Made by a program: the position numbers and the translations under genes | Assembly: GCA_012271015.1 (NCBI GenBank) | Contig: JAAXHD010000189.1 | Coordinates: 45,962-99,295, forward strand | Direction of reading: 5' to 3' | Source of the DNA: Candidatus Poribacteria bacterium | GTDB lineage: Bacteria; Poribacteria; WGA-4E; WGA-3G | Length of the DNA stretch: 53,334 nt | The notes under the pieces: generated by a model | What the model was told of the DNA's origin: nothing | Seen by the model: only the letters and a program-made list of their open reading frames with translations | Database searches by the model: none | Shown here: piece by piece, positions 1 through 53,334 of the stretch | Numbering within the stretch: position 1 is the first letter of the stretch | Layout: every line of letters starts with the position of its first letter

Positions 1-1181
1 CGCTCGGCGGTGATGGTGTCGGCATAGTCTTCGCATTCTACTAAGATAAACTTCCGATTCCCATCATCTTCTCTGTTAAGGGACAGAACGGCATGGGCGG
101 TAGTGCCGCTACCAGCGAAGGAGTCAAGAACGACGGCGTTTTCATCGCCCATGGTTGCGTAATTGACAATACGTTTTATTAAATCCCTACGTTTTGGATT
201 TGGAAAGTCAATCCCTAAGGCGTTCATTAAAGAGGAGGATTCATTAACAACCAGATCTGTCCAGAGTGAACTCAATATCCGTCTATCTGATGGAGGAACA
301 TAATGTTCAGGTCGATTTGTCGTTGACATTCGCAATAAATCAGGTTTCTGAGGTGATTGCGCAAACCACCACTCATCAATTTCGGTTTGACTTGGATAGG
401 GTCCACATTCATCAAGCAGATGTTCATAATTTTCTATAGCATTCAGGCTTCTTTGTCTCTCCCATCTCCACTGACCTGTTTCCGGAGTTATTCCCATTAA
501 CTTATATCTCATTGTCGGTCTATCGGTGCCGCGCCAATGATTATTCCAACTTCCAGTTTTATCTTCATCAATATCAACGGTCAAATGGGGAAACCTCATA
601 TCAGCGGATTTACTGAAGAAAAGCATATATTCTGAGCCCATATTCAGGCGATCTACGTACTCAAACTGGGCTTGAATATTTTTGATACCGCGGCGGATAC
701 TGACTACATTTCTAAAATTTCCCTCCTTAAAAACCTCCTCCATTAGCATCCTTAGATGGTGTACTTCATTATCATCAATAGAGATAAAGATTACACCATC
801 GTCAGCAAGCAATTCTTTAAGCAGGTGCAATCTCGGCCACATCATGCAGAGCCATTTGTCGTGTCGTTCCAAGTCTTCGTTATCAACGGGTGCGCTCTCG
901 GTGAGCCATTGCTGCATCAGGGGACTGTTTACGTTGTCGTTGTAGACCCAGCCTTCGTTGCCGGTGTTATAAGGCGGGTCGATATAGATGCATTTGATGC
1001 GGTTTGCATAGCGTGGCAGTAACGCCTTGAGGGCATGCAGGTTGTCGCCGTGAATGATGAGGTTGTCGTCTATGCCGGTCGGGTTGCAGGAGCGGGTTTC
1101 GTCGGGTTCGAGGGGTCGGTAGGGAACGGTGAGATGGTGTGCGTAGATGTGTTGTTTTCCTTTGAATTCGAGCGTGGGCAT
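1..1181 (-). CDS. DNA adenine methyltransferase, type III Mod-like (3' part off the left edge)
   Basis: The minus strand is open from an ATG at 1181 to the window edge, 393 complete codons with no stop. An AAAGGA ribosome site lies about 7 nt before the ATG. Visible motifs are a catalytic DPPY followed by NTGN (residues 68-75) and, near residue 353, DSFAGSGTT, the AdoMet-binding FxGxG loop. Finding DPPY before FxGxG is the order of beta-class amino methyltransferases, which includes Mod subunits of type III restriction-modification systems. The protein would methylate adenine in its target. The C-terminal region and any Res partner lie outside the window. Just upstream is an inverted-repeat element and then a hicBA pair, a typical defence/TA neighbourhood. 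An orphan methyltransferase cannot be excluded. Confidence 0.9.
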   Translation of the reverse strand, partial: MPTLEFKGKQHIYAHHLTVPYRPLEPDETRSCNPTGIDDNLIIHGDNLHALKALLPRYANRIKCIYIDPPYNTGNEGWVYNDNVNSPLMQQWLTESAPVDNEDLERHDKWLCMMWPRLHLLKELLADDGVIFISIDDNEVHHLRMLMEEVFKEGNFRNVVSIRRGIKNIQAQFEYVDRLNMGSEYMLFFSKSADMRFPHLTVDIDEDKTGSWNNHWRGTDRPTMRYKLMGITPETGQWRWERQRSLNAIENYEHLLDECGPYPSQTEIDEWWFAQSPQKPDLLRMSTTNRPEHYVPPSDRRILSSLWTDLVVNESSSLMNALGIDFPNPKRRDLIKRIVNYATMGDENAVVLDSFAGSGTTAHAVLSLNREDDGNRKFILVECEDYADTITAE

Positions 1182-1200
1182 GGGCGGATCCTTTCGGTTT

Positions 1201-1328
1201 ATACAGGACTTACGTAAATTGAGCAAATATCGGACAGTCAGACGCAAAAAACCGTAATTTCGTCCTTTAAACCCCCTAAATCCCCCTTATCAGGGGACTT
1301 TAAGAGGGAATGCGTAAGTCCTATTATA
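1201..1328. repeat. Small inverted-repeat element (MITE-like)
   Basis: Perfect 10-bp terminal inverted repeats, AGGACTTACG at 1205-1214 and CGTAAGTCCT at 1313-1322, enclose about 98 bp without coding potential. A lone copy of one end (GTAAGTCCTAT) recurs near 38276, which supports a dispersed family. No target duplication is obvious. It lies between the methyltransferase start and hicA. Confidence 0.55.
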
Positions 1329-1348
1329 GATATTTTCCCTTCCTCGAC

Positions 1349-1534
1349 TTACAGACGAGTGATTTCTAATTCCTTGCAGATTTTATTGGCGGTAATATTA
1401 TTGATCTCGGTGTGTCTTGGTCCTGAGGTGCGGGTGCCCCGTTCCGAATTCCACCATCGTGGGTGTCTACTACCTTCTCTAAGAAGTTCGCATCTGTGGT
1501 CTCTAAGATGTTTAATCAACTGCCTACGTTTCAT
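1349..1534 (-). CDS. hicA: HicA-type mRNA interferase toxin
   Basis: This 61-residue protein has the HicA layout: an N-terminal K/R-rich helix, then GSRHPRWWN with the conserved His at residue 24, then a basic PRHTEI segment and a C-terminal helix. HicA is a double-stranded-RNA-binding-like toxin that cleaves mRNA and is neutralised by HicB. The start ATG overlaps the stop codon of the upstream hicB (ATGA), so the two are translationally coupled, here in the order hicB-hicA. The length is normal for the family. Because the adjacent hicB is frameshifted, the toxin may be poorly expressed or uncontrolled. Confidence 0.8.
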   Translation of the reverse strand: MKRRQLIKHLRDHRCELLREGSRHPRWWNSERGTRTSGPRHTEINNITANKICKELEITRL

Positions 1535-1814
1535 ATCGCTATGCTGACTTCCTCAAACCCGCTTTCAATTTGATGCGATGCTCCCTGCATACCGAACTCT
1601 AATATGTCCGAAACTTTTACCCCCTCAACCTCACTCTCAGTCCGGAGAGACATTTCAGGTCCTTCATATTCTAAAATTTCACGAAGCGTGATTTGCAGCG
1701 TATCTAACAATTCACTTTTCGTTCGTTCTTGACAGATAACCCCCGGACTTTCAATATCCACCCGATCCACCACCCCTCGCTTTGCCGGATAAGTGCAGTA
1801 TAGGATTTTAACAT
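1531..1814 (-). pseudogene. hicB: HicB-like antitoxin, frameshifted near its N-terminus
   Basis: A good start lies at 1814 (ATG with GGAG upstream) and gives MLKSYTALIRQ then EGWWIGWI, the usual opening of the partial RNase-H-like HicB domain. That frame is then lost and stops within about 15 codons. The rest of the family sequence (SPGVICQERTKSELLDTL and onward) continues in another frame to a stop at 1531. The break falls in GGATATTGAAAG near 1757 and needs +1 or -2 nt to repair. As read, either no full-length antitoxin is made or translation starts internally (the second frame has an in-frame GTG at 1773). The family assignment is good. Whether the gene is truly dead depends on read accuracy. 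Confidence 0.65.
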
Positions 1815-1842
1815 TGTTTTTCTCCGTTGAGATTTTAAAACA

Positions 1843-1871
1843 AGTATAGCACTAAGTTAGGAAGGTTTCAA
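1843..1871 (-). promoter_or_regulatory. Sigma70-type promoter for hicBA
   Basis: On the minus strand TTGAAA (1871-1866), a 17-bp spacer and TATACT (1848-1843) precede the hicB start at 1814 by about 29 nt. This is a near-consensus promoter in the right place. Confidence 0.65.
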
Positions 1872-1963
1872 GTTTAAATATGAAGAAAACGGACAGGAAC
1901 GGCAAGAGATGAGAGAAGAAAAGGCGAGGTTCGGAAACCTCGCCAGCGGAGAACGGTTCGTAC

Positions 1964-2113
1964 GAGTCGGGAATCGGAGTGTTTTTGCTGGGGGTGTTTT
2001 TGCTGGGGTATTTCTGCGTATTGCTGGGGTGTTTCCTCAATTTCCGCCCTCCTACAAAAGGACTGAATGCCTCAGCGAAAACGTTTGAATTCACTCGCGC
2101 AATATGCTATGAT
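1964..2113 (+). repeat. Promoter-bearing dispersed repeat, copy A, filled with GTGTTTTTGCT elements
   Basis: The left flank GAGTCGGGAATCGGAGT (1964-1980) and right flank CCCTCCTACAAAAGGACTG (from 2047) match copies at 4257 and 14643. Between them lie at least two adjacent GTGTTTTTGCTGGG units and a degenerate third (1979-2035). The repeat ends in a promoter-like TTGAAT (2085-2090), 17-bp spacer and TATGAT (2108-2113). This promoter points into the 3' end of the minus-strand oxidoreductase, so here it could make only antisense RNA. Confidence 0.6.
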
Positions 2114-2114
2114 G

Positions 2115-3305
2115 TTAGCGGCGTGGGAAGAAGGTATCAATCCCTGCTTCAATGTCCTCAATTGGATGTCCGTGTTGCTGCTGATAACTTTCGTGGGTGC
2201 CGCGTTCTGTTGCTGTCAGGTCGGTCAGAGGGAAGGTAATGGCTTCTTTGCTACGATTCCCGGATTCGTTCATGGCGATGTTCATCTCTTGATCTTGCCT
2301 GGCGAGTGCGGCACCGTATTCAGGTTCGGTATCGTTAAGCACAGCCGTGGCGATGCTGAGCAGTTCATCTGCGACTGCCATTTGTCTCTCGGAAATGGCA
2401 TAGTTCTTGAGTGGATTTTCCCATGTCACGGTCTGTTCAGGTAATTGCAATTCGATTTTCTCAATAACTTCGACACCATCCACGTCAATTGTGGTTTGCT
2501 TGGGGCGGTAAGCGATCCCCAGCGCGCCAGATTGTAGATCGTCTGCGGGTGTTACGTAGATATCCTCACCGACAATGGTGCCTTTGCTACCATCAATCTG
2601 CGAAATGCCGGTTTGTCCTCGTCCCAAGGATCGGGCGTGAATCACGTTGGAATACACCATGAGGGCGGTCGCGTTGTTGTCGAATTCAATGAAGGCAAGG
2701 CTCCAGTTGTCGCTTGTATGATGCCGCTTCATCCGGTCGATAATCGGAATTACAGGACTTGTTTGCGTGATACCGAGCATAGACTTCGGTTCACCACCCG
2801 CACGGAGACGGAGCATGCTCATCCCATGATGACCCCCTTCGTGGAAAATTCGGTAGATTCGAGCGACTTCGCCGATAACGTCTGCTTCAATAACTTTTGA
2901 CAAAAACCGCTCACGTGGCACACGGTAATAGTTTTCAGCGATCTCAAGTTTGACGTTATTGGCTTTGGCTCGTTCAATCATCAGATCTGCTGTGGGGAGT
3001 GTAACAGTAATAGGCGTTTCACAAAGGATATGAACGCCGGCATCTGCCATAAAACATGCAATCGCGTGATGTGCGAGAGCCGGAACCGTAATATCAACGA
3101 CATCGAGTTGTTCATGTGCAACGAGATCCCGGACATTGGTGTACGGGGTCGCGCCATATTGCTTCGCGTAATTCGTTGCTACTTCCTCATCTATATCGCA
3201 AATTGCGACGAGATTGTAAATATCTTTGAGTTTCGGAATAACAGGCAGATGCGCACCTCCGCCTCGCCTTCCTGCACCAATTAAAGCGATATTGAGTTTG
3301 GACAT
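2115..3305 (-). CDS. Gfo/Idh/MocA-family NAD(P)-dependent oxidoreductase
   Basis: A 396-residue protein with an N-terminal Rossmann fold (ALIGAGRRGGGAH, residues 7-19; acidic CDID near 36-39) and the C-terminal alpha/beta domain of the Gfo/Idh/MocA family. These enzymes oxidise or epimerise sugars and inositols with a nicotinamide cofactor in the cytoplasm. The usual EKP motif reads ETP here (residues 96-98), so the conserved lysine is missing, which casts doubt on standard dehydrogenase chemistry. The start is supported by AGGAG 7 nt upstream and by a TTGACA/TATCTT promoter. The substrate cannot be told from sequence. Sulfatases and sugar isomerases further along the window suggest carbohydrate catabolism. 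Confidence 0.85.
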   Translation of the reverse strand: MSKLNIALIGAGRRGGGAHLPVIPKLKDIYNLVAICDIDEEVATNYAKQYGATPYTNVRDLVAHEQLDVVDITVPALAHHAIACFMADAGVHILCETPITVTLPTADLMIERAKANNVKLEIAENYYRVPRERFLSKVIEADVIGEVARIYRIFHEGGHHGMSMLRLRAGGEPKSMLGITQTSPVIPIIDRMKRHHTSDNWSLAFIEFDNNATALMVYSNVIHARSLGRGQTGISQIDGSKGTIVGEDIYVTPADDLQSGALGIAYRPKQTTIDVDGVEVIEKIELQLPEQTVTWENPLKNYAISERQMAVADELLSIATAVLNDTEPEYGAALARQDQEMNIAMNESGNRSKEAITFPLTDLTATERGTHESYQQQHGHPIEDIEAGIDTFFPRR

Positions 3306-3361
3306 GGCAGTCTCCTTCTATTGGCTATCAGTCATCGGCTATCGGTATTTCGTTTGTAATG

Positions 3362-3390
3362 AAGATAACAGTTATGTAGAAATGTGTCAA
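3362..3390 (-). promoter_or_regulatory. Sigma70-type promoter for the Gfo/Idh/MocA gene
   Basis: On the minus strand TTGACA (3390-3385), a 17-bp spacer and TATCTT (3367-3362) lie about 57 nt before the ATG at 3305. The -35 box is a perfect consensus. Confidence 0.65.
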
Positions 3391-3485
3391 CGGAAAACAT
3401 TGGTCACCGAAATATGGGCAGGCACAAGACCTGCCCCTACATTGTCTGACAAAACAGAGAGATTTACGGTAGTCGGTAAAAAATT

Positions 3486-4244
3486 ATGTTAGCCATCATC
3501 CTCAAAGAACTCCATTGCTACTGTAATTCTACCAAATATCGACGTATCCAGTTCCTGATTATATGTGCGCTCACATTGCTGTTGTTCGCAGCAACAGTTG
3601 AATTCTACGCCGACAGTCGAACGGGAAAACCGATTGATGTCGGGAAACAGACGTATACGTTTTTTATCATCGCCCTTTTCATTGTGCAATTTTGGGTGCC
3701 AAGGCATGCAGTTGAAGCGTGGCACATGGAAGGGATTCAAAGGTTTTATCAAGCACATCCACAAGGATATGGACAGAATGGAGCACTTCTGGCGTTAACG
3801 CCATTGACAAATTGGAAAATCTTGGTAGGTAAACTTAGCGCAATTGTGGTGTGGGCTCTGTGGAGTATTTGGTTAATAATTCCACTATTGGCACTCTCAA
3901 ATTATATAGGTGGTTTGACAGGGACGCAATTGGTGAGGTGCGTGGCAGTTTTATTGGTCAGTTGTATCTTTTATGCATTTATCGGTGTCAGTTTCGCGTT
4001 ATGGTATTCCCCGATTCGGGCAAAGAGTATCAGTTATGGGCTTATTCTGCTTACTACTTTTCTCCCACTGGTTCCAGTTTCGCCATTTAAGGCAATTCCG
4101 TTGTTCGCGGTAACAAGTCCACTGTGTTCCATTTTATCAATTCTTAACGCGGATACCATGCACTTGTGGATGTGGAATATCGGATTGTTTTGTGTGTTAT
4201 CCGTGTTGCTTTTTCTTATTCTGCTTAGATGGATGCGTTTTTAA
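3486..4244 (+). CDS. ABC-2-type transporter permease-like membrane protein
   Basis: A 252-residue hydrophobic protein with about six predicted membrane segments: one near residues 23-40, a pair at 58-72 and 108-135, and three in the C-terminal half. The cytoplasmic loop after the second segment (RHAVEAWHMEGIQRFYQ) and the short paired helices resemble ABC-2 export permeases. No ATP-binding partner is adjacent, so it must borrow one or has lost it. There is no clear Shine-Dalgarno site before the ATG. It is followed by copy B of the promoter-bearing repeat and the DUF6785 gene, so it is probably transcribed separately. The export substrate is unknown. The family call rests on topology and is moderate. 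Confidence 0.6.
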   Translation: MLAIILKELHCYCNSTKYRRIQFLIICALTLLLFAATVEFYADSRTGKPIDVGKQTYTFFIIALFIVQFWVPRHAVEAWHMEGIQRFYQAHPQGYGQNGALLALTPLTNWKILVGKLSAIVVWALWSIWLIIPLLALSNYIGGLTGTQLVRCVAVLLVSCIFYAFIGVSFALWYSPIRAKSISYGLILLTTFLPLVPVSPFKAIPLFAVTSPLCSILSILNADTMHLWMWNIGLFCVLSVLLFLILLRWMRF

Positions 4245-4256
4245 GCTGAGGAATAA

Positions 4257-4349
4257 GAGTCGGGAATCGGAGTTCCCTCCTACAAGAGAACTGAATACCC
4301 TAACATTACCGACAGAAAGGTTGATTTTTACCTGGAAACGTGGTAATAT
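4257..4349 (+). repeat. Promoter-bearing dispersed repeat, copy B (empty of the 21-bp element)
   Basis: GAGTCGGGAATCGGAGT (4257-4273) is followed after a single T by CCCTCCTACAAGAGAACTG. In copies A and C the same two flanks are separated by GTGTTTTTGCTGGG sequence, so this is an unoccupied site. The repeat ends in TTGATT (4321-4326), a 17-bp spacer and TAATAT (4344-4349), which would serve as the promoter of the membrane-protein gene at 4440. Confidence 0.65.
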
Positions 4350-4439
4350 GTAATCGGTTCTGGCAGGCATGTACCACCGTAAATCCTCTGGTAGTTCCTC
4401 CCTTCTTTTCAATGTTATTTTAATCCTATAAATATTCTT

Positions 4440-6386
4440 ATGGCACCTACAGCAAATTATTCATCCAATATTCAAGAAACATCGCGGTCTGGGCATCCGG
4501 GTGTAACCTTCCGCGCGATTCTGATCGGCATCGTCCTCATACCACCAAACACCTATTTTATCATGGCGAACCATCTCCGTTACTGGAGTACCCTCCCGAC
4601 AACGATGTCGCTGATTTACAACGTCGTGGTAACATTGGTGGTGTTGACGGGTCTCAATTTTTTGCTCAAATTGTTGCTACCCCGTTTTGCGCTCCGACAG
4701 GGAGAACTGCTCACTATCTACGTTATCCTTTCTATCTCATCAGCAATCGCGGGGCATGATATGATGCAGACAGTTGTGCCCGTTATTCCGAACGGTTTTT
4801 GGTTTGCGACACCCGAAAATGAATGGCAACAACTTTTCTGGCGGCATCTACCGAATTGGATGACCCTCAGTGAGTTATCCGTCTTGCAAGACTTCTACGA
4901 CGGCGATACAACCTTTTATACACAAAGGTATCTGGCAGCGTGGTGGGAACCGATTTTATGGTGGACTATTTTTTTATCTGTCCTGATTTGGGTGATGATT
5001 TGTATCGACCTGCTTCTTCGGAAGCAGTGGATTGAACGAGAGCGGCTCAGCTACCCGATCGTCCGTCTGCCGATAGAAATGACCTACTCAGATGGACGCC
5101 TCTTCAAAAACGGAATGTTCTGGGCAGGATTCGCGATTGCGGGAGGTATCGATCTAATTAACGGTATCCATGCGTTCTTTCCGGCATTTCCTGAGATACC
5201 GGTTCGTCAGGCAAACCTCGGCATCTATTTCACCGAAAAGCCGTGGGATGCAATCGGCTGGACTCCCGTTTATATTCTCTCATTCGGTGTAGGACTTGCT
5301 TTTTTAATGCCGTTGGAGATGTCGTTTTCGCTCTGGTTTTTCTACCTATTTTGGAAAGGGGAACGTGTTTTGGGACGAGCGATGGGACTTCAAGTTTTGC
5401 CCGGGTTCCCCTATGACGGACCGCAAGGTGTAGGCGCGTATCTGGCTATCGCCTGCTTTGCGCTCTACGGTGGACGCAAGCATTTTTATGCGATATTCAG
5501 AAATCTGATCCGAAAAGCAGATACAAACCTTCCACCTGAAATGCGAGACACAACGGATTATCGGTGGCCCGTAGCAGGATTAATCGGAGGCGTTCTCTTT
5601 CTCTTCATCTTCTCAAATCGAGGAGGGATGGCGCTCTGGATGATAACGTTGTATTTCGCCATCTATTATCTTCTTGCGCTGGGAATTACACGCGTTCGTG
5701 CTGAAGTGGGTCCACCGACCCATGAGATGTTCGTAGCAAACCCCCGACAATTTATCATAGATTCGCTCGGCTCGCGTATGATCCCGCCACCGAGCCTCAC
5801 GATGATGTCGCTCTATTTTGCTTTCAATCGCGGGTACCGTGCCCATCCAATGCCCCACACATTGGAAGGTTTTAAACTCGTGGAAGTGGCAAATATGCGT
5901 GCAGGCCGGATGGTAGTAGCACTGATGTGCGGCGTTTTTTTCGGCATCCTCGCCTCATTCTGGGCGTATCTGGTGGTTTCTTACAAGATAGGCGCGAATC
6001 CTGGGTTAGGGACTGGTGGTTACAATATGCTCCGCTCGTGGCTCTACTATCCGACAGAAACAAACATCCCCGCAGTGGGGTTTATGGGGGTCGGATTCCT
6101 GTTCACGGGATTACTGTGGTGGATGCGAACCCGTTTTCCGATGTTCCCGTTTCACCCTACTGGTTACGCCGTGGCGAGTAGCATGTGGACCTTCGGGTGG
6201 CTTTGGTTCTCTGTGTTAATTAGTTGGGGGATCAAAAACCTCATTTTGCGGTTCGGCGGTATTCGGCTTTATCACCGCGTGTTACCGCTCTTCTTGGGAC
6301 TCATTCTCGGTCAATTTATTGTAGGTGGCACGTGGGTGCTAATCCGACTGATCTGGGGTGTGTCTGTGTATTCGTTCTATCGGTAA
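4440..6386 (+). CDS. Large polytopic membrane protein, DUF6785/DUF6784 type
   Basis: A 648-residue protein with at least ten membrane-spanning segments. Recognisable blocks are GHDMMQ and FATPENEWQQLF near the N-terminal third, a loop with RKQWIERERLSYPI, a central TRVRAEVGPPTHE, and HPMPHTLEGFKL. The same blocks occur in the gene at 51619-53334, so the window holds two paralogues. I recall these proteins as DUF6785/DUF6784, found in Poribacteria, Planctomycetes and Armatimonadetes, with no established function. The conserved charged and Pro-rich loops suggest a transporter or membrane enzyme, but that is inference. Transcription probably starts from the repeat-borne promoter at 4321-4349. 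No strong ribosome site is visible. Confidence 0.75.
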   Translation: MAPTANYSSNIQETSRSGHPGVTFRAILIGIVLIPPNTYFIMANHLRYWSTLPTTMSLIYNVVVTLVVLTGLNFLLKLLLPRFALRQGELLTIYVILSISSAIAGHDMMQTVVPVIPNGFWFATPENEWQQLFWRHLPNWMTLSELSVLQDFYDGDTTFYTQRYLAAWWEPILWWTIFLSVLIWVMICIDLLLRKQWIERERLSYPIVRLPIEMTYSDGRLFKNGMFWAGFAIAGGIDLINGIHAFFPAFPEIPVRQANLGIYFTEKPWDAIGWTPVYILSFGVGLAFLMPLEMSFSLWFFYLFWKGERVLGRAMGLQVLPGFPYDGPQGVGAYLAIACFALYGGRKHFYAIFRNLIRKADTNLPPEMRDTTDYRWPVAGLIGGVLFLFIFSNRGGMALWMITLYFAIYYLLALGITRVRAEVGPPTHEMFVANPRQFIIDSLGSRMIPPPSLTMMSLYFAFNRGYRAHPMPHTLEGFKLVEVANMRAGRMVVALMCGVFFGILASFWAYLVVSYKIGANPGLGTGGYNMLRSWLYYPTETNIPAVGFMGVGFLFTGLLWWMRTRFPMFPFHPTGYAVASSMWTFGWLWFSVLISWGIKNLILRFGGIRLYHRVLPLFLGLILGQFIVGGTWVLIRLIWGVSVYSFYR

Positions 6387-6442
6387 ATTGTCTGAATCAG
6401 GTTTTTTCGATCTTCAAGGATTCCCGGGGTAAGAGAATTATT

Positions 6443-6505
6443 GAACTGAAGGCCCGTGCTTATACTGAAAAAGGCTTGATAGTTTTTGCAAAACTCGGGT
6501 ATAAT
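6443..6505 (+). promoter_or_regulatory. Sigma70 promoter for the Uma2 gene within a diverged copy of the promoter-bearing repeat
   Basis: TTGATA (6476-6481), an 18-bp spacer and TATAAT (6500-6505) precede the Uma2 gene. The upstream segment GAACTGAAGGCCC ... CTGAAAAAGG matches the part of copies A-C that lies just before their -35 boxes. It therefore looks like a fourth, diverged copy lacking the left flank. Confidence 0.65.
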
Positions 6506-6570
6506 ATAAATAAGAAAATAAAAGAGCAGAACACTTATCCCCAACAAGGTATTCAACAAGGAGAACAGGC

Positions 6571-7296
6571 ATGGCGATGTCCGAAAAGGGTGGGCACCTC
6601 GGTTATGCCCTGCCCGAAGAAAGAAGTCTTTATCCAGACACGGATGGTCAACCTATGGCAGCGAGTGATGATCATAGACGCGTTCTGATGCGGATCCTTC
6701 GGGTGCTTGAATCGTTTTTTAAAGATAACCCAGAGGTGTATGTCTCTGGAGATCTGCTGATGTACTATGTGGAGGGGGATCCCCGGAAAGTCGTGGCTCC
6801 GGATGTGCTTGTCTCTTTCGGGATAGGTCAGAAGGCGCGTCGGACGTATCTCGTCTGGCAGGAGGAAAAGCCGCCTGATTTCGTGATGGAGTTGGCGAGC
6901 GAAAGTACCTACCAAAAGGACTTGGGGGAAAAGATGCAGATTTACGCGGGTTTAGGGATTACCGATTATTTCTTGTGTGATATAGAGGATTTATATTTAC
7001 CCGCTCCGCTGATGGGGTTTACATTAGTAGATGGCAAATATCAACCGGTTCCGCAAGCGACAGACGGGGGTGTTCATTCCGCAGTAATCGGTTTAACGTT
7101 GCACCTGCAGCCCGACGTTTTACAGTTTTATGATCCTGCTACAGAGCAGTGGCTTCAGACCCCGGAGGAAGCAGCAGAAGCTCGCACAGAGCAGGAAACT
7201 CTGGCACGCCAGCAAGCGTCGGCACGCGCAGAGACAGCGGAGGCGGAAGTTGCACGCCTGCGCGCCGAACTGGAACCTTTGCGGGGTAATCCCTAA
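6571..7296 (+). CDS. Uma2-family (DUF820) PD-(D/E)XK nuclease-like protein with C-terminal coiled coil
   Basis: A 241-residue protein. The Uma2/DUF820 core shows APDVLVSFG (Asp78), VMELAS (Glu107) and EKMQIYAG (Lys121), which together make a PD-(D/E)XK active site. Residues from about 175 onward are rich in Glu, Ala and Arg and form a coiled coil (ARTEQETLARQQ and onward), a tail often added to Uma2 proteins. The start at 6571 has AAGGAG 6 nt upstream. The gene has its own strong promoter at 6476-6505. Uma2 genes are often multicopy, and their cellular role is not established beyond the nuclease fold. Confidence 0.85.
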   Translation: MAMSEKGGHLGYALPEERSLYPDTDGQPMAASDDHRRVLMRILRVLESFFKDNPEVYVSGDLLMYYVEGDPRKVVAPDVLVSFGIGQKARRTYLVWQEEKPPDFVMELASESTYQKDLGEKMQIYAGLGITDYFLCDIEDLYLPAPLMGFTLVDGKYQPVPQATDGGVHSAVIGLTLHLQPDVLQFYDPATEQWLQTPEEAAEARTEQETLARQQASARAETAEAEVARLRAELEPLRGNP

Positions 7297-7323
7297 GGCA
7301 TCGGCAGGATAGGGACATTGCTC

Positions 7324-8133
7324 TTACAAGTACCCAGCAAATTGATCTCGGACGCGCACTTTATCCGCGTCGTCCCCAAAACCGAGACTAAACCATCCGT
7401 CATAGCCGCGTCCATTCAACTGTGCAAATAGATCCGCAAAATCGATCGTCCCTTCGCCGGGAATGAGATGGATTTCATACTCACCGGTATTGTCGTTGAG
7501 ACGGACCTGACCGATGTTCTCTACGCCGAATGCATCCAAAAATCCTTGCCATCCCTCAGGAACGAGATGCCCATGCGCGACATTAAACGCCCACTTGAGA
7601 TACGGAGAGCGAAGCGCATCAAAAAACCAATGCGTCTCTTCAACATTATGAGGGATATAATGGATTTCAGCGTGTTCAGGTTCCCGGTTGTGGTTCTCAA
7701 AGAAGATGACGATCTCTGCCTGTTCTGCCCGATCGACCAGTCGCTGGATCCGTTCAATCGCCGCGTCCCGACGTTGTGCGACATCCCCAAAATGATAACC
7801 GCCATGCCCAATGAGCCACCCGCACCCAAGCCGTTTTGCGAGTTCTAAATTAGCAAAGAGATAGTCGTCAACGGCTTCAGACATAATAGGCGTGTATTCA
7901 GCGTTGTTGATTGCCGACGAAGGGTGAATACCCATGGCGACTTCGTGTGTTTCACAGAGGTCTCGGACTGTGCGAACGCGCGCCGAGTCAAATGAGGCTA
8001 CGTCATTTGGCGGAACATCGGCTTGGAAGTCGATATATCCAAATCCATTTTCTGCTGCCCATTGGATCGATTCTTCAAGCGGTCTATTTTTGGGTGCATC
8101 AAAACCGAAGCGATCTTTTGTATTATTCTGCAA
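7324..8133 (-). CDS. Sugar phosphate isomerase/epimerase-like TIM barrel
   Basis: About 269 residues of the xylose-isomerase-like TIM barrel (AP endonuclease 2 fold). Metal-site segments typical of the family are visible: GIHPSSA, GWLIGHGGYH, IVIFFENHN, WAFNVAHGH and QVRLNDNTGEYEIHLIPGEG. I chose the TTG at 8133 because GGGAGG lies 9 nt upstream and it overlaps the previous gene by only 11 nt. A TTG at 8196 would overlap 74 nt and add non-family residues. It is the last gene of a minus-strand sulfatase, glycosidase-like and isomerase cluster, fitting stepwise breakdown of a sulfated sugar. The exact substrate is unknown. Confidence 0.8.
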   Translation of the reverse strand: MQNNTKDRFGFDAPKNRPLEESIQWAAENGFGYIDFQADVPPNDVASFDSARVRTVRDLCETHEVAMGIHPSSAINNAEYTPIMSEAVDDYLFANLELAKRLGCGWLIGHGGYHFGDVAQRRDAAIERIQRLVDRAEQAEIVIFFENHNREPEHAEIHYIPHNVEETHWFFDALRSPYLKWAFNVAHGHLVPEGWQGFLDAFGVENIGQVRLNDNTGEYEIHLIPGEGTIDFADLFAQLNGRGYDGWFSLGFGDDADKVRVRDQFAGYL

Positions 8134-9358
8134 AGTCTCTGCCCTCCCGTTGTGTAGCTTCCCATTTCCGATGCGTTGCAAAAAGTTTGACTTCAAAGGG
8201 ACGCATTCGTGTCACGAACGACCCATCAGACACAGCGGTTTTCTCGTCTCCGTAGAGTTCCACAAACTTGGTGCTGTTGAGGGCATCCAATCCGCTGACT
8301 TCCACGCCCATGTGGGCATGTTCATCTTCGTTAACGAGGACAATGAGCCAGTCCCGTCCGGTTCTCCGAGCCGTGATGCTCACGCCGCGCAGCGAGGCAG
8401 GGATGGATATATCGGTGCGTCCATCATCAATCGCTTGGACTGTAACATACTGCTCAACGGGTGCTGTGAGAAAAGGTTGGAGCGCGGCGAGTTCACTCGT
8501 CAAGGCGTAAAGCGACTTCCGAAATGCCTCTTTTCCGTCGGATTTGAGATAACTGGAACCCCAATACAGTATGCCTCTCGCGCCGTGCGTGATGCAAGCA
8601 TACGCCATCAGGCGCGACTCAGCAAAGGTGGGAAAGGCGATAATGTCGGTGTCTCCGTCGTCCAAATCGTTCCATGAAAATCCCTGAAGCACCATCCATA
8701 CAGGTCTGCCTTTGCCGACCTGTCTCCAACGGTCTGTTGAATCGGCAAGCCGGATAGCGGGACGACCCTCCGCCCGAATGGGATAATCATCGCAACCGGT
8801 GATGTCTACGGAGTCAATGTACTGTCGGACAAATTTCAGATCGCTGTCGCGCGCTTCATTTATCCAAATCTGTCGATTCTGTGGATCAATACTGCGGATG
8901 AATGCAATAGCCTCGCGCATATTCGGCATAATCTCTGCTGCCTGTTCCTCAGAATATTGGATAGCGAGCGGGGTCTGCATCCACCACTCGCCCTTATTCG
9001 GGAACACCGCCAATTGATCCTGTTTCCAGAGTCCACTATATGCGGTGAAACTCCACACCACCTCATCTGGACCTTCCCACACAGCAAGAGCAGGATGCTC
9101 TGCCAGCGTACGGACATGCTCCTGAAACTCTGATGTCGCACCGGATCGAAGTGCCAACGGTACCCACCCCATCATCCCGTGGGCATGTGCGCGATCCAGT
9201 GAATCCGTGTTCCCACATCGAATGAGATTGACCCCTGCTTCTGCCATATCTTTGAGTGCGTCATCGTCAGCGGGGTGTTCATAAAACCCGATCGGGAAGC
9301 GTCGGCGTCCATCCTGCGTGAGAAACCCATCGCCGTATCCATAGAGCATATCGTTCAT
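8123..9358 (-). CDS. Glycoside-hydrolase-like TIM-barrel protein
   Basis: About 411 residues. The sequence opens with RRFPIGFYEHPADDDALKDMAEAGVNLIRCG, the beginning of a beta-galactosidase/GH42-like (alpha/beta)8 barrel. It continues with WEGPDEV (a candidate acid/base glutamate), DITGCDDYP, GARGILYWG and a C-terminal beta-sandwich. I prefer the ATG at 9358 (GGAGG 6 nt upstream) over the one six codons earlier. No signal peptide is evident, so it may act inside the cell. It starts 25 nt after the upstream sulfatase stop and overlaps the downstream isomerase start, so the three are very probably one transcript. The precise GH family was not identified. Confidence 0.65.
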   Translation of the reverse strand: MNDMLYGYGDGFLTQDGRRRFPIGFYEHPADDDALKDMAEAGVNLIRCGNTDSLDRAHAHGMMGWVPLALRSGATSEFQEHVRTLAEHPALAVWEGPDEVVWSFTAYSGLWKQDQLAVFPNKGEWWMQTPLAIQYSEEQAAEIMPNMREAIAFIRSIDPQNRQIWINEARDSDLKFVRQYIDSVDITGCDDYPIRAEGRPAIRLADSTDRWRQVGKGRPVWMVLQGFSWNDLDDGDTDIIAFPTFAESRLMAYACITHGARGILYWGSSYLKSDGKEAFRKSLYALTSELAALQPFLTAPVEQYVTVQAIDDGRTDISIPASLRGVSITARRTGRDWLIVLVNEDEHAHMGVEVSGLDALNSTKFVELYGDEKTAVSDGSFVTRMRPFEVKLFATHRKWEATQREGRDFAE

Positions 9359-9382
9359 TAGGAGCCTCCATCTCATATATCC

Positions 9383-10762
9383 TTACGCCAATAGGTGATT
9401 TTCCCACCATGCGACGTAATCGGCATCGCTTATATCGTGTGAGAGTCCTCGCTTTTCCATGTCCTGCCAGAATCTTTCCGCCATATTTTCGTCCCAATAC
9501 GTGGTGACCTCTGAGGATTCAGGTATGTCTCCCATGTCCCCTGTTTTCGCTATCCACGAATCGAGTTGCGCGGCGAGTTCGCTTTGCACGGTGTCATAGC
9601 CTGGATCAGCGGCGAGGTTATTAATTTCATAGGGATCTGTTTCCAGATCATACAACTCTTCAGCTGGACGTGTCTGTTTCATGAAATGCTGTTGCGCGGC
9701 GGATAACTTACCCTTCGCGTCTAACAGTGGCATCAAGGTCCAGAGTGGATACTGCAGTTTCTTATAGCCGTTGAATTGCCTATAGGGACGCTCAGGGTGA
9801 TAATTGCGAATGAATTTATAGCGGTGTGTCCGTATGCATCGGATTCTGTCATCCGTTCCGTCACACCGATCTCTCGCCGCGAAGATAGCGTCGCGTGATG
9901 TAGCGTCTGTTCCGAGGAAAACTTGCCCTTGCATATACCCAGGAATATCAACACCAGCAAGGGATAACGTTGTTGGTGCGAAATCAACGCCGCTGATGAG
10001 TTTATCATCGAGGGTGTTAGGCTCAACATGTCCGTGCCATCGGACGATGAGTGGAATATGGATGCCCCCGTCATAGAGGAACTGCTTGCAACGGATATGC
10101 GCCCGTCCGTGATCGCTCATGAAGAAGATGATGGTATTGTCTGAGAGTCCTTCATCATCGAGTCGCTTAAGAATCTGTCCGACCTTCCTATCCAAGATTT
10201 GAATGCTTTCGAGGTAGAGTGCCCAATCCTTTCGGACGAGTGGATGATCGGGATAGTAAGGTGGCAATTCGACATCCTCAGGGGAAATAGGACGTTCTGG
10301 ATCGGGTTTGAAGACGCGGTGTGTATCAGGGATGTTAATCTGCGCGTAAAAAGGTTGCCCTTCGGGGCGTTCGCTCCAGTCGATGCCATCAAAAGGGTGT
10401 TCCCGCTGAAAGTTGAAATCGGTTTTTCCGGGGCGATCATAGGGTGGTCCTGGACTGTTGCAAGTAAAATAGCCTGCTTCCCGGAAGCAATCGGTGATGA
10501 GTTTCATATCCGTCCGTAACGGCTTATCACGGTTGCTGCGATGGTTGTGCGCATCAAAGTGCGTCTGATAGGTACCAGTGATCAGTGCGGAGCGACTCGG
10601 TGAGCAGACCGGGCATGTGACGAAAGTATTGGTATAACGAACACCTTCAGACGCGAGCCGATCAATATTTGGTGTCGCAACGGCAGGTGTGCCGTAACAG
10701 CCGAGATCAGGTGAGAGATCTTCACCGTAAATCCAGAGGACATTCGGTTGTGTTGTGGGCAT
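9383..10762 (-). CDS. Type I sulfatase
   Basis: 459 residues. The N-terminal PNVLWIYGEDLSPD carries metal ligands Glu14/Asp15. The sulfatase signature CSPSRSALITG places the formylglycine-forming cysteine at Cys53 (C-S-P-S-R). Further sites are FFMSDHGR and a C-terminal EELYDLETDPYE block common in sulfatases. Activity would need an anaerobic-type or FGE maturase, and none is in this window. No signal peptide is seen. The ATG is preceded by CGCAAGGAATAATTAAAAT, a member of the repeat-supplied leader family, which provides the AAGGA ribosome site. It heads the cluster with the glycosidase-like protein and the isomerase. The N-terminus resembles heparan-type or S1_8-like sulfatases, but the substrate is not assignable. 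Confidence 0.9.
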   Translation of the reverse strand: MPTTQPNVLWIYGEDLSPDLGCYGTPAVATPNIDRLASEGVRYTNTFVTCPVCSPSRSALITGTYQTHFDAHNHRSNRDKPLRTDMKLITDCFREAGYFTCNSPGPPYDRPGKTDFNFQREHPFDGIDWSERPEGQPFYAQINIPDTHRVFKPDPERPISPEDVELPPYYPDHPLVRKDWALYLESIQILDRKVGQILKRLDDEGLSDNTIIFFMSDHGRAHIRCKQFLYDGGIHIPLIVRWHGHVEPNTLDDKLISGVDFAPTTLSLAGVDIPGYMQGQVFLGTDATSRDAIFAARDRCDGTDDRIRCIRTHRYKFIRNYHPERPYRQFNGYKKLQYPLWTLMPLLDAKGKLSAAQQHFMKQTRPAEELYDLETDPYEINNLAADPGYDTVQSELAAQLDSWIAKTGDMGDIPESSEVTTYWDENMAERFWQDMEKRGLSHDISDADYVAWWENHLLA

Positions 10763-10829
10763 ATTTTAATTATTCCTTGCGGATAAGTATCAGTTGCTTG
10801 TATCTTGGCGTTCTTCGCTTTCGAGTTGA

Positions 10830-10880
10830 AGAAACACCCCAGCAAGGGGAAATTGAGGAAATACCCAAGCAAAAACACCC
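10830..10880 (-). repeat. GTGTTTTTGCT-type element, double copy
   Basis: In minus orientation GGTGTTTTTGCTTGGG TATTTCC and TTGCTGGGGTGTTTC flank a short CAATTTCC linker, similar to the compound copy at 1979-2035. It lies in the gap between the PhyH gene and the sulfatase gene. Confidence 0.6.
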
Positions 10881-10946
10881 TGCGCCGTTTTTGCAGGCTT
10901 AGGTTTCGTTAGGTCTGCACAAACTAACAGTTTATGCTACAAGTAA

Positions 10947-11816
10947 CTACTCCGTTCCGTTGACATTGTCCACCACATAACGATTACGGAAGAGCGTTCG
11001 CCGGAGCGGCGGCATTTCAGCGAGGAGCTTCGGGGGCGGTTGGTACACCTTGGCGAAACCGCTATCAACAGGGCTATACAGGTTAAAAACGGCAATCCTA
11101 TCATTTTCAGTATTCGTCCATTCCGTGGCACTATGGGTGAGTGCTTCCGTGAAGAAGAGTAGCGAACCCCCTGGACAGCCGTAAGTCGACCAAATATCAG
11201 AATCAGGATTTTGGATATCAGGCGGTGCTGTGTAAACCGATTTGTGGCTACCGGTTACTAAAAGGGTCCCGCCCTGTCCTTTCTTCACCTCGTTCAATTC
11301 CCATACGATGCGGGTGTGTGGACTATAGCCTTTGCCGGGGAAAGCGTTGTAGTAGTGAACATCACCGGGAAAACGGAGTAAACCGTTGCCGTTGTGCGGT
11401 CCAAACCGTCCCATACCGGGAGCACGGTAAAAGAGACTTGCACTTTCAACGGCAAAACCGTAGCACTCTGGACTCGTTACGGCTGGATGCGCCGTAAATT
11501 CGTTGAGGAGTGAAACAACAAGGGGATGATCGATGAGTTTCTGCAGTGGACCTCCGACGGGACTGCGTTCATGCTCTGGAATAGATTCTGGGTCATCGTG
11601 CAGGCGGTAGCCGAAATCGCGCATCTCTTTGAGTTCTGATCCGGTAAATACCTCGGGGACCAGAAACCAACCATGCGTATCGAACTCATAGCGCTGCTCG
11701 GGTGTTAATTCGGGGATAGCTAAACCGTCGGCGTTTTGGGTCGGGAATTCGCATGTATCCGGTGGCAACAATGCTCCAAGCCATGGTTGCTGATTTTTGT
11801 CCGTCTGTTTTTCCAT
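10947..11816 (-). CDS. Phytanoyl-CoA dioxygenase (PhyH)-like protein 1
   Basis: 289 residues of the PhyH-like Fe(II)/2-oxoglutarate double-stranded beta-helix family. The N-terminus (YEFDTHGWFLVPEVFTG) and core blocks (VWELNEV, GGTLLVTGSHKS, GGSLLFFTEALTHSATEW) are typical. The proximal metal motif, normally HxD, reads His141-Asn-Gly-Asn. The distal histidine is present (His228). The start is an ATG preceded by two tandem CGCAAGGAAAAATTAAAA-like leader units. It is paralogous to the gene at 12004-12924 and lies upstream of the sulfatase cluster. The substrate is unknown. Iron-dependent hydroxylase is the default family role, but the altered HxD leaves catalysis uncertain. Confidence 0.8.
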   Translation of the reverse strand: MEKQTDKNQQPWLGALLPPDTCEFPTQNADGLAIPELTPEQRYEFDTHGWFLVPEVFTGSELKEMRDFGYRLHDDPESIPEHERSPVGGPLQKLIDHPLVVSLLNEFTAHPAVTSPECYGFAVESASLFYRAPGMGRFGPHNGNGLLRFPGDVHYYNAFPGKGYSPHTRIVWELNEVKKGQGGTLLVTGSHKSVYTAPPDIQNPDSDIWSTYGCPGGSLLFFTEALTHSATEWTNTENDRIAVFNLYSPVDSGFAKVYQPPPKLLAEMPPLRRTLFRNRYVVDNVNGTE

Positions 11817-11925
11817 TTTTTAATTTTTCCTCGCGGCTTTTTAATTTTTCCTTGCGGTTCGGTCAGGTCGGTTGCGATAATAAAGTGCCTTTCCGTATAT
11901 CCGCCCTCCGCTACGCTTACGGGCT
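11817..11925 (-). repeat. Dispersed leader repeat that supplies a ribosome binding site
   Basis: Read on the minus strand it runs AGCCCGTAAGCGTAGCGGAG, GGCGGATATACGGAAAGG and ACCTGACCGAACCGC, then AAGGAAAAATTAAAA twice in tandem, ending at the ATG of the PhyH gene. The same order occurs at 25636-25724, and partly at 45757-45835 and 46905-46991. The 3' end carries the only plausible Shine-Dalgarno site for the gene. Confidence 0.65.
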
Positions 11926-12003
11926 ATAATTTTGGTTTAATGTTTGATACTTCACTGAAAGGACCAGAAGCACATACATTAAAAGTCTCACGGCTTTAGG
12001 CAT

Positions 12004-12924
12004 TTAAACTTCGGCGGGATAGGCGGATGTCCGCTGGTTAAAATCTCCATTCACGACGTTCCCGCCTGCGTAAGCCTCCCGAAAAAGCGTTTGCCGTTTA
12101 GGCGGCATTGCTTCGAGGAGCTGCGGATGAGGGAGCCAATTTGACCATCGACTTGCGACGGTATTGTACAAATTCGAGATGGAGACCCGGTCGGCCGTAT
12201 CGACTTGAACCTGCGTCTGTGTCATAGACTCTGTCAGAAGAAAGAGAGAACCCGGTGGACATTCATACGTCTCCCACAATGGCGAGTCCGGATTCTGCGA
12301 GGCTTCTGGTATCGGGTACGCGGCTTTATGGCTCCCTGTAATAAACCGAATGTTATTTGTTCCAGCAGTAACCTCAGTTAGCTCCCATACGGCACGCGTC
12401 AGCCCGCTCCAACCACGTCCGGGGACGCACCGATAGAGATGAGAATCTCCCGGTAAGCGAAACAACCCATTTCCCTTGTGAAGGACCGACTGGGCTTCAG
12501 TATGTCTTGAGGCATTACCGAAGAACGCGGCTGTCTCTTCGAGTCGAAATCCATAGCAATCCTCACTTGCCGCGGGTGGATACGCCAAAAATTCATTCAA
12601 GAATCCAACAATGACGGGATGATCAGCGAGTTTTTGAAGTGGACCGCCGAGTGCGCAACGTTCCGGTGCCGAGACATGTTCCGGTGCCTCGTTCAGACGC
12701 TGGCAGAATTCGCGCATCTCTGTGATGTCAGTGTCCGATAAAACACTTGGAATCAGGAGCCAGCCATTCCGGTCAAAATCGTATTTTTGTTTCTGGGTTG
12801 GAACAGTGACGGGAGTACCGTCAGCGTTGGTTTTTGTGAGATCTTCAGGCTCGACTTCAACAGCACTGCCCAAATTTTTATTAACAATAAAAGGTTTCCT
12901 CGTTGCGAGTTTTTTGTAAGCCAT
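12004..12924 (-). CDS. Phytanoyl-CoA dioxygenase (PhyH)-like protein 2, divergent metal site
   Basis: 306 residues from the ATG at 12924, which has AAAGGA 9 nt upstream. Earlier in-frame starts would add 44 residues with no family match. It aligns along its length with the gene at 10947-11816 (DRNGWLLIPSVL, GPLQKLADHPV, GNGLFRLPGDSHLYR, VWELTEV, ITGSHKAAYP). The proximal motif is His149-Lys-Gly-Asn. The position of the distal histidine is Gln236 (SMTQTQVQV against ALTHSATEW in the paralogue), so at least two usual metal ligands are changed. It may be a non-enzymatic or repurposed paralogue. The two genes are separated by 187 bp including a leader repeat. Confidence 0.75.
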   Translation of the reverse strand: MAYKKLATRKPFIVNKNLGSAVEVEPEDLTKTNADGTPVTVPTQKQKYDFDRNGWLLIPSVLSDTDITEMREFCQRLNEAPEHVSAPERCALGGPLQKLADHPVIVGFLNEFLAYPPAASEDCYGFRLEETAAFFGNASRHTEAQSVLHKGNGLFRLPGDSHLYRCVPGRGWSGLTRAVWELTEVTAGTNNIRFITGSHKAAYPIPEASQNPDSPLWETYECPPGSLFLLTESMTQTQVQVDTADRVSISNLYNTVASRWSNWLPHPQLLEAMPPKRQTLFREAYAGGNVVNGDFNQRTSAYPAEV

Positions 12925-13012
12925 CAGAGTATTCCTTTTAGCATGCGTCTGAAACTGCCTTCCATAACCTTCGGACTGCAGTGTTAAGTTTTCCAGTCTC
13001 GGTCGGGATTGA

Positions 13013-13621
13013 TTAACGGTTCTGTGTTTCCAACACGCGGAACATGTGGCGTGCATAACTCACGGTTGAGATAAATACAAATACCAGCGCAAGACAAAGA
13101 CCGTAAAATTCAATATTCCTCGGTAAGCGAGACATTATCGGACGGAGCAGATAAAGCAGTATAACAATTGACAAAAAGAAACTGGTACATTTTCCCCATA
13201 AGTTAGAACGGGTGATCATCTTCGCCTTATATGCCAAGACAGCATTGCCAAGCACAATCAAGGTATCACGGATAACAATCACCAGAAATGCCCACATTGG
13301 GAACCTGGAGTGGAATATAGCGAGAGCAAAGATGCCAGCAGAAAGTGCGAGCTTATCCGCGACTGGGTCTAATATATAACCGAGTTCAGTATGTTGCTTC
13401 AAACGTCGAGCAAAGAACCCATCTAACAGGTCCGTGATAACGGCGACTGTACCACAAGCGATTGCGACGATCCACTGGGCACGGTAAATGAAGTAAAAGA
13501 TAAAAGGGACCGTGAGGAGTCGGAAAATCGATAATATATTGCTGACATAGAAGAAATCCCGGCGTGTAATTTGGATCGACCGGGTTTCGGTAAATTGATG
13601 GATGGGAGCCTTTAGTGCCAT
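13013..13621 (-). CDS. CDP-alcohol phosphatidyltransferase family protein (PgsA-like)
   Basis: 202 residues with about five membrane helices. The family signature is complete: Asp64, Asp67-Gly68, Ala71-Arg72, Gly81, Asp85 and Asp89 (DLLDGFFAR then GYILDPVAD). These integral membrane enzymes join a CDP-diacylglycerol to an alcohol. The length and motif context fit phosphatidylglycerophosphate synthase, the first committed step to phosphatidylglycerol and cardiolipin, but other alcohols are possible. The ATG at 13621 lacks a clear Shine-Dalgarno site. It is flanked by the PhyH gene and the Lon-domain gene, with no evidence of functional linkage. Confidence 0.85.
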   Translation of the reverse strand: MALKAPIHQFTETRSIQITRRDFFYVSNILSIFRLLTVPFIFYFIYRAQWIVAIACGTVAVITDLLDGFFARRLKQHTELGYILDPVADKLALSAGIFALAIFHSRFPMWAFLVIVIRDTLIVLGNAVLAYKAKMITRSNLWGKCTSFFLSIVILLYLLRPIMSRLPRNIEFYGLCLALVFVFISTVSYARHMFRVLETQNR

Positions 13622-13714
13622 TATGTTATTTATTACAGATAAGATCTTGTGTGTAGGAGCAAACGTCTCAATACGGAAAGCATACCAATTTCGTCCAGCA
13701 CGATTGGGATCTTC

Positions 13715-14383
13715 TCAATTGTTTTGCGCCGCCAATTGAAAAGCTATCCGTCGATTCTGGTCGGTTAGAATCTCGATTTCGCGTGTGAGGAGTTGCTCTA
13801 AGGGAATTGTCTCCAATAAAGTTTGTTTTTCTTCAAGTGAAATCCGCAACCTGATGCCGACTTGGTAAGCAAGTTCCCTCGGATCATTCGGCTGTTCTTC
13901 AGGGGAACTCCAAGCGAAAATTAATCGACTGGATAATTTCTCGTACGCTTTATACAATTCTTCGGCTTGTGTCATGAGCAATTCGGATACCGATTCAATT
14001 TCTGTATCCAAGTCATCTAACATCCGAACGCGACCTGTAAGATAAGAGAGATGCTCCTGAACCTCCAGAATTTGAAAGCGGTACTCACCCGCTGTGATAA
14101 TATTCATGCGGCCGTCGTCTAAATTTTCGACTTGAAGGATACGGGCGGCTGTGCCAATTTCATAGGGTGTAGCAGCGTCTCCCACCTCTTTTCCTTCTTT
14201 GATAAGCACAACTCCAAACTCAGACTGATGTTCCAAGCAGAATTTAATCATCGTTCGGTAACGTGGTTCAAAGATGTGTAGCGGTAAAAAACCGCCGGGG
14301 AACAAGACTGTCTGTAACGGAAAAAGCGGAATTTGTCGTTCATAAGGCGTTTGACTTTTTGATGAGACCGGGGCACTCCGCAT
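13715..14383 (-). CDS. Stand-alone Lon N-terminal (substrate-binding) domain protein
   Basis: About 222 residues starting at the ATG at 14383, which has GAGGAG 7 nt upstream. A start 12 codons earlier lacks one. The whole protein is the LON substrate-binding domain: IPLFPLQTVLFPGG, LHIFEPRYRTMI, FGVVLIKEG, IGTAARILQVENLDDGR, then a helical C-terminal part. There is no AAA+ or Ser-Lys protease module. Such proteins occur widely in bacteria as single-domain homologues, and their role is mostly undefined (possible adaptor or regulator of proteolysis). A 13-bp tandem duplication lies just upstream. Confidence 0.85.
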   Translation of the reverse strand: MRSAPVSSKSQTPYERQIPLFPLQTVLFPGGFLPLHIFEPRYRTMIKFCLEHQSEFGVVLIKEGKEVGDAATPYEIGTAARILQVENLDDGRMNIITAGEYRFQILEVQEHLSYLTGRVRMLDDLDTEIESVSELLMTQAEELYKAYEKLSSRLIFAWSSPEEQPNDPRELAYQVGIRLRISLEEKQTLLETIPLEQLLTREIEILTDQNRRIAFQLAAQNN

Positions 14384-14441
14384 GTGAATACTCCTCTTTG
14401 CACGATGTTCAATGTACAAGATGGATTTTACTTTCGGTGCC

Positions 14442-14467
14442 GTAGAACATTGTAGTAGAACATTGTA
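14442..14467. repeat. 13-bp perfect tandem duplication upstream of the Lon-domain gene
   Basis: GTAGAACATTGTA occurs twice head to tail. Read on the minus strand each unit contains TACAAT, a possible -10 box with a weak TTGGTT 16 bp upstream of the first unit. It could affect expression of the gene starting at 14383. Confidence 0.4.
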
Positions 14468-14642
14468 AAGGTAGCCTGCAAAGAACCAACCCTTCTTTAG
14501 AGCCTATGAAATAAACATTTGTCTTCAGGCACATCGTTTCTTATATTTTTGCACAAAATTCTTGATTCGTCAACAGTTTTTTACACAGCATAGGAACATC
14601 TATAGTAGATTCCCCAATTATCAATAGGCAATGAACGAGAGA

Positions 14643-14752
14643 AATCGGGAATTGGAGTGTTTTTGCTGGGGTGTTTCCACCCTCCTATGGAAGAGCAAAA
14701 TGCCCTGCACTTACCGAAAGGTCTTGACATTTAGGAGATTTTCGGCTATAAT
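14643..14752 (+). repeat. Promoter-bearing dispersed repeat, copy C, with one 21-bp element and a perfect consensus promoter
   Basis: The left flank AATCGGGAATTGGAGT ends at 14658, a GTTTTTGCTGGGGTGTTTCC insert fills 14659-14679 (21 bp), and CCCTCCTATGGAAGAGC follows. The repeat ends in TTGACA (14724-14729), a 17-bp spacer and TATAAT (14747-14752), an exact sigma70 consensus, 115 nt before the start at 14867. The rest of the 14384-14866 gap holds AT-rich sequence and the tandem duplication noted above. Confidence 0.7.
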
Positions 14753-14866
14753 GCCCTAAGCAATCTTATCATCGTTTCAGTGATAAATTAGCGAATTTAA
14801 TTCAAATAGATGTTTGTTGTGCATGCCGTGCGTAGGCAACGGATATCAAAATGATTGGAGAAAGTC

Positions 14867-15346
14867 GTGAATTCAGAAAAGTTAGGAAATGCTTTAGCAA
14901 AATCTAAAGATATCGCTATCACTCTCTTAGGGAGTCTGCTGTATCGGACGCGTGTTGAAGGGATTCGTGATGCAGACGGACTCAAGGGTATGAAAGCTCG
15001 TTGGGTAGGCGACCCAGGGGAGAGTGTTATCGAGATTAACACCCCCGCAGGAAGCACGGATATTACAATAGACGGCAACACAGCACCGACGATTGAGTAT
15101 GCACAAGAGGGCGAGAAACGGACAATCACCGTCAGAAATATTAAGAACCTCTCATGCAAATTTGACCGAGAGACGATGGACCAGATCGCCACACCAAAAG
15201 GTGCAAGCATTGCGATCTGTATTGGCGCAGGCATCGGATTACTCGGCTGGGTTCTGATTTCAGCGATGCGGTCTCTACCTACGCCACGAACAGAACAAGA
15301 CGATTCTGCGGCTATTCCTCCGACTGCTACTACCGAAGATGATTAA
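14867..15346 (+). CDS. Unknown protein with one C-terminal membrane segment
   Basis: 159 residues from the GTG at 14867, preceded by GGAG; a TTG four codons earlier is less well placed. I do not recognise a family. The first 120 residues are soluble and beta-rich (ESVIEINTPAGSTDITIDG, EKRTITVRNIKN), followed by one hydrophobic segment of about 20 residues (ASIAICIGAGIGLLGW...) and a short Pro/Thr/Asp-rich tail. No signal peptide is seen, so it may be a tail-anchored membrane protein. It is driven by the consensus promoter at 14724-14752 and is followed after 8 nt by the enolase-superfamily gene, so the two are probably co-transcribed. Confidence 0.6.
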   Translation: MNSEKLGNALAKSKDIAITLLGSLLYRTRVEGIRDADGLKGMKARWVGDPGESVIEINTPAGSTDITIDGNTAPTIEYAQEGEKRTITVRNIKNLSCKFDRETMDQIATPKGASIAICIGAGIGLLGWVLISAMRSLPTPRTEQDDSAAIPPTATTEDD

Positions 15347-15354
15347 GAAGTAAA

Positions 15355-16548
15355 ATGAAAATTATCGCTGTCGATCCCTTTTATTTGCGGATGCCAGACA
15401 TCACAACCGCGGCAGACGGCACACAAGACACTCTTTTGGTACGCATTCAAACGGATACAGGACTTGAAGGATGGGGTGAATGTGATGCCTCGCCGTTAGT
15501 CAGTCTCGCCGTTTATTGCTGTCCGATGTCACACGGCAATATCATCAACATTCGCACTTCACTCGTTGGTGCAACAATTGAGGGTCCCCAGGATGTACTC
15601 CGACTGAGCGAAAAGGCACTCCGGAACGGACTGGATATTCAACAAATACAACACGCTTATAGCGGTGCCGAAATCGCGCTGTGGGACGTTATTGGGCAGA
15701 AGTTGAATAAGCCTGTCTACCGTCTCCTCGCTGAGATGTCAGGAACGTCCAGCACAGCACATCCTAAATTGCCGTATGCATCTGTCCTTTTCGGCGATAC
15801 CCCCGAGGCGACCTATCGCATTGCAACAAGACTCCGCGAACAGGGATACCGTGCGGCGAAATTCGGTTGGGGACCGATGGGAAAATTCGGCGAGGAAAAC
15901 GACATCGCGCTCGTGCGTGCGGCGCGTGAAGGCATGGGAATAGAAGCACAAATTATGATTGATGCCGGTGTCGTCTGGGGCAGTGATCACGAAACGGCTT
16001 ACCAGCGTGCTGAGGCATTCTCGCAATTTTCTCCGACATGGTTGGAGGAACCGCTCACTCCTGATGCGATCGATGCCTACGGTGCACTCACCCGTAGGAA
16101 TCCGTCCGTTCGCATCGCAGCAGGTGAGGGATCCAATACCTACCGGATGGCAGAAGATATTATTGTACACGGCGGGGTTCAATTCGTGCAGATTGACGCG
16201 GGACGTATCGGTGGGATTATGCCTTCTTTTCAGGTACGTCAACTCGCGGAACAGCACGGTATCCAGTACGTCAACCACACGTTTAAGAGCCATTTGAGTC
16301 TTGCGGCAGCACTTCACGTCTTTGCAACAAACCCTGATTTCAATCTATTAGAATACCCGGCGGCGGGATCGGCATTGTCACAGCAGTTAGTAGCAGACCC
16401 ATTCCATGTTGAATCCGATGGAATGGTTCGGGTAAAGGAATTACCTGGACTCGGTGTCCGTGTAGATACGGACGCGATTCACCCGTATTTAGTACCCGTG
16501 AGAATTGAAGTAGGAACGGATGCTGTCTTTGAACAGGGAAGTCTGTAG
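15355..16548 (+). CDS. Mandelate racemase/muconate lactonizing enzyme family protein (enolase superfamily)
   Basis: 397 residues with the alpha/beta capping domain and the modified TIM barrel. The metal ligands are visible: Asp203 (MIDAG), Glu231/Glu232 (WLEEPL) and Glu258 (AAGEGS). On one side of the active site the KxK motif is Lys169-Phe-Gly (AAKFGWG), so only the first lysine is kept. On the other side is His308 in VNHTFKSHLS. This pattern fits acid-sugar dehydratases or epimerases more than muconate lactonizing enzymes. It acts by abstracting the proton next to a carboxylate, with Mg2+. It is probably co-transcribed with the upstream unknown gene. The substrate is not assignable from sequence. 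Confidence 0.85.
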   Translation: MKIIAVDPFYLRMPDITTAADGTQDTLLVRIQTDTGLEGWGECDASPLVSLAVYCCPMSHGNIINIRTSLVGATIEGPQDVLRLSEKALRNGLDIQQIQHAYSGAEIALWDVIGQKLNKPVYRLLAEMSGTSSTAHPKLPYASVLFGDTPEATYRIATRLREQGYRAAKFGWGPMGKFGEENDIALVRAAREGMGIEAQIMIDAGVVWGSDHETAYQRAEAFSQFSPTWLEEPLTPDAIDAYGALTRRNPSVRIAAGEGSNTYRMAEDIIVHGGVQFVQIDAGRIGGIMPSFQVRQLAEQHGIQYVNHTFKSHLSLAAALHVFATNPDFNLLEYPAAGSALSQQLVADPFHVESDGMVRVKELPGLGVRVDTDAIHPYLVPVRIEVGTDAVFEQGSL

Positions 16549-16598
16549 ACAGGTCAAGACATCAGTAGTTTTCTACTACGAGTAGAAAAAAAGAAAAA

Positions 16599-16685
16599 TT
16601 ATTTCAGAATCAGCATCTTCCGTGTCGCAGTGAAATCCCCTGCTGTTAACGTTCGGTGAGTTGCATCTACGGAGATGATCTGCAT
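16599..16685 (-). pseudogene. Orphan C-terminal tail resembling a sorting/FlgD-like domain end
   Basis: A 28-codon frame on the minus strand ends in AGDFTATRKMLILK, the usual last residues of the FlgD-like/secretion-type C-terminal domains of large exported proteins. An ATG at 16685 has AAAGGAG about 9 nt upstream, so it could be translated as a micro-ORF. More likely it is the surviving 3' end of a deleted surface-protein gene. The rest of the 16549-17035 gap is non-coding and contains the inverted repeat at 16855. Confidence 0.5.
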
Positions 16686-16854
16686 AGCTCCGACTCCTTT
16701 TTACTTCATAAATCTAAGGAATTCTGTTTTTTAGCGTGAGTTTGATAAAAGAGCAGGCCTCTTGTAGGTTGCGTTGAACGCGGCCTTGCCCAAAACCCTA
16801 CAAAACAGAGCCCCCCAACGGATAACTCAAAACCTGAAAATCCTAAATCCTGAA

Positions 16855-16903
16855 TGAAACCCAACGCATTCTCACCCGTAGAGCCTTGGTGTGTTGGGTT
16901 TCA
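16855..16903. repeat. TGAAACCCAAC inverted repeat, copy 1
   Basis: TGAAACCCAAC (16855-16865) and its complement GTTGGGTTTCA (16893-16903) enclose 27 bp. The same arms with similar spacing recur at 25317-25367. No gene is inside. It looks like a small palindromic intergenic element. Confidence 0.5.
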
Positions 16904-17035
16904 CTCTCGGTCTTTCGAGAAAGGGCTGCTTAAAGATCGGGGTTCTGGTTAGAAAGGATAGGACTTTTCGTCTTTTACCGCTCCACCCAACGGACGTTAT
17001 ACTTCAATATTTTATTTTCAAACTCACGTTATATA

Positions 17036-17242
17036 GTGAGTGCAGTCATCGTCAATGTTATGAGTTACGGAGCGTTTGCTCAAATTGAAGAAGGAATCGT
17101 CGGACTCATCCATATTTCAAAAATGTCAGCGGATCCTATGGATGCGTCACCTGCAAACATCGTCAATAAGGGCAATAAAATCAAAGTGAGAGTGATTGAA
17201 ATTTCTAAAAAATCCAAGCGAATATCGCTAAGCATGACGTAA
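17036..17242 (+). CDS. S1 RNA-binding domain fragment
   Basis: A 68-residue frame that is almost exactly one S1 OB-fold domain: VIVNVMSYGAFAQI, GIVGLIHISKMS, a central loop, then KVRVIEISKKSKRISLSM. The domain matches the repeats of ribosomal protein S1 and similar RNA-binding proteins. The putative start is a GTG without a ribosome site. The open frame extends upstream into sequence with no resemblance to an S1 protein, so I think this is a leftover domain of a larger gene rather than a complete gene. A small stand-alone S1 protein remains possible. The downstream gap to 17376 has only a short inverted repeat. Confidence 0.5.
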   Translation: MSAVIVNVMSYGAFAQIEEGIVGLIHISKMSADPMDASPANIVNKGNKIKVRVIEISKKSKRISLSMT

Positions 17243-17324
17243 AATCTACCTTAGCATCCAGAGGTTGTCGCAAAAGGAATAGAATAAGCCGAAACGCGAG
17301 GCAAAGAGTTATTAGCACTCGCGC

Positions 17325-17357
17325 GTAATGCCAGACAGCTCAAGGATCAGGCATTAC
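17325..17357. repeat. Short inverted repeat at the 3' end of the sulfatase gene
   Basis: GTAATGCC (17325-17332) and GGCATTAC (17350-17357) could form an 8-bp stem with a 17-nt loop, 20 nt beyond the stop of the minus-strand sulfatase. There is no clear T-run, so a terminator role is only a possibility. Confidence 0.3.
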
Positions 17358-17376
17358 CTTGACAACTGACAACGAA

Positions 17377-18789
17377 TCACTGACGAAACGGTGCATCCAG
17401 TTGCGTCTGCACAAGCCGCTCCAAAACTTGCAGGCGCAACCCCGTTTCAATATCCGCAACTTCAGATCTACCGGCGAGGTTCTGTATCTCATTTGGATCG
17501 TTTTGCACATTAAATAAAAGATAAACCTCACCGTTTGCATTGAGTGCTATCTTCCATTCCCGATTTAAAAGCATAATCTCGCCTTCTATCTCGGAAATTG
17601 CAAAGTCTCGGTGTGTCGCTTCAGGTTGCGTCAACACGGGACACAACGATTTTCCGAATTGGCGATGCTCTAACTCGCCACCCGCCATCTCAACAAGCGT
17701 CGGACCGATGTCGATCCATTCCACTGGACTTTCACAAATTGTTCCGGTGGGAGGGGTGTTTTTGCTTGGGTGTTCCCTCGATTCCTTAGGGGTTCGCACG
17801 AGGAGCGGAATCCGAACTGCCCCGTTCAGAAAATTGCTTTTATAGATGAGTCCATAATCCCCATTCATTTCACCATGGTCGGAGGTATGGACAATGATTG
17901 TATTTCCGAGTTCACCGCGCGCCTCAATTGCGTCAAGAATCTCGCCGATCTGATCATCGATAAGTGTCACGCTACCTGCGTAATTCGCCCGGAGTCTTCC
18001 GATTTCGCCGGGTTCAAACGTCGGGTTCACACGCTCCATGAGCCTGTCCAAATGTCCTGTGGGACGCCTTTCCATAAATGGACGCGGGATCGCTGGCAGC
18101 ATGTCCTTTGGATCGTACATGCTGGCATAAGGTTCCGGTGTATCCCACGGCTCATGGGGTCCTCCGAAACTCACCCAGCAGCACCAAGGTTCAGCCCGCT
18201 TATAGTTCTGGAGGTATCGCTTCGCCTGTTGTCCGACGTAGACATCGGCGTAATCTTCGAGTCCCAACGTCGAAGGACGGACGAGATACGGTTTCGTGCC
18301 GAACCGCTCGCGATAATCGGCGCGGTAAGCATCCCATAAGCCTTTTTCCTCCCACATAGCAGTCATGTGGGATAGGACATTCGCGCTTGCCCTCGGTCCA
18401 CCGATCTCGTTCACATCGTCCAATCCATAAGCGTTCATTAACCCTTCGCGTTCGCGCAGATCACCACTGTGCGGATGGAGATGCGTTTTCCCGAAAAGAC
18501 TCGTCCGATATCCAGCATCACGCACGGCTTGCATCCATGTCGGCGTTTCGGCAGGCATTTGGTGATTCATGTTGTTCCAGACGTGGGTGTTATGGGGATA
18601 CAACCCGGTCGCCAAGCTGAGTCGCGTCGGGATACAGACCGGCGATGTAGTGACGCAGTTTGTGAATCGGATACCTTCACCGGCAATCCGATCCAAATTT
18701 GGGGTCTGGACCCAATCGCCACTGCAACCCATCGCGTCCCAACGCTGTTGGTCTGTCATAAGGAGAAGGATATTCGGGGTGGTTGCCAT
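17377..18789 (-). CDS. Type I sulfatase containing an in-frame repeat insertion
   Basis: 470 residues. The N-terminus NILLLMTDQQRWDAMGC and the signature CIPTRLSLATG (formylglycine site Cys52, C-I-P-T-R) mark a type I sulfatase. Further marks are IIVHTSDHGEMNGDYG (metal ligands) and a C-terminal NVQNDPNEIQNLAG. Between IPLLVRTP and GTICESPVEWIDIGPTLVEMAGG sits a segment containing EHPSKNTP (about residues 339-346), encoded by the 21-bp repeat element. Relatives would be expected to run through here without it. The start lies 3 nt after the stop of the upstream isomerase (GAGGAT ribosome site inside the stop), so the genes are coupled. No signal peptide is seen. The substrate is unknown. Confidence 0.9.
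   Translation of the reverse strand: MATTPNILLLMTDQQRWDAMGCSGDWVQTPNLDRIAGEGIRFTNCVTTSPVCIPTRLSLATGLYPHNTHVWNNMNHQMPAETPTWMQAVRDAGYRTSLFGKTHLHPHSGDLREREGLMNAYGLDDVNEIGGPRASANVLSHMTAMWEEKGLWDAYRADYRERFGTKPYLVRPSTLGLEDYADVYVGQQAKRYLQNYKRAEPWCCWVSFGGPHEPWDTPEPYASMYDPKDMLPAIPRPFMERRPTGHLDRLMERVNPTFEPGEIGRLRANYAGSVTLIDDQIGEILDAIEARGELGNTIIVHTSDHGEMNGDYGLIYKSNFLNGAVRIPLLVRTPKESREHPSKNTPPTGTICESPVEWIDIGPTLVEMAGGELEHRQFGKSLCPVLTQPEATHRDFAISEIEGEIMLLNREWKIALNANGEVYLLFNVQNDPNEIQNLAGRSEVADIETGLRLQVLERLVQTQLDAPFRQ
17753..17775 (+). repeat. GTGTTTTTGCTTGGGTGTT element inside the sulfatase coding sequence
   Basis: A copy of the roughly 21-bp element lies antisense within the sulfatase gene and is translated on the minus strand as EHPSKNTP without breaking the frame. 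Confidence 0.75.
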
Positions 18790-18791
18790 CG

Positions 18792-19634
18792 TTATCCTCG
18801 TTCAATTCCGGCTTCTTTAAAAGCGTTCGCCAGTGTTTCATAAGAGAGCGTCGCGGCAGCGAGTGGATCGTAGTCTTCCCGTGCTTGCACCATGAAACTC
18901 ACCTCAGCAGTAATGAACCCATCATAGCCGTGTGCTTGCATCCGCTTGAGATAGTCAACGTAATCGAAAGGACCTTCACCGGGGATGAGGAATTCGTGGT
19001 CGGGTGCGGTGCCGCGCTGGTCTTTGACGTGTGTATGTGCCGATACGGGTGCTAACGCTGATACTGTCTCTTCGGTTGTCATACCGACAATATCAAAATG
19101 ACTGATGTCGAAGTTAACTTTAAGGTATGGCGAATTAACGATTTCAAGAAGTTCCAGCACCTTCACGGGTGTATCAATGATCGCACCAACATGGGGTTCC
19201 ATCGCAATGGTGACACCGCGCGATGCCCCGTAATCAACAAGTTCTCCGACCCGTTCTGCGAGGAAATCTTTTTTTATCTCCCATTCCTCCGGTTTTCCGC
19301 CTGGGGTCGTATTGACAGCAGGCGGTTCGTCCCCTTGTGCGAGTTCAACAGCCAAATCAACCCCGCCTTTCAACCGCCACATGCTTTTTTCATGGGCTTC
19401 TGGATCTATCTCTAGTAGACTGGAATGCGCCGCGATGGCTGGTAGTGCCAAGTTATGCTGTTGAAACAGGGAGGCAATCCGTTTCCGTTCTGCGGCATCA
19501 AGCGTGCTGAGTTCAGTCGTAAAGCGCGGGATGATGGTGAGTTCAACGCCATCATATCCGAGGCTGGCGAGATGGGAGAGAGCAGTGTCTATGGGGACGG
19601 TGGGCATCCCCCATGTACTATATCCGAGTTTCAT
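18792..19634 (-). CDS. Sugar phosphate isomerase/epimerase
   Basis: 280 residues of the xylose-isomerase-like TIM barrel. It opens with MKLGYSTWGMP and contains GVTIAMEPHVGAI (metal Glu), KVNFDISHFDI, HTHVKDQRG and a final FLIPGEGPFDYVDYL, a common sequence order in sugar isomerases such as IolE/Hyi-like proteins. It is cytoplasmic and would interconvert keto and aldo sugars or epimers with a divalent metal. The ATG follows an ATAAGGAAACATTAAAAA leader similar to the repeat-supplied leaders. It is co-transcribed with the downstream sulfatase (2-nt gap), which parallels the sulfatase-isomerase cluster at 7.3-10.8 kb. Confidence 0.85.
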   Translation of the reverse strand: MKLGYSTWGMPTVPIDTALSHLASLGYDGVELTIIPRFTTELSTLDAAERKRIASLFQQHNLALPAIAAHSSLLEIDPEAHEKSMWRLKGGVDLAVELAQGDEPPAVNTTPGGKPEEWEIKKDFLAERVGELVDYGASRGVTIAMEPHVGAIIDTPVKVLELLEIVNSPYLKVNFDISHFDIVGMTTEETVSALAPVSAHTHVKDQRGTAPDHEFLIPGEGPFDYVDYLKRMQAHGYDGFITAEVSFMVQAREDYDPLAAATLSYETLANAFKEAGIERG

Positions 19635-19780
19635 TTTTTAATGTTTCCTTATAGTTACTAAAGTTTGGACGATTCGAGTTGCGTGTGAGGTGAGTTCTCA
19701 AGGATGGCCCAGTTTTTCTGGGAGGTTGCGACAGGCACCTCACAGTAAAAAAAAGACAGGCAGGTGTCCAAAAACGCAGC

Positions 19781-19841
19781 CCCCGGGGAATGCCATAAGG
19801 CATTCATACCGTTGGTTCCGGGGCGAAATGTGTGTAGAACC
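19781..19841 (+). repeat. Hairpin-containing dispersed element, copy 1
   Basis: CCCCGGGGAATGCCATAAGG is followed by CATTCATACCGTTGGTTCCG and ends near GTGTAGAAC. It contains a perfect hairpin GAATGCC-ATAA-GGCATTC (19788-19805). A diverged copy in the opposite orientation is at 30710-30778. The 314-bp gap 19635-19948 holds only this element, a GTTTTTGCTTGGG element at 19872 and no gene. Confidence 0.55.
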
Positions 19842-19871
19842 GCCCTATCCTGCAAGGTCTAAGCCCCAGCG

Positions 19872-19893
19872 GGGGTTTTTGCTTGGGTGTTTC
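19872..19893 (+). repeat. GTTTTTGCTTGGGTGTTTC element, intergenic
   Basis: A single copy of the roughly 21-bp element lies between the isomerase start and the end of the four-gene membrane operon. Confidence 0.65.
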
Positions 19894-19948
19894 TTCAAAA
19901 TGTGGATCCCTCTAAAAATTGTCCAAAGCTTAGTATAGTTAAAAAACG

Positions 19949-20641
19949 TCAAAAAATTGTGCCGAGCCAATCGTTTATTAGAAAACCGGTGCGGTGAATC
20001 AAGAGGGCGACACGCCCCATGACTGTGTTCCCGAACGCTGCACCAAATCCTACCATAAGAAAGGCAATCCCAATTTTTGACAGCCATCCAACAGGTCCCT
20101 GATGCTCCACAGAGAAAAAGAAATAGATGAGCGTACAAATCAGACCTATGCCTATAAAGACCGCTCCGATAATATCATCAAGGGACATCGAACCGGCATG
20201 CATTTGCGCAAAGGGCGTAAGTGTGCCGTGTGTCTGCTCGAAAATAGCTGCCCGCAGCACATTCGGAATGGCAATTCCAGAGTTAAAACCGATGAGGATA
20301 GCAATAGGGTACCGAATTAGCCATGCCTGCCGGGGGGACAACCTAGCAAAAAAGAGTAAACCAATTCCAATCGGAAATATTTTGAATAAACCACTGAGGG
20401 CTTCGCTTGTTTCTGGTGTAGCTTCACCTCTTATTTGAGTCCCAAGTGCGACCATTGCCTCAGATAAGGGATTCCAAGCTAAGGGTATGAATCCTTGATG
20501 AATAGTAATGACAATGCTATACCCGACTGATATCCCCACAAAGAGATGTTCTGCAAACCGATAGAACGGGTTATCTCGGTAAAGGAAGCTGTAGATACAA
20601 AGTGTCAATAGTGATGCAATCCAGATACCAAAAATTTCCAT
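19949..20641 (-). CDS. Unknown polytopic membrane protein, fourth gene of the FN3/DUF6754 operon
   Basis: 230 residues from the ATG at 20641, with GGAGG 9 nt upstream inside the end of the previous gene. About six membrane segments are visible (MEIFGIWIASLLTLCIYSF, a central pair, and SKIGIAFLMVGFGAAFGNTV near the C-terminus). No enzyme motif is recognised. It is the last gene of four with gaps of only 3-8 nt and overlapping ribosome sites, so stoichiometric production is likely. I infer a subunit of an inner-membrane complex. The function is unknown to me. Confidence 0.65.
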   Translation of the reverse strand: MEIFGIWIASLLTLCIYSFLYRDNPFYRFAEHLFVGISVGYSIVITIHQGFIPLAWNPLSEAMVALGTQIRGEATPETSEALSGLFKIFPIGIGLLFFARLSPRQAWLIRYPIAILIGFNSGIAIPNVLRAAIFEQTHGTLTPFAQMHAGSMSLDDIIGAVFIGIGLICTLIYFFFSVEHQGPVGWLSKIGIAFLMVGFGAAFGNTVMGRVALLIHRTGFLINDWLGTIF

Positions 20642-20645
20642 TAAT

Positions 20646-21461
20646 CTACTCCTCCCGCCGTCTATGAATGAAAAAAGCAATATTGCCCAGAAGGACCAAC
20701 CCAATAAGTAAAACATGCACGAAGGACGCTGTATTTAAGCCTACAGTTCCATCCCCGGGAGCGTTTAACAGTTTCTCGTACTCAGTGGCTCCCAAATAAC
20801 CAGGCATCAAACCGACCAATTGTCCGGTTTGCAGGAAGGGATACATCTGTGCGATAATGACTCCCGTAACGCCTGCAGCAATCTTCAAACCGTATCTTGT
20901 GTTTGCATAAACGATCCAAGCTTCTGTTGAACTTCCAGCAGCAAGATCAAGTAGCAAGGCGATCTGGTCGTAGTTCTTAATATTCTTCATCATCGGAATT
21001 TCATGGATTGCCGTTCCACTGTAATCGGTTTCAAAAACGCTGGCGATATTATTCCCCATCCCAAGGATGACCTGCAAAGCTCCAGGGCGGTAACCCAAAA
21101 AAATGTAATCTTCCCCGTAAATCGCATCGTTTTCCGCAGCAATCTTTTGCATGAGTCCGTGAGCCAAGGTGGGCATATTAGCATAAAGGGTCACTCCAAT
21201 GACGTTTACGCCTTTATTAAAGCAGTGCCGCAGGACCGCTTTTGCCATGGGTTCTGGTTCAGCTAAAGAAGAAGGTCCGTAATCGAAAGCGAGCATAATA
21301 GTCTCCCCTGGAGGAAGTTCCTCAATATAGTCATAAAGTTTCTGCGCTGGTTCGGACACTCTCGTCGGTAGCCTGATCGGGATAAGGGTTGGGATGATAA
21401 CGACTACGGCAACTAATATAAAAATTAGTCGCCGGTCCATATTCATTAGTTTTTCAAGCAT
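20646..21461 (-). CDS. Unknown membrane-anchored alpha/beta protein, third gene of the FN3/DUF6754 operon
   Basis: 271 residues. A signal-anchor helix (residues 11-27, LIFILVAVVVIIPTLIP), a soluble domain of about 200 residues with alternating strands and helices (GETIMLAFDYGPSS, GVNVIGVTLYANMP, YIFLGYRPG, AYAL-like helices), and a C-terminal helix ending in HRRREE. This puts the soluble domain outside the cytoplasm, flanked by two anchors. The upstream DUF6754-type protein has the same plan. The ATG at 21461 has GGAGGA 8 nt upstream and lies 4 nt after the previous stop. No catalytic motif is recognised. Confidence 0.65.
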   Translation of the reverse strand: MLEKLMNMDRRLIFILVAVVVIIPTLIPIRLPTRVSEPAQKLYDYIEELPPGETIMLAFDYGPSSLAEPEPMAKAVLRHCFNKGVNVIGVTLYANMPTLAHGLMQKIAAENDAIYGEDYIFLGYRPGALQVILGMGNNIASVFETDYSGTAIHEIPMMKNIKNYDQIALLLDLAAGSSTEAWIVYANTRYGLKIAAGVTGVIIAQMYPFLQTGQLVGLMPGYLGATEYEKLLNAPGDGTVGLNTASFVHVLLIGLVLLGNIAFFIHRRREE

Positions 21462-21464
21462 TGG

Positions 21465-22115
21465 CTAATCTCCTCCGCCTAAATAAGAGCGTTCAATTCC
21501 CAAGATAATCCGAATGGATTGTGAGATAACGCCCAGGCTTACCCCAAGGATAATACCGCGCCGTGAGGCGAGGTTGGGGATGTCTAAAATCCATTGACGT
21601 GCTTTTGAAGCACCATCTTCCAAAGGAATCCACGACAGGACGGTGTTCCAGGCGAGATCCCCTACGGGGACATTTCCTATCATTACAATCATGGCAGTAA
21701 CGAGGAGCAAAGTTGCCTCAAACGTTCGGGCGCGGAAGGCACGGTAAGCTGCCGAAGCAATAAAGAAGGCAAGCAACGAAAACATCGTTGCGTCCATTGG
21801 AACTTGCACGTTGTTGTATAACCACTCGACTATAGAGTTTTGCGGTCCAAAGGGAATACCTATTAAAACCATAACTGCCATGCCCACAAAAACAACAAGG
21901 CTGTATTGCCAATGCTCCGTGCGGCGACGAACCCGTGTTATATGGGTTTCGATGAGTGTCACCACTGCCAAAACCAATGCGAAGGGCGTTATTATGAGTC
22001 CCCAGTCGATAACCTCTTCATAAAGTTTTTGAGAGACTGAATGTGGACTAAACTGCGTGAAGATTAGTGCTATACCAAAAAGAAAACAGAGGGCTAAGGG
22101 TCCTTGTCGTTTCAT
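21465..22115 (-). CDS. Unknown polytopic membrane protein, second gene of the FN3/DUF6754 operon
   Basis: 216 residues from the ATG at 22115 (AGGAGG 4-5 nt upstream, overlapping the previous stop). An earlier in-frame start would overlap the upstream gene by 34 nt. About five membrane helices are seen: residues 8-20, 33-52, 67-84, 104-120 and 127-145. A final amphipathic segment contains ASRRGIILGVSLGVISQSIRI. A basic cytoplasmic loop (HITRVRRRTEHW) separates helices 2 and 3. The family is not recognised. Confidence 0.65.
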   Translation of the reverse strand: MKRQGPLALCFLFGIALIFTQFSPHSVSQKLYEEVIDWGLIITPFALVLAVVTLIETHITRVRRRTEHWQYSLVVFVGMAVMVLIGIPFGPQNSIVEWLYNNVQVPMDATMFSLLAFFIASAAYRAFRARTFEATLLLVTAMIVMIGNVPVGDLAWNTVLSWIPLEDGASKARQWILDIPNLASRRGIILGVSLGVISQSIRIILGIERSYLGGGD

Positions 22116-22123
22116 AAAGCCTC

Positions 22124-23269
22124 CTAACGTACTCTCTGTAAGAACGATGTAATCCAACCGACACCGGATAATTCCAATATCACACCAAGCACAATTGCTG
22201 CAAAGATGACGACCTTACCCCAATCTTGCCCTCTGAGACTCCCTAAGAACATAGGATCTTTGGATAGATAAGCCGTCGCAGCGTAGAGTTCTTCACCAAT
22301 TAAGGTATAATCACACGCTGCAATAAAGAACGGGAGCTGATGTTCAGAATCTGTCCCTGCAATCTGTATTGCGCCGATAGAATTACCAGTTTCAGCCATG
22401 AGGAGCGATTCAGCATAAAACTGACCTTGCAAAAAAACTGCTGCTGGTTTCTCGCGAACCATCATACCATCTACACCAGCGGCATAAGCAAACTGACTAT
22501 CGGTAAGAAAGAAAATATTTTCTTCGTTGTAAGCATCCGGACGCCCTTCGTCGAGGTAAGACGTTCTCACCATCTCACGTATCACGTTCAGCACGATAGG
22601 GTCGTTACAAGGCACCCGCAGGGGTGTTTCGTAGTCGGCTGTCCGCCGTGCGATTTGCCCTAAGATTGTCATACTGGCAATGGTAGCGACATTATCTACA
22701 CCCCCTAATCCGAGTACATAGAGAATGGAGCGCCCCATTTCTGTGGCTCTACCGATGGCTTCATCCACGGCTTCAAGCCCCGGAATACGACGGACAAATA
22801 CCTCTTTACCGCTTCTCGCATCATAGATATTCCAAAGAATCGCGGCAGAGAAAAGAAGCATGGCGACAAACAGCGGAATTTTGCCGGTATGAAACCATTC
22901 ACCCGTTCCTTTAACGGGTGCCGTTTCCTCAGAATCCACCGTTGCTCCCGTGTCGCTAACCGCTCGCACGATGTAGGCGTAAGCGTTCCCTTTTTCGATA
23001 GTGGCATCAACGTAGGATGTTGTTCCAGCAGGTAACATTTCGCCAATTTCTTCGAGACCCCCGCCTGCAATCCGGCGTAGGATTTGATACCCGCTGATAC
23101 CGCTATCCTCCGGGGCGGCATCCCACTGAATCGTGACGCTCCTGCCGTCGTCGTTGGGTGTATCCACTGCCGTGACATTTGACGGTGGCGAAAGCCCTTG
23201 GCTGAATGCAATGCTAATACTCATGCATAAAACCAAGTAGACCATTAAGCATTTAATTATTTTTTTCAT
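22124..23269 (-). CDS. Fibronectin type III plus DUF6754-like membrane protein, first gene of the operon
   Basis: 381 residues. There is a signal peptide (1-23), then an FN3 domain at about 28-120 (PSNVTAVDTPNDDG, VTIQWDAAPEDSGISGYQILR, AYAYIVRAVS). A membrane helix follows at about 131-148 (KIPLFVAMLLFSAAILW), then a domain of about 200 residues that I recall as DUF6754 (RRIPGLEAVDEAIGRATEMGR, GGVDNVATIASMTILGQ), and a C-terminal helix. FN3 would be periplasmic and the large domain cytoplasmic if the first helix is an ordinary transmembrane helix. It leads an operon of four membrane proteins. The function of DUF6754 proteins is not established. GAGG lies 13 nt before the ATG. Confidence 0.75.
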   Translation of the reverse strand: MKKIIKCLMVYLVLCMSISIAFSQGLSPPSNVTAVDTPNDDGRSVTIQWDAAPEDSGISGYQILRRIAGGGLEEIGEMLPAGTTSYVDATIEKGNAYAYIVRAVSDTGATVDSEETAPVKGTGEWFHTGKIPLFVAMLLFSAAILWNIYDARSGKEVFVRRIPGLEAVDEAIGRATEMGRSILYVLGLGGVDNVATIASMTILGQIARRTADYETPLRVPCNDPIVLNVIREMVRTSYLDEGRPDAYNEENIFFLTDSQFAYAAGVDGMMVREKPAAVFLQGQFYAESLLMAETGNSIGAIQIAGTDSEHQLPFFIAACDYTLIGEELYAATAYLSKDPMFLGSLRGQDWGKVVIFAAIVLGVILELSGVGWITSFLQRVR

Positions 23270-23284
23270 GAATATTATAGTTCC

Positions 23285-23360
23285 TCAATAGTTGTCGGTT
23301 ATCGGAAGAATGGTTGTTGGTTGTCGGTTATCGGTCTTCAGTTAAGAGGTTTTTCAGTAA
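23285..23360. repeat. Low-complexity GTCGGTTATCGG / CAGTTAAGAGG dispersed repeat
   Basis: Repeated words GTTGTCGGTTATCGG, then TCTTCAGTTAAGAGGTTTTT. Similar text (variants of GTCAGTTATCGGT followed by TTAAGAGGCTTT) appears near 3320, 25190, 25590, 34695, 36003, 36085, 43503, 45526 and 49547, nearly always between genes. It is an abundant intergenic family of this genome. Confidence 0.55.
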
Positions 23361-23373
23361 CAATTAACCGCGT

Positions 23374-23389
23374 CTTGGAATATTCCAAG
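23374..23389. promoter_or_regulatory. Perfect 16-bp palindrome upstream of the membrane operon
   Basis: CTTGGAATATTCCAAG is a perfect palindrome about 105 bp upstream of the FN3/DUF6754 gene and about 80 bp downstream of aroB. Its symmetry suits a dimeric repressor site. No regulator is identified. Confidence 0.4.
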
Positions 23390-23440
23390 TTCGGGTAGAT
23401 TGTCACAGAAACCGCTTTAACCGAGAACTGACGACCGAAA

Positions 23441-23457
23441 GGGTTGCGTAGCAACCC
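23441..23457. repeat. GGGTTGC-GTA-GCAACCC palindrome
   Basis: A 7-bp perfect stem with a 3-nt loop, 15 nt beyond the aroB stop. A second copy with a TAAC loop is at 43520-43537 after the corrinoid protein gene. No T-run follows, so it is REP-like rather than a classical terminator. Confidence 0.45.
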
Positions 23458-23471
23458 GTACCAATAATTAT

Positions 23472-24560
23472 TCAAAAACATTGCGCTATCGCTTGTAGAA
23501 CATGCCGATCCTCTACATCGTCGCGGATAACGACTTCTCCGATACGTGTCGGCAGGATGAGGCGGAGTTTACCACCTAACGTCTTTTTATCTAAATACAT
23601 TGCGTCACATAAGGCTTCAGGAGTAAGGTCAGAAGGGAGAGTGATGGGCAATTTCGCCCGCTTTAAGAGGGCGCGTTGCCGTTGAAAATCGGTTTCAGAG
23701 AACATCCCTAAATTGACAGCCAACTGCGCCGCACAATTCATACCGATAGAAACCGCTTCGCCGTGTCGATACCTGTTGTAGTGTGTTAGTGCTTCCAGCG
23801 CGTGTCCAAAGGTGTGTCCATAATTCAGCACCATCCGCAGTCGGCTTTCCTTTTCATCTTTAGCGACGATCTCTGCCTTGTTGACGCACGCCTGTGAGAT
23901 AATTTCAATAAGTGTCGTGTCGTCTAAGTTTAGGATAGCCTCCAGATTTTCTTCAACCCTTTCAAACAGCGGTTCATCACGGATAACACCCATTTTGATA
24001 ACTTCGATAAGTCCTGCGCGAATATCGCGTTGTGGCAAGGTCTTGAGCGTTCCTACATCAATGACGACCAACTTCGGTTGATGAAACGCACCGATGAGGT
24101 TTTTGCCTTTTGGATGATTAATCGCAGTCTTGCCGCCGACGCTCGCGTCAACCTGCGCTTGTAACGTCGTAGGAATCTGAACGTAAGGAATACCCCGCAT
24201 GTATACAGCGGCGGCGAACCCAGCCAAATCACCGATGACCCCACCACCGAGAGCAATGATTATTGAACCCCGATCGAGTTGGTGTTCCACCAAACTGTCC
24301 TGTATCCGGGAGAACTGCGCCAACGATTTGCTCTCTTCGCCACCGAGCACTTCAATCGTGCAGACATCAAGCCCGACATCTTTGAGGCTCTTCAGCACAA
24401 CAGGCATATAGCGCGTTTTGACAAACGCGTCCGAAACGATGAGCACCTTATTTGATTTTGTATGGGGTGTAAGCAATTCTCCAACGCCGTTGAGGAGTTC
24501 TGTCCCAACAACAAGTGGATAACTGTTATCTCCAAGTTCCACATGTAAGGTTTTCGTCAT
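23472..24560 (-). CDS. aroB: 3-dehydroquinate synthase
   Basis: 362 residues, normal length. It carries out step 2 of the shikimate pathway, converting DAHP to 3-dehydroquinate with NAD+ and a divalent metal. The family blocks are all present: ALGGGVIGDLAGFAA (NAD binding, near residue 103), RGIPYVQIPTTLQAQVDASVGGKT, NLIGAFHQP, AGLIEVIKMG, VLNYGHTFGHALEA and RHGEAVSIGM, the last two carrying metal-binding histidines. Its ATG overlaps the aroK stop (ATGA), so translation is coupled. The protein is cytoplasmic. The downstream stretch carries the GGGTTGC palindrome and the GTCGGTTATCGG repeats. Confidence 0.95.
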   Translation of the reverse strand: MTKTLHVELGDNSYPLVVGTELLNGVGELLTPHTKSNKVLIVSDAFVKTRYMPVVLKSLKDVGLDVCTIEVLGGEESKSLAQFSRIQDSLVEHQLDRGSIIIALGGGVIGDLAGFAAAVYMRGIPYVQIPTTLQAQVDASVGGKTAINHPKGKNLIGAFHQPKLVVIDVGTLKTLPQRDIRAGLIEVIKMGVIRDEPLFERVEENLEAILNLDDTTLIEIISQACVNKAEIVAKDEKESRLRMVLNYGHTFGHALEALTHYNRYRHGEAVSIGMNCAAQLAVNLGMFSETDFQRQRALLKRAKLPITLPSDLTPEALCDAMYLDKKTLGGKLRLILPTRIGEVVIRDDVEDRHVLQAIAQCF

Positions 24561-25102
24561 TTTGGATTCCTGGTGCTTTTCCGAAACATCCGTTTGATGT
24601 GCATAATAATTTCACCAAATGAGCGTCCCGTTGTGCTTATCATGTGATCGGAAACCTCTGCATAGTAGGGATGTCGTTCTGCCAACATCGACTGGATTTT
24701 CGCGAGTGGGTCAGGAGTTTGGAGTAGAGGTCGGTGTGCTTGGTGTCCAACACGCTTATAGATTTCCTCCGGCGTTGCTGTAAGGCAGAAGACAACGCCA
24801 TTTCGCTTCAGTTCTGTCATATTCGCTTCTCTCAGGACGACACCACCACCGGTGGAAATAACATGGTTTTGCAGTTTCGACACCTGACGAACGGCTTCAC
24901 TCTCAAGCTCCCGAAAAGCAGGTTCCCCGTCCTCCGCGAAGATGTCGCTGATACGTCGCCGACTGTTTCGTTCAACAATCTCGTCTGTATCTACGTAGCG
25001 CATCCGCAGTTGTGAAGAAATCCGTCTTCCGATAGAAGTTTTTCCGGTGCCCATAAAACCGACAAGCACAATATTGGGGCGTTTTTTGACGGGGCGTTGC
25101 AC
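24557..25102 (-). CDS. aroK: Shikimate kinase
   Basis: 181 residues, normal length. The P-loop is GFMGTGKTS (residues 15-23). The shikimate-binding DTDEIVERNSRRRI, the FRELESEAV segment, the STGGGVV loop and the HRPLL lid arginine region follow in the usual order. It phosphorylates shikimate with ATP in chorismate synthesis. The start is GTG at 25102 with AAGG about 11 nt upstream. It forms a two-gene aroK-aroB operon with a 4-nt overlap. A long inverted repeat with a possible promoter lies directly upstream (25124-25180). Confidence 0.93.
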   Translation of the reverse strand: MQRPVKKRPNIVLVGFMGTGKTSIGRRISSQLRMRYVDTDEIVERNSRRRISDIFAEDGEPAFRELESEAVRQVSKLQNHVISTGGGVVLREANMTELKRNGVVFCLTATPEEIYKRVGHQAHRPLLQTPDPLAKIQSMLAERHPYYAEVSDHMISTTGRSFGEIIMHIKRMFRKSTRNPK

Positions 25103-25123
25103 CTGATTTCTACCTTTTAATAG

Positions 25124-25180
25124 TTTTAACCATCAACTCGTGCTTTAACATTTATAACCGAGTCGAGTTGACGGTTAAAG
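25124..25180 (-). promoter_or_regulatory. Long inverted repeat and possible promoter of aroKB
   Basis: Arms TTTTAACCATCAACTCG (25124-25140) and CGAGTTGACGGTTAAAG (25164-25180) are complementary at 15 of 17 positions. On the minus strand TTTAAC (25179-25174), 17 bp, TATAAA (25156-25151) form a plausible promoter whose -10 box sits in the loop. It could be a regulated operator or a leader hairpin. Between here and 25636 there is no gene, only repeats. Confidence 0.4.
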
Positions 25181-25316
25181 TTATTCGTTATCAGTCGCCA
25201 GTTAAAGAGGTCATTGGTAACAGTGGTACCGTAGGTTGGGTTGAGCGATAAAAACTCAATCTTCTCTCGTTGCTTACGAAACTGCAGCCAAGACTCGATG
25301 CTTGTAAACAGATCCA

Positions 25317-25367
25317 GCGAAACCCAACAAATTCACCATTTTCAGAAAAACATCGTTGGGTTTCACT
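25317..25367. repeat. GAAACCCAAC inverted repeat, copy 2
   Basis: GCGAAACCCAAC near 25317-25328 and CGTTGGGTTTCACTC near 25353-25367 pair as at 16855-16903. Further partial GGTTGGGTT words occur at 25224 and 25440 in the same gene-free stretch. Confidence 0.45.
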
Positions 25368-25553
25368 CAGGCTTTGGATGTTCAAGGACCCCCTGGACTT
25401 TGAAGTCGATTGTCTTTGTCCAATCTTTCGGAGGCACTCGTTCAACCCAACCTACGGTGTGTGCATAGTTTTCTCTGCGTTCTGCCGACATGTGCAACTG
25501 ACAACCGATACCTGGTAACCATTATACCACCTTCAAAAAATATTGCAAAGGTT

Positions 25554-25582
25554 TTGCACCAATTTTTGAGGTATGGTATAAT
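25554..25582 (+). promoter_or_regulatory. Sigma70-type promoter for the GNAT pair and glycosyltransferase
   Basis: TTGCAC (25554-25559), a 17-bp spacer and TATAAT (25577-25582), about 143 nt before the first acetyltransferase start. Confidence 0.55.
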
Positions 25583-25635
25583 TAGTTGTTGGTTTTCAGT
25601 TTTCAGTTAAGAGGTTTTGTTAAACCGAAGTGCGC

Positions 25636-25724
25636 AGCCCGTAAGCGTAGCGGAGGGCGAATATACGGAGAGGAACGTTAGTTATCCAAACCCACCTCAC
25701 CGAACCGCAAGGTATAATTAAAAG
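25636..25724 (+). repeat. Dispersed leader repeat, full copy, ending at a start codon
   Basis: It runs AGCCCGTAAGCGTAGCGGAG, GGCGAATATACGGAGAGGAA, a short spacer, CACCTCACCGAACCGC and AAGGTATAATTAAAAG, and ends directly at the ATG of the GNAT gene at 25725. It matches the opposite-strand copy at 11817-11925. Confidence 0.65.
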
Positions 25725-26321
25725 ATGGCACGACAGCTCAGAATGGTACGTCCCAATTTAGAAAATTTATCCGAACTCGAACTCCCGCCAGGCTACGGCA
25801 TACGAACCTATCGTCAGGGAGATGAGGTGCATTGGGCACATATCATTAGTGACTCGTTTGGCGGAAGAAAACGCACTGCTCAAGATACGAGGAACGAGAT
25901 TACCGGTAGAGACGTATTCATTCCTAATGGACTCTATTTTGCAACACATCAGGATATTCCCGTTGGAACTGCTTGTGCATGGCGGGAATCTGTAGATGAG
26001 AAGGATGTCGGCTATGTGCACATGGTAGGCGTTGTCGCTGAACACACCGGACATAAACTCGGAAAATGGGTCTCACTCGCCGTTCTGATCTATTTCCGCG
26101 ACAACGGATTCAAATGCTCAATGCTGGATACCGACGATTTCCGTGTGCCTGCTGTCAAGACTTATCTGAATTTAGGATTCATCCCCGTTTACGTTGAAGA
26201 CGGACAACCCAAACGGTGGCGAGACATTTTTGAGAAATTGGGACTGCCCTCTATGTCCTCGCAAATCGAGAACGTCAGAGAAACACTTCCTGAGGATCTG
26301 TGGGTGAAAGTATCGCGTTAG
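25725..26321 (+). CDS. GNAT-family N-acetyltransferase, tandem copy 1
   Basis: 198 residues. The GNAT acetyl-CoA site shows as VGVVAEHTGHKLGKWV, where the usual Q/RxxGxG/A loop is EHTGHKLGK, followed by LDTDDFRVPAVKTYLNLGF, the typical end of a GNAT domain (NxxxxxxYxxxGF). The N-terminal YGIRTYRQGDEVHWAHI strand-helix is shared with the next gene. About 32 C-terminal residues are extra. It would transfer acetyl from acetyl-CoA to an amine. The substrate is unknown. The translation site AAGG comes from the leader repeat. It is followed 7 nt later by a paralogue and then the membrane glycosyltransferase, probably one transcript. Confidence 0.8.
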   Translation: MARQLRMVRPNLENLSELELPPGYGIRTYRQGDEVHWAHIISDSFGGRKRTAQDTRNEITGRDVFIPNGLYFATHQDIPVGTACAWRESVDEKDVGYVHMVGVVAEHTGHKLGKWVSLAVLIYFRDNGFKCSMLDTDDFRVPAVKTYLNLGFIPVYVEDGQPKRWRDIFEKLGLPSMSSQIENVRETLPEDLWVKVSR

Positions 26322-26328
26322 AAGTAGC

Positions 26329-26862
26329 ATGGAAGATCAACTCAAAATGGCTCGTCACAGTTTAGAAAATCTGCCGACGCTCCAGTGTCCTGAAGGGTAT
26401 CATATCCGCACCTACCGACAAGGAGACGAAACACATTGGGCGCGAATCATGGACATCGCCTTCGTAGACCAAGGCAGAACCACCCAAGATACCTACACTA
26501 ACGTTATTAACCAACCCAATTTCGATCCAGATGGCTTTTGTTTCGTTATTCACAAAGATATGCCTATCGGTACAGCGTGTGCTTGGCAGGAATCTCTTCG
26601 TGGCAAACCGATTGGCTACATTGACATGCTTGCTGTGCTGCCGGAGCACACAGGGCATAGACTCGGAAAATGGTTAACAGTGTTTCTCTTGCACTATTTT
26701 AAAGAGCGACGTGTGGCATCCGTAATGTTAGACACAGACGATTTTCGACTCCCCGCAATCAAAAATTATCTCAACTTAGGGTTCGTTCCTGTTTATGCGG
26801 GTGAAAACCACCTGCTACGTTGGCGGAGTATCTTTGAAAAGCTGGACCTTTTCCAAAAATGA
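26329..26862 (+). CDS. GNAT-family N-acetyltransferase, tandem copy 2
   Basis: 177 residues, strongly similar to the preceding gene (both begin with an R-Q-L-R/K-M-A/V-R-type segment and share YRQGDE.HWA, GTACAWQESL, EHTGH.LGKW, LDTDDFR.PA.K.YLNLGF). This makes a clear tandem duplication with divergence. It has the same GNAT fold and acetyl-CoA loop, and lacks the C-terminal extension of copy 1. No strong ribosome site is seen before the ATG at 26329. The stop overlaps the start of the downstream glycosyltransferase (ATGA), so production is coupled to it. Confidence 0.8.
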   Translation: MEDQLKMARHSLENLPTLQCPEGYHIRTYRQGDETHWARIMDIAFVDQGRTTQDTYTNVINQPNFDPDGFCFVIHKDMPIGTACAWQESLRGKPIGYIDMLAVLPEHTGHRLGKWLTVFLLHYFKERRVASVMLDTDDFRLPAIKNYLNLGFVPVYAGENHLLRWRSIFEKLDLFQK

Positions 26863-28652
26863 GAGTACTTCTCGCGGTGAGAAACTGTTTTCGTTTATCG
26901 AATAGCTTTGTTATACCCGCGATCCTCATCAGTGGCTTCAGTTTCCGACTCATCGGCATAAACATCGGCTTGCCTGATTCTCCCGACCCCCGTGAAGTGC
27001 TAATCGCACGAGATGTTCTGAATCTAATCCACTTCACAGCCCCTCCTCAAATCTACAACTGGCCCGGAACGGCATGGTTTTACATCATTGCGGTGGTAGG
27101 TAAATTGCTGTCGCTTACGGGTTGGCAATTAACAGAAGCCCGCGTAATCTTATTGGCACGCGGTATCAACGTTCTGTTGTCTACAGCAACACTTTGGTTC
27201 ACCTACCGCATCGGCGTTCACTGTTTCAGCAAACGTATAGGTCAGATTGCGACCGGATTACTCACTGTGGCGATGTTACATGCCACGAATGAATCGCGTT
27301 TTGCACTTGTTGACATCCCCGCGACTTTCTGTGTAACGTTGTTTCTCTATCTTGTGACGCGTGAGCGGTCTTCCTCAGACGCGCTCACATTTCAAACAGC
27401 GGTATGGCTCGGCGTTATCGCAGGAGTTGGTTTCGCAGTCAAATTTACAACTGTTTTCGCCAGTTTCTCTCTGCTGGTTTTCACTCTAAGTGAAGACTTT
27501 CCTCCACGCGGTAGGGGCAGTTTGAAACCACATCTACCAGGGAGCTCCGTAACTCCTAAAAAATTAGCAACAATCATCGGCGTTTCCGCACTAACCTTTA
27601 CGCTCCTCTGCCCCTATTGGCTCATTGATCTGGTTTCGCCAGAGTGGAATTTCTTCTTTGAGGATTTCTGGTACGAAGCTACCCATTACCATCGCGGGCA
27701 CTTCGGTCTCATCGCTGCAGCGGAATCTGGCTTACTACATCGGTTTATCTATCTGTGGACGCTCCTGAAATGGGGCATGGGGCTGCCACTTGCACTCCTC
27801 GCGAGTTTGGGAGTCGTGTGTGCGATGGTGGAGATAAAAAGAAATCGCGAGCATGGGAAAACACCCAAGCAAAAACACTCGCTTCTACAAAAAGAGAAGG
27901 CGGTTGGTAAGTTTGCTACAGCAGAAGTGCTCTTACTAACTTTCGTCATTCCCTATCTACTCTTTATCGGGATACATAAAGTTAAGTTCGCACGTCATCT
28001 ACTCATACTCTATCCGACGCTCACTGTGCTCGCCGCTGCCGCATTCGTCCGTTTTCCGAACATTGTAAAAACCCTATTTCAGCTGGTCCATCCACGCGAG
28101 ACTCTGAATTCCCCGCATTCCACTGAAAGATTCAATACATTTGGGAAATGGTTTGGCATCGTTTTGGGGGGTGTTGTCGTGCTTTACTCGTTAATTTATA
28201 CCCTTTCCTTCGCCTCTATCCAATTCTCGCAACCCACTAAAATTGCAGCATCCGACTGGATAGCCACACACATTCCTCAAGAGGACTCCATTGCTATTGC
28301 GCCAGAGACCTTATTCGACTGGCTTCTTCCTGAGTTAGATTTCGTCGTAACAGATGAAAAGGTGAAATGGGTTCTTATCCTCGTGCCAGATCTTGAAGTG
28401 TTCCGAAAATACCAAGAGACACCTCAACGCTATCAAGCTGAGGATTGGTACCCTCTCAGTGAAATTGGATTCGAGGAAACGCTTGCGTTTTACGAGCGAG
28501 TCTTAGGGGAAGGAAGTCGATATGAATTGCACAAGACCTTCCGGTGCGCGCCGAAGTTCTTCGGTCTCGAAATAATATCCGATAGTGGTGCCCCGTTTCC
28601 GATGCGAGCACTTGCACATCCAGAACTCCGCATCTATCGGTATGTCAACTGA
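26859..28652 (+). CDS. GT39/ArnT-like membrane glycosyltransferase
   Basis: 597 residues. About ten membrane helices fill residues 15-440, followed by a soluble C-terminal domain (from about 455, SDWIATHIPQEDSIAIAPET). The first extracytoplasmic loop contains PDSPDPREVLIARD, the acidic catalytic-type site of GT39/PMT and ArnT-like enzymes that use polyprenyl-phosphate sugars. Later segments, including YWLIDLVSPEWNFFFEDFWYEATHYHRGH, look like members of this superfamily. It is located in the cytoplasmic membrane. A cytoplasmic-loop stretch, GKTPKQKHS (about residues 331-339), is encoded by the 21-bp repeat element. It is coupled by ATGA overlap to the GNAT pair, so an acetylated glycoconjugate pathway is conceivable. 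Confidence 0.75.
   Translation: MRVLLAVRNCFRLSNSFVIPAILISGFSFRLIGINIGLPDSPDPREVLIARDVLNLIHFTAPPQIYNWPGTAWFYIIAVVGKLLSLTGWQLTEARVILLARGINVLLSTATLWFTYRIGVHCFSKRIGQIATGLLTVAMLHATNESRFALVDIPATFCVTLFLYLVTRERSSSDALTFQTAVWLGVIAGVGFAVKFTTVFASFSLLVFTLSEDFPPRGRGSLKPHLPGSSVTPKKLATIIGVSALTFTLLCPYWLIDLVSPEWNFFFEDFWYEATHYHRGHFGLIAAAESGLLHRFIYLWTLLKWGMGLPLALLASLGVVCAMVEIKRNREHGKTPKQKHSLLQKEKAVGKFATAEVLLLTFVIPYLLFIGIHKVKFARHLLILYPTLTVLAAAAFVRFPNIVKTLFQLVHPRETLNSPHSTERFNTFGKWFGIVLGGVVVLYSLIYTLSFASIQFSQPTKIAASDWIATHIPQEDSIAIAPETLFDWLLPELDFVVTDEKVKWVLILVPDLEVFRKYQETPQRYQAEDWYPLSEIGFEETLAFYERVLGEGSRYELHKTFRCAPKFFGLEIISDSGAPFPMRALAHPELRIYRYVN
27856..27879 (-). repeat. GTGTTTTTGCTTGGGTGTTTT element inside the glycosyltransferase gene
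   Basis: The element is on the minus strand and is read through by the plus-strand gene as KTPKQKHS in a Lys/Arg-rich loop. Confidence 0.75.
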
Positions 28653-28695
28653 ATGGTGCGGTGAAGTGTAAAGACTTAGGATCTCGCGTGGTCGT

Positions 28696-29346
28696 TCACA
28701 TCAGGGGGTTCTTGAAATGACCCTTTTGAATAGGGACAATCGTTGATAGGATTTGATAAAGCACATCCGATGCAATCGCGTCGGCATCAATGATTCGAAC
28801 CATGTCTTGGGGATAGTGATCAATCAAAGGTTCGGTTTCCCGTTTGTAAACGTCCCACCGATAGCGAACCACCATTTCTTCAGCATCATCGATTCGATTC
28901 TCTTTAAGTGCCCGCCCACGGATCCGTTTAAACATAACCTCGCGGTCTTCACAGACCATGTAGATCACCTTAAAGAGTTTTATATGGGGTGCTATCAAAC
29001 CTGCTTGTATAATGTTCCGTGGGATCCCATCAAGGATAAGCAGATCGGTTTCCGGCGAGTAAATCTGCTCACGGACCTTAGCCGCCATGTAGTCTTGCCA
29101 GATTCTGATTGTGATGTGATCTGGGACTAATTTACCGATTCCTGCGTATTCTTGGAAAATCTGTCCGCATTTGGAATTGACATCAAGTTCGCGGAACATA
29201 TCTCCGCTGGAGACATGGAAAATGCCAGGGATTTGTGATAGCATTTTCCCTTGTGTTCCCTTGCCAACACCAGGGGGACCCACAAGCATCACTGCTTGAT
29301 AACACAGTCCATCCGCCTCGTGTAGAGGGCTTATATCCATTGTCAT
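28696..29346 (-). CDS. adk: Adenylate kinase (nucleoside monophosphate kinase)
   Basis: 216 residues. The P-loop is GPPGVGKGTQ (residues 23-32). The NMP-binding FHVSSGDMFRE, the LILDGIPRN segment (normally DGFPR) and RYRWDVYKRETEPLIDHY near the end are the usual adenylate kinase blocks. The lid lacks zinc cysteines. It catalyses ATP + AMP to 2 ADP in the cytoplasm. The N-terminal extension of about 15 residues before the first strand is unusual. An ATG two codons later is equally possible. It follows xylA by 76 nt and may be transcribed with it. UMP/CMP kinase activity cannot be excluded. Confidence 0.82.
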   Translation of the reverse strand: MTMDISPLHEADGLCYQAVMLVGPPGVGKGTQGKMLSQIPGIFHVSSGDMFRELDVNSKCGQIFQEYAGIGKLVPDHITIRIWQDYMAAKVREQIYSPETDLLILDGIPRNIIQAGLIAPHIKLFKVIYMVCEDREVMFKRIRGRALKENRIDDAEEMVVRYRWDVYKRETEPLIDHYPQDMVRIIDADAIASDVLYQILSTIVPIQKGHFKNPLM

Positions 29347-29422
29347 GTCTGTTTTTGTCCTCTGCCGCCTTTATTTCTCGTCGTTGAGTTAGCGCGATTC
29401 ACATGCCTGTCTATAATAAATC

Positions 29423-30475
29423 TTACGCTCCAAGAAGGTGTTCAAGAATATAGAAGTCCAAACCTTCATAATCTCTATCCGTGATAAATTCCTGTTCGAC
29501 CTTTTTGTCAAACGTTCGGACCTTCTCAAGTAGGTTAAGGAAGATTCTACGACTACTCAATAGGTGTTTTGTTGAGATGTCACGGGGTTGGGTTCGCATG
29601 ACTTTCACATCTAATCCGATAAATTCGCCGTTTCTACCGTATCCGTTTTCTTCCAGGACCCGTACCTGATTAAACGCACGCCGTAAATTGACTGAACCGA
29701 ACGCCTTATCTTGGTCGAATTTTAACCCGTTTTGGTCGTTGAGATGGACGCTCCAAAGTTTCTTATGATAGAGAGCATATCCCATCTCGTCCGATGGTTC
29801 TAAACCTGCGAGAATAGCATGCGCACTTTCGATTAACCCGCCAACGCGCTCCGGTGCGTCACTGGCATAGGCTAAACCGATAGCGTGTCCGATGGTAGGA
29901 ATGTAAGCGATGTCCATCGGTTCGTTCGGTTTGGGTTCTATAAGGATTCGGACTTCTGGATCGTATTCAAGCAAGGCGTTCATTGCGTCCAAAATTTGCC
30001 CAACCGCCCCTGCTGAATCTTTCGTTTCTCGGATATAGGTCCCTTCACGTGCAAGCCACAACACGAGATTTTGGCACCCAATCTCGTTCGCGATATCCAC
30101 ACACCGTTTTGAACGTTCCAGGGCATAGTGCCTTTCTTTTGGGGAATTAGAAGTGTAAGCTCCATCAATCGTCTGTGGAGATTCCCACAACCGAGGTGCC
30201 ACGACCTCTGCTGTCAACCCGTGGTCGTCGAGTTGTTTTTTGACAGATTTTGTCTGCGCTATCAGTTGCGCATGTGTTTTCTCGTCAATATCCGGCACAA
30301 TGTCATCGTCGTGAAACTGAATTCCAACAAAACCGAGATCGCGATAAAATCCAACCTTTTCATCGAAACTGAACGTCTCCCGAACAGGGGGTCCAAAAGG
30401 GTCTGTTCCTTCGTGTATATTCCACGGTCCGAAAGAGAAACAATATTCTGTTGTTCCTTTAGCGGGTTCGCGCAT
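29423..30475 (-). CDS. xylA: Xylose isomerase
   Basis: About 350 residues. The catalytic segment is FHDDDIVP (His55, Asp58). Metal ligands lie in LIEPKPNEP, LIESAHA, HLNDQNGLKFDQDKAFG and FIGLDVKV. This is the full set for class I xylose isomerases of the actinobacterial type, not just a generic TIM barrel. It interconverts D-xylose and D-xylulose, often also glucose and fructose, with Mg2+ or Mn2+. Two adjacent ATGs exist; the second (30475) has AGGAGA at better spacing. It is expressed from the near-consensus promoter at 30598-30626. No xylulokinase is in the window. Confidence 0.85.
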   Translation of the reverse strand: MREPAKGTTEYCFSFGPWNIHEGTDPFGPPVRETFSFDEKVGFYRDLGFVGIQFHDDDIVPDIDEKTHAQLIAQTKSVKKQLDDHGLTAEVVAPRLWESPQTIDGAYTSNSPKERHYALERSKRCVDIANEIGCQNLVLWLAREGTYIRETKDSAGAVGQILDAMNALLEYDPEVRILIEPKPNEPMDIAYIPTIGHAIGLAYASDAPERVGGLIESAHAILAGLEPSDEMGYALYHKKLWSVHLNDQNGLKFDQDKAFGSVNLRRAFNQVRVLEENGYGRNGEFIGLDVKVMRTQPRDISTKHLLSSRRIFLNLLEKVRTFDKKVEQEFITDRDYEGLDFYILEHLLGA

Positions 30476-30597
30476 CATCTTCTCCTGTACGCAACGTTTA
30501 ATCTTCCATTTCGTTACAAAAATTGCCTTAATCGCTTTGTTTTGGAAACGTTACGTTAGCGATAAGGATACGAAAAAACTGCTTGACTTTTCTAATC

Positions 30598-30626
30598 AGT
30601 ATACAGTATTATTTAAAATGTGTCAA
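30598..30626 (-). promoter_or_regulatory. Promoter of xylA, overlapping an opposite promoter inside an inverted repeat
   Basis: On the minus strand TTGACA (30626-30621), 17 bp, TATACT (30603-30598). On the plus strand TTGACT (30583-30588), 18 bp, TATTAT (30607-30612). Both -35 boxes lie in the arms GCTTGAC (30581-30587) and GTCAAGC (30622-30628), so the two promoters face each other and overlap. Confidence 0.6.
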
Positions 30627-30709
30627 GCAATTTTGTAGTTAGGGTGTGTAAATATTTTTCAAAGCTTGTAGATGTCACCCGTACGGGGTTCGCTGTTAGG
30701 GTCTATCAA

Positions 30710-30778
30710 CGTTCTACAGAGATGTCACCCCTGAATTAACGGTATGAATGCGCGTGTGGCATTCCCCGGGGGTTGAAG
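30710..30778 (-). repeat. Hairpin-containing dispersed element, copy 2 (diverged)
   Basis: On the minus strand CCCCCGGGGAATGCCA, then CATTCATACCGTTAATTC, then a stretch ending CTGTAGAAC, aligning with 19781-19841. The hairpin has decayed. GATGTCACCC also recurs nearby at 30671 and 30721. The rest of 30479-30923 shows no gene. Confidence 0.5.
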
Positions 30779-30923
30779 AGGAATAGGTCAAAATCGGGAT
30801 TAGAAACACCGCCCACAAGAGGAGGCGGAGGTCTAATGCCAAAAACTTTACCACCGTGTAGTTAGCACTTGTAAACCGATATTGCGAATCAGACATGCTG
30901 GATAAGAAAGGAACCTTCCCGGA

Positions 30924-33900
30924 ATGTTGCCCATATCTCGAGCGATTTTCTCTTATTCATATCTATTTTGCTTCTTCATGCTCACGCTGAATCTACCTGT
31001 CCAGCATATAGATGCAGCGGATCATGAAGGCGAAGGAAGCACACCACCTCCAACTGTCAACGGGTCCATTAACAAAGCGCAGACACTGATATTAGGGACA
31101 ACATCAACAGAAACCTTCAGTTTTACAGATGTGTATCATATAGAATTCAGCCTAAATATACCCGGTAATATCGAACTGATCGCCACAGAAGGCAATGTCA
31201 TCACCGTTAGGCTCGAGAAACAAGCACGGGAAACCACAAACACAAAACAGAACGATCTGACCCGCGACTATCTTGATAACATCACCCTCACAGGAACACA
31301 AAGCGATGATACTCTCCAGTTGAGGATACGACTACCGGGTAATTCTCCTGAAGCACAGTTGGGTCCGCCACCTAACCCGGAAAATTTACAAGTTGGGCAC
31401 TATGATGGACTCCAACTGAAATGTACAATTAAAACCCCCGCGGATGTCTCTGTTAAACTCCATACCAAAACCGGAGATATATCCGTTCAACATATCCGTG
31501 GAAAGATAGAAGCCTCGACAGAGAATGGGAACGTCCATTTAGGTGAAACTTCAGGCAATTATAACATCAGTGTGACCAAGGGAAACATTGACGGACAAAT
31601 TTTGCTAACCCAAGGACAAAACAAGTTAGAAACCCAAAATGGCTCAATTGGATTGGTGGTACTTGACCCTGTTGCGGCACCGATGGACATAACCGCGCAA
31701 GGCGGTAGCATCCGTTTACAACTCCCTGAAAATTATGGTGCCGATGTCGAGTTTGAGAGTCAAAAACAGCAAATTGTTGTCAATCTGCCCGCACAATTTG
31801 ATGAGGAAACAGGATTCACCATTATTAACGACGGTGGACCGTTGTTTCGGTTGAAAGCCACAAACACAATTTCACTGCTACCCAGTTCACCGAGCGGCGA
31901 AAAAGCACCCACAGATGCTGGAACGAATTCATTCGTGGATGCTGCTCAACCTGTTCCCCAAATCGTAAAAGCACCCGTTATTGATGGCAATTTATCCGAA
32001 ATCGGATGGCAAGCCGCTGCGCTGCTCTCTCCGTTCCAAAATTCAGATGGCACCGATGTTCCAAGCAATCCAACTGAAACTTTTTTAATGTGGGATGCCG
32101 AGAATTTCTATGTCGGTATAAAGGCGTATGTGTCTGATTCGTTTCTTCCCTACGTTTCACAGACCCAGCAGGATTCACCAATTTGGGAGGACGAGTGCAT
32201 TGAAATTCTGATTGATCCTGACCCGAAAACCGATATCTATTATCACCTTGTTATCAACCCAATTAGTGCATACTTTGATCAGCGTGTTAATACACCGGGA
32301 GAACCCAGTTTCCAGCTTGCCCCTCGTGATATTCAAGCTACTTTGAATCGACAATCGATGCAAACAGCGTTCGATGCAGATAGCACATGGAACTCAGAAG
32401 CGAAAGTTGCCAGTCAAATTAACACGACCTTTTGGAGTCTTGAAGTCGCTCTCCCGCGTAAAACGTTGGAGCCTTCTTCTGAGGTGGATTCGCAGTCGAC
32501 ATCTTCTGTTGAAAGTAGGTGGCTTTTTAACGTCCATCGTAAGTTGTATAGCAGCAATATGAAGAGTCTTATTCCTGCTAAGTCCAGGGAATATAGTTAT
32601 TGGCAGCCGACTTATGATAACGAGTACCCATGGTGGCCCCACTCACCGCATGAGTACGTAGGAGTACTTTCGGGACGTTATGGTCCGGCGATGGGGGTTT
32701 TGGAATTCGTTACGACACCATCCGCTTCTGAAGACTTCGCATCTGAAACGAAAGTGCGGGTTGCAACTATTGAAATTAAAGGGAATACCAAAATTCCAAC
32801 AGAGGTCGTTCAACAGTCCCTTCCCATTCAGCCTGAAGATATTATCACAAGTCCACAACTTTCTTGGTTAATCACAGAGTTGGGAGAACACGGGTGGTTT
32901 CAAGACGTGCGTTTGGAAACGAAGCAGATGGACAGTGGTAGTGAAGAATCAGTCGGCAGTCAGAAACCAGAAGGTCTTGTTTCACCAGACCCTGCTTTAT
33001 CGAAAACCGAAAACCGAAAACCGATAGCCATTCCAAGTATCAGTTTGCATATCCGTGTTACGGAAGTCCCAGTGCTTTTTGCTCAGCAAATTAAAATCGA
33101 AGGGAACAGAAGTTTCCCCTCACGATTCATCAAGGAGTGGTTTCAGTTAGAATCTGGCTACCTCGCTGTCGCGGCTGTTAGACTGAAGCAACAATTAATT
33201 GCTGATTTTTATTTAAATCGTGGATATGAATTCGCCACGGTTGCCTATCAATCCGTCAATGATGTGCTCGAATTTAGCATTGATGAGGGGACACTGCACG
33301 AAATTCGTTTCACTGGAAACAGTCGAATCTCGCGGGTGGAACTGTTATCAGCCCTTGATCTAAAGACTCAGGGCAGTGATGGAGAACGAAGTTCACAAGT
33401 TTCAGATATTTACCATCATTCCCTTGGTCAGTCGCAGATAAACCGCATGCGTAAAGCACTCAGCGAGAACAGTGAGCATTTCAAATCGGTGCGGGATTGG
33501 CGTGTCCAACGCGAGGGCGGAAAAAATGTCATGATTGTCGATATTGAAGAGCAACCCTTCGCGAAACCCGGTGCTTCTCCAATCCTTCAATTCAATCGGG
33601 TTCACGGGTTGATGCTTGGCGCCCGTGGAATGCTCTCGACGCGTCTCACGGGTGAAGAACAGGTTTTCGGTTCAATCAGTCGTGGATTTTCGAGCAAAAT
33701 ATGGAACTATCACGCAGGGGGCGAAAAAGGGCTCTTTAAACGGCAGCTCCTCAAATTGGGAGGGAGTTTTTATAAGGTCACCGATATTAGTTCTAATATA
33801 CATCTACGTCCTGCTGAGATTAGTCTCAGTGCCGCCGGCTACGGTTTCGCCCTTCAAGATTATTACCAACGTCAGGGCGCGCAAGGGTGGATAACTTACG

Positions 33901-34694
33901 CGCCATCAGAATGGACGTATCTCAAACTCGAGTTCACAGCGGAAACGCACGATAATCTTTCTAAATCCACGGATTGGAGTTATTTGTACCGGAATAAACG
34001 CAAGCGGGGTAACCCGCGGATCAATCGTGGACAATTGAGGAGTCTGTCCCTCGTTTATGCGTTTGACACACGGGACCACAGAGCCACGATCACACGGCAT
34101 TTTCATACACTACCTTATGCAAATGAGCGGACCCGTCGCGGATGGCGTGGTCACTTCGCAGTCGAAATAGCAGGGAAATCGGGTTTTGGGGGGGACCACG
34201 CTTTTAATTTTTATCGGTTTGAGTTAGCACGTTACACGCCTTTATCGGGTTCACATCACCTAAACGTTCGGATCGCAGGCGATTTTTCCGATGCCCCCTT
34301 GCCAAGTCAGCGTCTCCTTCATCTCGGTGGCGCTACAACCCTGCGTGGCTATAATTTTAACGTGTTCGCTGGAGATAATCGGCTCCTCCTTAACCTTGAG
34401 TATCGACTCATCAAAGAAGCGATTCGCAGCGGACAAGAAGGAGTAGTCGGGTGGACCCTCAGCTGTTTCTTAGATACAGGGAGTGTGTGGTGGTATGATG
34501 ATGCTCCCTTTTCCGATTTTGAAGATTTCGCGACGCGACTCAAAACATCTGTGGGCATTGGTGGCTCCGTTTTTTGGGACCCGTTCGGCAACCGAGGACC
34601 GTGGAGCCTCGCAGTTGAAGTGGCAGAACCGCTCAGTTCATCTTTTTCCTTACGAGATCCGATCATCATTTTGCGCTTAGAACGTATGTTTTAA
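30924..34694 (+). CDS. Outer-membrane fusion: DUF4097-like, CBM9-like, POTRA and BamA/TamA-type barrel
   Basis: 1256 residues. There is a signal peptide (about 1-32). Residues 50-330 are a beta-rich DUF4097-like region (KTGDISVQHIRGKIEASTENGNVHLGETSG, QGGSIRLQLPENYGADVEF). Residues about 345-600 resemble the CBM9-like/DOMON domain of outer-membrane sugar-binding proteins (APVIDGNLSEIGWQAA, WEDECIEILIDP, WSLEVALPRKTL). Residues about 612-880 hold three POTRA-like units (VATIEIKGNTKIPTEVV; QQIKIEGNRSFPS; EIRFTGNSRISRVELL). The remainder is a 16-strand-type barrel with LRGYNFN as the VRGF-like motif and a terminal Phe. AAGGA lies 11 nt upstream. It may insert or display outer-membrane proteins or bind glycans at the surface. 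The combination of domains is new to me. Confidence 0.75.
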   Translation: MLPISRAIFSYSYLFCFFMLTLNLPVQHIDAADHEGEGSTPPPTVNGSINKAQTLILGTTSTETFSFTDVYHIEFSLNIPGNIELIATEGNVITVRLEKQARETTNTKQNDLTRDYLDNITLTGTQSDDTLQLRIRLPGNSPEAQLGPPPNPENLQVGHYDGLQLKCTIKTPADVSVKLHTKTGDISVQHIRGKIEASTENGNVHLGETSGNYNISVTKGNIDGQILLTQGQNKLETQNGSIGLVVLDPVAAPMDITAQGGSIRLQLPENYGADVEFESQKQQIVVNLPAQFDEETGFTIINDGGPLFRLKATNTISLLPSSPSGEKAPTDAGTNSFVDAAQPVPQIVKAPVIDGNLSEIGWQAAALLSPFQNSDGTDVPSNPTETFLMWDAENFYVGIKAYVSDSFLPYVSQTQQDSPIWEDECIEILIDPDPKTDIYYHLVINPISAYFDQRVNTPGEPSFQLAPRDIQATLNRQSMQTAFDADSTWNSEAKVASQINTTFWSLEVALPRKTLEPSSEVDSQSTSSVESRWLFNVHRKLYSSNMKSLIPAKSREYSYWQPTYDNEYPWWPHSPHEYVGVLSGRYGPAMGVLEFVTTPSASEDFASETKVRVATIEIKGNTKIPTEVVQQSLPIQPEDIITSPQLSWLITELGEHGWFQDVRLETKQMDSGSEESVGSQKPEGLVSPDPALSKTENRKPIAIPSISLHIRVTEVPVLFAQQIKIEGNRSFPSRFIKEWFQLESGYLAVAAVRLKQQLIADFYLNRGYEFATVAYQSVNDVLEFSIDEGTLHEIRFTGNSRISRVELLSALDLKTQGSDGERSSQVSDIYHHSLGQSQINRMRKALSENSEHFKSVRDWRVQREGGKNVMIVDIEEQPFAKPGASPILQFNRVHGLMLGARGMLSTRLTGEEQVFGSISRGFSSKIWNYHAGGEKGLFKRQLLKLGGSFYKVTDISSNIHLRPAEISLSAAGYGFALQDYYQRQGAQGWITYAPSEWTYLKLEFTAETHDNLSKSTDWSYLYRNKRKRGNPRINRGQLRSLSLVYAFDTRDHRATITRHFHTLPYANERTRRGWRGHFAVEIAGKSGFGGDHAFNFYRFELARYTPLSGSHHLNVRIAGDFSDAPLPSQRLLHLGGATTLRGYNFNVFAGDNRLLLNLEYRLIKEAIRSGQEGVVGWTLSCFLDTGSVWWYDDAPFSDFEDFATRLKTSVGIGGSVFWDPFGNRGPWSLAVEVAEPLSSSFSLRDPIIILRLERMF
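32938..33040 (+). repeat. Intergenic-type repeat text inside the BamA-like coding sequence
   Basis: GAATCAGTCGGCAGTCAGAA and a triple CCGAAAA run followed by CCGATAGCC are the words of the abundant intergenic family. Here they encode the linker between the first and second POTRA units (about residues 672-708, KTENRKPIA region), lengthening the protein without breaking the frame. Confidence 0.5.
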
Positions 34695-34796
34695 CGGCTA
34701 TCGGCAATCAGTAATCAGCGGTCAGTAACAAGAGGCTTCTCTTAAAAGATAACCTTTTAACTGAAAGTCGAGAACCAATAGCCAGTAGGCATTTTC
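34695..34796. repeat. Dispersed GTCAGTAATCAG / AAGAGGCTTC repeat after the fusion gene
   Basis: Words CGGCTATCGGCAATCAGTAA, GCGGTCAGTAAC, AAGAGGCTTCTC and GAACCAATAGCCAGTAGGC. It is the same family as at 23285-23360. No gene is present between 34695 and 34891. Confidence 0.45.
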
Positions 34797-34891
34797 GCTG
34801 GAATTAGTCAAAAAACTATCGTGAAACATCGTCCCGCGAGCGTCTATCGGCTTACACAGGAGACGCTAATCAGAAACCAATAGTTGAAAAA

Positions 34892-36010
34892 ATGAAGACA
34901 ACACCACTTTATCCCATCCATGAACAACTCGGTGCAACCCTCCAGAAACAGCATTTGGATTGGAATATTGCTACCGAATTCACCGATGCTGTCTCCGAGC
35001 ACCATGCTGTCAGAAACAACGTCGGTATTGCTGACGTTTCCTATCGAGGTAGGCATCGATTAACGGGTGAAGACCGAGCGAAATTTCTACACCGTATCAT
35101 CTCCAACGATGTTGAAAGTCTCTCAACCGGACAGGGCACTTACGCGACGATTTTAACGCATCGTGGCAAAATTATAGCCGATATGAATATCTCTGTTCTC
35201 GAAGATGCCATCAGTATCGACACCGCGCCTGAGACGACAGAAAGCCTTTTCAACGAATTGGACAAGTACATCATTGCTGACGATGTTGAATTTTCTGATG
35301 TAACCCTTGAAACCGGTGCGATTGCTGTCCACGGTCCAAAGTCAACAGATCTTGTTCAATCTGTGCTCAGTATAAATGAACTCGCTGCGTTGCCAGAACG
35401 GTATAATTGCTGTCGTGAAGCAGATTCGCTTTTTAAGCACACAATTGTCTGTGTACGAACAGATGGCACTGGGGAGATGGGGTGGACGCTTTATACCGCT
35501 GCCGAGGAATTAGTCTTGCTTTGGGAGACATTAATGACTGAGGGAGCACGCTTTAAAGTTCAACCGATCGGTTGGAATGCCCTTGAGTCGCTCCGTATTG
35601 AAGCAGGCGTACCGAGATATAGCGCAGAATTGACAGATTCTGTTATCCCGCTTGAGGCTGAATTAGAACACGCTATCGACTTTGAAAAGGGGTGTTATAT
35701 CGGACAAGAAATTGTAGCCCGTATGAAGTATCGAGGGCACCCGAATCGCCTCTTACGCGGCATTGAAATTGATGCAAACTTAACATCACAAGACTGCCAT
35801 AGGCATCTTCTGGGCGCGCGAATTTTCAAAGAAGACAAAGAAGTCGGTTGGATTACGAGTGCTACCTTTGCCCCGACTCTCGAAAAGTCGATTGCTCTCG
35901 GTTACGTTCGGATGCAAGTTACGGCAGCAGGTAGTCGTGTCCGCATTGAAACATCAGAAGGAGCCGTTGATGGGACAGTCGTGCTTTTGCCTTTTCTTAA
36001 TAGCAATTAG
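34892..36010 (+). CDS. ygfZ: YgfZ/GcvT-like folate-binding aminomethyltransferase family protein
   Basis: 372 residues of the GcvT/YgfZ fold. FLHRIISNDVESLSTGQGTYATILTHRGKIIADM is the tetrahydrofolate-binding front. LRIEAGVPRYSAELTDSVIPLEAELEHAI and FEKGCYIGQEIVARMKYRG follow, the last containing the KGCYxGQE signature that marks the YgfZ branch rather than glycine-cleavage T proteins. YgfZ helps assemble or repair certain Fe-S enzymes and uses folate. No other glycine-cleavage genes are near. The start at 34892 has no clear ribosome site. The nearby B12/Fe-S methyl-transfer genes at 42.7-46.8 kb could be clients, but that is speculation. Confidence 0.82.
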   Translation: MKTTPLYPIHEQLGATLQKQHLDWNIATEFTDAVSEHHAVRNNVGIADVSYRGRHRLTGEDRAKFLHRIISNDVESLSTGQGTYATILTHRGKIIADMNISVLEDAISIDTAPETTESLFNELDKYIIADDVEFSDVTLETGAIAVHGPKSTDLVQSVLSINELAALPERYNCCREADSLFKHTIVCVRTDGTGEMGWTLYTAAEELVLLWETLMTEGARFKVQPIGWNALESLRIEAGVPRYSAELTDSVIPLEAELEHAIDFEKGCYIGQEIVARMKYRGHPNRLLRGIEIDANLTSQDCHRHLLGARIFKEDKEVGWITSATFAPTLEKSIALGYVRMQVTAAGSRVRIETSEGAVDGTVVLLPFLNSN

Positions 36011-36190
36011 CAGTCAGCAATCAGGAAAGAAAATGTTAGCTATATGCAGGTCACATTATTGTTACAAAGCCTATGAAGGATATTCATCAGTCGTCAGTTA
36101 AGACGTGTGGCGGTTGCGTATTGCGTGAAGGTCAAAGAACTCCTTTTTAATTGATAACCGATAACTGATAACCAATATAACCGACAACCA
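36003..36190. repeat. Dispersed TCAGTTATCGGT-type repeat and tandem TGATAACC words
   Basis: AGCAGTCAGCAATCAGG, CAGTCGTCAGTTAAGACG and TTGATAACCGATAACTGATA fill the gap between the ygfZ-like gene and tatT. The last words make a short degenerate tandem tract. Confidence 0.45.
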
Positions 36191-36213
36191 TATTAGGAGG
36201 TAAATTTAAACCG

Positions 36214-37125
36214 ATGGCATACAGCAAATTTTATTTTTCCATCTCTCTTCTACTGTTCCTCCCGATACTCTTAGGTGGGTGTGGTCTTGCCAAGTTAGCG
36301 AGAATTCAAGGGGAAGGCGACCTTGCTGTAGTGGAAGCCACCCTTGAGGGGAACATCGGCACGCTTGAACGTATCTCCAAAATTGGGAGTAAGAATCTTA
36401 TCATTACGACGGCTCGCGCGTATTCATCTTACGCCGGCTTTATTGAGGATAAGATGGAAGAGGCTGAAATCGCAGGCGACTACGAGACTGCGAAGGACAT
36501 GCGCGCCCGTGCAATTGACCTCTATATCCGTTCTGAGGGATACGCGCTCAAGGCTTTAGCGAAATCCGATAAAACCTTCAGTGAGGTAAGAACTGTTGAC
36601 CTTACTGCGCTTGAAAAAGCACTTCAGAAGTTAAAAAAGAAGGAGGTTGAACCCCTGTTTTGGACGGCTTATTCGATAGCACGCGGCATTAGCCTCCAGA
36701 AAGACGATCCGATGCAAGTGATTGACTTGGCTCGGGTGGAACTGATGATGGGGCGCGTGCTTGAATTGGATGAAACCTTCTACTTCGGCAGCGCGCATCT
36801 ATTTTATGCTGTTTATTACGGCGATCGAGCGATATCAATCGGCGGAGATCCAGAGAAGGCAAAAGAACATATTGCACATGTAGATAGAATCAATGACAGC
36901 AAATTTTTGATGAGCAAATTCTATCTTGCACGTTACTATGCTTATCCGAAACAGGATGTGACACTTTTCAAACAGTCGTTACAAGAAGTCCTGGACGCAC
37001 CATCGGATATTTATCCTGGAGAGGAAGCCGCGACTTCGTTGGCGAAATCGCGCGCGAAACGCTTGCTCGACCAGGTTGATGACCTTTTTGATCCAGAAAT
37101 GGAGGAAGGAGACACTGAAGAATGA
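36214..37125 (+). CDS. TatT-type lipoprotein of a TRAP transporter (TPR-like)
   Basis: 303 residues. The lipoprotein signal peptide ends in a LGGC lipobox (Cys near residue 23). The mature part is all-helical with TPR-like repeats (ARAYSSYAGFIEDKMEEAE, EGYALKALAKSD, PLFWTAYSIARGISL, LMMGRVLELDETFYFGSAHLFYAVYYG) and matches the TatT family typified by Treponema TP0956. TatT trimers bind the TRAP solute-binding protein in the periplasm. The start has AGGAGG 13 nt upstream. The stop overlaps the start of the binding-protein gene (ATGA), exactly the tatT-tatP pairing. Confidence 0.88.
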   Translation: MAYSKFYFSISLLLFLPILLGGCGLAKLARIQGEGDLAVVEATLEGNIGTLERISKIGSKNLIITTARAYSSYAGFIEDKMEEAEIAGDYETAKDMRARAIDLYIRSEGYALKALAKSDKTFSEVRTVDLTALEKALQKLKKKEVEPLFWTAYSIARGISLQKDDPMQVIDLARVELMMGRVLELDETFYFGSAHLFYAVYYGDRAISIGGDPEKAKEHIAHVDRINDSKFLMSKFYLARYYAYPKQDVTLFKQSLQEVLDAPSDIYPGEEAATSLAKSRAKRLLDQVDDLFDPEMEEGDTEE

Positions 37126-38204
37126 AGAACGAAAAAACAGACCGTGTAGGAGGGGTTTTTGGGGAAACACCCAAGCAAAAACACCCCGATTCCCTTTTTA
37201 AATTAGGGGGCGTGTTTCTACTGATTTTCGGAATGTTCTGTCTACCCTTAGCACATCTTGATGCCGATTCGATTAAGTTCGCAACACTCGCGCCAAAGGG
37301 TTCCACATGGATGAACAATTTTGAAGCGATGGGGAAAGAAATTCGCGCCAAAACAGACGGTGATCTCCGACTCCGTATCTATCCGAATGGGGTCCAGGGA
37401 GATGAACTTGATGTTATCCGCAAGATGCGCGCAGGATTGATCCACGCAGGTGCTATGACCGCTACAGGTCTCGGTGAGATACAGGAAGAGGTCCTGATTT
37501 TTCAACTGCCTCGAATGTTCAGAACCTACGAAGAACTTGATTATGTCCGAGACTACCTCCGCGCAGATCTCGACGAAGCCTTTATGGATGCGGGGTATGT
37601 CCTACTCGGTATGGGAGACATCGGCTTTTATTATATATTCAGTAACCAACCTATCCGCAATATTGCCGACCTTCAATCCACAAACGTCAAGATGTGGGCT
37701 CGTCCGGGCGACAAAATTGCGCTTGAGTTTTACAAAAACGCCGAGATTGCAACTGTGCCGAGAGAGGTTACACAGGTACTGTCTTCCCTCTACTCAGGGC
37801 ACCTCAACACCTTGGCTGCATCACCATATGTCACGGTCGCTCTGCAATGGCACGATAAATTCAAGTACATGACGAACCTTCCTGTTAATGTTGGTGTTGG
37901 CGCGACGGTCATAACAAAGGAAAAGTTCGATGAACTTTCTCCGGAGCTGCAGAAGGTTGTGCGTGAAACCGTGGACGCATATCAGGGCGATTTAATTCAG
38001 AATATCCGCAAGGATAATGAAAGGGCGCTTGAGGCACTGCAAAAAAAGGCAGGCATTGAAGTGGTTGAATTCGAGGATGACTCTCGGGAAGCGTGGGATG
38101 CCATCGCTATGGAAACCCACAAAGCCCTCGTCGGTGAGATATACTCGCAAAAGTTTCTTGACAAGATTAATGCCCTTTTGCAAGCGTACCGAGAGAAAAA
38201 TTAA
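37122..38204 (+). CDS. TRAP transporter DctP/TatP-type solute-binding protein with a repeat-derived N-terminus
   Basis: 360 residues. The mature DctP domain begins near SIKFATLAPKGSTWMNNF and continues with RLRIYPNGVQGDELDVIRKMRAG, KMWARPGDKI and LNTLAASPYVTVALQW. TRAP binding proteins capture organic acids or other small anionic solutes in the periplasm. The hydrophobic signal segment (LGGVFLLIFGMFCLPLAHL) is preceded by about 27 extra residues containing GETPKQKHP, which is encoded by the 21-bp repeat element, so the n-region is abnormally long. No dctQ/dctM permease genes follow. The next gene is a type ISP enzyme, so the membrane part is lost or elsewhere. Confidence 0.9.
   Translation: MKNEKTDRVGGVFGETPKQKHPDSLFKLGGVFLLIFGMFCLPLAHLDADSIKFATLAPKGSTWMNNFEAMGKEIRAKTDGDLRLRIYPNGVQGDELDVIRKMRAGLIHAGAMTATGLGEIQEEVLIFQLPRMFRTYEELDYVRDYLRADLDEAFMDAGYVLLGMGDIGFYYIFSNQPIRNIADLQSTNVKMWARPGDKIALEFYKNAEIATVPREVTQVLSSLYSGHLNTLAASPYVTVALQWHDKFKYMTNLPVNVGVGATVITKEKFDELSPELQKVVRETVDAYQGDLIQNIRKDNERALEALQKKAGIEVVEFEDDSREAWDAIAMETHKALVGEIYSQKFLDKINALLQAYREKN
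37161..37187 (-). repeat. GTGTTTTTGCTTGGGTGTTT element inside the TRAP binding-protein gene
   Basis: On the minus strand it is flanked by GGGAATCGG and CCCCTCCTACAC, the same flanks as in the promoter-bearing repeat copies. Here it is translated as GETPKQKHP ahead of the signal peptide. Confidence 0.75.
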
Positions 38205-38311
38205 GTGACACTGACGCAATCCGTCAATAACCTTCCGTTGATAGGCGTGCTTCCAAAGCGCGCCTATTAAATTTATGTAAGTCCTATTTTGCTAAACCTT
38301 GGCAATTCCCC

Positions 38312-38341
38312 TTGTAATTGTCCTTCACATCCGTGTATAAT
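38312..38341 (+). promoter_or_regulatory. Promoter for the type ISP gene
   Basis: TTGTAA (38312-38317), an 18-bp spacer and TATAAT (38336-38341), 47 nt before the GTG start at 38388. A GTAAGTCCTAT repeat end lies just upstream. Confidence 0.5.
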
Positions 38342-38387
38342 TGGCATTATCCTCAATCCAATTGACGAAAATACGCGGAGAAAACTC

Positions 38388-41300
38388 GTGCCAACCCTCA
38401 ACATCAAACCGATACATAAACCCATCAAAAACTACTATACCGAACTTGCGGAATACGCGAAAGTCGGTGCAGAACACGAAGGCGCAGTCCGAACGGCATT
38501 CCAAAATCTACTCCAACATTACTGCCGACAAGCAGATCTCATCCTCGTCTGTGAAAAGACACACCACACGCCACAGAAAAGGCGGATCCGGATAGATGGC
38601 GAAGTCGTTGATGCGTTTGACTTGCCACATGGACACTGGGAAGCAAAAGATACACACGATGACCTTCCGACAGAAGCGCGGAAGAAATTGGAGGCGGGTT
38701 ACCCGTTTAAAAATATCATCGTTCAGTCGCCAACCCGGGCACTCCTCTATCAAAACGGACACCTCCGACTTGATATAGACCTCACAGATCCGAGCAACCT
38801 TATCAATCTGTTGAATACCTTCTTTGCGTACCGGGAAGAAAATATCCTCGATTGGTATGCCGCCGTTGAAGAATTCAAAGAAAAGGTTCCGGTGTTAGGG
38901 CGGGGTGTGGCAAAGCGCATTGAGACCGAAAGGCAGGATAATCCCAGTTCCGACAAGCCTTCGAGAACTTCCATCGGCAATGCCGAGCCTCTATTGATCC
39001 GAACCTCACCGAGGCACAGGTCGAAGAGATGCTCATCCAACACCTTCTCACCGAGCGAATTTTCCGCACAGTCTTTGACAATCCCGATTTTACCAATAGA
39101 AACATCATCGCCCAAGAAATTGAGAAGGTGATTCAGATCCTCACCCGTCGTTCTCCGAGCCGTTCCGAGTTCCTCCGTCCTCTGGATCCGTTCTACGTTG
39201 CGATTGAGAAAACCGCCGCCACCATCACTGATTTCTCACAGAAACAGGCTTTCCTAAATACCGTCTACGAGCAGTTCTTTCAAGGTTTCTCTGTCTATAT
39301 TGCCGATACACACGGTATCGTCTATACACCACAGCCGATCGTGGATTTCATGGTGAAAAGCGTGGAACATGTGCTTGAGACCGAATTCGGACGCTCACTG
39401 TCAAATATGGGTGTTCACATTATCGATCCATTTGTTGGCACTGGTAACTTCATTGTCCGACTCATGCAGGAGATTCGGGGGCGGCGATTGCCGCAGAAAT
39501 ACCGTGAGGAGCTCCACTGCAACGAAGTAATGCTTCTGCCTTACTACATCGCCAGTCTGAACATTGAACACGCCTATTATGAGAGGACCGGCAATTATGA
39601 ACCTTTTCCACATATCTGCTTCGTGGATACGTTTGATACGTTCGGTCTGATGGACGCACCCCACCAAACTGGAGAGTTCACCTATTTTACGCCGGATAAC
39701 ACCTTGCGGGTTGAAGAGCAGCGAGAGATTCCGATGTTCGTTGTTATCGGGAATCCACCCTACAATGCGGGGCAGAAGAATGAGAACGATAATAACAAAA
39801 ATCGGCCGCATGTGGGCATTGATGCGCGGGTACGAGATACTTTTGCTGCTGACTCCAAGGCACAACTGAAAAATTCGCTTTATGATCCGTATGTCAAAGC
39901 CTTTCGATGGGCAATAGATAAACTCGGTGATGTGGGAATCACCGCATTCGTAACGAACAACAGTTTTATTGACGGACAAGCATTTGATGGCATGCGGAAA
40001 CACCTTTCCAAAGAGTTTGACACACTCTATATTCTGGACTTGGGAGGGAATGTACGAAAGGGACAATCAGGAGAGGCTAACGTGTTCGGCATTCAGGTCG
40101 GTGTGAGCATCAACATCCTTGTGAAATCAAAACAGGAGGGTGGGAGTTTTCCTGCGCGAATCTGCTATAACGACGAGGCTGCGGATTTGAATAAGACACG
40201 GACCTTTGCGTTTCTGGACGAGAACCAGTACGTTGGGAACCTGGAGTGGCAAGAGTTGAGACCAGATAAACGGTCTACGTGGCTCACTGGCGGACTCCAC
40301 GGTGATTTTGACTCTTTTATTCCAATGGGAAGCAAATCCGCCAAGGCAACCCAGGGTGCTGCAGACGGAACACTTTTTAAAACCTATAGCGTTGGTGTGC
40401 TAACAGCCCGCGATGCATGGACTTACAACTTCAACCCAGATGCACTCACGAAAAATATGCAAGCGATGATGGAGTTCTACAACTTAGAAGCATCCAGGTG
40501 GGAACGGCGTGTTGAACGAACACATAACGTTGATGCATTTGTTTCAACCGATAGCACGAAAATAAAATGGACAGATCGACTGAAGGTGGAACTAACAAAG
40601 GGCAGATTAATCACCTTTGCGTCGGAACGAATAAGGAATTCTCTTTATCGTCCATTTACAAAGTCCAACCTCTACTTTGATAAATTGATGAACCAGCGGA
40701 CTTACCTGTTTCCATCCATCTTTCCAACACCTGATACCGAATTGGATAATCGCGCGATATGGATCAAGGTTGGACAAGAGTGGCCAATGTTCGCGCTGAT
40801 GGTAGATAAAATTCCTGAAGCCCTACCGCAAGGCGGTTCTCAATGTTTTCCTTTCTATACCTACAATGAAGATGGCACAAATCGCCGTGAAAATGTTACC
40901 GACTGGGCATTGGCACAATTCCGCACGCGTTACCGAGATGACACCATCACTAAGTGGGATATCTTCCACTATACCTACGGGCTCCTACATCATCCCGATT
41001 ATCGCGAGCGGTATCAGGAAAACCTCAAGCGTGATTTACCACATATTCCTTTTGCCGAAGACTTCTGGGGATTTGCCAACGCTGGTGCCCGGTTGGCAGA
41101 CCTTCACGTCAACTACGAATTACAACCCGAATACGATAAACTCAATCCAATAGAAACCCCGGGAATGCAAGTAGATTTGTCCGTGGAGCGGATGAAATTC
41201 TCCAAAGACAAGACGTGTCTGAAATACAACGATTACCTCACGTTAGAGGACATTCCTCTGGAGGCGTTTGATTACCGGCTAGGGAATCGTTCAGCGTTGG

Positions 41301-41464
41301 AATGGGTCGTGGATCAGTATCGTGTAAAGGTAGACAAACGAAGTGGCATTAAGAACGATCCAAATCGTGGGGAAGATCCAGAGTATATCCTCCGTCTCAT
41401 CGGTCAGGTGATCACCATCAGTTTAGAGACAGTAGATACTGTCAACAAATTGCCTGCATTGTAG
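38388..41464 (+). pseudogene. Type ISP-like restriction-modification enzyme, split by a single-base frameshift
   Basis: The GTG at 38388 (GGAG 7 nt upstream) begins a nuclease domain with VDAFDLPHGHWEAKDT (PD-ExK-type site). Near 38950 the frame breaks after GAT AAT CCC AG. One missing base restores FRQAFENFHRQC and TEAQVEEMLIQHLLTERIF in the frame that ends at 41464. That part holds a gamma-type adenine methyltransferase (IIDPFVGTGNF, then IGNPPYNAGQ) and a type ISP C-terminal specificity region (CFPFYTYNEDGTNRRENVTDWAL). No helicase domain lies between nuclease and methylase, so it resembles single-chain ISP/IIG enzymes. As sequenced the methylase half could still be made from 39029 without the nuclease. 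Confidence 0.8.
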
Positions 41465-41548
41465 TAAACATATACTGTGTGCCGTGACTTTATTGCATAA
41501 TTTTTCAAATTAAGATTCCTCTTCTTTCCAAGATTTTCGCTTTCCTTC

Positions 41549-41628
41549 AGCCCTATAAGGGCGAAATATCTGTAGCATCAAAGATAACCCTATTTCTTTA
41601 GCCCCGTAGGGGCGGCATATTTGTAGCC
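41549..41628. repeat. Two copies of the AGCCC..TA..GGGCG..ATAT.TGTAGC intergenic repeat
   Basis: AGCCCTATAAGGGCGAAATA (from 41549) and AGCCCCGTAGGGGCGGCATA (from 41600), each continuing to TGTAGC, 51 bp apart. Each has a small GCCC/GGGC hairpin. From memory this motif is a widespread intergenic repeat in several phyla. Confidence 0.6.
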
Positions 41629-41647
41629 AAATGACATCAATAGAATG

Positions 41648-41677
41648 TTGCAAAAACGCTAAACGATGTGATACAAT
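41648..41677 (+). promoter_or_regulatory. Promoter for the BrnT-like toxin region
   Basis: TTGCAA (41648-41653), an 18-bp spacer and TACAAT (41672-41677), upstream of the toxin-antitoxin pair. Confidence 0.45.
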
Positions 41678-41800
41678 ATTGCCAGCAAAAGGAACAGGCA
41701 GGTGTATGGTACTCACCTGGTTCTGCACTTTAATTTCAAAATTATCCGTACAAGCACCAAGCTAGTCGCCAGAACGCCAACACAGGACCGGAGCGGAAAT

Positions 41801-42087
41801 TTGCTGATTGATGAGATTATATGGCAGCAACAATTTGTTGAGAAATTAGCGACAAAGCATAGTGTAGAAAAAACGGAAGTTGAAGAAGTCTTAACCAATC
41901 GTCCTCGTTTTCGTTTCGTTTCTAAAGGCAATCGGTCTGGTGAAGATGTTTACTCAGCTATGAGACAGACGGACGCGGGACGTTATCTCATCGTTTTTTC
42001 ATCCACAAATCAAATCGTCGGGCGTTGATTATCAGTGCAAGAGATATGACCCAAACGAAGCGAAGAAATTATGGCAGACAAAGATAA
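41801..42087 (+). pseudogene. BrnT-like toxin, frameshifted in a poly-T run
   Basis: IDEIIWQQQFVEKLATKHSV then VEEVLTNRPRFRFV, EDVYSAMRQTDAGRYLIVF is a BrnT/DUF4258-like RNase toxin. After the six-T run at 41994-41999 the frame goes off (SSTNQIVGR, stop at 42028). With one more T it continues FIHKSNRRALIISARDMTQTKRRNYGRQR to a stop at 42087, a complete toxin end. A TTG at 41801 with GGAG upstream gives the family length of about 95 residues. The frame is open back to a GTG at 41702. The repaired gene would overlap the antitoxin gene start (42071), the normal brnT-brnA arrangement. Confidence 0.65.
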
Positions 42088-42508
42088 AAAACGAGATCCA
42101 ATGCCTCCTCCCGATGCAACACCAGAGGAAATAGGCGAATTTTGGGATACACATAGCCTTGCTGACTATTGGGACGAAACCCATGAGGTAGAATTTCAGG
42201 TTAATCTCAAATCACGTCAGGATCTACCACCAGACGAGAGTGAGACAGTTGATCAGGACAACCCGCTTCCGGCAGAACAAGGTTGGCGAAAACTAAAAGA
42301 ACTCATTCAGTCATTGGACGAACAACACAAAGGACGCAAAAAAGGCGAACCTTTTGAAGAACTTGTTGCGAGACTACTGGAATTGTTCCTTGACATTCCC
42401 TTTGTGGTTGCAAAATCCGGCACTCAATCAAGTACGGATTCGGAGTCGAAAATGTTACACCGTCCACAATTTTTTTATACAAAAAAAATCGGAGAAAAAC
42501 AGGTCTAA
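42071..42508 (+). CDS. CopG/BrnA-like antitoxin fused to a truncated restriction-endonuclease-like segment
   Basis: 145 residues. Residues 1-50 (PPPDATPEEIGEFWDTHSLADYWDE, then VEFQVNLKSR) match the CopG/BrnA-type antitoxin that follows BrnT toxins. From about residue 80 the sequence changes to KGRKKGEPFEELVARLLELFLDIPFVVAKSGTQ, which resembles the N-terminus of restriction-endonuclease-fold proteins. This stops without catalytic D..ExK residues, and the last 25 residues look random. The likely history is an antitoxin whose 3' end was joined to a decayed nuclease gene. It is followed by AT-rich DNA and a hairpin. Confidence 0.55.
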   Translation: MADKDKKRDPMPPPDATPEEIGEFWDTHSLADYWDETHEVEFQVNLKSRQDLPPDESETVDQDNPLPAEQGWRKLKELIQSLDEQHKGRKKGEPFEELVARLLELFLDIPFVVAKSGTQSSTDSESKMLHRPQFFYTKKIGEKQV

Positions 42509-42563
42509 ACCCACACATACATTGACTTCTCAGGCAATTTTGGAAAGTTACCCAAAATACGAG

Positions 42564-42587
42564 AAAAGTTACCAAATGGTAACTTTT
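42564..42587. terminator. AAAAGTTACC hairpin with T-run
   Basis: Perfect 10-bp arms AAAAGTTACC (42564-42573) and GGTAACTTTT (42578-42587) with a 4-nt loop and a T-run on the plus strand. It could end transcription of the TA region. A third AAAGTTACC at 42544 also makes an operator for the downstream corrinoid operon possible. Confidence 0.5.
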
Positions 42588-42680
42588 TAGAAATTAAGTT
42601 ATAAATAAATTAACATATGTTATCTATAAAAACTGATAAAAAACAAACACCGAATAGCCCTACTATGCTCTGAAATTCAT

Positions 42681-42709
42681 TTGCGATTTTTCACCGTGTG
42701 TGGTATTAT
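42681..42709 (+). promoter_or_regulatory. Promoter of the corrinoid protein gene
   Basis: TTGCGA (42681-42686), a 17-bp spacer and TATTAT (42704-42709), followed by AGGAGG and a GTG start at 42737. An upstream in-frame ATG at 42698 lies inside the -10 region and is unlikely to be used. Confidence 0.55.
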
Positions 42710-42736
42710 TATATCCTTGAGGAGGCATCAAGACTC

Positions 42737-43495
42737 GTGGCATCTATTAATGACATCGCAAATGAATTCATCCGGGAAGAGATCGAAGAATTCTTGGAAG
42801 AACCCGACGAGATAGCACGCACCATTGATATTTTTGCGCAAGCGACTCCTGCTATGCAAACCATCTCTGCTGCCCTCATTGACGGCGACCATCACACTGT
42901 CGATGAATTGACAGAAGCAGCCCTGGAAGAAGGCATAGAGGCATTGGAGATTATGGATGATGGACTCATTGCTGGGATGGGAATCGTTGGCATCAAGTTC
43001 CGAGAAAACTTCATCTTTGTGCCAGAAGTTTTGGCGTGTGCCCGGGCAATGAAGGCAGGGATGGCATATATCGAACCGATTCTTTCGGAGTCAGGTATTG
43101 ATCCTATCGGGACAGTGATTATGGGAACCGTCAAGGGTGATCTACACGATATTGGCAAGAATTTGTGCATCATGATGTTGCGTGGCGCGGGTTTTGTGGT
43201 CCACGATTTAGGGGTGGATACCTCTGAAGATGAGTTCATTGATGCCGTTGAGGAACATGAGGCACCGATCCTCGGGATGTCGGCACTCCTAACGACGACA
43301 ATGCCGAACATGGGGAAAACGATCGATGCCTTTATTGATGAAGACTTGCGGGAAGAAGTCAAGATTATGGTAGGGGGTGCTCCAGTTACACAAACATTCG
43401 CCGATGATATGGGTGCTGACGGGTATGGCAAAGATGCCCTGGCATGTGTCGCACTCGCCAAGCAATTTCTTGAGGAACCGGAGGAAGAGTGGTAG
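42737..43495 (+). CDS. Corrinoid (cobalamin)-binding methyltransferase protein, MtaC/MtbC type
   Basis: 252 residues from the GTG at 42737 (AGGAGG 11 nt upstream). The N-terminal helical cap (residues 1-115) ends in FVPEVLACARAMKAGM. The Rossmann-like B12 domain has Asp135-Leu-His137-Asp-Ile-Gly140 (GDLHDIGKNL, the lower-ligand histidine motif), GFVVHDLGVD, LGMSALLTTTM and a final VGGAPVTQTFADDMGADGY. It shuttles methyl groups between a methyl donor enzyme and an acceptor enzyme. It lies upstream of an Fe-S corrinoid activase and a homocysteine methyltransferase. No donor-side methyltransferase (MttB, MtgB or pterin type) is adjacent. Confidence 0.9.
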   Translation: MASINDIANEFIREEIEEFLEEPDEIARTIDIFAQATPAMQTISAALIDGDHHTVDELTEAALEEGIEALEIMDDGLIAGMGIVGIKFRENFIFVPEVLACARAMKAGMAYIEPILSESGIDPIGTVIMGTVKGDLHDIGKNLCIMMLRGAGFVVHDLGVDTSEDEFIDAVEEHEAPILGMSALLTTTMPNMGKTIDAFIDEDLREEVKIMVGGAPVTQTFADDMGADGYGKDALACVALAKQFLEEPEEEW

Positions 43496-43519
43496 GAAAT
43501 GACTATCAGTTGTCAGGGC

Positions 43520-43537
43520 GGGTTGCTAACGCAACCC
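43520..43537. repeat. GGGTTGC-TAAC-GCAACCC palindrome
   Basis: Second copy of the palindrome at 23441-23457, embedded in the CAGTTGTCAG-type repeat between the corrinoid and activase genes. Confidence 0.45.
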
Positions 43538-43627
43538 TATTAGTCGTCAGCATAAAGCGTTTGAGTTAACCAAAGCCCTTTTTACTGACTTCCAATAGCC
43601 GATAGCCGATGGCTCAAAAATAAAAAT

Positions 43628-45523
43628 ATGAAGAAAATAGACAAAGCCGAATACGAGAAACGACTCAATAAAATCACACAAATTTTTGAAGATTTGGTTG
43701 TTCACGCCGATGAACAAGCCACTTACCGGTGTCCCTACAAAAATCGCTTTGACCACTGCACAGCGAAGTTCGGTTGCCGAAACCAGCGAAAGATTGATGA
43801 AGGGACAGGGCTTTTGTGTGTCGGAGACGACAAGTTAGATTATCGCAGCGCGTGGGAGACTGACGCGCCTGACCCGACATCAGAAACACACAGCACCGGC
43901 ACAATTACGTGTGACGGAAAAGCTTACCAACTCACCCCTGGGAAAACTATTTTTGACTACGCAGACGACTTAACCGTCCAAGTACCCACCTCCTGTTTCC
44001 GAACTGGACAGTGCCACGAATGTATCGTTGAGATTAAGCGTGGTATGGACAGTCTTCGCCGCCCAAATGAAGCAGAAGCCTTCCTTCGAGACAACTACCG
44101 TCTCGCCTGCCAAGCAATTGTTCTTGATATTGACAAAGACATCGAGTTCACACCACTGCGACGCTCACCAAGGATCCTGACACACGCTACCACGACGGAC
44201 AGTAGTGGGCCCGGATTGGATCCACGCGTTACGCATCGCGATGGCGTTGTCTACTACAACAATGAGTCTATTGACCGTTACCGCGGGCATCTTTATGGAC
44301 TCGCTTTGGATATCGGAACAACGACAGTGGTGGCAAATCTGGTGGATTTAGAGAGCGGAAAAACGGTTTCTGTCAGTTCCTTTGAAAACCCACAACGTTT
44401 TGGCGGTAGCGATATTATGAATCGCATCAGCTACGACGGTGAATTCAAAGGCGAACTGCGTCGCTCGTTGATTGCCGCACTCAACAGCGAAATCATGGAG
44501 ATGTGTGAACGCCACAACTTCGTCCGCCAAGAGATTTATGAAATCGTCGTTGCTGGGAACACAACAATGCGCGATATCTTCTTCAAACATGACGTTCAGA
44601 GTATTGGACAGAAGCCGTATAAATCACTGATTGAACATGAGTATCGGGAAGGGACCCGCTCAACCACTTCGCTCACTGAAAAAGTGCGTCGTTTAGGTCT
44701 CCGTGCGAATCCGAAGGCGATGGTCTATAGCCTGCCGTTGATCGCTAGTCATGTTGGGGCAGATGTTGCCGCGGATTTAGTCTCTATCGACATCCCCGCA
44801 CAAGATGAGATCATTATGTTGGTTGATGTCGGGACAAACACAGAAGTGGTCGTCGGAAACGCGAAACGGATGGTCGCGGCATCATGTCCGGCTGGTCCTG
44901 CTTTTGAAGGGGGCGGCATTGAATACGGAATGCCTGCTTACCCGGGTGCTATTGAGTCTGTGAAGTGGAACGACAGTCAATTCGATTATGAGACGATTAG
45001 TGGTGAGACACCAGAGGGGTTATGCGGTTCTGGGTTGATTTCGCTTCTCGCTGAGCTACGTCGGAATAATCAGATGAGTCCAAAGGGCGTTTTTGAGGAC
45101 AGAAAACAACGCGTTATGTCTCTCTTGCCGGAACACGGTATCACCTTCTCACGTGATGATGCAAGTAACTTGGCACAAGCAAAGGCGGCAAATTACTGTG
45201 GACAATATATCGTTCTGCGGCACTTCGGCTGCGTTCCAAAAGACATTACGAAACTCTTTCTGGCAGGTGGTTTTGCCAATTATGTTAATCTACAAGACGC
45301 TATTGAAATCGGATTTCTCGCACCGGTTCCAGAAGCAAATGTCGTCAAGATTGGTAATGCCGCGGTCGCAGGTGCGACAGCTGTCCTGCTTTCTGAGAAA
45401 AAACGCGCAGATATTGAAGCGTTTGTCAACAATATTGAGCATATTGAGTTGGAGACAACCCCCGATTTCTTTGAGGTATTCGTGGAAGGTTGTCAATTCA
45501 AGCCAATGCCAGCAACCTTGTAA
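43628..45523 (+). CDS. Ferredoxin-ASKHA reductive activator of corrinoid proteins (RACo/RamA-like) with N-terminal Cys cluster
   Basis: 631 residues. Residues 92-170 are a [2Fe-2S] ferredoxin domain with Cys123, Cys129, Cys132 and Cys161. From about 215 an ASKHA ATPase-like domain follows (GLALDIGTTTVVANLVDL, VVAGNTTMRD, LVDVGTNTEVVVGN, GGGIEYGMPA, LAGGFANYV), the DUF4445 arrangement of activators that reduce Co(II) corrinoid to Co(I). The first 65 residues carry another set, Cys35, Cys44, Cys50 and Cys64, possibly a second metal centre not usual in RACo. No ribosome site is obvious before the ATG. It lies 132 nt after the corrinoid gene. Confidence 0.88.
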   Translation: MKKIDKAEYEKRLNKITQIFEDLVVHADEQATYRCPYKNRFDHCTAKFGCRNQRKIDEGTGLLCVGDDKLDYRSAWETDAPDPTSETHSTGTITCDGKAYQLTPGKTIFDYADDLTVQVPTSCFRTGQCHECIVEIKRGMDSLRRPNEAEAFLRDNYRLACQAIVLDIDKDIEFTPLRRSPRILTHATTTDSSGPGLDPRVTHRDGVVYYNNESIDRYRGHLYGLALDIGTTTVVANLVDLESGKTVSVSSFENPQRFGGSDIMNRISYDGEFKGELRRSLIAALNSEIMEMCERHNFVRQEIYEIVVAGNTTMRDIFFKHDVQSIGQKPYKSLIEHEYREGTRSTTSLTEKVRRLGLRANPKAMVYSLPLIASHVGADVAADLVSIDIPAQDEIIMLVDVGTNTEVVVGNAKRMVAASCPAGPAFEGGGIEYGMPAYPGAIESVKWNDSQFDYETISGETPEGLCGSGLISLLAELRRNNQMSPKGVFEDRKQRVMSLLPEHGITFSRDDASNLAQAKAANYCGQYIVLRHFGCVPKDITKLFLAGGFANYVNLQDAIEIGFLAPVPEANVVKIGNAAVAGATAVLLSEKKRADIEAFVNNIEHIELETTPDFFEVFVEGCQFKPMPATL

Positions 45524-45602
45524 TTGGCAGTCGGTTGTCAGTTCTCGGTTAAGAGACTTTCGGCTCACAATAAAGGGATCTTCTTGAGATAGCCTCAAAA
45601 CC

Positions 45603-45835
45603 CATAGCCCGTAATGAAATTAGGTTTCCTTACCGCAAGGTAAAATTAAAATATTTCTTCGATCTTTACAGGATTATAGGTTTCCAGGATAATCCTAAGC
45701 ACATAGCCCGTAATGAAATTATGCCTTAAATGGCATAATTTGTCTTTGCTTTACATTTGGAGGGCGGACATACGGAGAGGAACGTGAAACCATCAGTACA
45801 CCTCACCGAACCGCAAGGTAAAATTAAAATATTTC
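45603..45835 (+). repeat. Locally duplicated leader with hairpin before the homocysteine methyltransferase
   Basis: CATAGCCCGTAATGAAATTA occurs exactly at 45603-45622 and 45702-45721. A 25-bp word beginning CCGCAAGGTAAAATTAAAAT occurs exactly at 45633 and 45811. Between them lies a perfect hairpin AAATTATGCC-TTAAAT-GGCATAATTT (45716-45741). The second part (45761-45828) is the dispersed leader repeat. Confidence 0.65.
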
Positions 45836-46833
45836 GAGAACGTTTGAGGTCCGAGGAACCGATTTTATACGACGGCGGATTCGGTTCGCAGTTATTCGCA
45901 CGGGATATAGAGCTCGCCAATAGTGCCCTCGCCAACGCTCTACATCCCACTGCTGTCATTGACATTCATTCGGATTATATCAACGCAGGTGCTGAGGCGA
46001 TCGGGACAAACACGTTTGTGGCATCTCCGCTTCACTTGGAGATGGCAGGTCAAGACCTATCCGATGCCAAACGACTCATACGACTCGCTGTCCAACACGC
46101 AAAAACAGCCGTTGCCCAGAGTGGACAAGATGTCTACATTGCTGGCTCTGTGGGACCCTCTCCCGGCGCGATTGAAGCCGATAGCGGCGATACCACTTTC
46201 GGCATTCCAAATGAAGATGCGAAAGAGGCGCATAAATTGGTTATCCACACCCTCGCAGAAGAAGGCGTGGATTTCCTCTGCCTCGAAACGATGTTCTCTG
46301 CGAAAGAAGCCGCGATGGCTGTAGACGTTGCCCGCGAGACAGGAATCCCTATTGCTGTGAACATGACTTACAAATGGACAAAGGAACGGCGCACCGGCAA
46401 GGTTATCTACCGAACAGACTGGGGAAATTCACCAACGGATCTGCTCGATATTCTCATGAACAACGAACTTTCGGATGGAGATTCGCTGTTGGAATCCGTG
46501 AGTATCCTCGGCGTGAACTGCGGTGCTGAATCCAGACGTGATGAACATACTGGGATGCCTTATGCGATTGCTGGAACCCAGCAGTTGCACACAGCACTCA
46601 CCGAAGTAGGCATTGATGGTAAACAGATGATGGCATATCCCAACGCTGGCATGCCGAAGCTTGATGAAAACCATCAAACTGTCTATACGCAGACCCCAAC
46701 AGAAATGGCAGGCTATGTTCCCACACTCCTTGAGGCGGGGGCTTACTTAATAGGCGGCTGTTGTGGAACAACGCCAGCACATATCAAAGCCTTCCGCGAA
46801 GCAATCGCGTCGTATCGTTCAACAGAAGCGTAA
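45784..46833 (+). CDS. Homocysteine S-methyltransferase family protein
   Basis: 349 residues. The barrel shows EPILYDGGFGSQLFARDIEL, INAGAEAIGTNTFVASP, GSVGPSPGAIEADSG and LCLETMFSAKEA. The zinc-site cysteines are in LGVNCGAESR and GGCCGTTPAHIKA. It methylates homocysteine to methionine, using a methyl-corrinoid protein or another donor. With the upstream corrinoid protein and activase it forms the acceptor side of a split B12 methyl-transfer system like the Hcy module of MetH. I chose the GTG at 45784 (GGAG 6 nt upstream). The first 15 residues (KPSVHLTEPQGKIK) are encoded by the leader repeat. The place where an ATG would be expected reads ATA (45829). Confidence 0.85.
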   Translation: MKPSVHLTEPQGKIKIFRERLRSEEPILYDGGFGSQLFARDIELANSALANALHPTAVIDIHSDYINAGAEAIGTNTFVASPLHLEMAGQDLSDAKRLIRLAVQHAKTAVAQSGQDVYIAGSVGPSPGAIEADSGDTTFGIPNEDAKEAHKLVIHTLAEEGVDFLCLETMFSAKEAAMAVDVARETGIPIAVNMTYKWTKERRTGKVIYRTDWGNSPTDLLDILMNNELSDGDSLLESVSILGVNCGAESRRDEHTGMPYAIAGTQQLHTALTEVGIDGKQMMAYPNAGMPKLDENHQTVYTQTPTEMAGYVPTLLEAGAYLIGGCCGTTPAHIKAFREAIASYRSTEA

Positions 46834-46904
46834 TTGTTGGAAGAAGTAGAACAATGTCTGGAAAAAAATTAAAGAGCGCGTAGCTTGGAATGAAATGGAA
46901 AACG

Positions 46905-46991
46905 GGTAGATGGAGAGGAACTTTCAGGAGCCCTGGGGAAACACCCAAGCAAAAACACCCACCTGAGCGAACCGCAAGGAAAATTAAAAAA
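46905..46991 (+). repeat. Leader repeat carrying a 21-bp element (minus orientation) before the DUF402 gene
   Basis: GATGGAGAGGAACTTTC is followed by a GGGGAAACACCCAAGC AAAAACACCC element (46936-46961), then CCTGAGCGAACCGCAAGG AAAATTAAAAAA up to the ATG at 46992. The leader repeat therefore has an element inserted in its middle, and still ends in the AAGGA ribosome site. Confidence 0.65.
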
Positions 46992-47546
46992 ATGGAAACT
47001 GTAACACTTACCTATAAAAGACTGCCGAATCGAGTCAACCACTTTCAACAAGAACTACTCTACCTCGATGACGAGGTCATTGTTACGTCTCAACGGGTTA
47101 AGCCGTCCTCACCTATAGTTCAGAACGGCGAGACGGTTTTAGCGGACAACTTCGCCGCGGTCTGGTTTGTGTTTACAGGTTTATGGTATGATGTCGGAAA
47201 GGTCTATAATCTGAATAACGAATGGACCGGTTACTACTGCGATGTCCTGAAACCGGTTAGCCGGAGCCTGGATGTAAACGGGAAACTGAATCGTTTTGAA
47301 ATAACGGACTTATTCCTGGATCTTTGGATAAATCCAGATGGCACCTACGAGATTCAGGATGAAGATGAGCTTGAAGATGCGGTTCAGAATGGAGCAATTG
47401 ACGCTGAACTGGAAAGAAAAGCACTGGAGGTCCTAAAGGCATTAATTATTGAAACTGAGTCTGGACACGTGGAACGTCGCTTGCAGACGGTAATCAGTAG
47501 AGCGGGGTTCCCAAATTTGCAGGATTACATAAAAACGTTACCTTAG
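46992..47546 (+). CDS. DUF402-like protein, tandem copy 1
   Basis: 184 residues. The blocks AAVWFVFTGLWYDVGKVYNLNNEWTGYYCDVLKPV, then ITDLFLDLWINPDGTYEIQDEDELEDAV, match the DUF402 beta-barrel fold of FomD/nucleotide-phosphatase-like proteins, which bind a divalent metal with the Asp and Glu residues of GYYCD, DLFLDLW and DEDEL. Some members hydrolyse nucleoside di- and triphosphates. The activity here is untested. The start at 46992 has AAGGA from the leader repeat. An upstream ATG would add 34 repeat-encoded residues. The next gene is a close paralogue. Confidence 0.75.
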   Translation: METVTLTYKRLPNRVNHFQQELLYLDDEVIVTSQRVKPSSPIVQNGETVLADNFAAVWFVFTGLWYDVGKVYNLNNEWTGYYCDVLKPVSRSLDVNGKLNRFEITDLFLDLWINPDGTYEIQDEDELEDAVQNGAIDAELERKALEVLKALIIETESGHVERRLQTVISRAGFPNLQDYIKTLP

Positions 47547-47573
47547 GCAGCAAACGAAGATAAAGAGATTACA

Positions 47574-48134
47574 GTGGAAACGATAACACTCATTTATAAA
47601 TGGCCTCCCGACCGGGTACATCGCTCCCAACAACAATTGCTTTACGTGGATGAGAATGTCATTGTTACATTTCAACGGATTAAACCATCCTCGCCTATAG
47701 TTCAAAAAGGTGCGATAGTTTTAGGGGATAACTTCACTGTCATCTGGTTTGTATTTACAGATCTATGGTATGGTGTCGCTAAAGTGTATAATCTGAATAA
47801 CCAGTGGACCGGTTATTACTGCGACATTATGAAACCGGTCAAGCGCGATGTAGATGTAACAGGAAAGCTTAATTGCTTTGAAATAACGGATCTATTCTTG
47901 GATCTTTGGATAAATCCAGATGGCACCTACGAGATTCAGGATGAAGATGAGCTTGAAGATGCGGTTCAAGAAGGCATAATTAACACTGAATTGGAAACAG
48001 AGACTCGGAGTGTCCTGAAGTCATTAATCGCTGAGGTTGCATCCGGGCATTTGGAGTATCGCTTACAAGAAGTAATGAATAGAGCAAAACTTACAGATTT
48101 TCCGGACTGTGTAGAACACATTAACGGGGGATGA
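47574..48134 (+). CDS. DUF402-like protein, tandem copy 2
   Basis: 186 residues starting at GTG 47574, 27 nt after copy 1. It shares long identical stretches with copy 1, including DLFLDLWINPDGTYEIQDED, and differs mainly in the last 50 residues and in the second strand (RSQQQLLYVDENVIVTFQRI). The putative metal-binding acidic residues are the same in both. The stop is 4 nt before the DegT aminotransferase start, so the pair is probably co-transcribed with it. The similarity at DNA level suggests a fairly recent duplication or gene conversion. Confidence 0.75.
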   Translation: METITLIYKWPPDRVHRSQQQLLYVDENVIVTFQRIKPSSPIVQKGAIVLGDNFTVIWFVFTDLWYGVAKVYNLNNQWTGYYCDIMKPVKRDVDVTGKLNCFEITDLFLDLWINPDGTYEIQDEDELEDAVQEGIINTELETETRSVLKSLIAEVASGHLEYRLQEVMNRAKLTDFPDCVEHINGG

Positions 48135-48138
48135 AGAG

Positions 48139-49353
48139 ATGGCGACATTGGCAATAAACGGCGGTGAACCTGTTCGCACTAATTCTTATCCGGCATGGCC
48201 CACGCAGGATCCTGCTGATATCGAAGCATTTGAAACTATCTACAAAAGTGGACAATGGGGTGTTGGTGGACCGAAGGTTCCAGAATTCGCACAGCAGTTC
48301 GCTGAATTTCAAGGTGCGAACTATGGCGTTTGCGTCAACAGCGGCACCTCGGCCCTCTATATCGCTCTAAAGGCGGCGGGTGTTTGCCCCGGCGATGAGG
48401 TCATTACCACATCCTATACCTTCCAAGCGACGGTCGTCGCCATTTTGATGACGCACGCTGTGCCGGTTTTCGTGGATACCGCACCGGACAGTTTTCTGTT
48501 GGATGCCTCGAAAGTCGAAGCCGCGATAACGGAAAAAACGAAGGTGATTTTACCGGTTCATATCGCCGGGTATCCAGCGGATATGGACGCGCTTGTTGAC
48601 ATCGCGAATCGACATAACCTGAAGATTGTCGAAGATTGTGCACAGGCACACGGCGCGGAATGGCGGGGACGCGGGGTCGGCAGTTGGGGACATTTCGGAT
48701 GCTTCAGTTTCCAGTCGTCAAAAAATCTTTGTGCAGGTGAAGGTGGCATTGTCCTCATGAATGACCGAGAACTCTACGAACGTGCTTACGCACTTCATAA
48801 CTGTGGTCGCACGCTACCAGATGCTGAGTTTGGAGAGGCAGAGCCCTTTGGAGGAAACTTCCGAATGACGGAATGGCAAGCTGGATTACTCCTGTCCCGC
48901 TTGACCCGACTTGAAGCCGAAACCAACTACCGACATAAGAACATGCGATGGTTAGATGGTTGGCTTGGCGAGATTCCGGGTATTATCGTCACACCACTCG
49001 ACCCGCGCGCCACGCGTGGTGGATGCCACGGCTATAAGGCGATCTTTGACTCCGAGGAGTTTGAAGGCATATCACGTGAGACGTTTCTCCGTGCAATGCG
49101 CGCCGAAGGGATACCGATGGGATATTGGTATACCACCCCTATGTATCGGGCATCCTTTCTCGCCTCTAATCTTTTCGGTCAGGATCTCAATTACGATGAT
49201 ACACACTGCCCTGAAACTGAAAAGATATGTCAAACAGGTCTCTCCCTAAGTCAAAATGTGTTGATGGCAAGTGAAGAGGATATAGAGGACATTGTTAAGG
49301 CTGCGATTAAAATTCGCAGGAACGTCGCTGAGCTAAAGTCGGAAACCTCGTAG
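48139..49353 (+). CDS. DegT/DnrJ/EryC1/StrS-family PLP aminotransferase
   Basis: 404 residues. ALAINGGEP-type opening, GVCVNSGTSALYIALKAAG (PLP phosphate site), PVHIAGYPADMDAL, VEDCAQAHGA (Asp166) and FSFQSSKNLCAGEGG with the internal-aldimine Lys195. This is the sugar aminotransferase fold that converts keto sugars to amino sugars, usually from nucleotide-linked intermediates, in the cytoplasm. The family also contains AHBA synthase-like and 2-deoxy-scyllo-inosose aminotransferases, so the exact substrate is open. The ATG follows a GGGGGATGAAGAG ribosome region at the end of the DUF402 pair. No sugar-nucleotide genes are adjacent. Confidence 0.9.
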   Translation: MATLAINGGEPVRTNSYPAWPTQDPADIEAFETIYKSGQWGVGGPKVPEFAQQFAEFQGANYGVCVNSGTSALYIALKAAGVCPGDEVITTSYTFQATVVAILMTHAVPVFVDTAPDSFLLDASKVEAAITEKTKVILPVHIAGYPADMDALVDIANRHNLKIVEDCAQAHGAEWRGRGVGSWGHFGCFSFQSSKNLCAGEGGIVLMNDRELYERAYALHNCGRTLPDAEFGEAEPFGGNFRMTEWQAGLLLSRLTRLEAETNYRHKNMRWLDGWLGEIPGIIVTPLDPRATRGGCHGYKAIFDSEEFEGISRETFLRAMRAEGIPMGYWYTTPMYRASFLASNLFGQDLNYDDTHCPETEKICQTGLSLSQNVLMASEEDIEDIVKAAIKIRRNVAELKSETS

Positions 49354-49775
49354 CGGGATAGTCGTCAGTTTGCATCGCAGTGAACGCTATAAGAGGCGCG
49401 TTTGGCTTGGACGTTTTCTTCATTTCTTCATATTTCCCCAAGGACTATCAAAACCCTCTTTTAACTGAAAATTATTCTGCTATCCTTTTGGTCTGCGATG
49501 TCTCTATATAGACAACCCGATTTTTTAACTATTAAATCTATCAACGGTCAGCAATCAGTTACAGCGGGATAGGTACAAGACCTGTCTTACTGATGACTGC
49601 ACATCCTCCAAAACCAGCTTAAAATTAACCGAGAACCATCGTGAAACGAAGTGGAACGATGATCAGAAACTTAATAGTTAAAAAATTTACTATCCTTTTC
49701 AGTCTTAAGGGACTCTATACAGATAAATCCATAAGTGCGAGCCTATAGAGGCTTGCGGGACAATAGGAGAAAATC
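49354..49775. other. Gene-free stretch with degenerate direct repeats
   Basis: No credible gene. It contains CGTCAGTTTGCATCGC- and GGTCAGCAATCAGTTAC-type repeat words, a GGTACAAGACCTGTC word also seen near 3421, and two roughly 45-bp degenerate direct repeats starting CTATCCTTTT at about 49494 and 49690 and both containing CTCTATA. Confidence 0.5.
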
Positions 49776-50342
49776 ATGTCTAACGAACGTGAAGCCCAGA
49801 AAGAAATCCGTCAGATTCTGAGGCTATTAGAAATGACTGCACGCATCATAGAAACTTCAGCGATTACAGACCAATTTTCAGGTGGTGAAGAGCGGTGCGC
49901 TCGGCAATTTAACAACGCACTTGAACTCCTAACCGATCTTGGTGCAGTACCCGAGGGTCTTTTTGAACCTCTGGAGTCCGATGAGGCATCTCTTGGCGAT
50001 ACCTGCTTTGCCTGTCACCAAGTCGCCGCTTACGTTAAAGAAAGTTGCGCCGATGATTTTGTTGACTTCGCACAAGTCAAGCAAACAATTGGTAATGAGT
50101 TGAAGGATGTCAGTGAAGTTGTGCGGCAATCAATGCCTTCCTTTCTCAAAGATATTTGGGGCAGCCAAACGCAAGAAGATAACGCTGGAGCCCCTGAAAC
50201 CGTTGAGGTGGTCTCAGACGAGGATGAGGACGTGACGTCTGTCGAACAGCGTATCGCCAAGCTTGAAGGGCAAATGGAGACCGTTGTCGAGATACTCCAA
50301 GAGATTCGGACACAACAGGTCGAACAGAGCAAAGAACTTTAG
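49776..50342 (+). CDS. Unknown soluble protein with C-terminal coiled coil
   Basis: 188 residues, not recognised. The N-terminal two thirds are helical (EIRQILRLLEMTARIIETSA, ARQFNNALELLTDLGAVPEGLF) with a lone CFACHQ motif near residue 76 (two cysteines and a histidine, too short for a known site). It then has an acidic stretch (VEVVSDEDEDVTSVEQRI) and a heptad-like coiled coil (IAKLEGQMETVVEILQEIRTQ). No signal peptide or membrane segment is seen. The start is good: AGGAG 6 nt before the ATG. It lies 107 nt ahead of the DUF4097 gene and may share its transcript. Confidence 0.65.
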   Translation: MSNEREAQKEIRQILRLLEMTARIIETSAITDQFSGGEERCARQFNNALELLTDLGAVPEGLFEPLESDEASLGDTCFACHQVAAYVKESCADDFVDFAQVKQTIGNELKDVSEVVRQSMPSFLKDIWGSQTQEDNAGAPETVEVVSDEDEDVTSVEQRIAKLEGQMETVVEILQEIRTQQVEQSKEL

Positions 50343-50449
50343 AATAGGAGACAGCCATCAGCGATCAGCAAAAGAGTTACCTCACAGTGAGAGTTCACCA
50401 AAAAACCGCTTGCCTGAAAGTCTATCGTCGATGGCTGATAGTCAATTTG

Positions 50450-51591
50450 ATGAAACTACTTATCGTGTTGACCCTTTTTTTTCGGTGCTGTTTCTATTCT
50501 GCAGTGCTGGTTGCCAATTCACATCACTGGCAGCAGAGGAATCTATCTTGGAAAAGATTGAAAAAACATATAACGTCAAGGCTGGTGGAAGTTTAACAAT
50601 TGTGTCAGAGTTCGGGGCAATTGAAATTCAAACCACCGAACAGGATAAGGTTGAGATTGTGGTCACAAAAGCAGCAAAGTCCTTGAAGCGATCGGCGAAA
50701 GAAGCACTTGCTGATTTTGAGGTAGCATTCTCGCCCGAAAATATCGGAGCCCCTACATTTGGACAGGAGGATGATACTCCTGATTATTTGTCAGTTGTGC
50801 CCGAGGATGCCGATGTTTATATTCAAGGGAAGTTCAAACATGGGAGAGAACGCTGGCGGAAAATACTCAATCGCTTGGAAATTCGTTTTCACGTAACGGT
50901 TCCCAAAAACTATAACGTTGATTTGAGTACCCAAGGCGGTAGCATCAAAGTCGGCGATCTTGATGGTACGGTTCGCGCCCACACTTCGGGAGGAAGTTTA
51001 CGTTTCGGGAACATTACAGGCACGGTGTGGGGACGGACATCCGGTGGCAGCATCAAACTTACATCGTGTGGCAGTCCAGTCGATCTGAAAACGTCTGGCG
51101 GTAGTATTGAAGTCGTTGACGTGGCCGGGGATGTTCAAGCACAAACTTCTGGAGGCAGTCTCCGCTTTGGTGCAATTCAGGGTTCTATTTGGGGCAAAAC
51201 TTCAGGTGGGAGCATCAAGATTGCGAGTTGTAGTGGAGGTGCGGATGTTCAGAGCTCGGGCGGTAGTATTAGACTGGAGAGCATTGGCGGGAATGTAAAC
51301 GCGAAAACCTCAGGAGGTATCATCCGTGCCACTATGACAACACAACCGCAGGATGAGTGTAATTTGCGCACATCGGGAGGCGGAATAACTCTCACGCTTA
51401 TTCCAGATATCGCCGTTGACGTAGAAGCAGAGACCAGCGGTGGGCGCGTTTCGACGGATTTCGCAGTCGAATCGGCCATCCAGGGGAAGGTTCCCAGAAA
51501 TAGATTGAAAGGTAGCATAAATGGCGGCGGACCCCTGCTAAAATTACGCACCTCTGGTGGTAGCATTCGCTTGCAGAAGGCGGCAGATTAA
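50450..51591 (+). pseudogene. DUF4097-family beta-helix lipoprotein, signal peptide split by a poly-T frameshift
   Basis: From about residue 30 the protein is a clean DUF4097 family member: YNVKAGGSLTIVSEFGAIEI, then about ten repeats of (T/S)SGG(S/G/I/R)(I/L/V) spaced 17-30 residues apart, forming a surface-exposed beta-helix. The signal peptide is in two frames. ATG 50450 gives MKLLIVLTLFF, and after the eight-T run (50475-50482) the other frame gives SVLFLFCSAGC, a lipobox. One extra T would join them into a perfect lipoprotein leader. Without it the only upstream start in the main frame is ATG 50431 (MADSQFDETTY), which makes a poor export signal. It could be pseudogenised, phase-variable or a sequencing error. 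It is related in style to residues 50-330 of the fusion at 30924. Confidence 0.7.
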
Positions 51592-51618
51592 GCGCGTTTC
51601 GGGATCGGCAGATAGCAC

Positions 51619-53334
51619 CTACCAGTGCTTAAACGAGTACATCCGTTGTCCAAGAAACAGACCTAAAATTGCCCATAGACTTCCCATCACGAATTCGCCG
51701 AGCATTGTCCCTAAAAACAGTGGCAGTGTTCGGCGATACGCGCCGATCCCACCGTGGCGAATCAGTATAGATTTTAGCACCCACGCCAAGAATACAGGAA
51801 ACCAAAGCCGACCGAAGTTCCAATTGCCCGCAAGCGGATAGGCAAGCGGATGCAGCTGCCACCAAATAAATCGCAGTCGCATAAAGAGCGTCGTAAGCGT
51901 TAGGGTAATACCGAAGCCAAAAAATCCCATGCGTCCCCAGTCTGTGTCGTTCGGGAGCGTTAGCCAGCGTTGTAGATCACTGAAAGCCTCTTGTCCACGC
52001 CATGTTCCGAGATTACCGTGTAGGTAGCCCGCATGAAGGAACGCAACGAACCCAATAATCAGGCCAATAACCGTCGCACCCCACATCACCCAAAGAATCT
52101 GACGAACGTTGATTCCACCTCTGTCAGCGAGTTTAAATCCTTCCAATTGATTCGGCATCGGTTGCGAACGGTAATTACGGGTAAATCCATAGAGGAAAGC
52201 GAACCCCGTTAGCGTCGGGGCACCAATCTTTCTGGACCCAAAGAGTGAGGTGAGAAAAAGTCCAGGACCGGCACGATAGAAATCCATCGTCGGTGTTCCG
52301 AGTTCGGCACGCATCCGGGTGAACGCTAAAACAAGTATAAATTGTATGCTGAAAAACCCAAGTACACCCCACCAAGACATCCCTGCCTTCAGGCAAAATC
52401 CAAACACAACTGCGATACCAATCAGGAACCCAACAAACGCACTGCGGTATCCCATCGGTTCGTTTGTTGTATCAAGGTTCGTTTTCAAACCTAAGATATT
52501 GCGTGTAACCTGCCAGAGGTGCTTGTGTGTTATCCAAAGGGCAAAGAAACAGAGACCAAAATACGCACCCGTCGACTGCATATCAATGTGCGGATAACCC
52601 GGTGTCTGGTTCATCCCTGTCATTGCGCCAAAGACGAGTTGTACCTTCCAGAAAAGGTAGAACAGCCAGCAAGAGAGCGACAAATCCAGAGGCATTAAGA
52701 AACCAATCCCGATGGCATAGGGATTTAGATGAATAGGCGTTGAACCGATAGCATTCAGCGGTTTTTCTGTGAACAAGATCCCAATATCGTGGCGGATGGG
52801 GATGCTCGGCACGTAAGGATAAAGAAAACTAATTCCATTGAGCAAATCGATCCCGCATCCGATAGCAAAACCTATCCAGAGGAGTCGGTTTCGGTAGAAA
52901 CCCGCATCTTTCGTCATTTCATAAGGGAGTAGGATGATCGGGTAACTCAGTTTTTCGTGTTCAATCCACTGTTTACGGAGGATGACACTGAGCATCATCA
53001 TAGAGAATGCCAGCGCAGAGAAGAACACAAGCCACGCTAATACCGGTGTGAGCCATGCCTGAATATGCTCTATCTCGAATAGATTTGAAGTGCCTTCATA
53101 GTAGCCGGTTAAGGCACGCCGATTCATGACAGCAATCCAATCTGGGATGTAGCGGAAGAAGAGCGTTTGCCATTCATTTTCTGGCGTAGCGAACCACGCC
53201 GCGTGCCCTAAAACACACATTGTCGCCTGCAAAAGGTCATGTCCACAGACGACGCATGCAAGCGTTACCATGAGATACACCGTCAGCATTTCCGCTTGTG
53301 TGAGCTGCCATTTCGGGAGATGGCGTGTTAAAAA
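51619..53334 (-). CDS. Large polytopic membrane protein, DUF6785/DUF6784 type (5' end off the right edge)
   Basis: At least 571 residues, open to the window edge on the minus strand, so the N-terminus is missing. It shares conserved blocks with the gene at 4440-6386: GHDLLQAT, FATPENEWQTLFFRYIPDW, RKQWIEHEKLSYPIILLPYEM, LFTEKPLNAIG, FTRMRAELGTPTMDFY, QPMPNQLEGFKL and the C-terminal LPLFLGTMLGEFVMGSLW. About ten membrane helices are present. The first ATG inside the window (53289) is preceded by in-frame family-like sequence (WQLTQAEM), so it is not the true start. The function is unknown. Two distinct paralogues in 53 kb suggest an expanded family in this genome. Confidence 0.75.
   Translation of the reverse strand, partial: FLTRHLPKWQLTQAEMLTVYLMVTLACVVCGHDLLQATMCVLGHAAWFATPENEWQTLFFRYIPDWIAVMNRRALTGYYEGTSNLFEIEHIQAWLTPVLAWLVFFSALAFSMMMLSVILRKQWIEHEKLSYPIILLPYEMTKDAGFYRNRLLWIGFAIGCGIDLLNGISFLYPYVPSIPIRHDIGILFTEKPLNAIGSTPIHLNPYAIGIGFLMPLDLSLSCWLFYLFWKVQLVFGAMTGMNQTPGYPHIDMQSTGAYFGLCFFALWITHKHLWQVTRNILGLKTNLDTTNEPMGYRSAFVGFLIGIAVVFGFCLKAGMSWWGVLGFFSIQFILVLAFTRMRAELGTPTMDFYRAGPGLFLTSLFGSRKIGAPTLTGFAFLYGFTRNYRSQPMPNQLEGFKLADRGGINVRQILWVMWGATVIGLIIGFVAFLHAGYLHGNLGTWRGQEAFSDLQRWLTLPNDTDWGRMGFFGFGITLTLTTLFMRLRFIWWQLHPLAYPLAGNWNFGRLWFPVFLAWVLKSILIRHGGIGAYRRTLPLFLGTMLGEFVMGSLWAILGLFLGQRMYSFKHW

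Follow-up and report, generated by a model that had tools for sequence, protein, structure and literature searches.

A 20-nt element with the core TGTTTTTGCTTGGGTGTTTC occurs at about 220 places in the Poribacteria assembly under study, and it is a tiny mobile repeat with hundreds of copies, spread through one genus of sponge-dwelling bacteria. Comparison of the same loci in related genomes showed that it almost certainly moves by insertion. To our knowledge, there is no accepted mechanism for the movement of DNA of about 20 nt, which is too short for a usual transposon end, and the nearest case we know of is that of the cyanobacterial small dispersed repeats (SDRs). The element is among the smallest mobile DNAs seen, and it brings a search for the moving machinery within reach. 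Pairs of empty and filled sites at single loci, including insertions in protein genes, give its footprint base by base. The following features were located in the window, by which we mean the whole stretch of 53,334 nucleotides that was analysed.

1967..2055, plus strand: host repeat TCGGGAATCGGAG...CCCTCCTAC holding an array of two core units and TGCGTATT / CTCAATTTC modules, with 66 nt between the flanks.
4260..4283, plus strand: empty host repeat TCGGGAATCGGAGTTCCCTCCTAC; the repeat itself is missing at this locus in 6 of 7 relatives.
10858..10877, minus strand: element core (TGTTTTTGCTTGGGTATTTC), intergenic, with a second degenerate unit after it.
14658..14677, plus strand: element core TGTTTTTGCTGGGGTGTTTC in the host repeat at 14645-14688; TT of the empty site is replaced by the core and CA.
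17757..17776, plus strand: element core in a hairpin repeat that lies within the minus-strand sulfatase gene at 17377-18789; the net change is +12 bp and keeps the frame.
19874..19893, plus strand: element core (GGTTTTTGCTTGGGTGTTTC) in a repeat of about 245 bp that has other genomic copies.
27858..27877, minus strand: element core in a 597-codon ORF (PMT_2 family), with host repeat GTAGAAGCGAG..CTCGCGATTTC; this stretch is absent from the relatives aligned.
37145..37194, minus strand: palindromic host repeat in the gene for a DctP/TRAP solute-binding protein (37122-38204); genomes G024 and G010 lack this repeat.
37164..37183, minus strand: element core within the DctP/TRAP host repeat; the gene strand reads GETPKQKHP, net +21 bp.
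46938..46957, minus strand: element core in a MITE-like repeat that precedes a DUF402 gene on its upstream side; empty counterpart in G024.

A chance or compositional motif was rejected using shuffled sequences and a reversed pattern. The 22-nt form of the element had 220 matches genome-wide and the reversed pattern had none, and the 23-nt form, with up to 3 mismatches, matched 8 places within the window compared to none in 100 shuffles. The core is GT-rich, and one of its strands is without any A. Folding of the 22-mer gave 0.0 kcal/mol for both strands, with no hairpin in the core, and a hairpin of at most 4 bp appeared once right-junction bases were added. The core was present in 34 of the 35 other genomes sampled from the genus, and all 80 of the matches listed, from a total of at least 80, were to Poribacteria. 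Among the single-contig genomes, G022 is element-free and G010 has 78 copies; G010, G021, G031 and G035 carry 49-78 copies each. Copies number up to hundreds per genome across the genus, and more than 30 species can be compared. Long open frames contain 33 of 200 unique instances, and the copies in coding genes use all three frames of one strand. Core variants were specific to species, GATAGG/GATAGAG making up 8 of 13 places in G029 and GCTGGGG 12 of the 15 places listed in G002, which suggests a source inside each genome. In G029, the 8 variant copies share a single kind of host, and their surroundings are similar. Some copies spread together with the host repeat and do not represent independent events. 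A conserved master locus was sought among filled orthologs and no clear master was seen; a few old insertions were common to the genomes in this comparison. Among the papers listed by our literature searches, none gave an account of the element in Poribacteria, and the one place retrieved from PMC3909097 concerns protein repeats.

An earlier note on this DNA had proposed that homologous intergenic repeats in the window represent empty and filled sites for a 21-bp element. As it described, the flanks are one base apart at 4260-4283, which reads TCGGGAATCGGAGT-T-CCCTCCTAC. A single element lies at 14645-14688, which consists of TCGGGAATTGGAGT, 21 nt and CCCTCCTAT, but the recurring core has 20 nt and not 21. 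The flanks of empty and filled sites are indeed the same, although two to three bases of the right junction also differ. The several elements assigned to the repeat at 1964 were found, at 1967-2055, as two near-complete units and degenerate modules. The copy in the TRAP gene, said to have the same flanks on the opposite strand, reads GGGAATCGGGG, element and CCCAAAAACCCCTCCTAC on the minus strand; the strand and the single element agreed with the description, but the left flank differs (AAGGGAATC) and more host-repeat bases follow the element. When the flank repeat was classified genome-wide, 52 exact copies were obtained, 37 empty and 15 filled, by a pattern that misses the array at 1967, which is too long for it. 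Within 1.06 Mb of sequence, a paralogous empty place was found for 88 of 208 instances.

Insertion into pre-existing DNA had been proposed from paralogous repeats, and comparison of single loci with relatives at 14658, 37164 and 17757 now establishes it beyond these. The site at 14658 is filled here and has an empty ortholog in the sister species G034 (L169), with flanks 90% and 94% identical. At 37164, the host repeat was absent in 2 relatives, empty in 4 and filled here, so that the DctP/TRAP gene shows steps of +18 and then +21 bp, both of which keep the frame. The TRAP copy of G034 (L235) is filled as well, and its right junction is not the same as here. The sulfatase gene at 17757 has the same three layers (bare gene, empty host, filled host): the site is filled here, and the 28 relatives aligned comprise 14 with an empty hairpin and 14 with the bare gene. 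Host repeats were also gained and lost between species.

We then defined the footprint of the insertion. The insertion point is RG^TT (or RG^ATT), and the target bases on the left are kept exactly. Of 252 instances, 241 had RG at the left boundary (GG in 201, AG in 40). The right junction is ragged: 2-3 target bases are missing, and a few bases that vary and are mostly pyrimidines have been gained; the insertion is not clean because 2-3 target bases are swapped on this side. Most pairs of empty and filled sites showed a net gain of +20 to +22, and no target-site duplication was found in these pairs. In the 252 instances, the core was followed by 27 different trinucleotides (CCC 65, TTC 49, TGC 35, CCT 20, CGC 18 being the most frequent), and the last core position was C in 96% of the 194 instances analysed for position composition. 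The host GTAGG..GGTTGA had 18 copies with TTG and 15 filled copies with 12 different right ends. Targets were most recognisable inside other small repeats, both intergenic and coding. A preference for hairpin tips was weak, as a stem of at least 7 bp was found at 19 of 194 sites compared to 5.1 in permuted sets (largest 12), and a stem of at least 8 bp at none of 194 compared to 1.8.

Arrays extend by units of 13-14 nt. One coding locus has a single unit in G034 and an array here that is 39 bp longer with the frame kept. At 1967, where an array is present here, G010 and G031 each hold a unit with a single element and an empty unit. These comparisons bear out the suggestion that insertion was followed in one place by amplification. 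Elements within copies of the element were seen as tandem arrays, for which slippage is an alternative to self-insertion.

As a whole, the account that we find reasonably probable is that the element is a mobile repeat of very small size, non-autonomous and of the small-dispersed-repeat type. Its movement is very likely copying and not cut-and-paste, and we tentatively suggest primed templated synthesis as the way in which the copy is made. A nick or break at the target site would leave a 3' end ending in RG, which would be extended on a complementary template (...CACC-3'). Synthesis would halt after TTTC, where the template has a fixed end, and a few untemplated bases would be added before rejoining to the other side. 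At the internal GGG, the new end could re-anneal to the template start, leading to tandem units. The template may be one of the copies already in the chromosome, or an RNA dedicated to this role, which would be a C-strand RNA ending in ...AAAAACACC-3'. Neither a moving enzyme nor a template locus was found.

A related possibility, which we regard as somewhat unlikely, is microhomology-mediated template switching, in which an end that has stalled or broken at a small palindrome pairs via RG with a chromosomal copy, copies it and returns, with no dedicated enzyme. The frequent RG on the left provides the microhomology, the changes at the right junction are small and local, and hundreds of donor copies are available. 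However, the copied stretch nearly always stops at TTTC despite varied donor hosts, as the C at the last core position shows, and free switching would often bring donor host sequence along. A short RNA that is reverse-transcribed with a target nick as primer would explain the fixed length with one precise and one ragged junction, and re-alignment of the template would explain the tandem units. This route is nevertheless unlikely, as RVT_1 was not found in 16 of the 36 genomes compared, including the element-rich G010, G021, G031 and G035, in a search restricted to that reverse transcriptase family and with element copies that may be old. Nor did the RVT_1 count correlate with copy number (Spearman 0.20, p 0.24, 36 genomes); G060 and G061, which have no copy count, were excluded from this and the following correlation.

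Transposition in trans by a Y1 transposase of the IS200/IS605 or RAYT type, a single-stranded process without target duplication, would fit the lack of duplication and the fixed target sequence left of the insert, and Y1_Tnp matches were found in 37 of 38 genomes. We consider it quite unlikely, since the core is unfolded and without end hairpins, ragged right ends are unexpected, the element-free G022 has 5 Y1 matches, and copy number did not correlate with Y1 count (Spearman 0.20, p 0.23, 36 genomes). The G-rich strand was leading in 58 of 78 copies in G010 (p 2e-5), with dnaA near a switch point, as such a process might produce. This bias was missing in G018 (22/52; 52 of 67 places were used, the 15 on contig 2 being excluded) and in G005 (56/100, from 100 listed of 107). 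A replication-strand bias is not claimed as general, being significant in 1 of 3 chromosomes; sampled GC skew was too noisy for placing the origin or terminus.

Recombination or mobility of host repeats that were already filled, with the element itself rarely inserting, agrees with the G029 family of similar filled hosts and with the 15 filled copies of the flank repeat. It is very unlikely, because the core sits in many unrelated hosts, the filled copies of one host differ in their right ends, and the three loci above are filled here with an empty host at the same place in relatives. That filled sites are ancestral and empty ones deletions is hardly credible, as filled orthologs were found in 0 of 7 relatives at 4257 (where the earlier note had looked to a filled ancestor as the refuting case, and where G010 has eight empty tandem copies), so that deletion there is without support, in 0 of 10 at 14658 (six with DNA there) and in 0 of 28 at 17757, and as empty sites retain no remnant of the element and match the repeat in its uninterrupted form; nothing in favour of deletion was found at these loci, and at the G034 TRAP copy 9 bp may have been lost between C-runs that the insert created.

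Primed templated synthesis could, as a long shot, take the form of a telomerase-like reaction, carried out in bacteria that have no known reverse transcriptase by a putative polymerase with a template some 22 nt long (5'-GAAACACCCAAGCAAAAACACC-3'). At nicks or at the tips of palindromes, 3' ends that finish in RG would be extended by one copy, or by several GT-rich repeats of 13-14 nt after re-alignment at GGG, and a few untemplated bases would be added before the end is rejoined. If true, a telomerase-like reaction would write peptides into genes in frame, ETPKQKHP being an example.

Among known systems, SDR1-8 were reportedly described in Nostoc and relatives by Elhai and colleagues in 2008 (Genome Res. 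18:1484). SDRs are about 20-27 nt long, dispersed, recently mobile and restricted to one clade, and they lie inside other repeats and their own copies. SDR4-6 share a predicted secondary structure, and an RNA intermediate has been proposed for the cyanobacterial SDRs. SDR5 inserts between bases 3 and 4 of HIP1, according to a passage of PMC4390886. The Poribacteria element resembles SDRs in its short core, high copy number, dispersal and precise target, in having filled and empty versions of one site, and in its insertion into other repeats. Unlike the cyanobacterial SDRs, it occurs in another phylum and has no conserved hairpin; its RG^TT target with a ragged right junction, its tandem growth and its presence in coding DNA also set it apart. 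By these features it may be grouped with the SDR kind, and the question raised by SDRs is now testable in a second, unrelated phylum.

Rickettsia palindromic elements are palindromic sequences of about 105-150 bp that have terminal inverted repeats and occur in frame in protein genes, as stated in excerpts of PMC10969869 and PMC2229807. The Poribacteria element is likewise inserted in frame, but it is far shorter and non-palindromic; the host repeat is the layer that resembles these palindromes, with the element within it. REPs of the REP/REPIN-RAYT system are short, high-copy extragenic palindromes presumed to be moved in trans, in the portion of PMC3116915 consulted. They share shortness, copy number and dispersal with our element, and some host repeats are palindromic, whereas the core is neither palindromic nor only extragenic. 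A MITE was rejected, as the core has no terminal pairing and empty/filled pairs lack target duplication. Integron cassettes insert at G^TT and keep TT at both junctions. This reading and those of DNA-uptake and Chi-like sequences were also rejected, since TT is lost on the right side and empty sites show insertion. Cyanobacterial short tandem heptamer repeats consist of modular short units in arrays, like the arrays described here, but single copies at defined targets prevail in Poribacteria.

The mobile element has TGTTTTTGCTTGGGTGTTTC as its repeated unit, a GT-rich core of 20 nt. In the Poribacteria assembly that holds the window (G000; 4.94 Mb, 438 contigs), the 22-mer of core and preceding GG matched 220 times with up to three mismatches, and the reversed pattern had no match genome-wide. 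With at most one mismatch, the 22-mer was found in 34 of 35 same-genus genomes, at 1 to 102 places each, and in one of 24 genomes beyond the genus. The single-contig genome G022 had no match even when three mismatches were allowed. A scan of named genomes gave at least 80 matches, and among the matches listed all were from Poribacteria. The sole exact match in a viral collection was at 13317-13338 of L167 (IMGVR_UViG_2740892559_000001), a contig that may come from a phage of Poribacteria or may be host DNA. Genome G029 mostly had GATAGG in the core, not GCTTGG (L222, L224, L226, L228, L232, L234, L236, L242); these copies share a single type of host repeat, CTGGCGAGG..CCTCCTAACCTCGCC, and are a species-specific sub-family.

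Direct reading confirmed the description in an earlier note of a flank repeat with several elements at 1964, none at 4257 and one at 14643. The copy in the TRAP (DctP) gene was on the opposite strand with one element, as claimed there; its flanks proved to be a variant with extra host bases. Exact copies of this repeat in G000 comprised 15 filled and 37 empty. Several unrelated small repeats serve as hosts: GTAGG^TTGGGTTGA, GGCGAGG^TTTCCTAACCTCGCC, GGCGAGG^ATTGTATCCTCGCC, GGTTCGG^TTAGGAAACCGAACC and GATAAGGGGG^ATTTAGGGGG. Host GTAGG..GGTTGA reads TTG in 18 empty copies, whereas its 15 filled copies carry 24-26 bases and differ on the right, where 12 distinct ends occur; the net gain was +21 to +23, and mostly +20 in the flank repeat. 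Within the 1.06 Mb of DNA compared, an element-free place elsewhere with matching flanks existed for 88 of 208 instances (at least 14 matched bases per side, after removal of self-hits and of any place with the element), the weakest pairs being only loosely similar.

The same states were observed at single loci. At 14658, the window reads GGAG-[core]CA-CCCTCC and the sister species G034 reads GGAG-TT-CCCTCC, with flanks 90% and 94% identical. None of the ten relatives entered had the element there, and six had DNA at the site. Further filled/empty pairs were G017 versus G008 (flank identity 94-96%) and 46938 in the window versus its counterpart in G024. A filled ancestor at 4257 would have contradicted the insertion reading, and none of seven relatives was filled. 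Six of the seven have no host repeat there at all, and G010 carries eight copies in tandem (TCGGGAATCGGAGT[T/G]CCC[T/G]CCTAC; L251), all empty, against one in G000; the host repeat, too, is gained or lost between species.

Insertions were also found in genes. At 37164 in the DctP gene, empty GGGGTTAAAAACCCC becomes GGGG[core]CCCAAAAACCCC, and a conserved anchor follows the start codon at a distance of 49 (G024, G010), 67 (G008, G031, G017, G027) or 88 (G000). G034 is likewise filled, with a shorter right side; therefore, the insertion is older than the G000/G034 split, or there were two events. The stretch at 17757 in a sulfatase gene measured 36 bases when bare, 51 with the host hairpin and 63 when filled, with lengths taken in 20 relatives. 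An alignment of 28 relatives showed the empty hairpin in 14, a bare gene in 14 and the element in none. Every length step from bare to host repeat to filled was a multiple of three. The hairpin right arm is missing at 17757 and in the G034 TRAP copy; a deletion between C-runs created by the insert would account for this. Sufficient flank was available for 200 unique instances, and 33 of these lay inside open frames 180 or more codons long, with at least 30 codons on either side; some of these frames may not be genes. The C-rich strand was the sense strand in 27 of the 33. All three of its frames were used (PSKN 10, PKQKH 9, TQAKT 4).

Across 194 unique instances, the core was almost without variation. 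It was preceded by G in 98%, and before that by G/A; to the right came Y, any base and C (79%), with no conservation further out. In a larger set of 252, GG or AG preceded 241, and 27 different trinucleotides followed the core. One junction is exact, with RG common to the target, and the other is ragged. Donors probably remain in place as copies multiply, and filled sites show no target duplication. Such a pattern would result if a 3' end were extended on a fixed-length template and then joined imprecisely, which is a possible mechanism. No candidate gene for the movement emerged from the tests made. A search for RVT_1, a reverse-transcriptase family, found none in 16 of 36 genomes, element-rich ones among them. 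Y1 (IS200/IS605- or RAYT-type) transposases were near-universal in the genomes compared, including element-free G022. Neither count correlated with element copy number. Leading-strand bias was strong in one of three chromosomes checked and absent in two.

Amplification, also proposed earlier, was supported at an orthologous coding site with one unit in G034 versus an array in G000 (+39 bp, counted by hand; frame kept). Most of the 26 longer arrays gathered from loci start after RG. Their building blocks are units of GTGTTTTTGCTTGG(G), either TGCGTATTTC or TGCGGATTTC, and also CTCAATTTC. GGG within the core would be a natural re-alignment point for tandem units. Extra modules, TGCG[T/G]ATTTC (10 nt) and CTCAATTTC, follow the core's TTTC at window 1980-2046 and in L093, L121, L143, L155 and L160, and look as if they were a second tiny element with TTTC as target.

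The nearest known kind is the cyanobacterial small dispersed repeat (SDR). SDR4-6 have a conserved hairpin. The element resembles SDRs in size, dispersal, nesting and target precision, but it lacks a conserved hairpin, has a ragged right junction and belongs to another phylum. In PMC4390886, SDR5 is described as inserting with precision between bases 3 and 4 of HIP1. MITE, REP and Rickettsia palindromic element identities were rejected on the features tested.

A further repeat family lies in the window:
11810-11940, 25582-25726, 45524-45832 and 46897-46998: MITE-like family (ACCGCAAGGTAAAATTAAAA ... GGAGGGCGGATATACGGAGAGGAACGT), upstream of genes.
The ribosome-binding site and start codon of the downstream gene may come from the family's AAGGAAAAATTAAAAAATGG end. 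Since relatives keep ATGGAAACTGTAACACTTACC at about 46990, the start at 46890 of ORF 46890-47546 is probably wrong, and the 46938 element therefore likely lies in the 5' untranslated region. Two 300-nt stretches, 46993-47292 and 47575-47874, are 74% identical and 582 bases apart, across adjacent ORFs near a DUF402 gene.

What the first reader, a model, noticed from the sequence alone, without database searches (positions are those of the whole stretch)
19949..23269. Undescribed four-gene membrane operon built around an FN3-DUF6754 protein
Four consecutive minus-strand genes with intergenic gaps of 3-8 nt all have GGAGG-type sites overlapping the previous stop. Two products have the same plan, a soluble alpha/beta domain of about 200 residues held between N- and C-terminal helices, and two are polytopic. 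The first adds a signal peptide and FN3 domain. No enzyme, transporter ATPase or secretion motif is recognisable, and the coupling suggests a stoichiometric membrane complex. A 16-bp palindrome lies upstream.
Basis: partly seen in the sequence, partly recalled or inferred. Interest (0 to 1): 0.78.

Follow-up and report, generated by a model that had tools for sequence, protein, structure and literature searches.

The report
Ancient eight-gene bacterial envelope machine
The four linked genes are the membrane half of an undescribed eight-gene system, shared by several deep bacterial phyla, that pairs a chaperone-like ATPase with a membrane complex and sometimes sits in one operon with a peptide-type importer; its substrate is unknown.

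Summary
The four-gene operon is real and its synteny is conserved. P1 (FN3-TM-DUF6754-TM), P2, P3 and P4 keep the same order in Poribacteria, Latescibacterota, WOR-3, Zixibacteria, Planctomycetota and Oligoflexia. It is not self-contained. In several phyla it is the 3' half of an operon c47-c46-c18-c19-P1-P2-P3-P4. c18 is a Pfam MutL (GlmL-like) ASKHA ATPase with 201 of 597 aligned positions invariant; c19 has a barrel-sandwich domain; c46 and c47 are small proteins. In the window's genus the parts are dispersed but near-universal and single-copy. Across 199 Planctomycetota genomes P1 and c18 co-occur (45 both, 5 and 4 alone, 145 neither; p=4e-34). Opp-type ABC importer genes adjoin the block in some Poribacteria, Latescibacterota and Planctomycetota. 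P1's outer head is FN3, LysM or nothing recognisable. I infer an ASKHA-powered inner-membrane complex serving envelope ligand uptake, perhaps of peptides. Biochemical function is untested.

The parts
22124..23269 (-). P1: signal peptide, FN3 domain (outside), TM, DUF6754 domain (predicted cytosolic), TM
   Evidence: (DUF6754 401.7 bits; fn3 23.4 bits, just under its cut-off); about 60 invariant columns across phyla
23198..23269 (-). P1 signal peptide (residues 1-24, ...AFS/Q), by inspection
   Evidence: sequence; hydrophobic segment 3-21
22925..23191 (-). P1 FN3 domain (residues 27-115); absent or replaced by LysM domains in other lineages
22142..22903 (-). P1 DUF6754 region (residues 123-376), including both TM helices
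21465..22115 (-). P2: polytopic protein, about 6 TM
   Evidence: no consistent Pfam match
20646..21461 (-). P3: TM - Rossmann-like alpha/beta domain (predicted extracytoplasmic) - TM
   Evidence: AF2 mean pLDDT 90.3; only generic Rossmann matches in PDB
19949..20641 (-). P4: polytopic protein, about 6 TM
   Evidence: no consistent Pfam match
22120..22124 (-). GGAGG ribosome-binding site of P2, overlapping the P1 stop
21470..21476 (-). GGAGGAG ribosome-binding site of P3, inside the last P2 codons
20651..20656 (-). GGGAGG ribosome-binding site of P4, inside the last P3 codons
23374..23389 (.).

Best explanation
P1-P4 are the membrane core of a conserved eight-component inner-membrane machine, c47-c46-c18-c19-P1-P2-P3-P4. 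Shown: the gene set is syntenic in several phyla and co-occurs when dispersed; c18 keeps ASKHA nucleotide-binding motifs; Opp/Dpp-type ABC genes repeatedly join the operon. Inferred: c18 is the cytosolic ATPase and c19 its adaptor; they act on the cytosolic DUF6754 domain of P1, so that ATP-driven conformational change is passed through P1, P2 and P4 to the extracytoplasmic P3 Rossmann domain and the exchangeable P1 head (FN3, LysM or other). The LysM heads and the Opp-type importer make the likeliest task the handling of a cell-envelope-derived ligand, such as muropeptides or other peptides, for uptake. My separate estimates: one functional complex 0.8; ATP-driven by c18 0.55; coupled to Opp-type uptake 0.5; peptide or muropeptide ligand 0.2.
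For: Synteny P1-P2-P3-P4 in six phyla. Eight-gene operon in Poribacteria L036 and L039 and Planctomycetota L155-L157, L160, L162, L163; seven-gene forms without c47 in Latescibacterota L079 and Oligoflexia L089, and a rearranged one in Zixibacteria L081. Co-occurrence of P1 and c18 in 199 Planctomycetota genomes 45/5/4/145, Fisher p=3.7e-34, or 7e-32 without the query genomes. 14 of 14 non-poribacterial genomes with P1 have c18, WOR-3 included, where it is unlinked (in G066 only a fragment at a contig edge). In 60 Poribacteria: P1 57, c18 54, c19 52, c46 56, c47 55. c18 motifs ATDCGSTTTK, DIGGATTD and SGGxLSHAP invariant or nearly so. Opp-type ATPase 2 nt after the P4 stop in two Poribacteria families, after P4 in Latescibacterota L084, SBP-DppB-DppC-OppD-OppF after the block in Planctomycetota L083, DppB/DppC upstream of P1 in L035 and L047-L049. 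In G239 the genome's only detected oligo_HPY gene lies between two P blocks. LysM domains on some P1 heads.
Against: No physical interaction, ATPase activity or transport was tested. Most loci have no ABC gene next to the block (about 10 of 81 loci do), so the ABC link may be lineage-specific. Genomes for the oligo_HPY count were chosen because they showed adjacency. LysM heads are seen only on family f3 paralogues. c18 belongs to a family otherwise known from B12-enzyme operons. Topologies rest on hydropathy and charge, and the DUF6754 fold was modelled poorly (pLDDT under 50 in places).
Confidence: 0.45

Rival explanations
1. A GlmL/DdrA-like repair or maturation system: c18 with c19 is an ASKHA reactivase, and its client is the cytosolic DUF6754 domain of P1, an enzyme that needs ATP-dependent reactivation at the membrane.
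For: c18 is a Pfam MutL (424 bits) and its nearest curated families are GlmL and a GlmL-related ornithine protein. DUF6754 is as conserved as an enzyme, with some 60 invariant residues including C319 and D320. A weak RraA-like (swivel-type) match in c19 (E 0.016). c19-P1 pairs persist where P2-P4 are not adjacent (L150, L153).
Against: c18 fails the GlmL, Or-4 and glmL_fam cut-offs. No B12 mutase or dehydratase was seen next to the block. It does not explain P2-P4 or the ABC link.
Confidence: 0.2
2. A redox-driven ion pump distantly like Rnf/Nqr: c19 as the RnfC/NqrA-like cytosolic subunit, P2 and P4 as RnfA/RnfE-like subunits, P3 as the outer subunit.
For: c19 matches RnfC_N in 10 of 19 members (best 3.9e-6) and NQRA_N in 2. 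P2 and P4 are about six-TM proteins of 200-230 residues. P3 has a nucleotide-binding-type Rossmann fold.
Against: P2 and P4 give no Rnf-Nqr match. No Fe-S cysteine motif or FMN-threonine motif is apparent in the alignments. Barrel-sandwich domains are widespread, and the biotin/lipoyl family matches as often. An ATPase would be unneeded.
Confidence: 0.08
3. An inner-membrane assembly platform for secretion or surface structures, with c18 in the place of PilM/FtsA (actin-like) and P1-P4 as the platform.
For: Actin-like superfamily of c18, cytosolic domain on a bitopic partner, variable outer heads.
Against: No secretin, pilin, hexameric ATPase or prepilin peptidase gene was seen to recur at the loci inspected, though not all flanking genes were annotated. 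c18 is a catalytic-type ASKHA of the MutL family, not PilM/FtsA.
Confidence: 0.1
4. A sponge-host interaction factor: the FN3 protein is a eukaryote-like symbiosis protein.
For: The genome is a Poribacteria MAG, and FN3 proteins of Poribacteria have been discussed in this role (PMC3909097).
Against: FN3 is not detected in P1 of families f2 and f4 or in the other phyla tested, while DUF6754 and the partners are kept in groundwater and other non-sponge phyla.
Confidence: 0.03
5. A mobile or anti-phage defence operon.
For: Multi-gene membrane operon of unknown function.
Against: No PADLOC match. Near-universal, mostly single-copy and monophyletic in Poribacteria.
Confidence: 0.02

Closest known systems
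GlmL / MutL family (Pfam PF13941; NF040745, TIGR01319)
   Same: c18 is a full-length Pfam MutL match with the three ASKHA motifs.
   Different: Below the cut-offs of all three curated GlmL-type families; about 120 residues of C-terminal extension; linked to membrane proteins, not to a B12 mutase.
DUF6754 (PF20539)
   Same: P1 is an unambiguous member.
   Different: The Pfam entry gives no function, and no paper in the library mentions it.
Opp/Dpp-type (PepT) ABC importers
   Same: Full or partial Opp gene sets share an operon with the block in some lineages.
   Different: P1-P4 are not Opp subunits; most loci lack the ABC genes; P3 is not a substrate-binding-protein fold by the PDB comparison.
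Rnf / Nqr complexes
   Same: Barrel-sandwich domain in c19 like RnfC_N/NQRA_N; several small polytopic subunits.
   Different: No homologous membrane subunits, no cofactor motifs seen, an ATPase instead.
PilM/GspL or FtsA actin-like membrane adaptors
   Same: Actin-like cytosolic protein presumed to act on bitopic membrane partners.
   Different: Different sequence family; no pilus or secretion genes seen at the loci. The analogy is from general knowledge, not tested.

Membership tests
DUF6754 (PF20539) | Match above the curated cut-off over the full model | tested here: met
   401.7 bits against 27, model 3-256 of 257
GlmL / methylaspartate mutase accessory proteins (c18) | Score above curated cut-offs of NF040745, NF040744 or TIGR01319 | tested here: not met
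   222 of 475, 212 of 600, 166 of 204 bits
GlmL / methylaspartate mutase accessory proteins (c18) | ASKHA fold family (Pfam MutL) and nucleotide-binding motifs | tested here: met
   PF13941 424 bits; motifs invariant or nearly so in 34 rows
GlmL / methylaspartate mutase accessory proteins (c18) | Genetic link to a B12-dependent mutase | tested here: inconclusive
   none seen among the flanking genes listed, but flanks were not all annotated
Opp/Dpp ABC importer | P1-P4 homologous to SBP, permease or ATPase subunits | tested here: not met
   no Pfam match of that kind
Opp/Dpp ABC importer | Physical or functional coupling to the importer | not testable with these tools
   only operon linkage is shown
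Rnf/Nqr complex | RnfA/E or NqrD/E-type membrane subunits | tested here: not met
   P2 and P4 give no such Pfam match in 24 and 25 members
Rnf/Nqr complex | Fe-S or covalent flavin sites | tested here: not met
   no conserved cysteine cluster or flavinylation motif in the alignments, by inspection
Anti-phage defence system | Match to a PADLOC model | tested here: not met
   none for P1-P4, c18 or c19

The most novel reading that the evidence does not exclude
A new class of ATP-powered membrane machine in which the motor is an ASKHA (actin/Hsp70/hydantoinase-type) ATPase instead of an ABC, P-type, rotary or AAA+ ATPase, transmitting force or gating through a barrel-sandwich adaptor and the DUF6754 domain to a core of two polytopic subunits with an extracytoplasmic Rossmann domain.
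Probability: 0.25. Interest if true: 0.9.

Novelty: categorically new. Interest (0 to 1): 0.72.

Why it matters
At least eight gene families, seven of them without any functional annotation found here, form one module that is near-universal in Poribacteria and recurs in five other deep phyla. It gives a function hypothesis for DUF6754 and for a GlmL-like ATPase subfamily that would be easy to mis-annotate as a B12-enzyme accessory protein. Because some large single-contig Planctomycetota genomes carry the operon, a genetic test may be feasible in a cultured relative. It also shows that the FN3 domain, which invites a symbiosis reading, is an exchangeable head on a housekeeping-like membrane protein.

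Tried and rejected
Pfam, NCBIfam and PDB sequence searches for P2-P4: no consistent family. Foldseek with the P3 model: only generic Rossmann enzymes, TM-scores up to about 0.4, so no function drawn. AF2 of P1: the FN3 part is good, the DUF6754 part too poor to interpret. P1-P3 homology: rejected. Palindrome and the nearby GGGTTGCTACGCAACCC hairpin as operators: rejected, the first chance-level and unconserved, the second present four times in the genome. The c21 cluster seen upstream in GC-rich genomes is an antisense ORF over c18. Literature: no paper on DUF6754, and nothing useful under PF13941 in the open-access library. Taxa outside the hit phyla could not be surveyed, because the one genome-contig scan used patterns from the window P1 and reaches only fairly close relatives.
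Full report
OBSERVATION. The window lies in a Candidatus Poribacteria MAG: the 26 closest genome-contig hits are all Poribacteria, and the window maps to G000:C106. The four ORFs are as described, with gaps of 8, 3 and 4 nt and strong ribosome-binding sites. P1 is DUF6754 by Pfam at 401.7 bits with an N-terminal FN3 domain (Foldseek support). P2, P3 and P4 have no usable family in Pfam or NCBIfam. The claim that all sites overlap the previous stop holds only for P2. The 16-bp palindrome at 23374-23389 is real, but two such palindromes occur in the window against 0.85 in shuffles, and none is found in the 400 nt upstream of P1 in 14 congeners.

SYNTENY. DUF6754 is present in 57 of 60 relatives. 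With profiles built from the loci, the order P1-P2-P3-P4 is found in Poribacteria, Latescibacterota, WOR-3, Zixibacteria, Planctomycetota and Oligoflexia, mostly with overlapping or near-abutting genes. The P1 tree has the Poribacteria as one supported group (100/99), as expected for old vertical inheritance, with paralogous copies in some Planctomycetota and Zixibacteria. Where the block is broken up, in some Planctomycetota, P3 is still encoded elsewhere: P3 was found in 12 of 12 genomes with P1 and in none of the 3 tested relatives without it.

THE LARGER UNIT. Four further families precede P1 in distant phyla: c47 (about 130 residues, two hydrophobic segments by inspection and a weak, sub-threshold bacterial PH match), c46 (about 80-130 residues, no family), c18 (about 600 residues, Pfam MutL 424 bits) and c19 (about 375 residues). 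In L036, a poribacterial relative of the same class, the order is c47-c46-c18-c19-P1-P2-P3-P4 followed by an Opp-type ATPase gene, and the same eight genes occur in Planctomycetota L155-L157, L160, L162 and L163. In the window's own genus the parts are scattered: in G000 c18 is on C148, c19 on C159, c47 on C149 and P1-P4 on C106; c46 was not found in that 84%-complete assembly. Among 60 relatives P1, c18, c19, c46 and c47 are found in 57, 54, 52, 56 and 55 genomes, and in 37 to 39 of the 39 best genomes. Across 199 Planctomycetota genomes, where the system is patchy, P1 and c18 were both found in 45, P1 alone in 5, c18 alone in 4, neither in 145; Fisher p=3.7e-34, and 7e-32 after removing the four query genomes. 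The test treats genomes as independent, which relatives are not, so the p-value overstates the case; the near-absence of one without the other is the robust part. All 14 non-poribacterial genomes taken from the P1 search have c18, one of them only as a contig-edge fragment.

WHAT THE PARTS LOOK LIKE. c18 keeps ATDCGSTTTK, DIGGATTD and SGGxLSHAP, the phosphate-1, phosphate-2 and adenosine motifs of the ASKHA superfamily (motif identification from general knowledge), with 201 of 597 aligned positions invariant in 34 rows. It fails the cut-offs of the GlmL equivalog, the ornithine Or-4 equivalog and the GlmL subfamily. c19 carries a barrel-sandwich domain: RnfC_N matches 10 of 19 members, best 3.9e-6, and biotin/lipoyl 10 of 19. 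A middle region with a weak RraA match (E 0.016) and a KOW-like C-terminus (one weak match) are tentative. P3 is modelled with confidence (mean pLDDT 90.3) as TM-Rossmann-TM, with only generic fold matches. P1's DUF6754 region is modelled poorly. Hydropathy and charge averaged over the alignments put FN3 outside, DUF6754 inside and the P3 domain outside.

CLUES TO FUNCTION. First, Opp/Dpp-type ABC genes sit beside the block in several lineages: an OppD-like gene starts 2 nt after the P4 stop in L036 and L039; OppD and OppF follow P4 in Latescibacterota L084; SBP, permease and ATPase genes follow the second block in Planctomycetota L083 and partly L086; SBP-DppB-DppC or DppB-DppC precede P1 in L035 and L047-L049; a fused Opp ATPase lies between two blocks in L162. 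In G239 that is the only oligo_HPY gene detected in the genome, and in G065 both of the genome's oligo_HPY genes lie on the block's contig within about 15 kb. These genomes were selected for adjacency, and most loci have none, so this is a recurrent but not constant link. Second, the extracytoplasmic head of P1 varies: FN3 in the window, nothing recognisable in short P1s of families f2 and f4, and LysM domains in the f3 paralogues, two of which neighbour SBP-DppB-DppC. LysM domains commonly bind peptidoglycan or chitin (general knowledge).

EXPLANATION. I propose an inner-membrane complex of P1-P4 driven or gated by the cytosolic ATPase c18 through c19 and the DUF6754 domain, serving the handling of an envelope-derived ligand taken up by an Opp-type importer where that is present. 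Shown here: gene content, order, co-occurrence, motifs. Inferred: physical complex, direction of coupling, ligand. The main rival is that c18/c19 maintain or reactivate DUF6754 as an enzyme, as ASKHA reactivases do. Redox pump, secretion platform, host-interaction and defence readings are weaker for the reasons listed.

KNOWN OR NEW. DUF6754 and MutL are known Pfam families, but no paper in the held library describes DUF6754, and no curated family covers c19, c46, c47 or P2-P4. The library is open-access only, so an earlier description in a subscription journal cannot be excluded. On the evidence here the combination matches no known kind of system; I rate it categorically new, while its biochemical novelty stays unproved.

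Noticed in passing
window 23291-23336, 33005-33028, 36149-36172, 45534-45550 and others: Dispersed repeat close to AACCGATAACCGACAAC: 10 matches with up to 3 mismatches against 0.18 expected; one cluster fills part of the intergenic region upstream of P1.
   Followed up: partly
window 23441-23457: Hairpin GGGTTGCTACGCAACCC between aroB and P1; four exact copies in the genome, so a dispersed element rather than an operon-specific one.
   Followed up: partly
L122, L123, L124, L036: In deep Poribacteria the c47-c46-c18-c19 genes follow gap-pgk-tpi (and a secG-like gene in L122-L124), a housekeeping glycolysis cluster.
   Followed up: no
L081 2135-13304: Zixibacteria locus with two complete P1-P4 sets separated by c46-c18-c19; the two P1 copies are only distantly related in the tree.
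   Followed up: partly
L147, L150, L153: Some Planctomycetota keep only c19-P1 (L147 also c18) together while P3 lies elsewhere in the genome.
   Followed up: partly
window 25725-26862: Two adjacent, similar acetyltransferase-like ORFs (198 and 177 residues), apparently a tandem duplication.
   Followed up: no
G060:C1:903100-904794, G064:C13:4872-6296, G111:C308:2052-3833, G084:C95:24408-26150: Second, more distant c18-like genes (46-48% identity), in some cases in much longer open frames; a possible paralogous subfamily.
   Followed up: no

Follow-up and report, generated by a model that had tools for sequence, protein, structure and literature searches.

The toastrack-Omp85 gene and its surroundings

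The window (the whole 53,334-nucleotide stretch of DNA analyzed here) comes from the Poribacteria, a phylum of sponge symbionts, and contains a long open reading frame of 1256 aa with zero internal stops, whose product combines a DUF4097/toastrack domain, a CBM9-like domain, three POTRAs and a C-terminal barrel of the Omp85 type (Table 1). Omp85 proteins are core machines of outer-membrane biogenesis. Within POTRA1, the alignment of orthologs revealed an insert of variable length at approximately aa 668-708.

Table 1. Coordinates in the window of the 1256-aa fusion protein, its domains and residues of interest, and a second toastrack gene.
Feature	Positions	Strand	Basis or remark
Whole gene: toastrack, CBM9-like, three POTRAs, Omp85 barrel	30924..34694	+	single frame kept across Poribacteria
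Predicted Sec signal peptide, aa 1-31, ending in QHIDA before ADHE, without lipobox	30924..31016	+	read by eye; start conserved in the genus
DUF4097/toastrack domain, aa 58-318, glycine every 9 residues	31095..31877	+	Pfam and fold match
CBM9-like domain, aa 346-598	31959..32717	+	PF06452 above cut-off; profile match to 1i82
Trp421, aligned with CBM9 clamp Trp71	32184..32186	+	W in 27/31 orthologs
Trp571, in the loop of CBM9 clamp Trp175, alignment shifted by one residue	32634..32636	+	W in 27/31 orthologs
POTRA1, aa 608-715	32745..33068	+	PF07244/PF08478, PDB profile, alignment
POTRA2, aa 716-790	33069..33293	+	PF07244
POTRA3, aa 791-878	33294..33557	+	POTRA_1 match, same place in ortholog L074; ortholog L077 with three POTRA stretches (Pfam)
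Omp85 barrel, aa 883-1256	33570..34691	+	PF01103; TamA barrels in PDB; motifs
Second toastrack protein, separate gene outside the fusion	50263..51591	+	87.7 bits to the family toastrack profile

Based on Pfam profiles, sequences assigned to POTRA (PF07244; 59.3 bits, 6e-16, in two stretches), Omp85 (PF01103; 29.6 bits against a cut-off of 24, 6e-7, with orthologs reaching up to 66 bits) and CBM9_1 (PF06452; 28.8 bits against a cut-off of 23.4, 1.4e-6) were detected above their cut-offs, and DUF4097 fell just below its own (21.9 and 22.9 bits, respectively). The latter scored well above cut-off in divergent orthologs, one of which carried DUF4097, CBM9_1, POTRA and Omp85 in one frame (L074; 38.3 bits for DUF4097) and another DUF4097, CBM9_1 and POTRA (L077; 38.1 bits). 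Among solved structures, the family profile recognized T. maritima CBM9-2 (1i82; 6e-9), a stretch of three BamA POTRAs (best value 1e-28) and TamA barrels (4e-10), this last match corresponding to the C-terminal barrel half. Two motifs of the barrel, LRGY in loop 6 (aa 1140) and FxDxG (FLDTG, aa 1182), were nearly invariant in the alignment. The DUF4097-like region, the CBM9-like domain and the POTRA units proposed in a first-pass annotation of the sequence were thus all recovered, the number of POTRAs being three.

Structure prediction, suggested in that annotation as a check, supported the toastrack fold only. This region was modelled by AlphaFold with pLDDT values mostly between 75 and 90, and the model resembled solved putative adhesins and their relatives (3lyc, 3pet, 4qrk, 3ljy and 4opw; Z 14-15.5). 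The prediction for aa 60-1256 with seven close sequences (mean pLDDT 34.5) was confident in the toastrack alone, with values of approximately 20 in the barrel, and the CBM9 domain predicted alone reached 28; given the low values for CBM9, POTRAs and barrel, no fold claim made here rests on those models.

A second DUF4097 protein had been placed at 50450-51591, where position 50450 is a plausible later start of the gene listed in Table 1. It is a stand-alone protein with approximately 12 toastrack-like GGSI repeats, missed by Pfam and recognized by the family toastrack profile. The window also holds a Type ISP restriction-modification enzyme (39029-41464), whose C-terminal specificity domain was matched at 4e-98 and which is immediately preceded by an ORF of 280 aa, and a corrinoid methyl-transfer cluster (42698-46833) in which genes for a B12-binding protein, a RACo-type corrinoid activator and a homocysteine S-methyltransferase-like protein lie in a row. 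Immediately beyond the right end of the window, a BatA/VWA gene lies next to the gene of a divergent 731-aa POTRA protein (L069:5681-10169).

Conservation of the fusion and its short form

Matches were found in 83 of the 84 Poribacteria genomes, and an unbroken frame of at least 1000 aa was present in at least 71 of the 84 (counted by hand from the table of matches), in both sampled classes and including closed chromosomes, with G023, G046, G079, G081, G082 and G083 as the single-contig genomes. Orthologs from beyond the class of the window (genomes G001 and G002) were full length, with CBM9, POTRA and Omp85 kept according to Pfam; DUF4097 exceeded its cut-off in the G001 copy (L074), and in the G002 copy (L073) Pfam did not detect it, although the alignment still spans the region. 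Values of dN/dS ranged from 0.05 to 0.31 across every domain, and purifying selection acts on all of them. Together with the intact frame in the window, these results sustain the earlier view of one 1256-residue single-chain fusion. A chimeric assembly, or two genes joined through a lost stop codon, would be in line with the mosaic pattern of the window copy, in which the barrel third has diverged further from the closest relatives than the remainder has, but the same fusion, continuous in frame, recurs in dozens of independent genomes, single-contig ones included, which excludes the artefact for practical purposes.

In the mosaic region itself (33450-34694), the barrel third was approximately 80% identical to all relatives and the upstream two thirds approximately 90% identical to one of them (L009), the synonymous divergence to which jumped from approximately 0.3 to 1.0 at the barrel third. 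The pattern is suggestive of recombination within the gene involving a lineage absent from the sample, or else of a mosaic assembly.

The ortholog of one poribacterial family (f4; three genomes, two genera) was shorter, with 650-695 aa. In this form the toastrack extends to approximately residue 334 of the query and is followed directly by the barrel from approximately residue 872, the CBM9 and POTRA block being exactly missing and neither domain detected by Pfam. The f4 barrels nested inside the family in the barrel tree, and as all deeper lineages sampled carry the long form, the loss of the block in f4 is the simpler reading, on a tree rooting too weak for proof.

Outside the phylum, the full profile was run against 80 non-Poribacteria genomes, a small sample of which 57 were CBM9-positive, and yielded no toastrack and barrel in one frame among the matches listed. 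The single contig profile scan reaches close relatives only; no relatives were found in viral contigs, and plasmids gave single-domain matches only. In the literature searched, no published account of DUF4097 with Omp85, of Omp85 with Poribacteria or of POTRA with CBM9 was found, nor any paper on DUF5686.

Place of the protein within the Omp85 superfamily

At least eight Omp85-type proteins were found in the same genome, including a separate BamA with five POTRAs (C84; 410 bits to the NCBIfam BamA model). The 1256-aa protein scored 63.1 bits against the BamA equivalog (cut-off 297) and 14.7 bits against TamA (cut-off 625). An identity as BamA was rejected based on this score, on the presence of three POTRAs instead of five and on the occurrence of the genome's own BamA, and an identity as TamA was rejected on its score. 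In the barrel tree, the family formed one clade (support 95/91), and a larger group, in which it is joined by the C239 paralogs and by Omp85 proteins of other phyla without POTRAs, was split from BamA and its kin (96/98), a separation to be read with caution on account of long branches. The description of the barrel as BamA-type therefore holds at the superfamily level, and not for BamA proper.

The nearest barrels outside the phylum were those of POTRA-less Omp85 proteins with a bactofilin-like N-terminal solenoid. The family links POTRA-bearing Omp85 to POTRA-less solenoid-barrel proteins. In several of these relatives, the solenoid was recognized by weak Pfam matches together with repeats seen by eye. 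Four such proteins from other phyla (L084, L086, L087 and L088), with an Omp85 barrel and the solenoid N-terminal to it, possibly represent an undescribed solenoid-barrel class.

Three further loci carried Omp85 proteins of other architectures: two tandem paralogs (659 and 823 aa) with unassigned N-terminal domains and a DUF4159 gene between them (L068:1720-8245); a 1076-aa frame joining Peptidase-MA, a PD40 propeller and Omp85, like the published WD40-Omp85 class (L067:1397-4624); and a 1140-aa protein with 4 POTRA stretches, located directly behind an ORF that appeared TamB-like by eye (L065:1728-6501).

According to the available portion of the survey of Heinz and Lithgow (2014, PMC4104836), Omp85 comprises ten classes, including patatin, WD40, metallophosphatase, lipoprotein and noNterm, and a toastrack or CBM9 class was not encountered in that portion. 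Within the literature searched, the combination of toastrack, CBM9, POTRA and Omp85 thus appears undescribed and matches no published Omp85 class found.

Possible glycan binding, probable location of the arm and proposed role

In CBM9 modules the sugar is clamped by a pair of aromatic side chains, which in T. maritima CBM9-2 are those of Trp71 and Trp175 (PMC8280721). As judged from the alignment (Table 1), both tryptophans of this clamp are probably retained in the poribacterial protein. In four DUF5916-type CBM9 domains from the same genome (two of them Pfam-checked), the first Trp occurred in two and the second in none, within the aligned part; relative to these domains, the probable retention of the clamp favours glycan binding without proving it, and we hold with moderate confidence that the CBM9 domain may bind a glycan. 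Many CBM9-like folds function with no sugar ligand known for them, and the f4 form, devoid of CBM9 and POTRAs, indicates that glycan binding is not required everywhere. Recruitment of a substrate or glycan by the N-terminal arm, as suggested earlier, is possible.

With a probability of roughly one half, we regard the protein as an accessory Omp85, neither BamA nor TamA, in which the CBM9 domain of a long periplasmic arm would bind an envelope or substrate glycan. The C-terminal barrel would be seated in the outer membrane, and the three POTRAs, the CBM9-like beta-sandwich and the toastrack solenoid would extend from it into the periplasm; the aromatic clamp may hold or sense a glycan, for which peptidoglycan, a glycolipid or a glycosylated client are the natural candidates since the arm is predicted to be periplasmic; the arm may bring this glycan close to the POTRAs and barrel, or anchor the protein there; and the POTRA/barrel part might insert or pass a dedicated client. 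For this last activity the case is weak. Among the ortholog loci compared, no gene neighbourhood conserved beyond the genus hinted at a client, and the downstream GcvT/YgfZ-like gene, kept in the genus and at one locus of family f2 only, provides no functional hint.

The POTRAs and the loop-6 LRGY motif, which serve client handling in other Omp85 proteins, are kept, and this speaks against a purely structural role, in which the barrel would be a mere anchor and the arm would bind the cell wall, the protein acting as an outer membrane-to-peptidoglycan tether or envelope spacer. Such a role would be compatible with the retained clamp tryptophans and with the POTRA-less solenoid and barrel forms of f4 and other phyla, which imply that a translocation function is not obligatory and would accommodate a tether or scaffold; we consider it unlikely, yet the best of the alternatives. 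Somewhat more doubtful is the further-reaching proposal that the family constitutes a new, phylum-fixed Omp85 subfamily, in which CBM9 and POTRAs were inserted between the two halves of a solenoid-barrel core common to it and the POTRA-less proteins of other phyla, and which would assemble or export glycosylated clients at the outer membrane in a glycan-gated or glycan-guided manner. The coexistence of a phylum-wide single-chain Omp85 and an f4 relative without the CBM9-POTRA block makes the contributions of the POTRAs and of the glycan-binding domain testable.

The first-pass annotation had also envisaged N-terminal domains that are displayed, in a two-partner-like or autotransport scheme. 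In a type Vd-like autotransporter, toastrack and CBM9 would cross their own barrel and be displayed to bind glycans of the sponge; the type Vd order of N-terminal domain, POTRA and Omp85 barrel in one chain is indeed present and is also that of PlpD, the toastrack is solenoid-like by its fold match, as are many exported passengers, and the hosts are sponge-associated. Patatin, searched with Pfam, had no match in the protein. However, the distance from the last CBM9 strand to the first conserved POTRA strand was 8-25 residues across the phylum and 20-21 in the genus, part of which is already POTRA strand. POTRA1 is the POTRA furthest from the membrane, and an extended chain covers approximately 3.4 angstrom per residue, so the free linker would be too short to lead from POTRA1 through the barrel with the POTRAs left behind. 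Moreover, the N-terminal domains are under purifying rather than diversifying selection, and PlpD, formerly held as the model for N-terminal export and the one tested protein with a cargo ahead of POTRA and barrel, has an N-terminal domain shown to be periplasmic (PMC11116518). The linker length and the PlpD precedent make display quite improbable. Linker lengths, known Omp85 geometry and this precedent argue strongly that the toastrack-CBM9-POTRA arm would lie in the periplasm, and the protein most likely stays within the cell envelope, without surface display.

When compared with known systems, the accessory Omp85 protein proposed here shares with BamA a POTRA chain, supported by POTRA profile matches, and an Omp85 barrel, but has three POTRAs instead of five and additional domains. 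With TamA it shares the number of POTRAs and a C-terminal barrel half that matches the solved structure, while it differs in its extra N-terminal domains and in that no TamB-like neighbour was seen at its locus. The patatin-Omp85 proteins PlpD and FplA likewise join an N-terminal non-POTRA domain, POTRA and barrel in one chain, although with a patatin lipase and one POTRA in place of toastrack, CBM9 and three POTRAs. Non-POTRA N-terminal domains, but other ones, also occur in the WD40- and metallophosphatase-Omp85 classes, as given in the available portion of the survey (PMC4104836). The CBM9 and DUF5916 proteins of the same genome carry a CBM9-like domain resembling the one described here, followed by a DUF5916 region where the Omp85 barrel would be, and lack POTRAs and toastrack. 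Finally, the POTRA-less Omp85 proteins with a DUF5686-like barrel (L084, L086-L088) resemble the poribacterial protein in carrying a beta-solenoid N-terminal to a related barrel, and differ from it in lacking POTRA and CBM9 and in the solenoid itself, which is bactofilin-like in the former and a toastrack in the latter.
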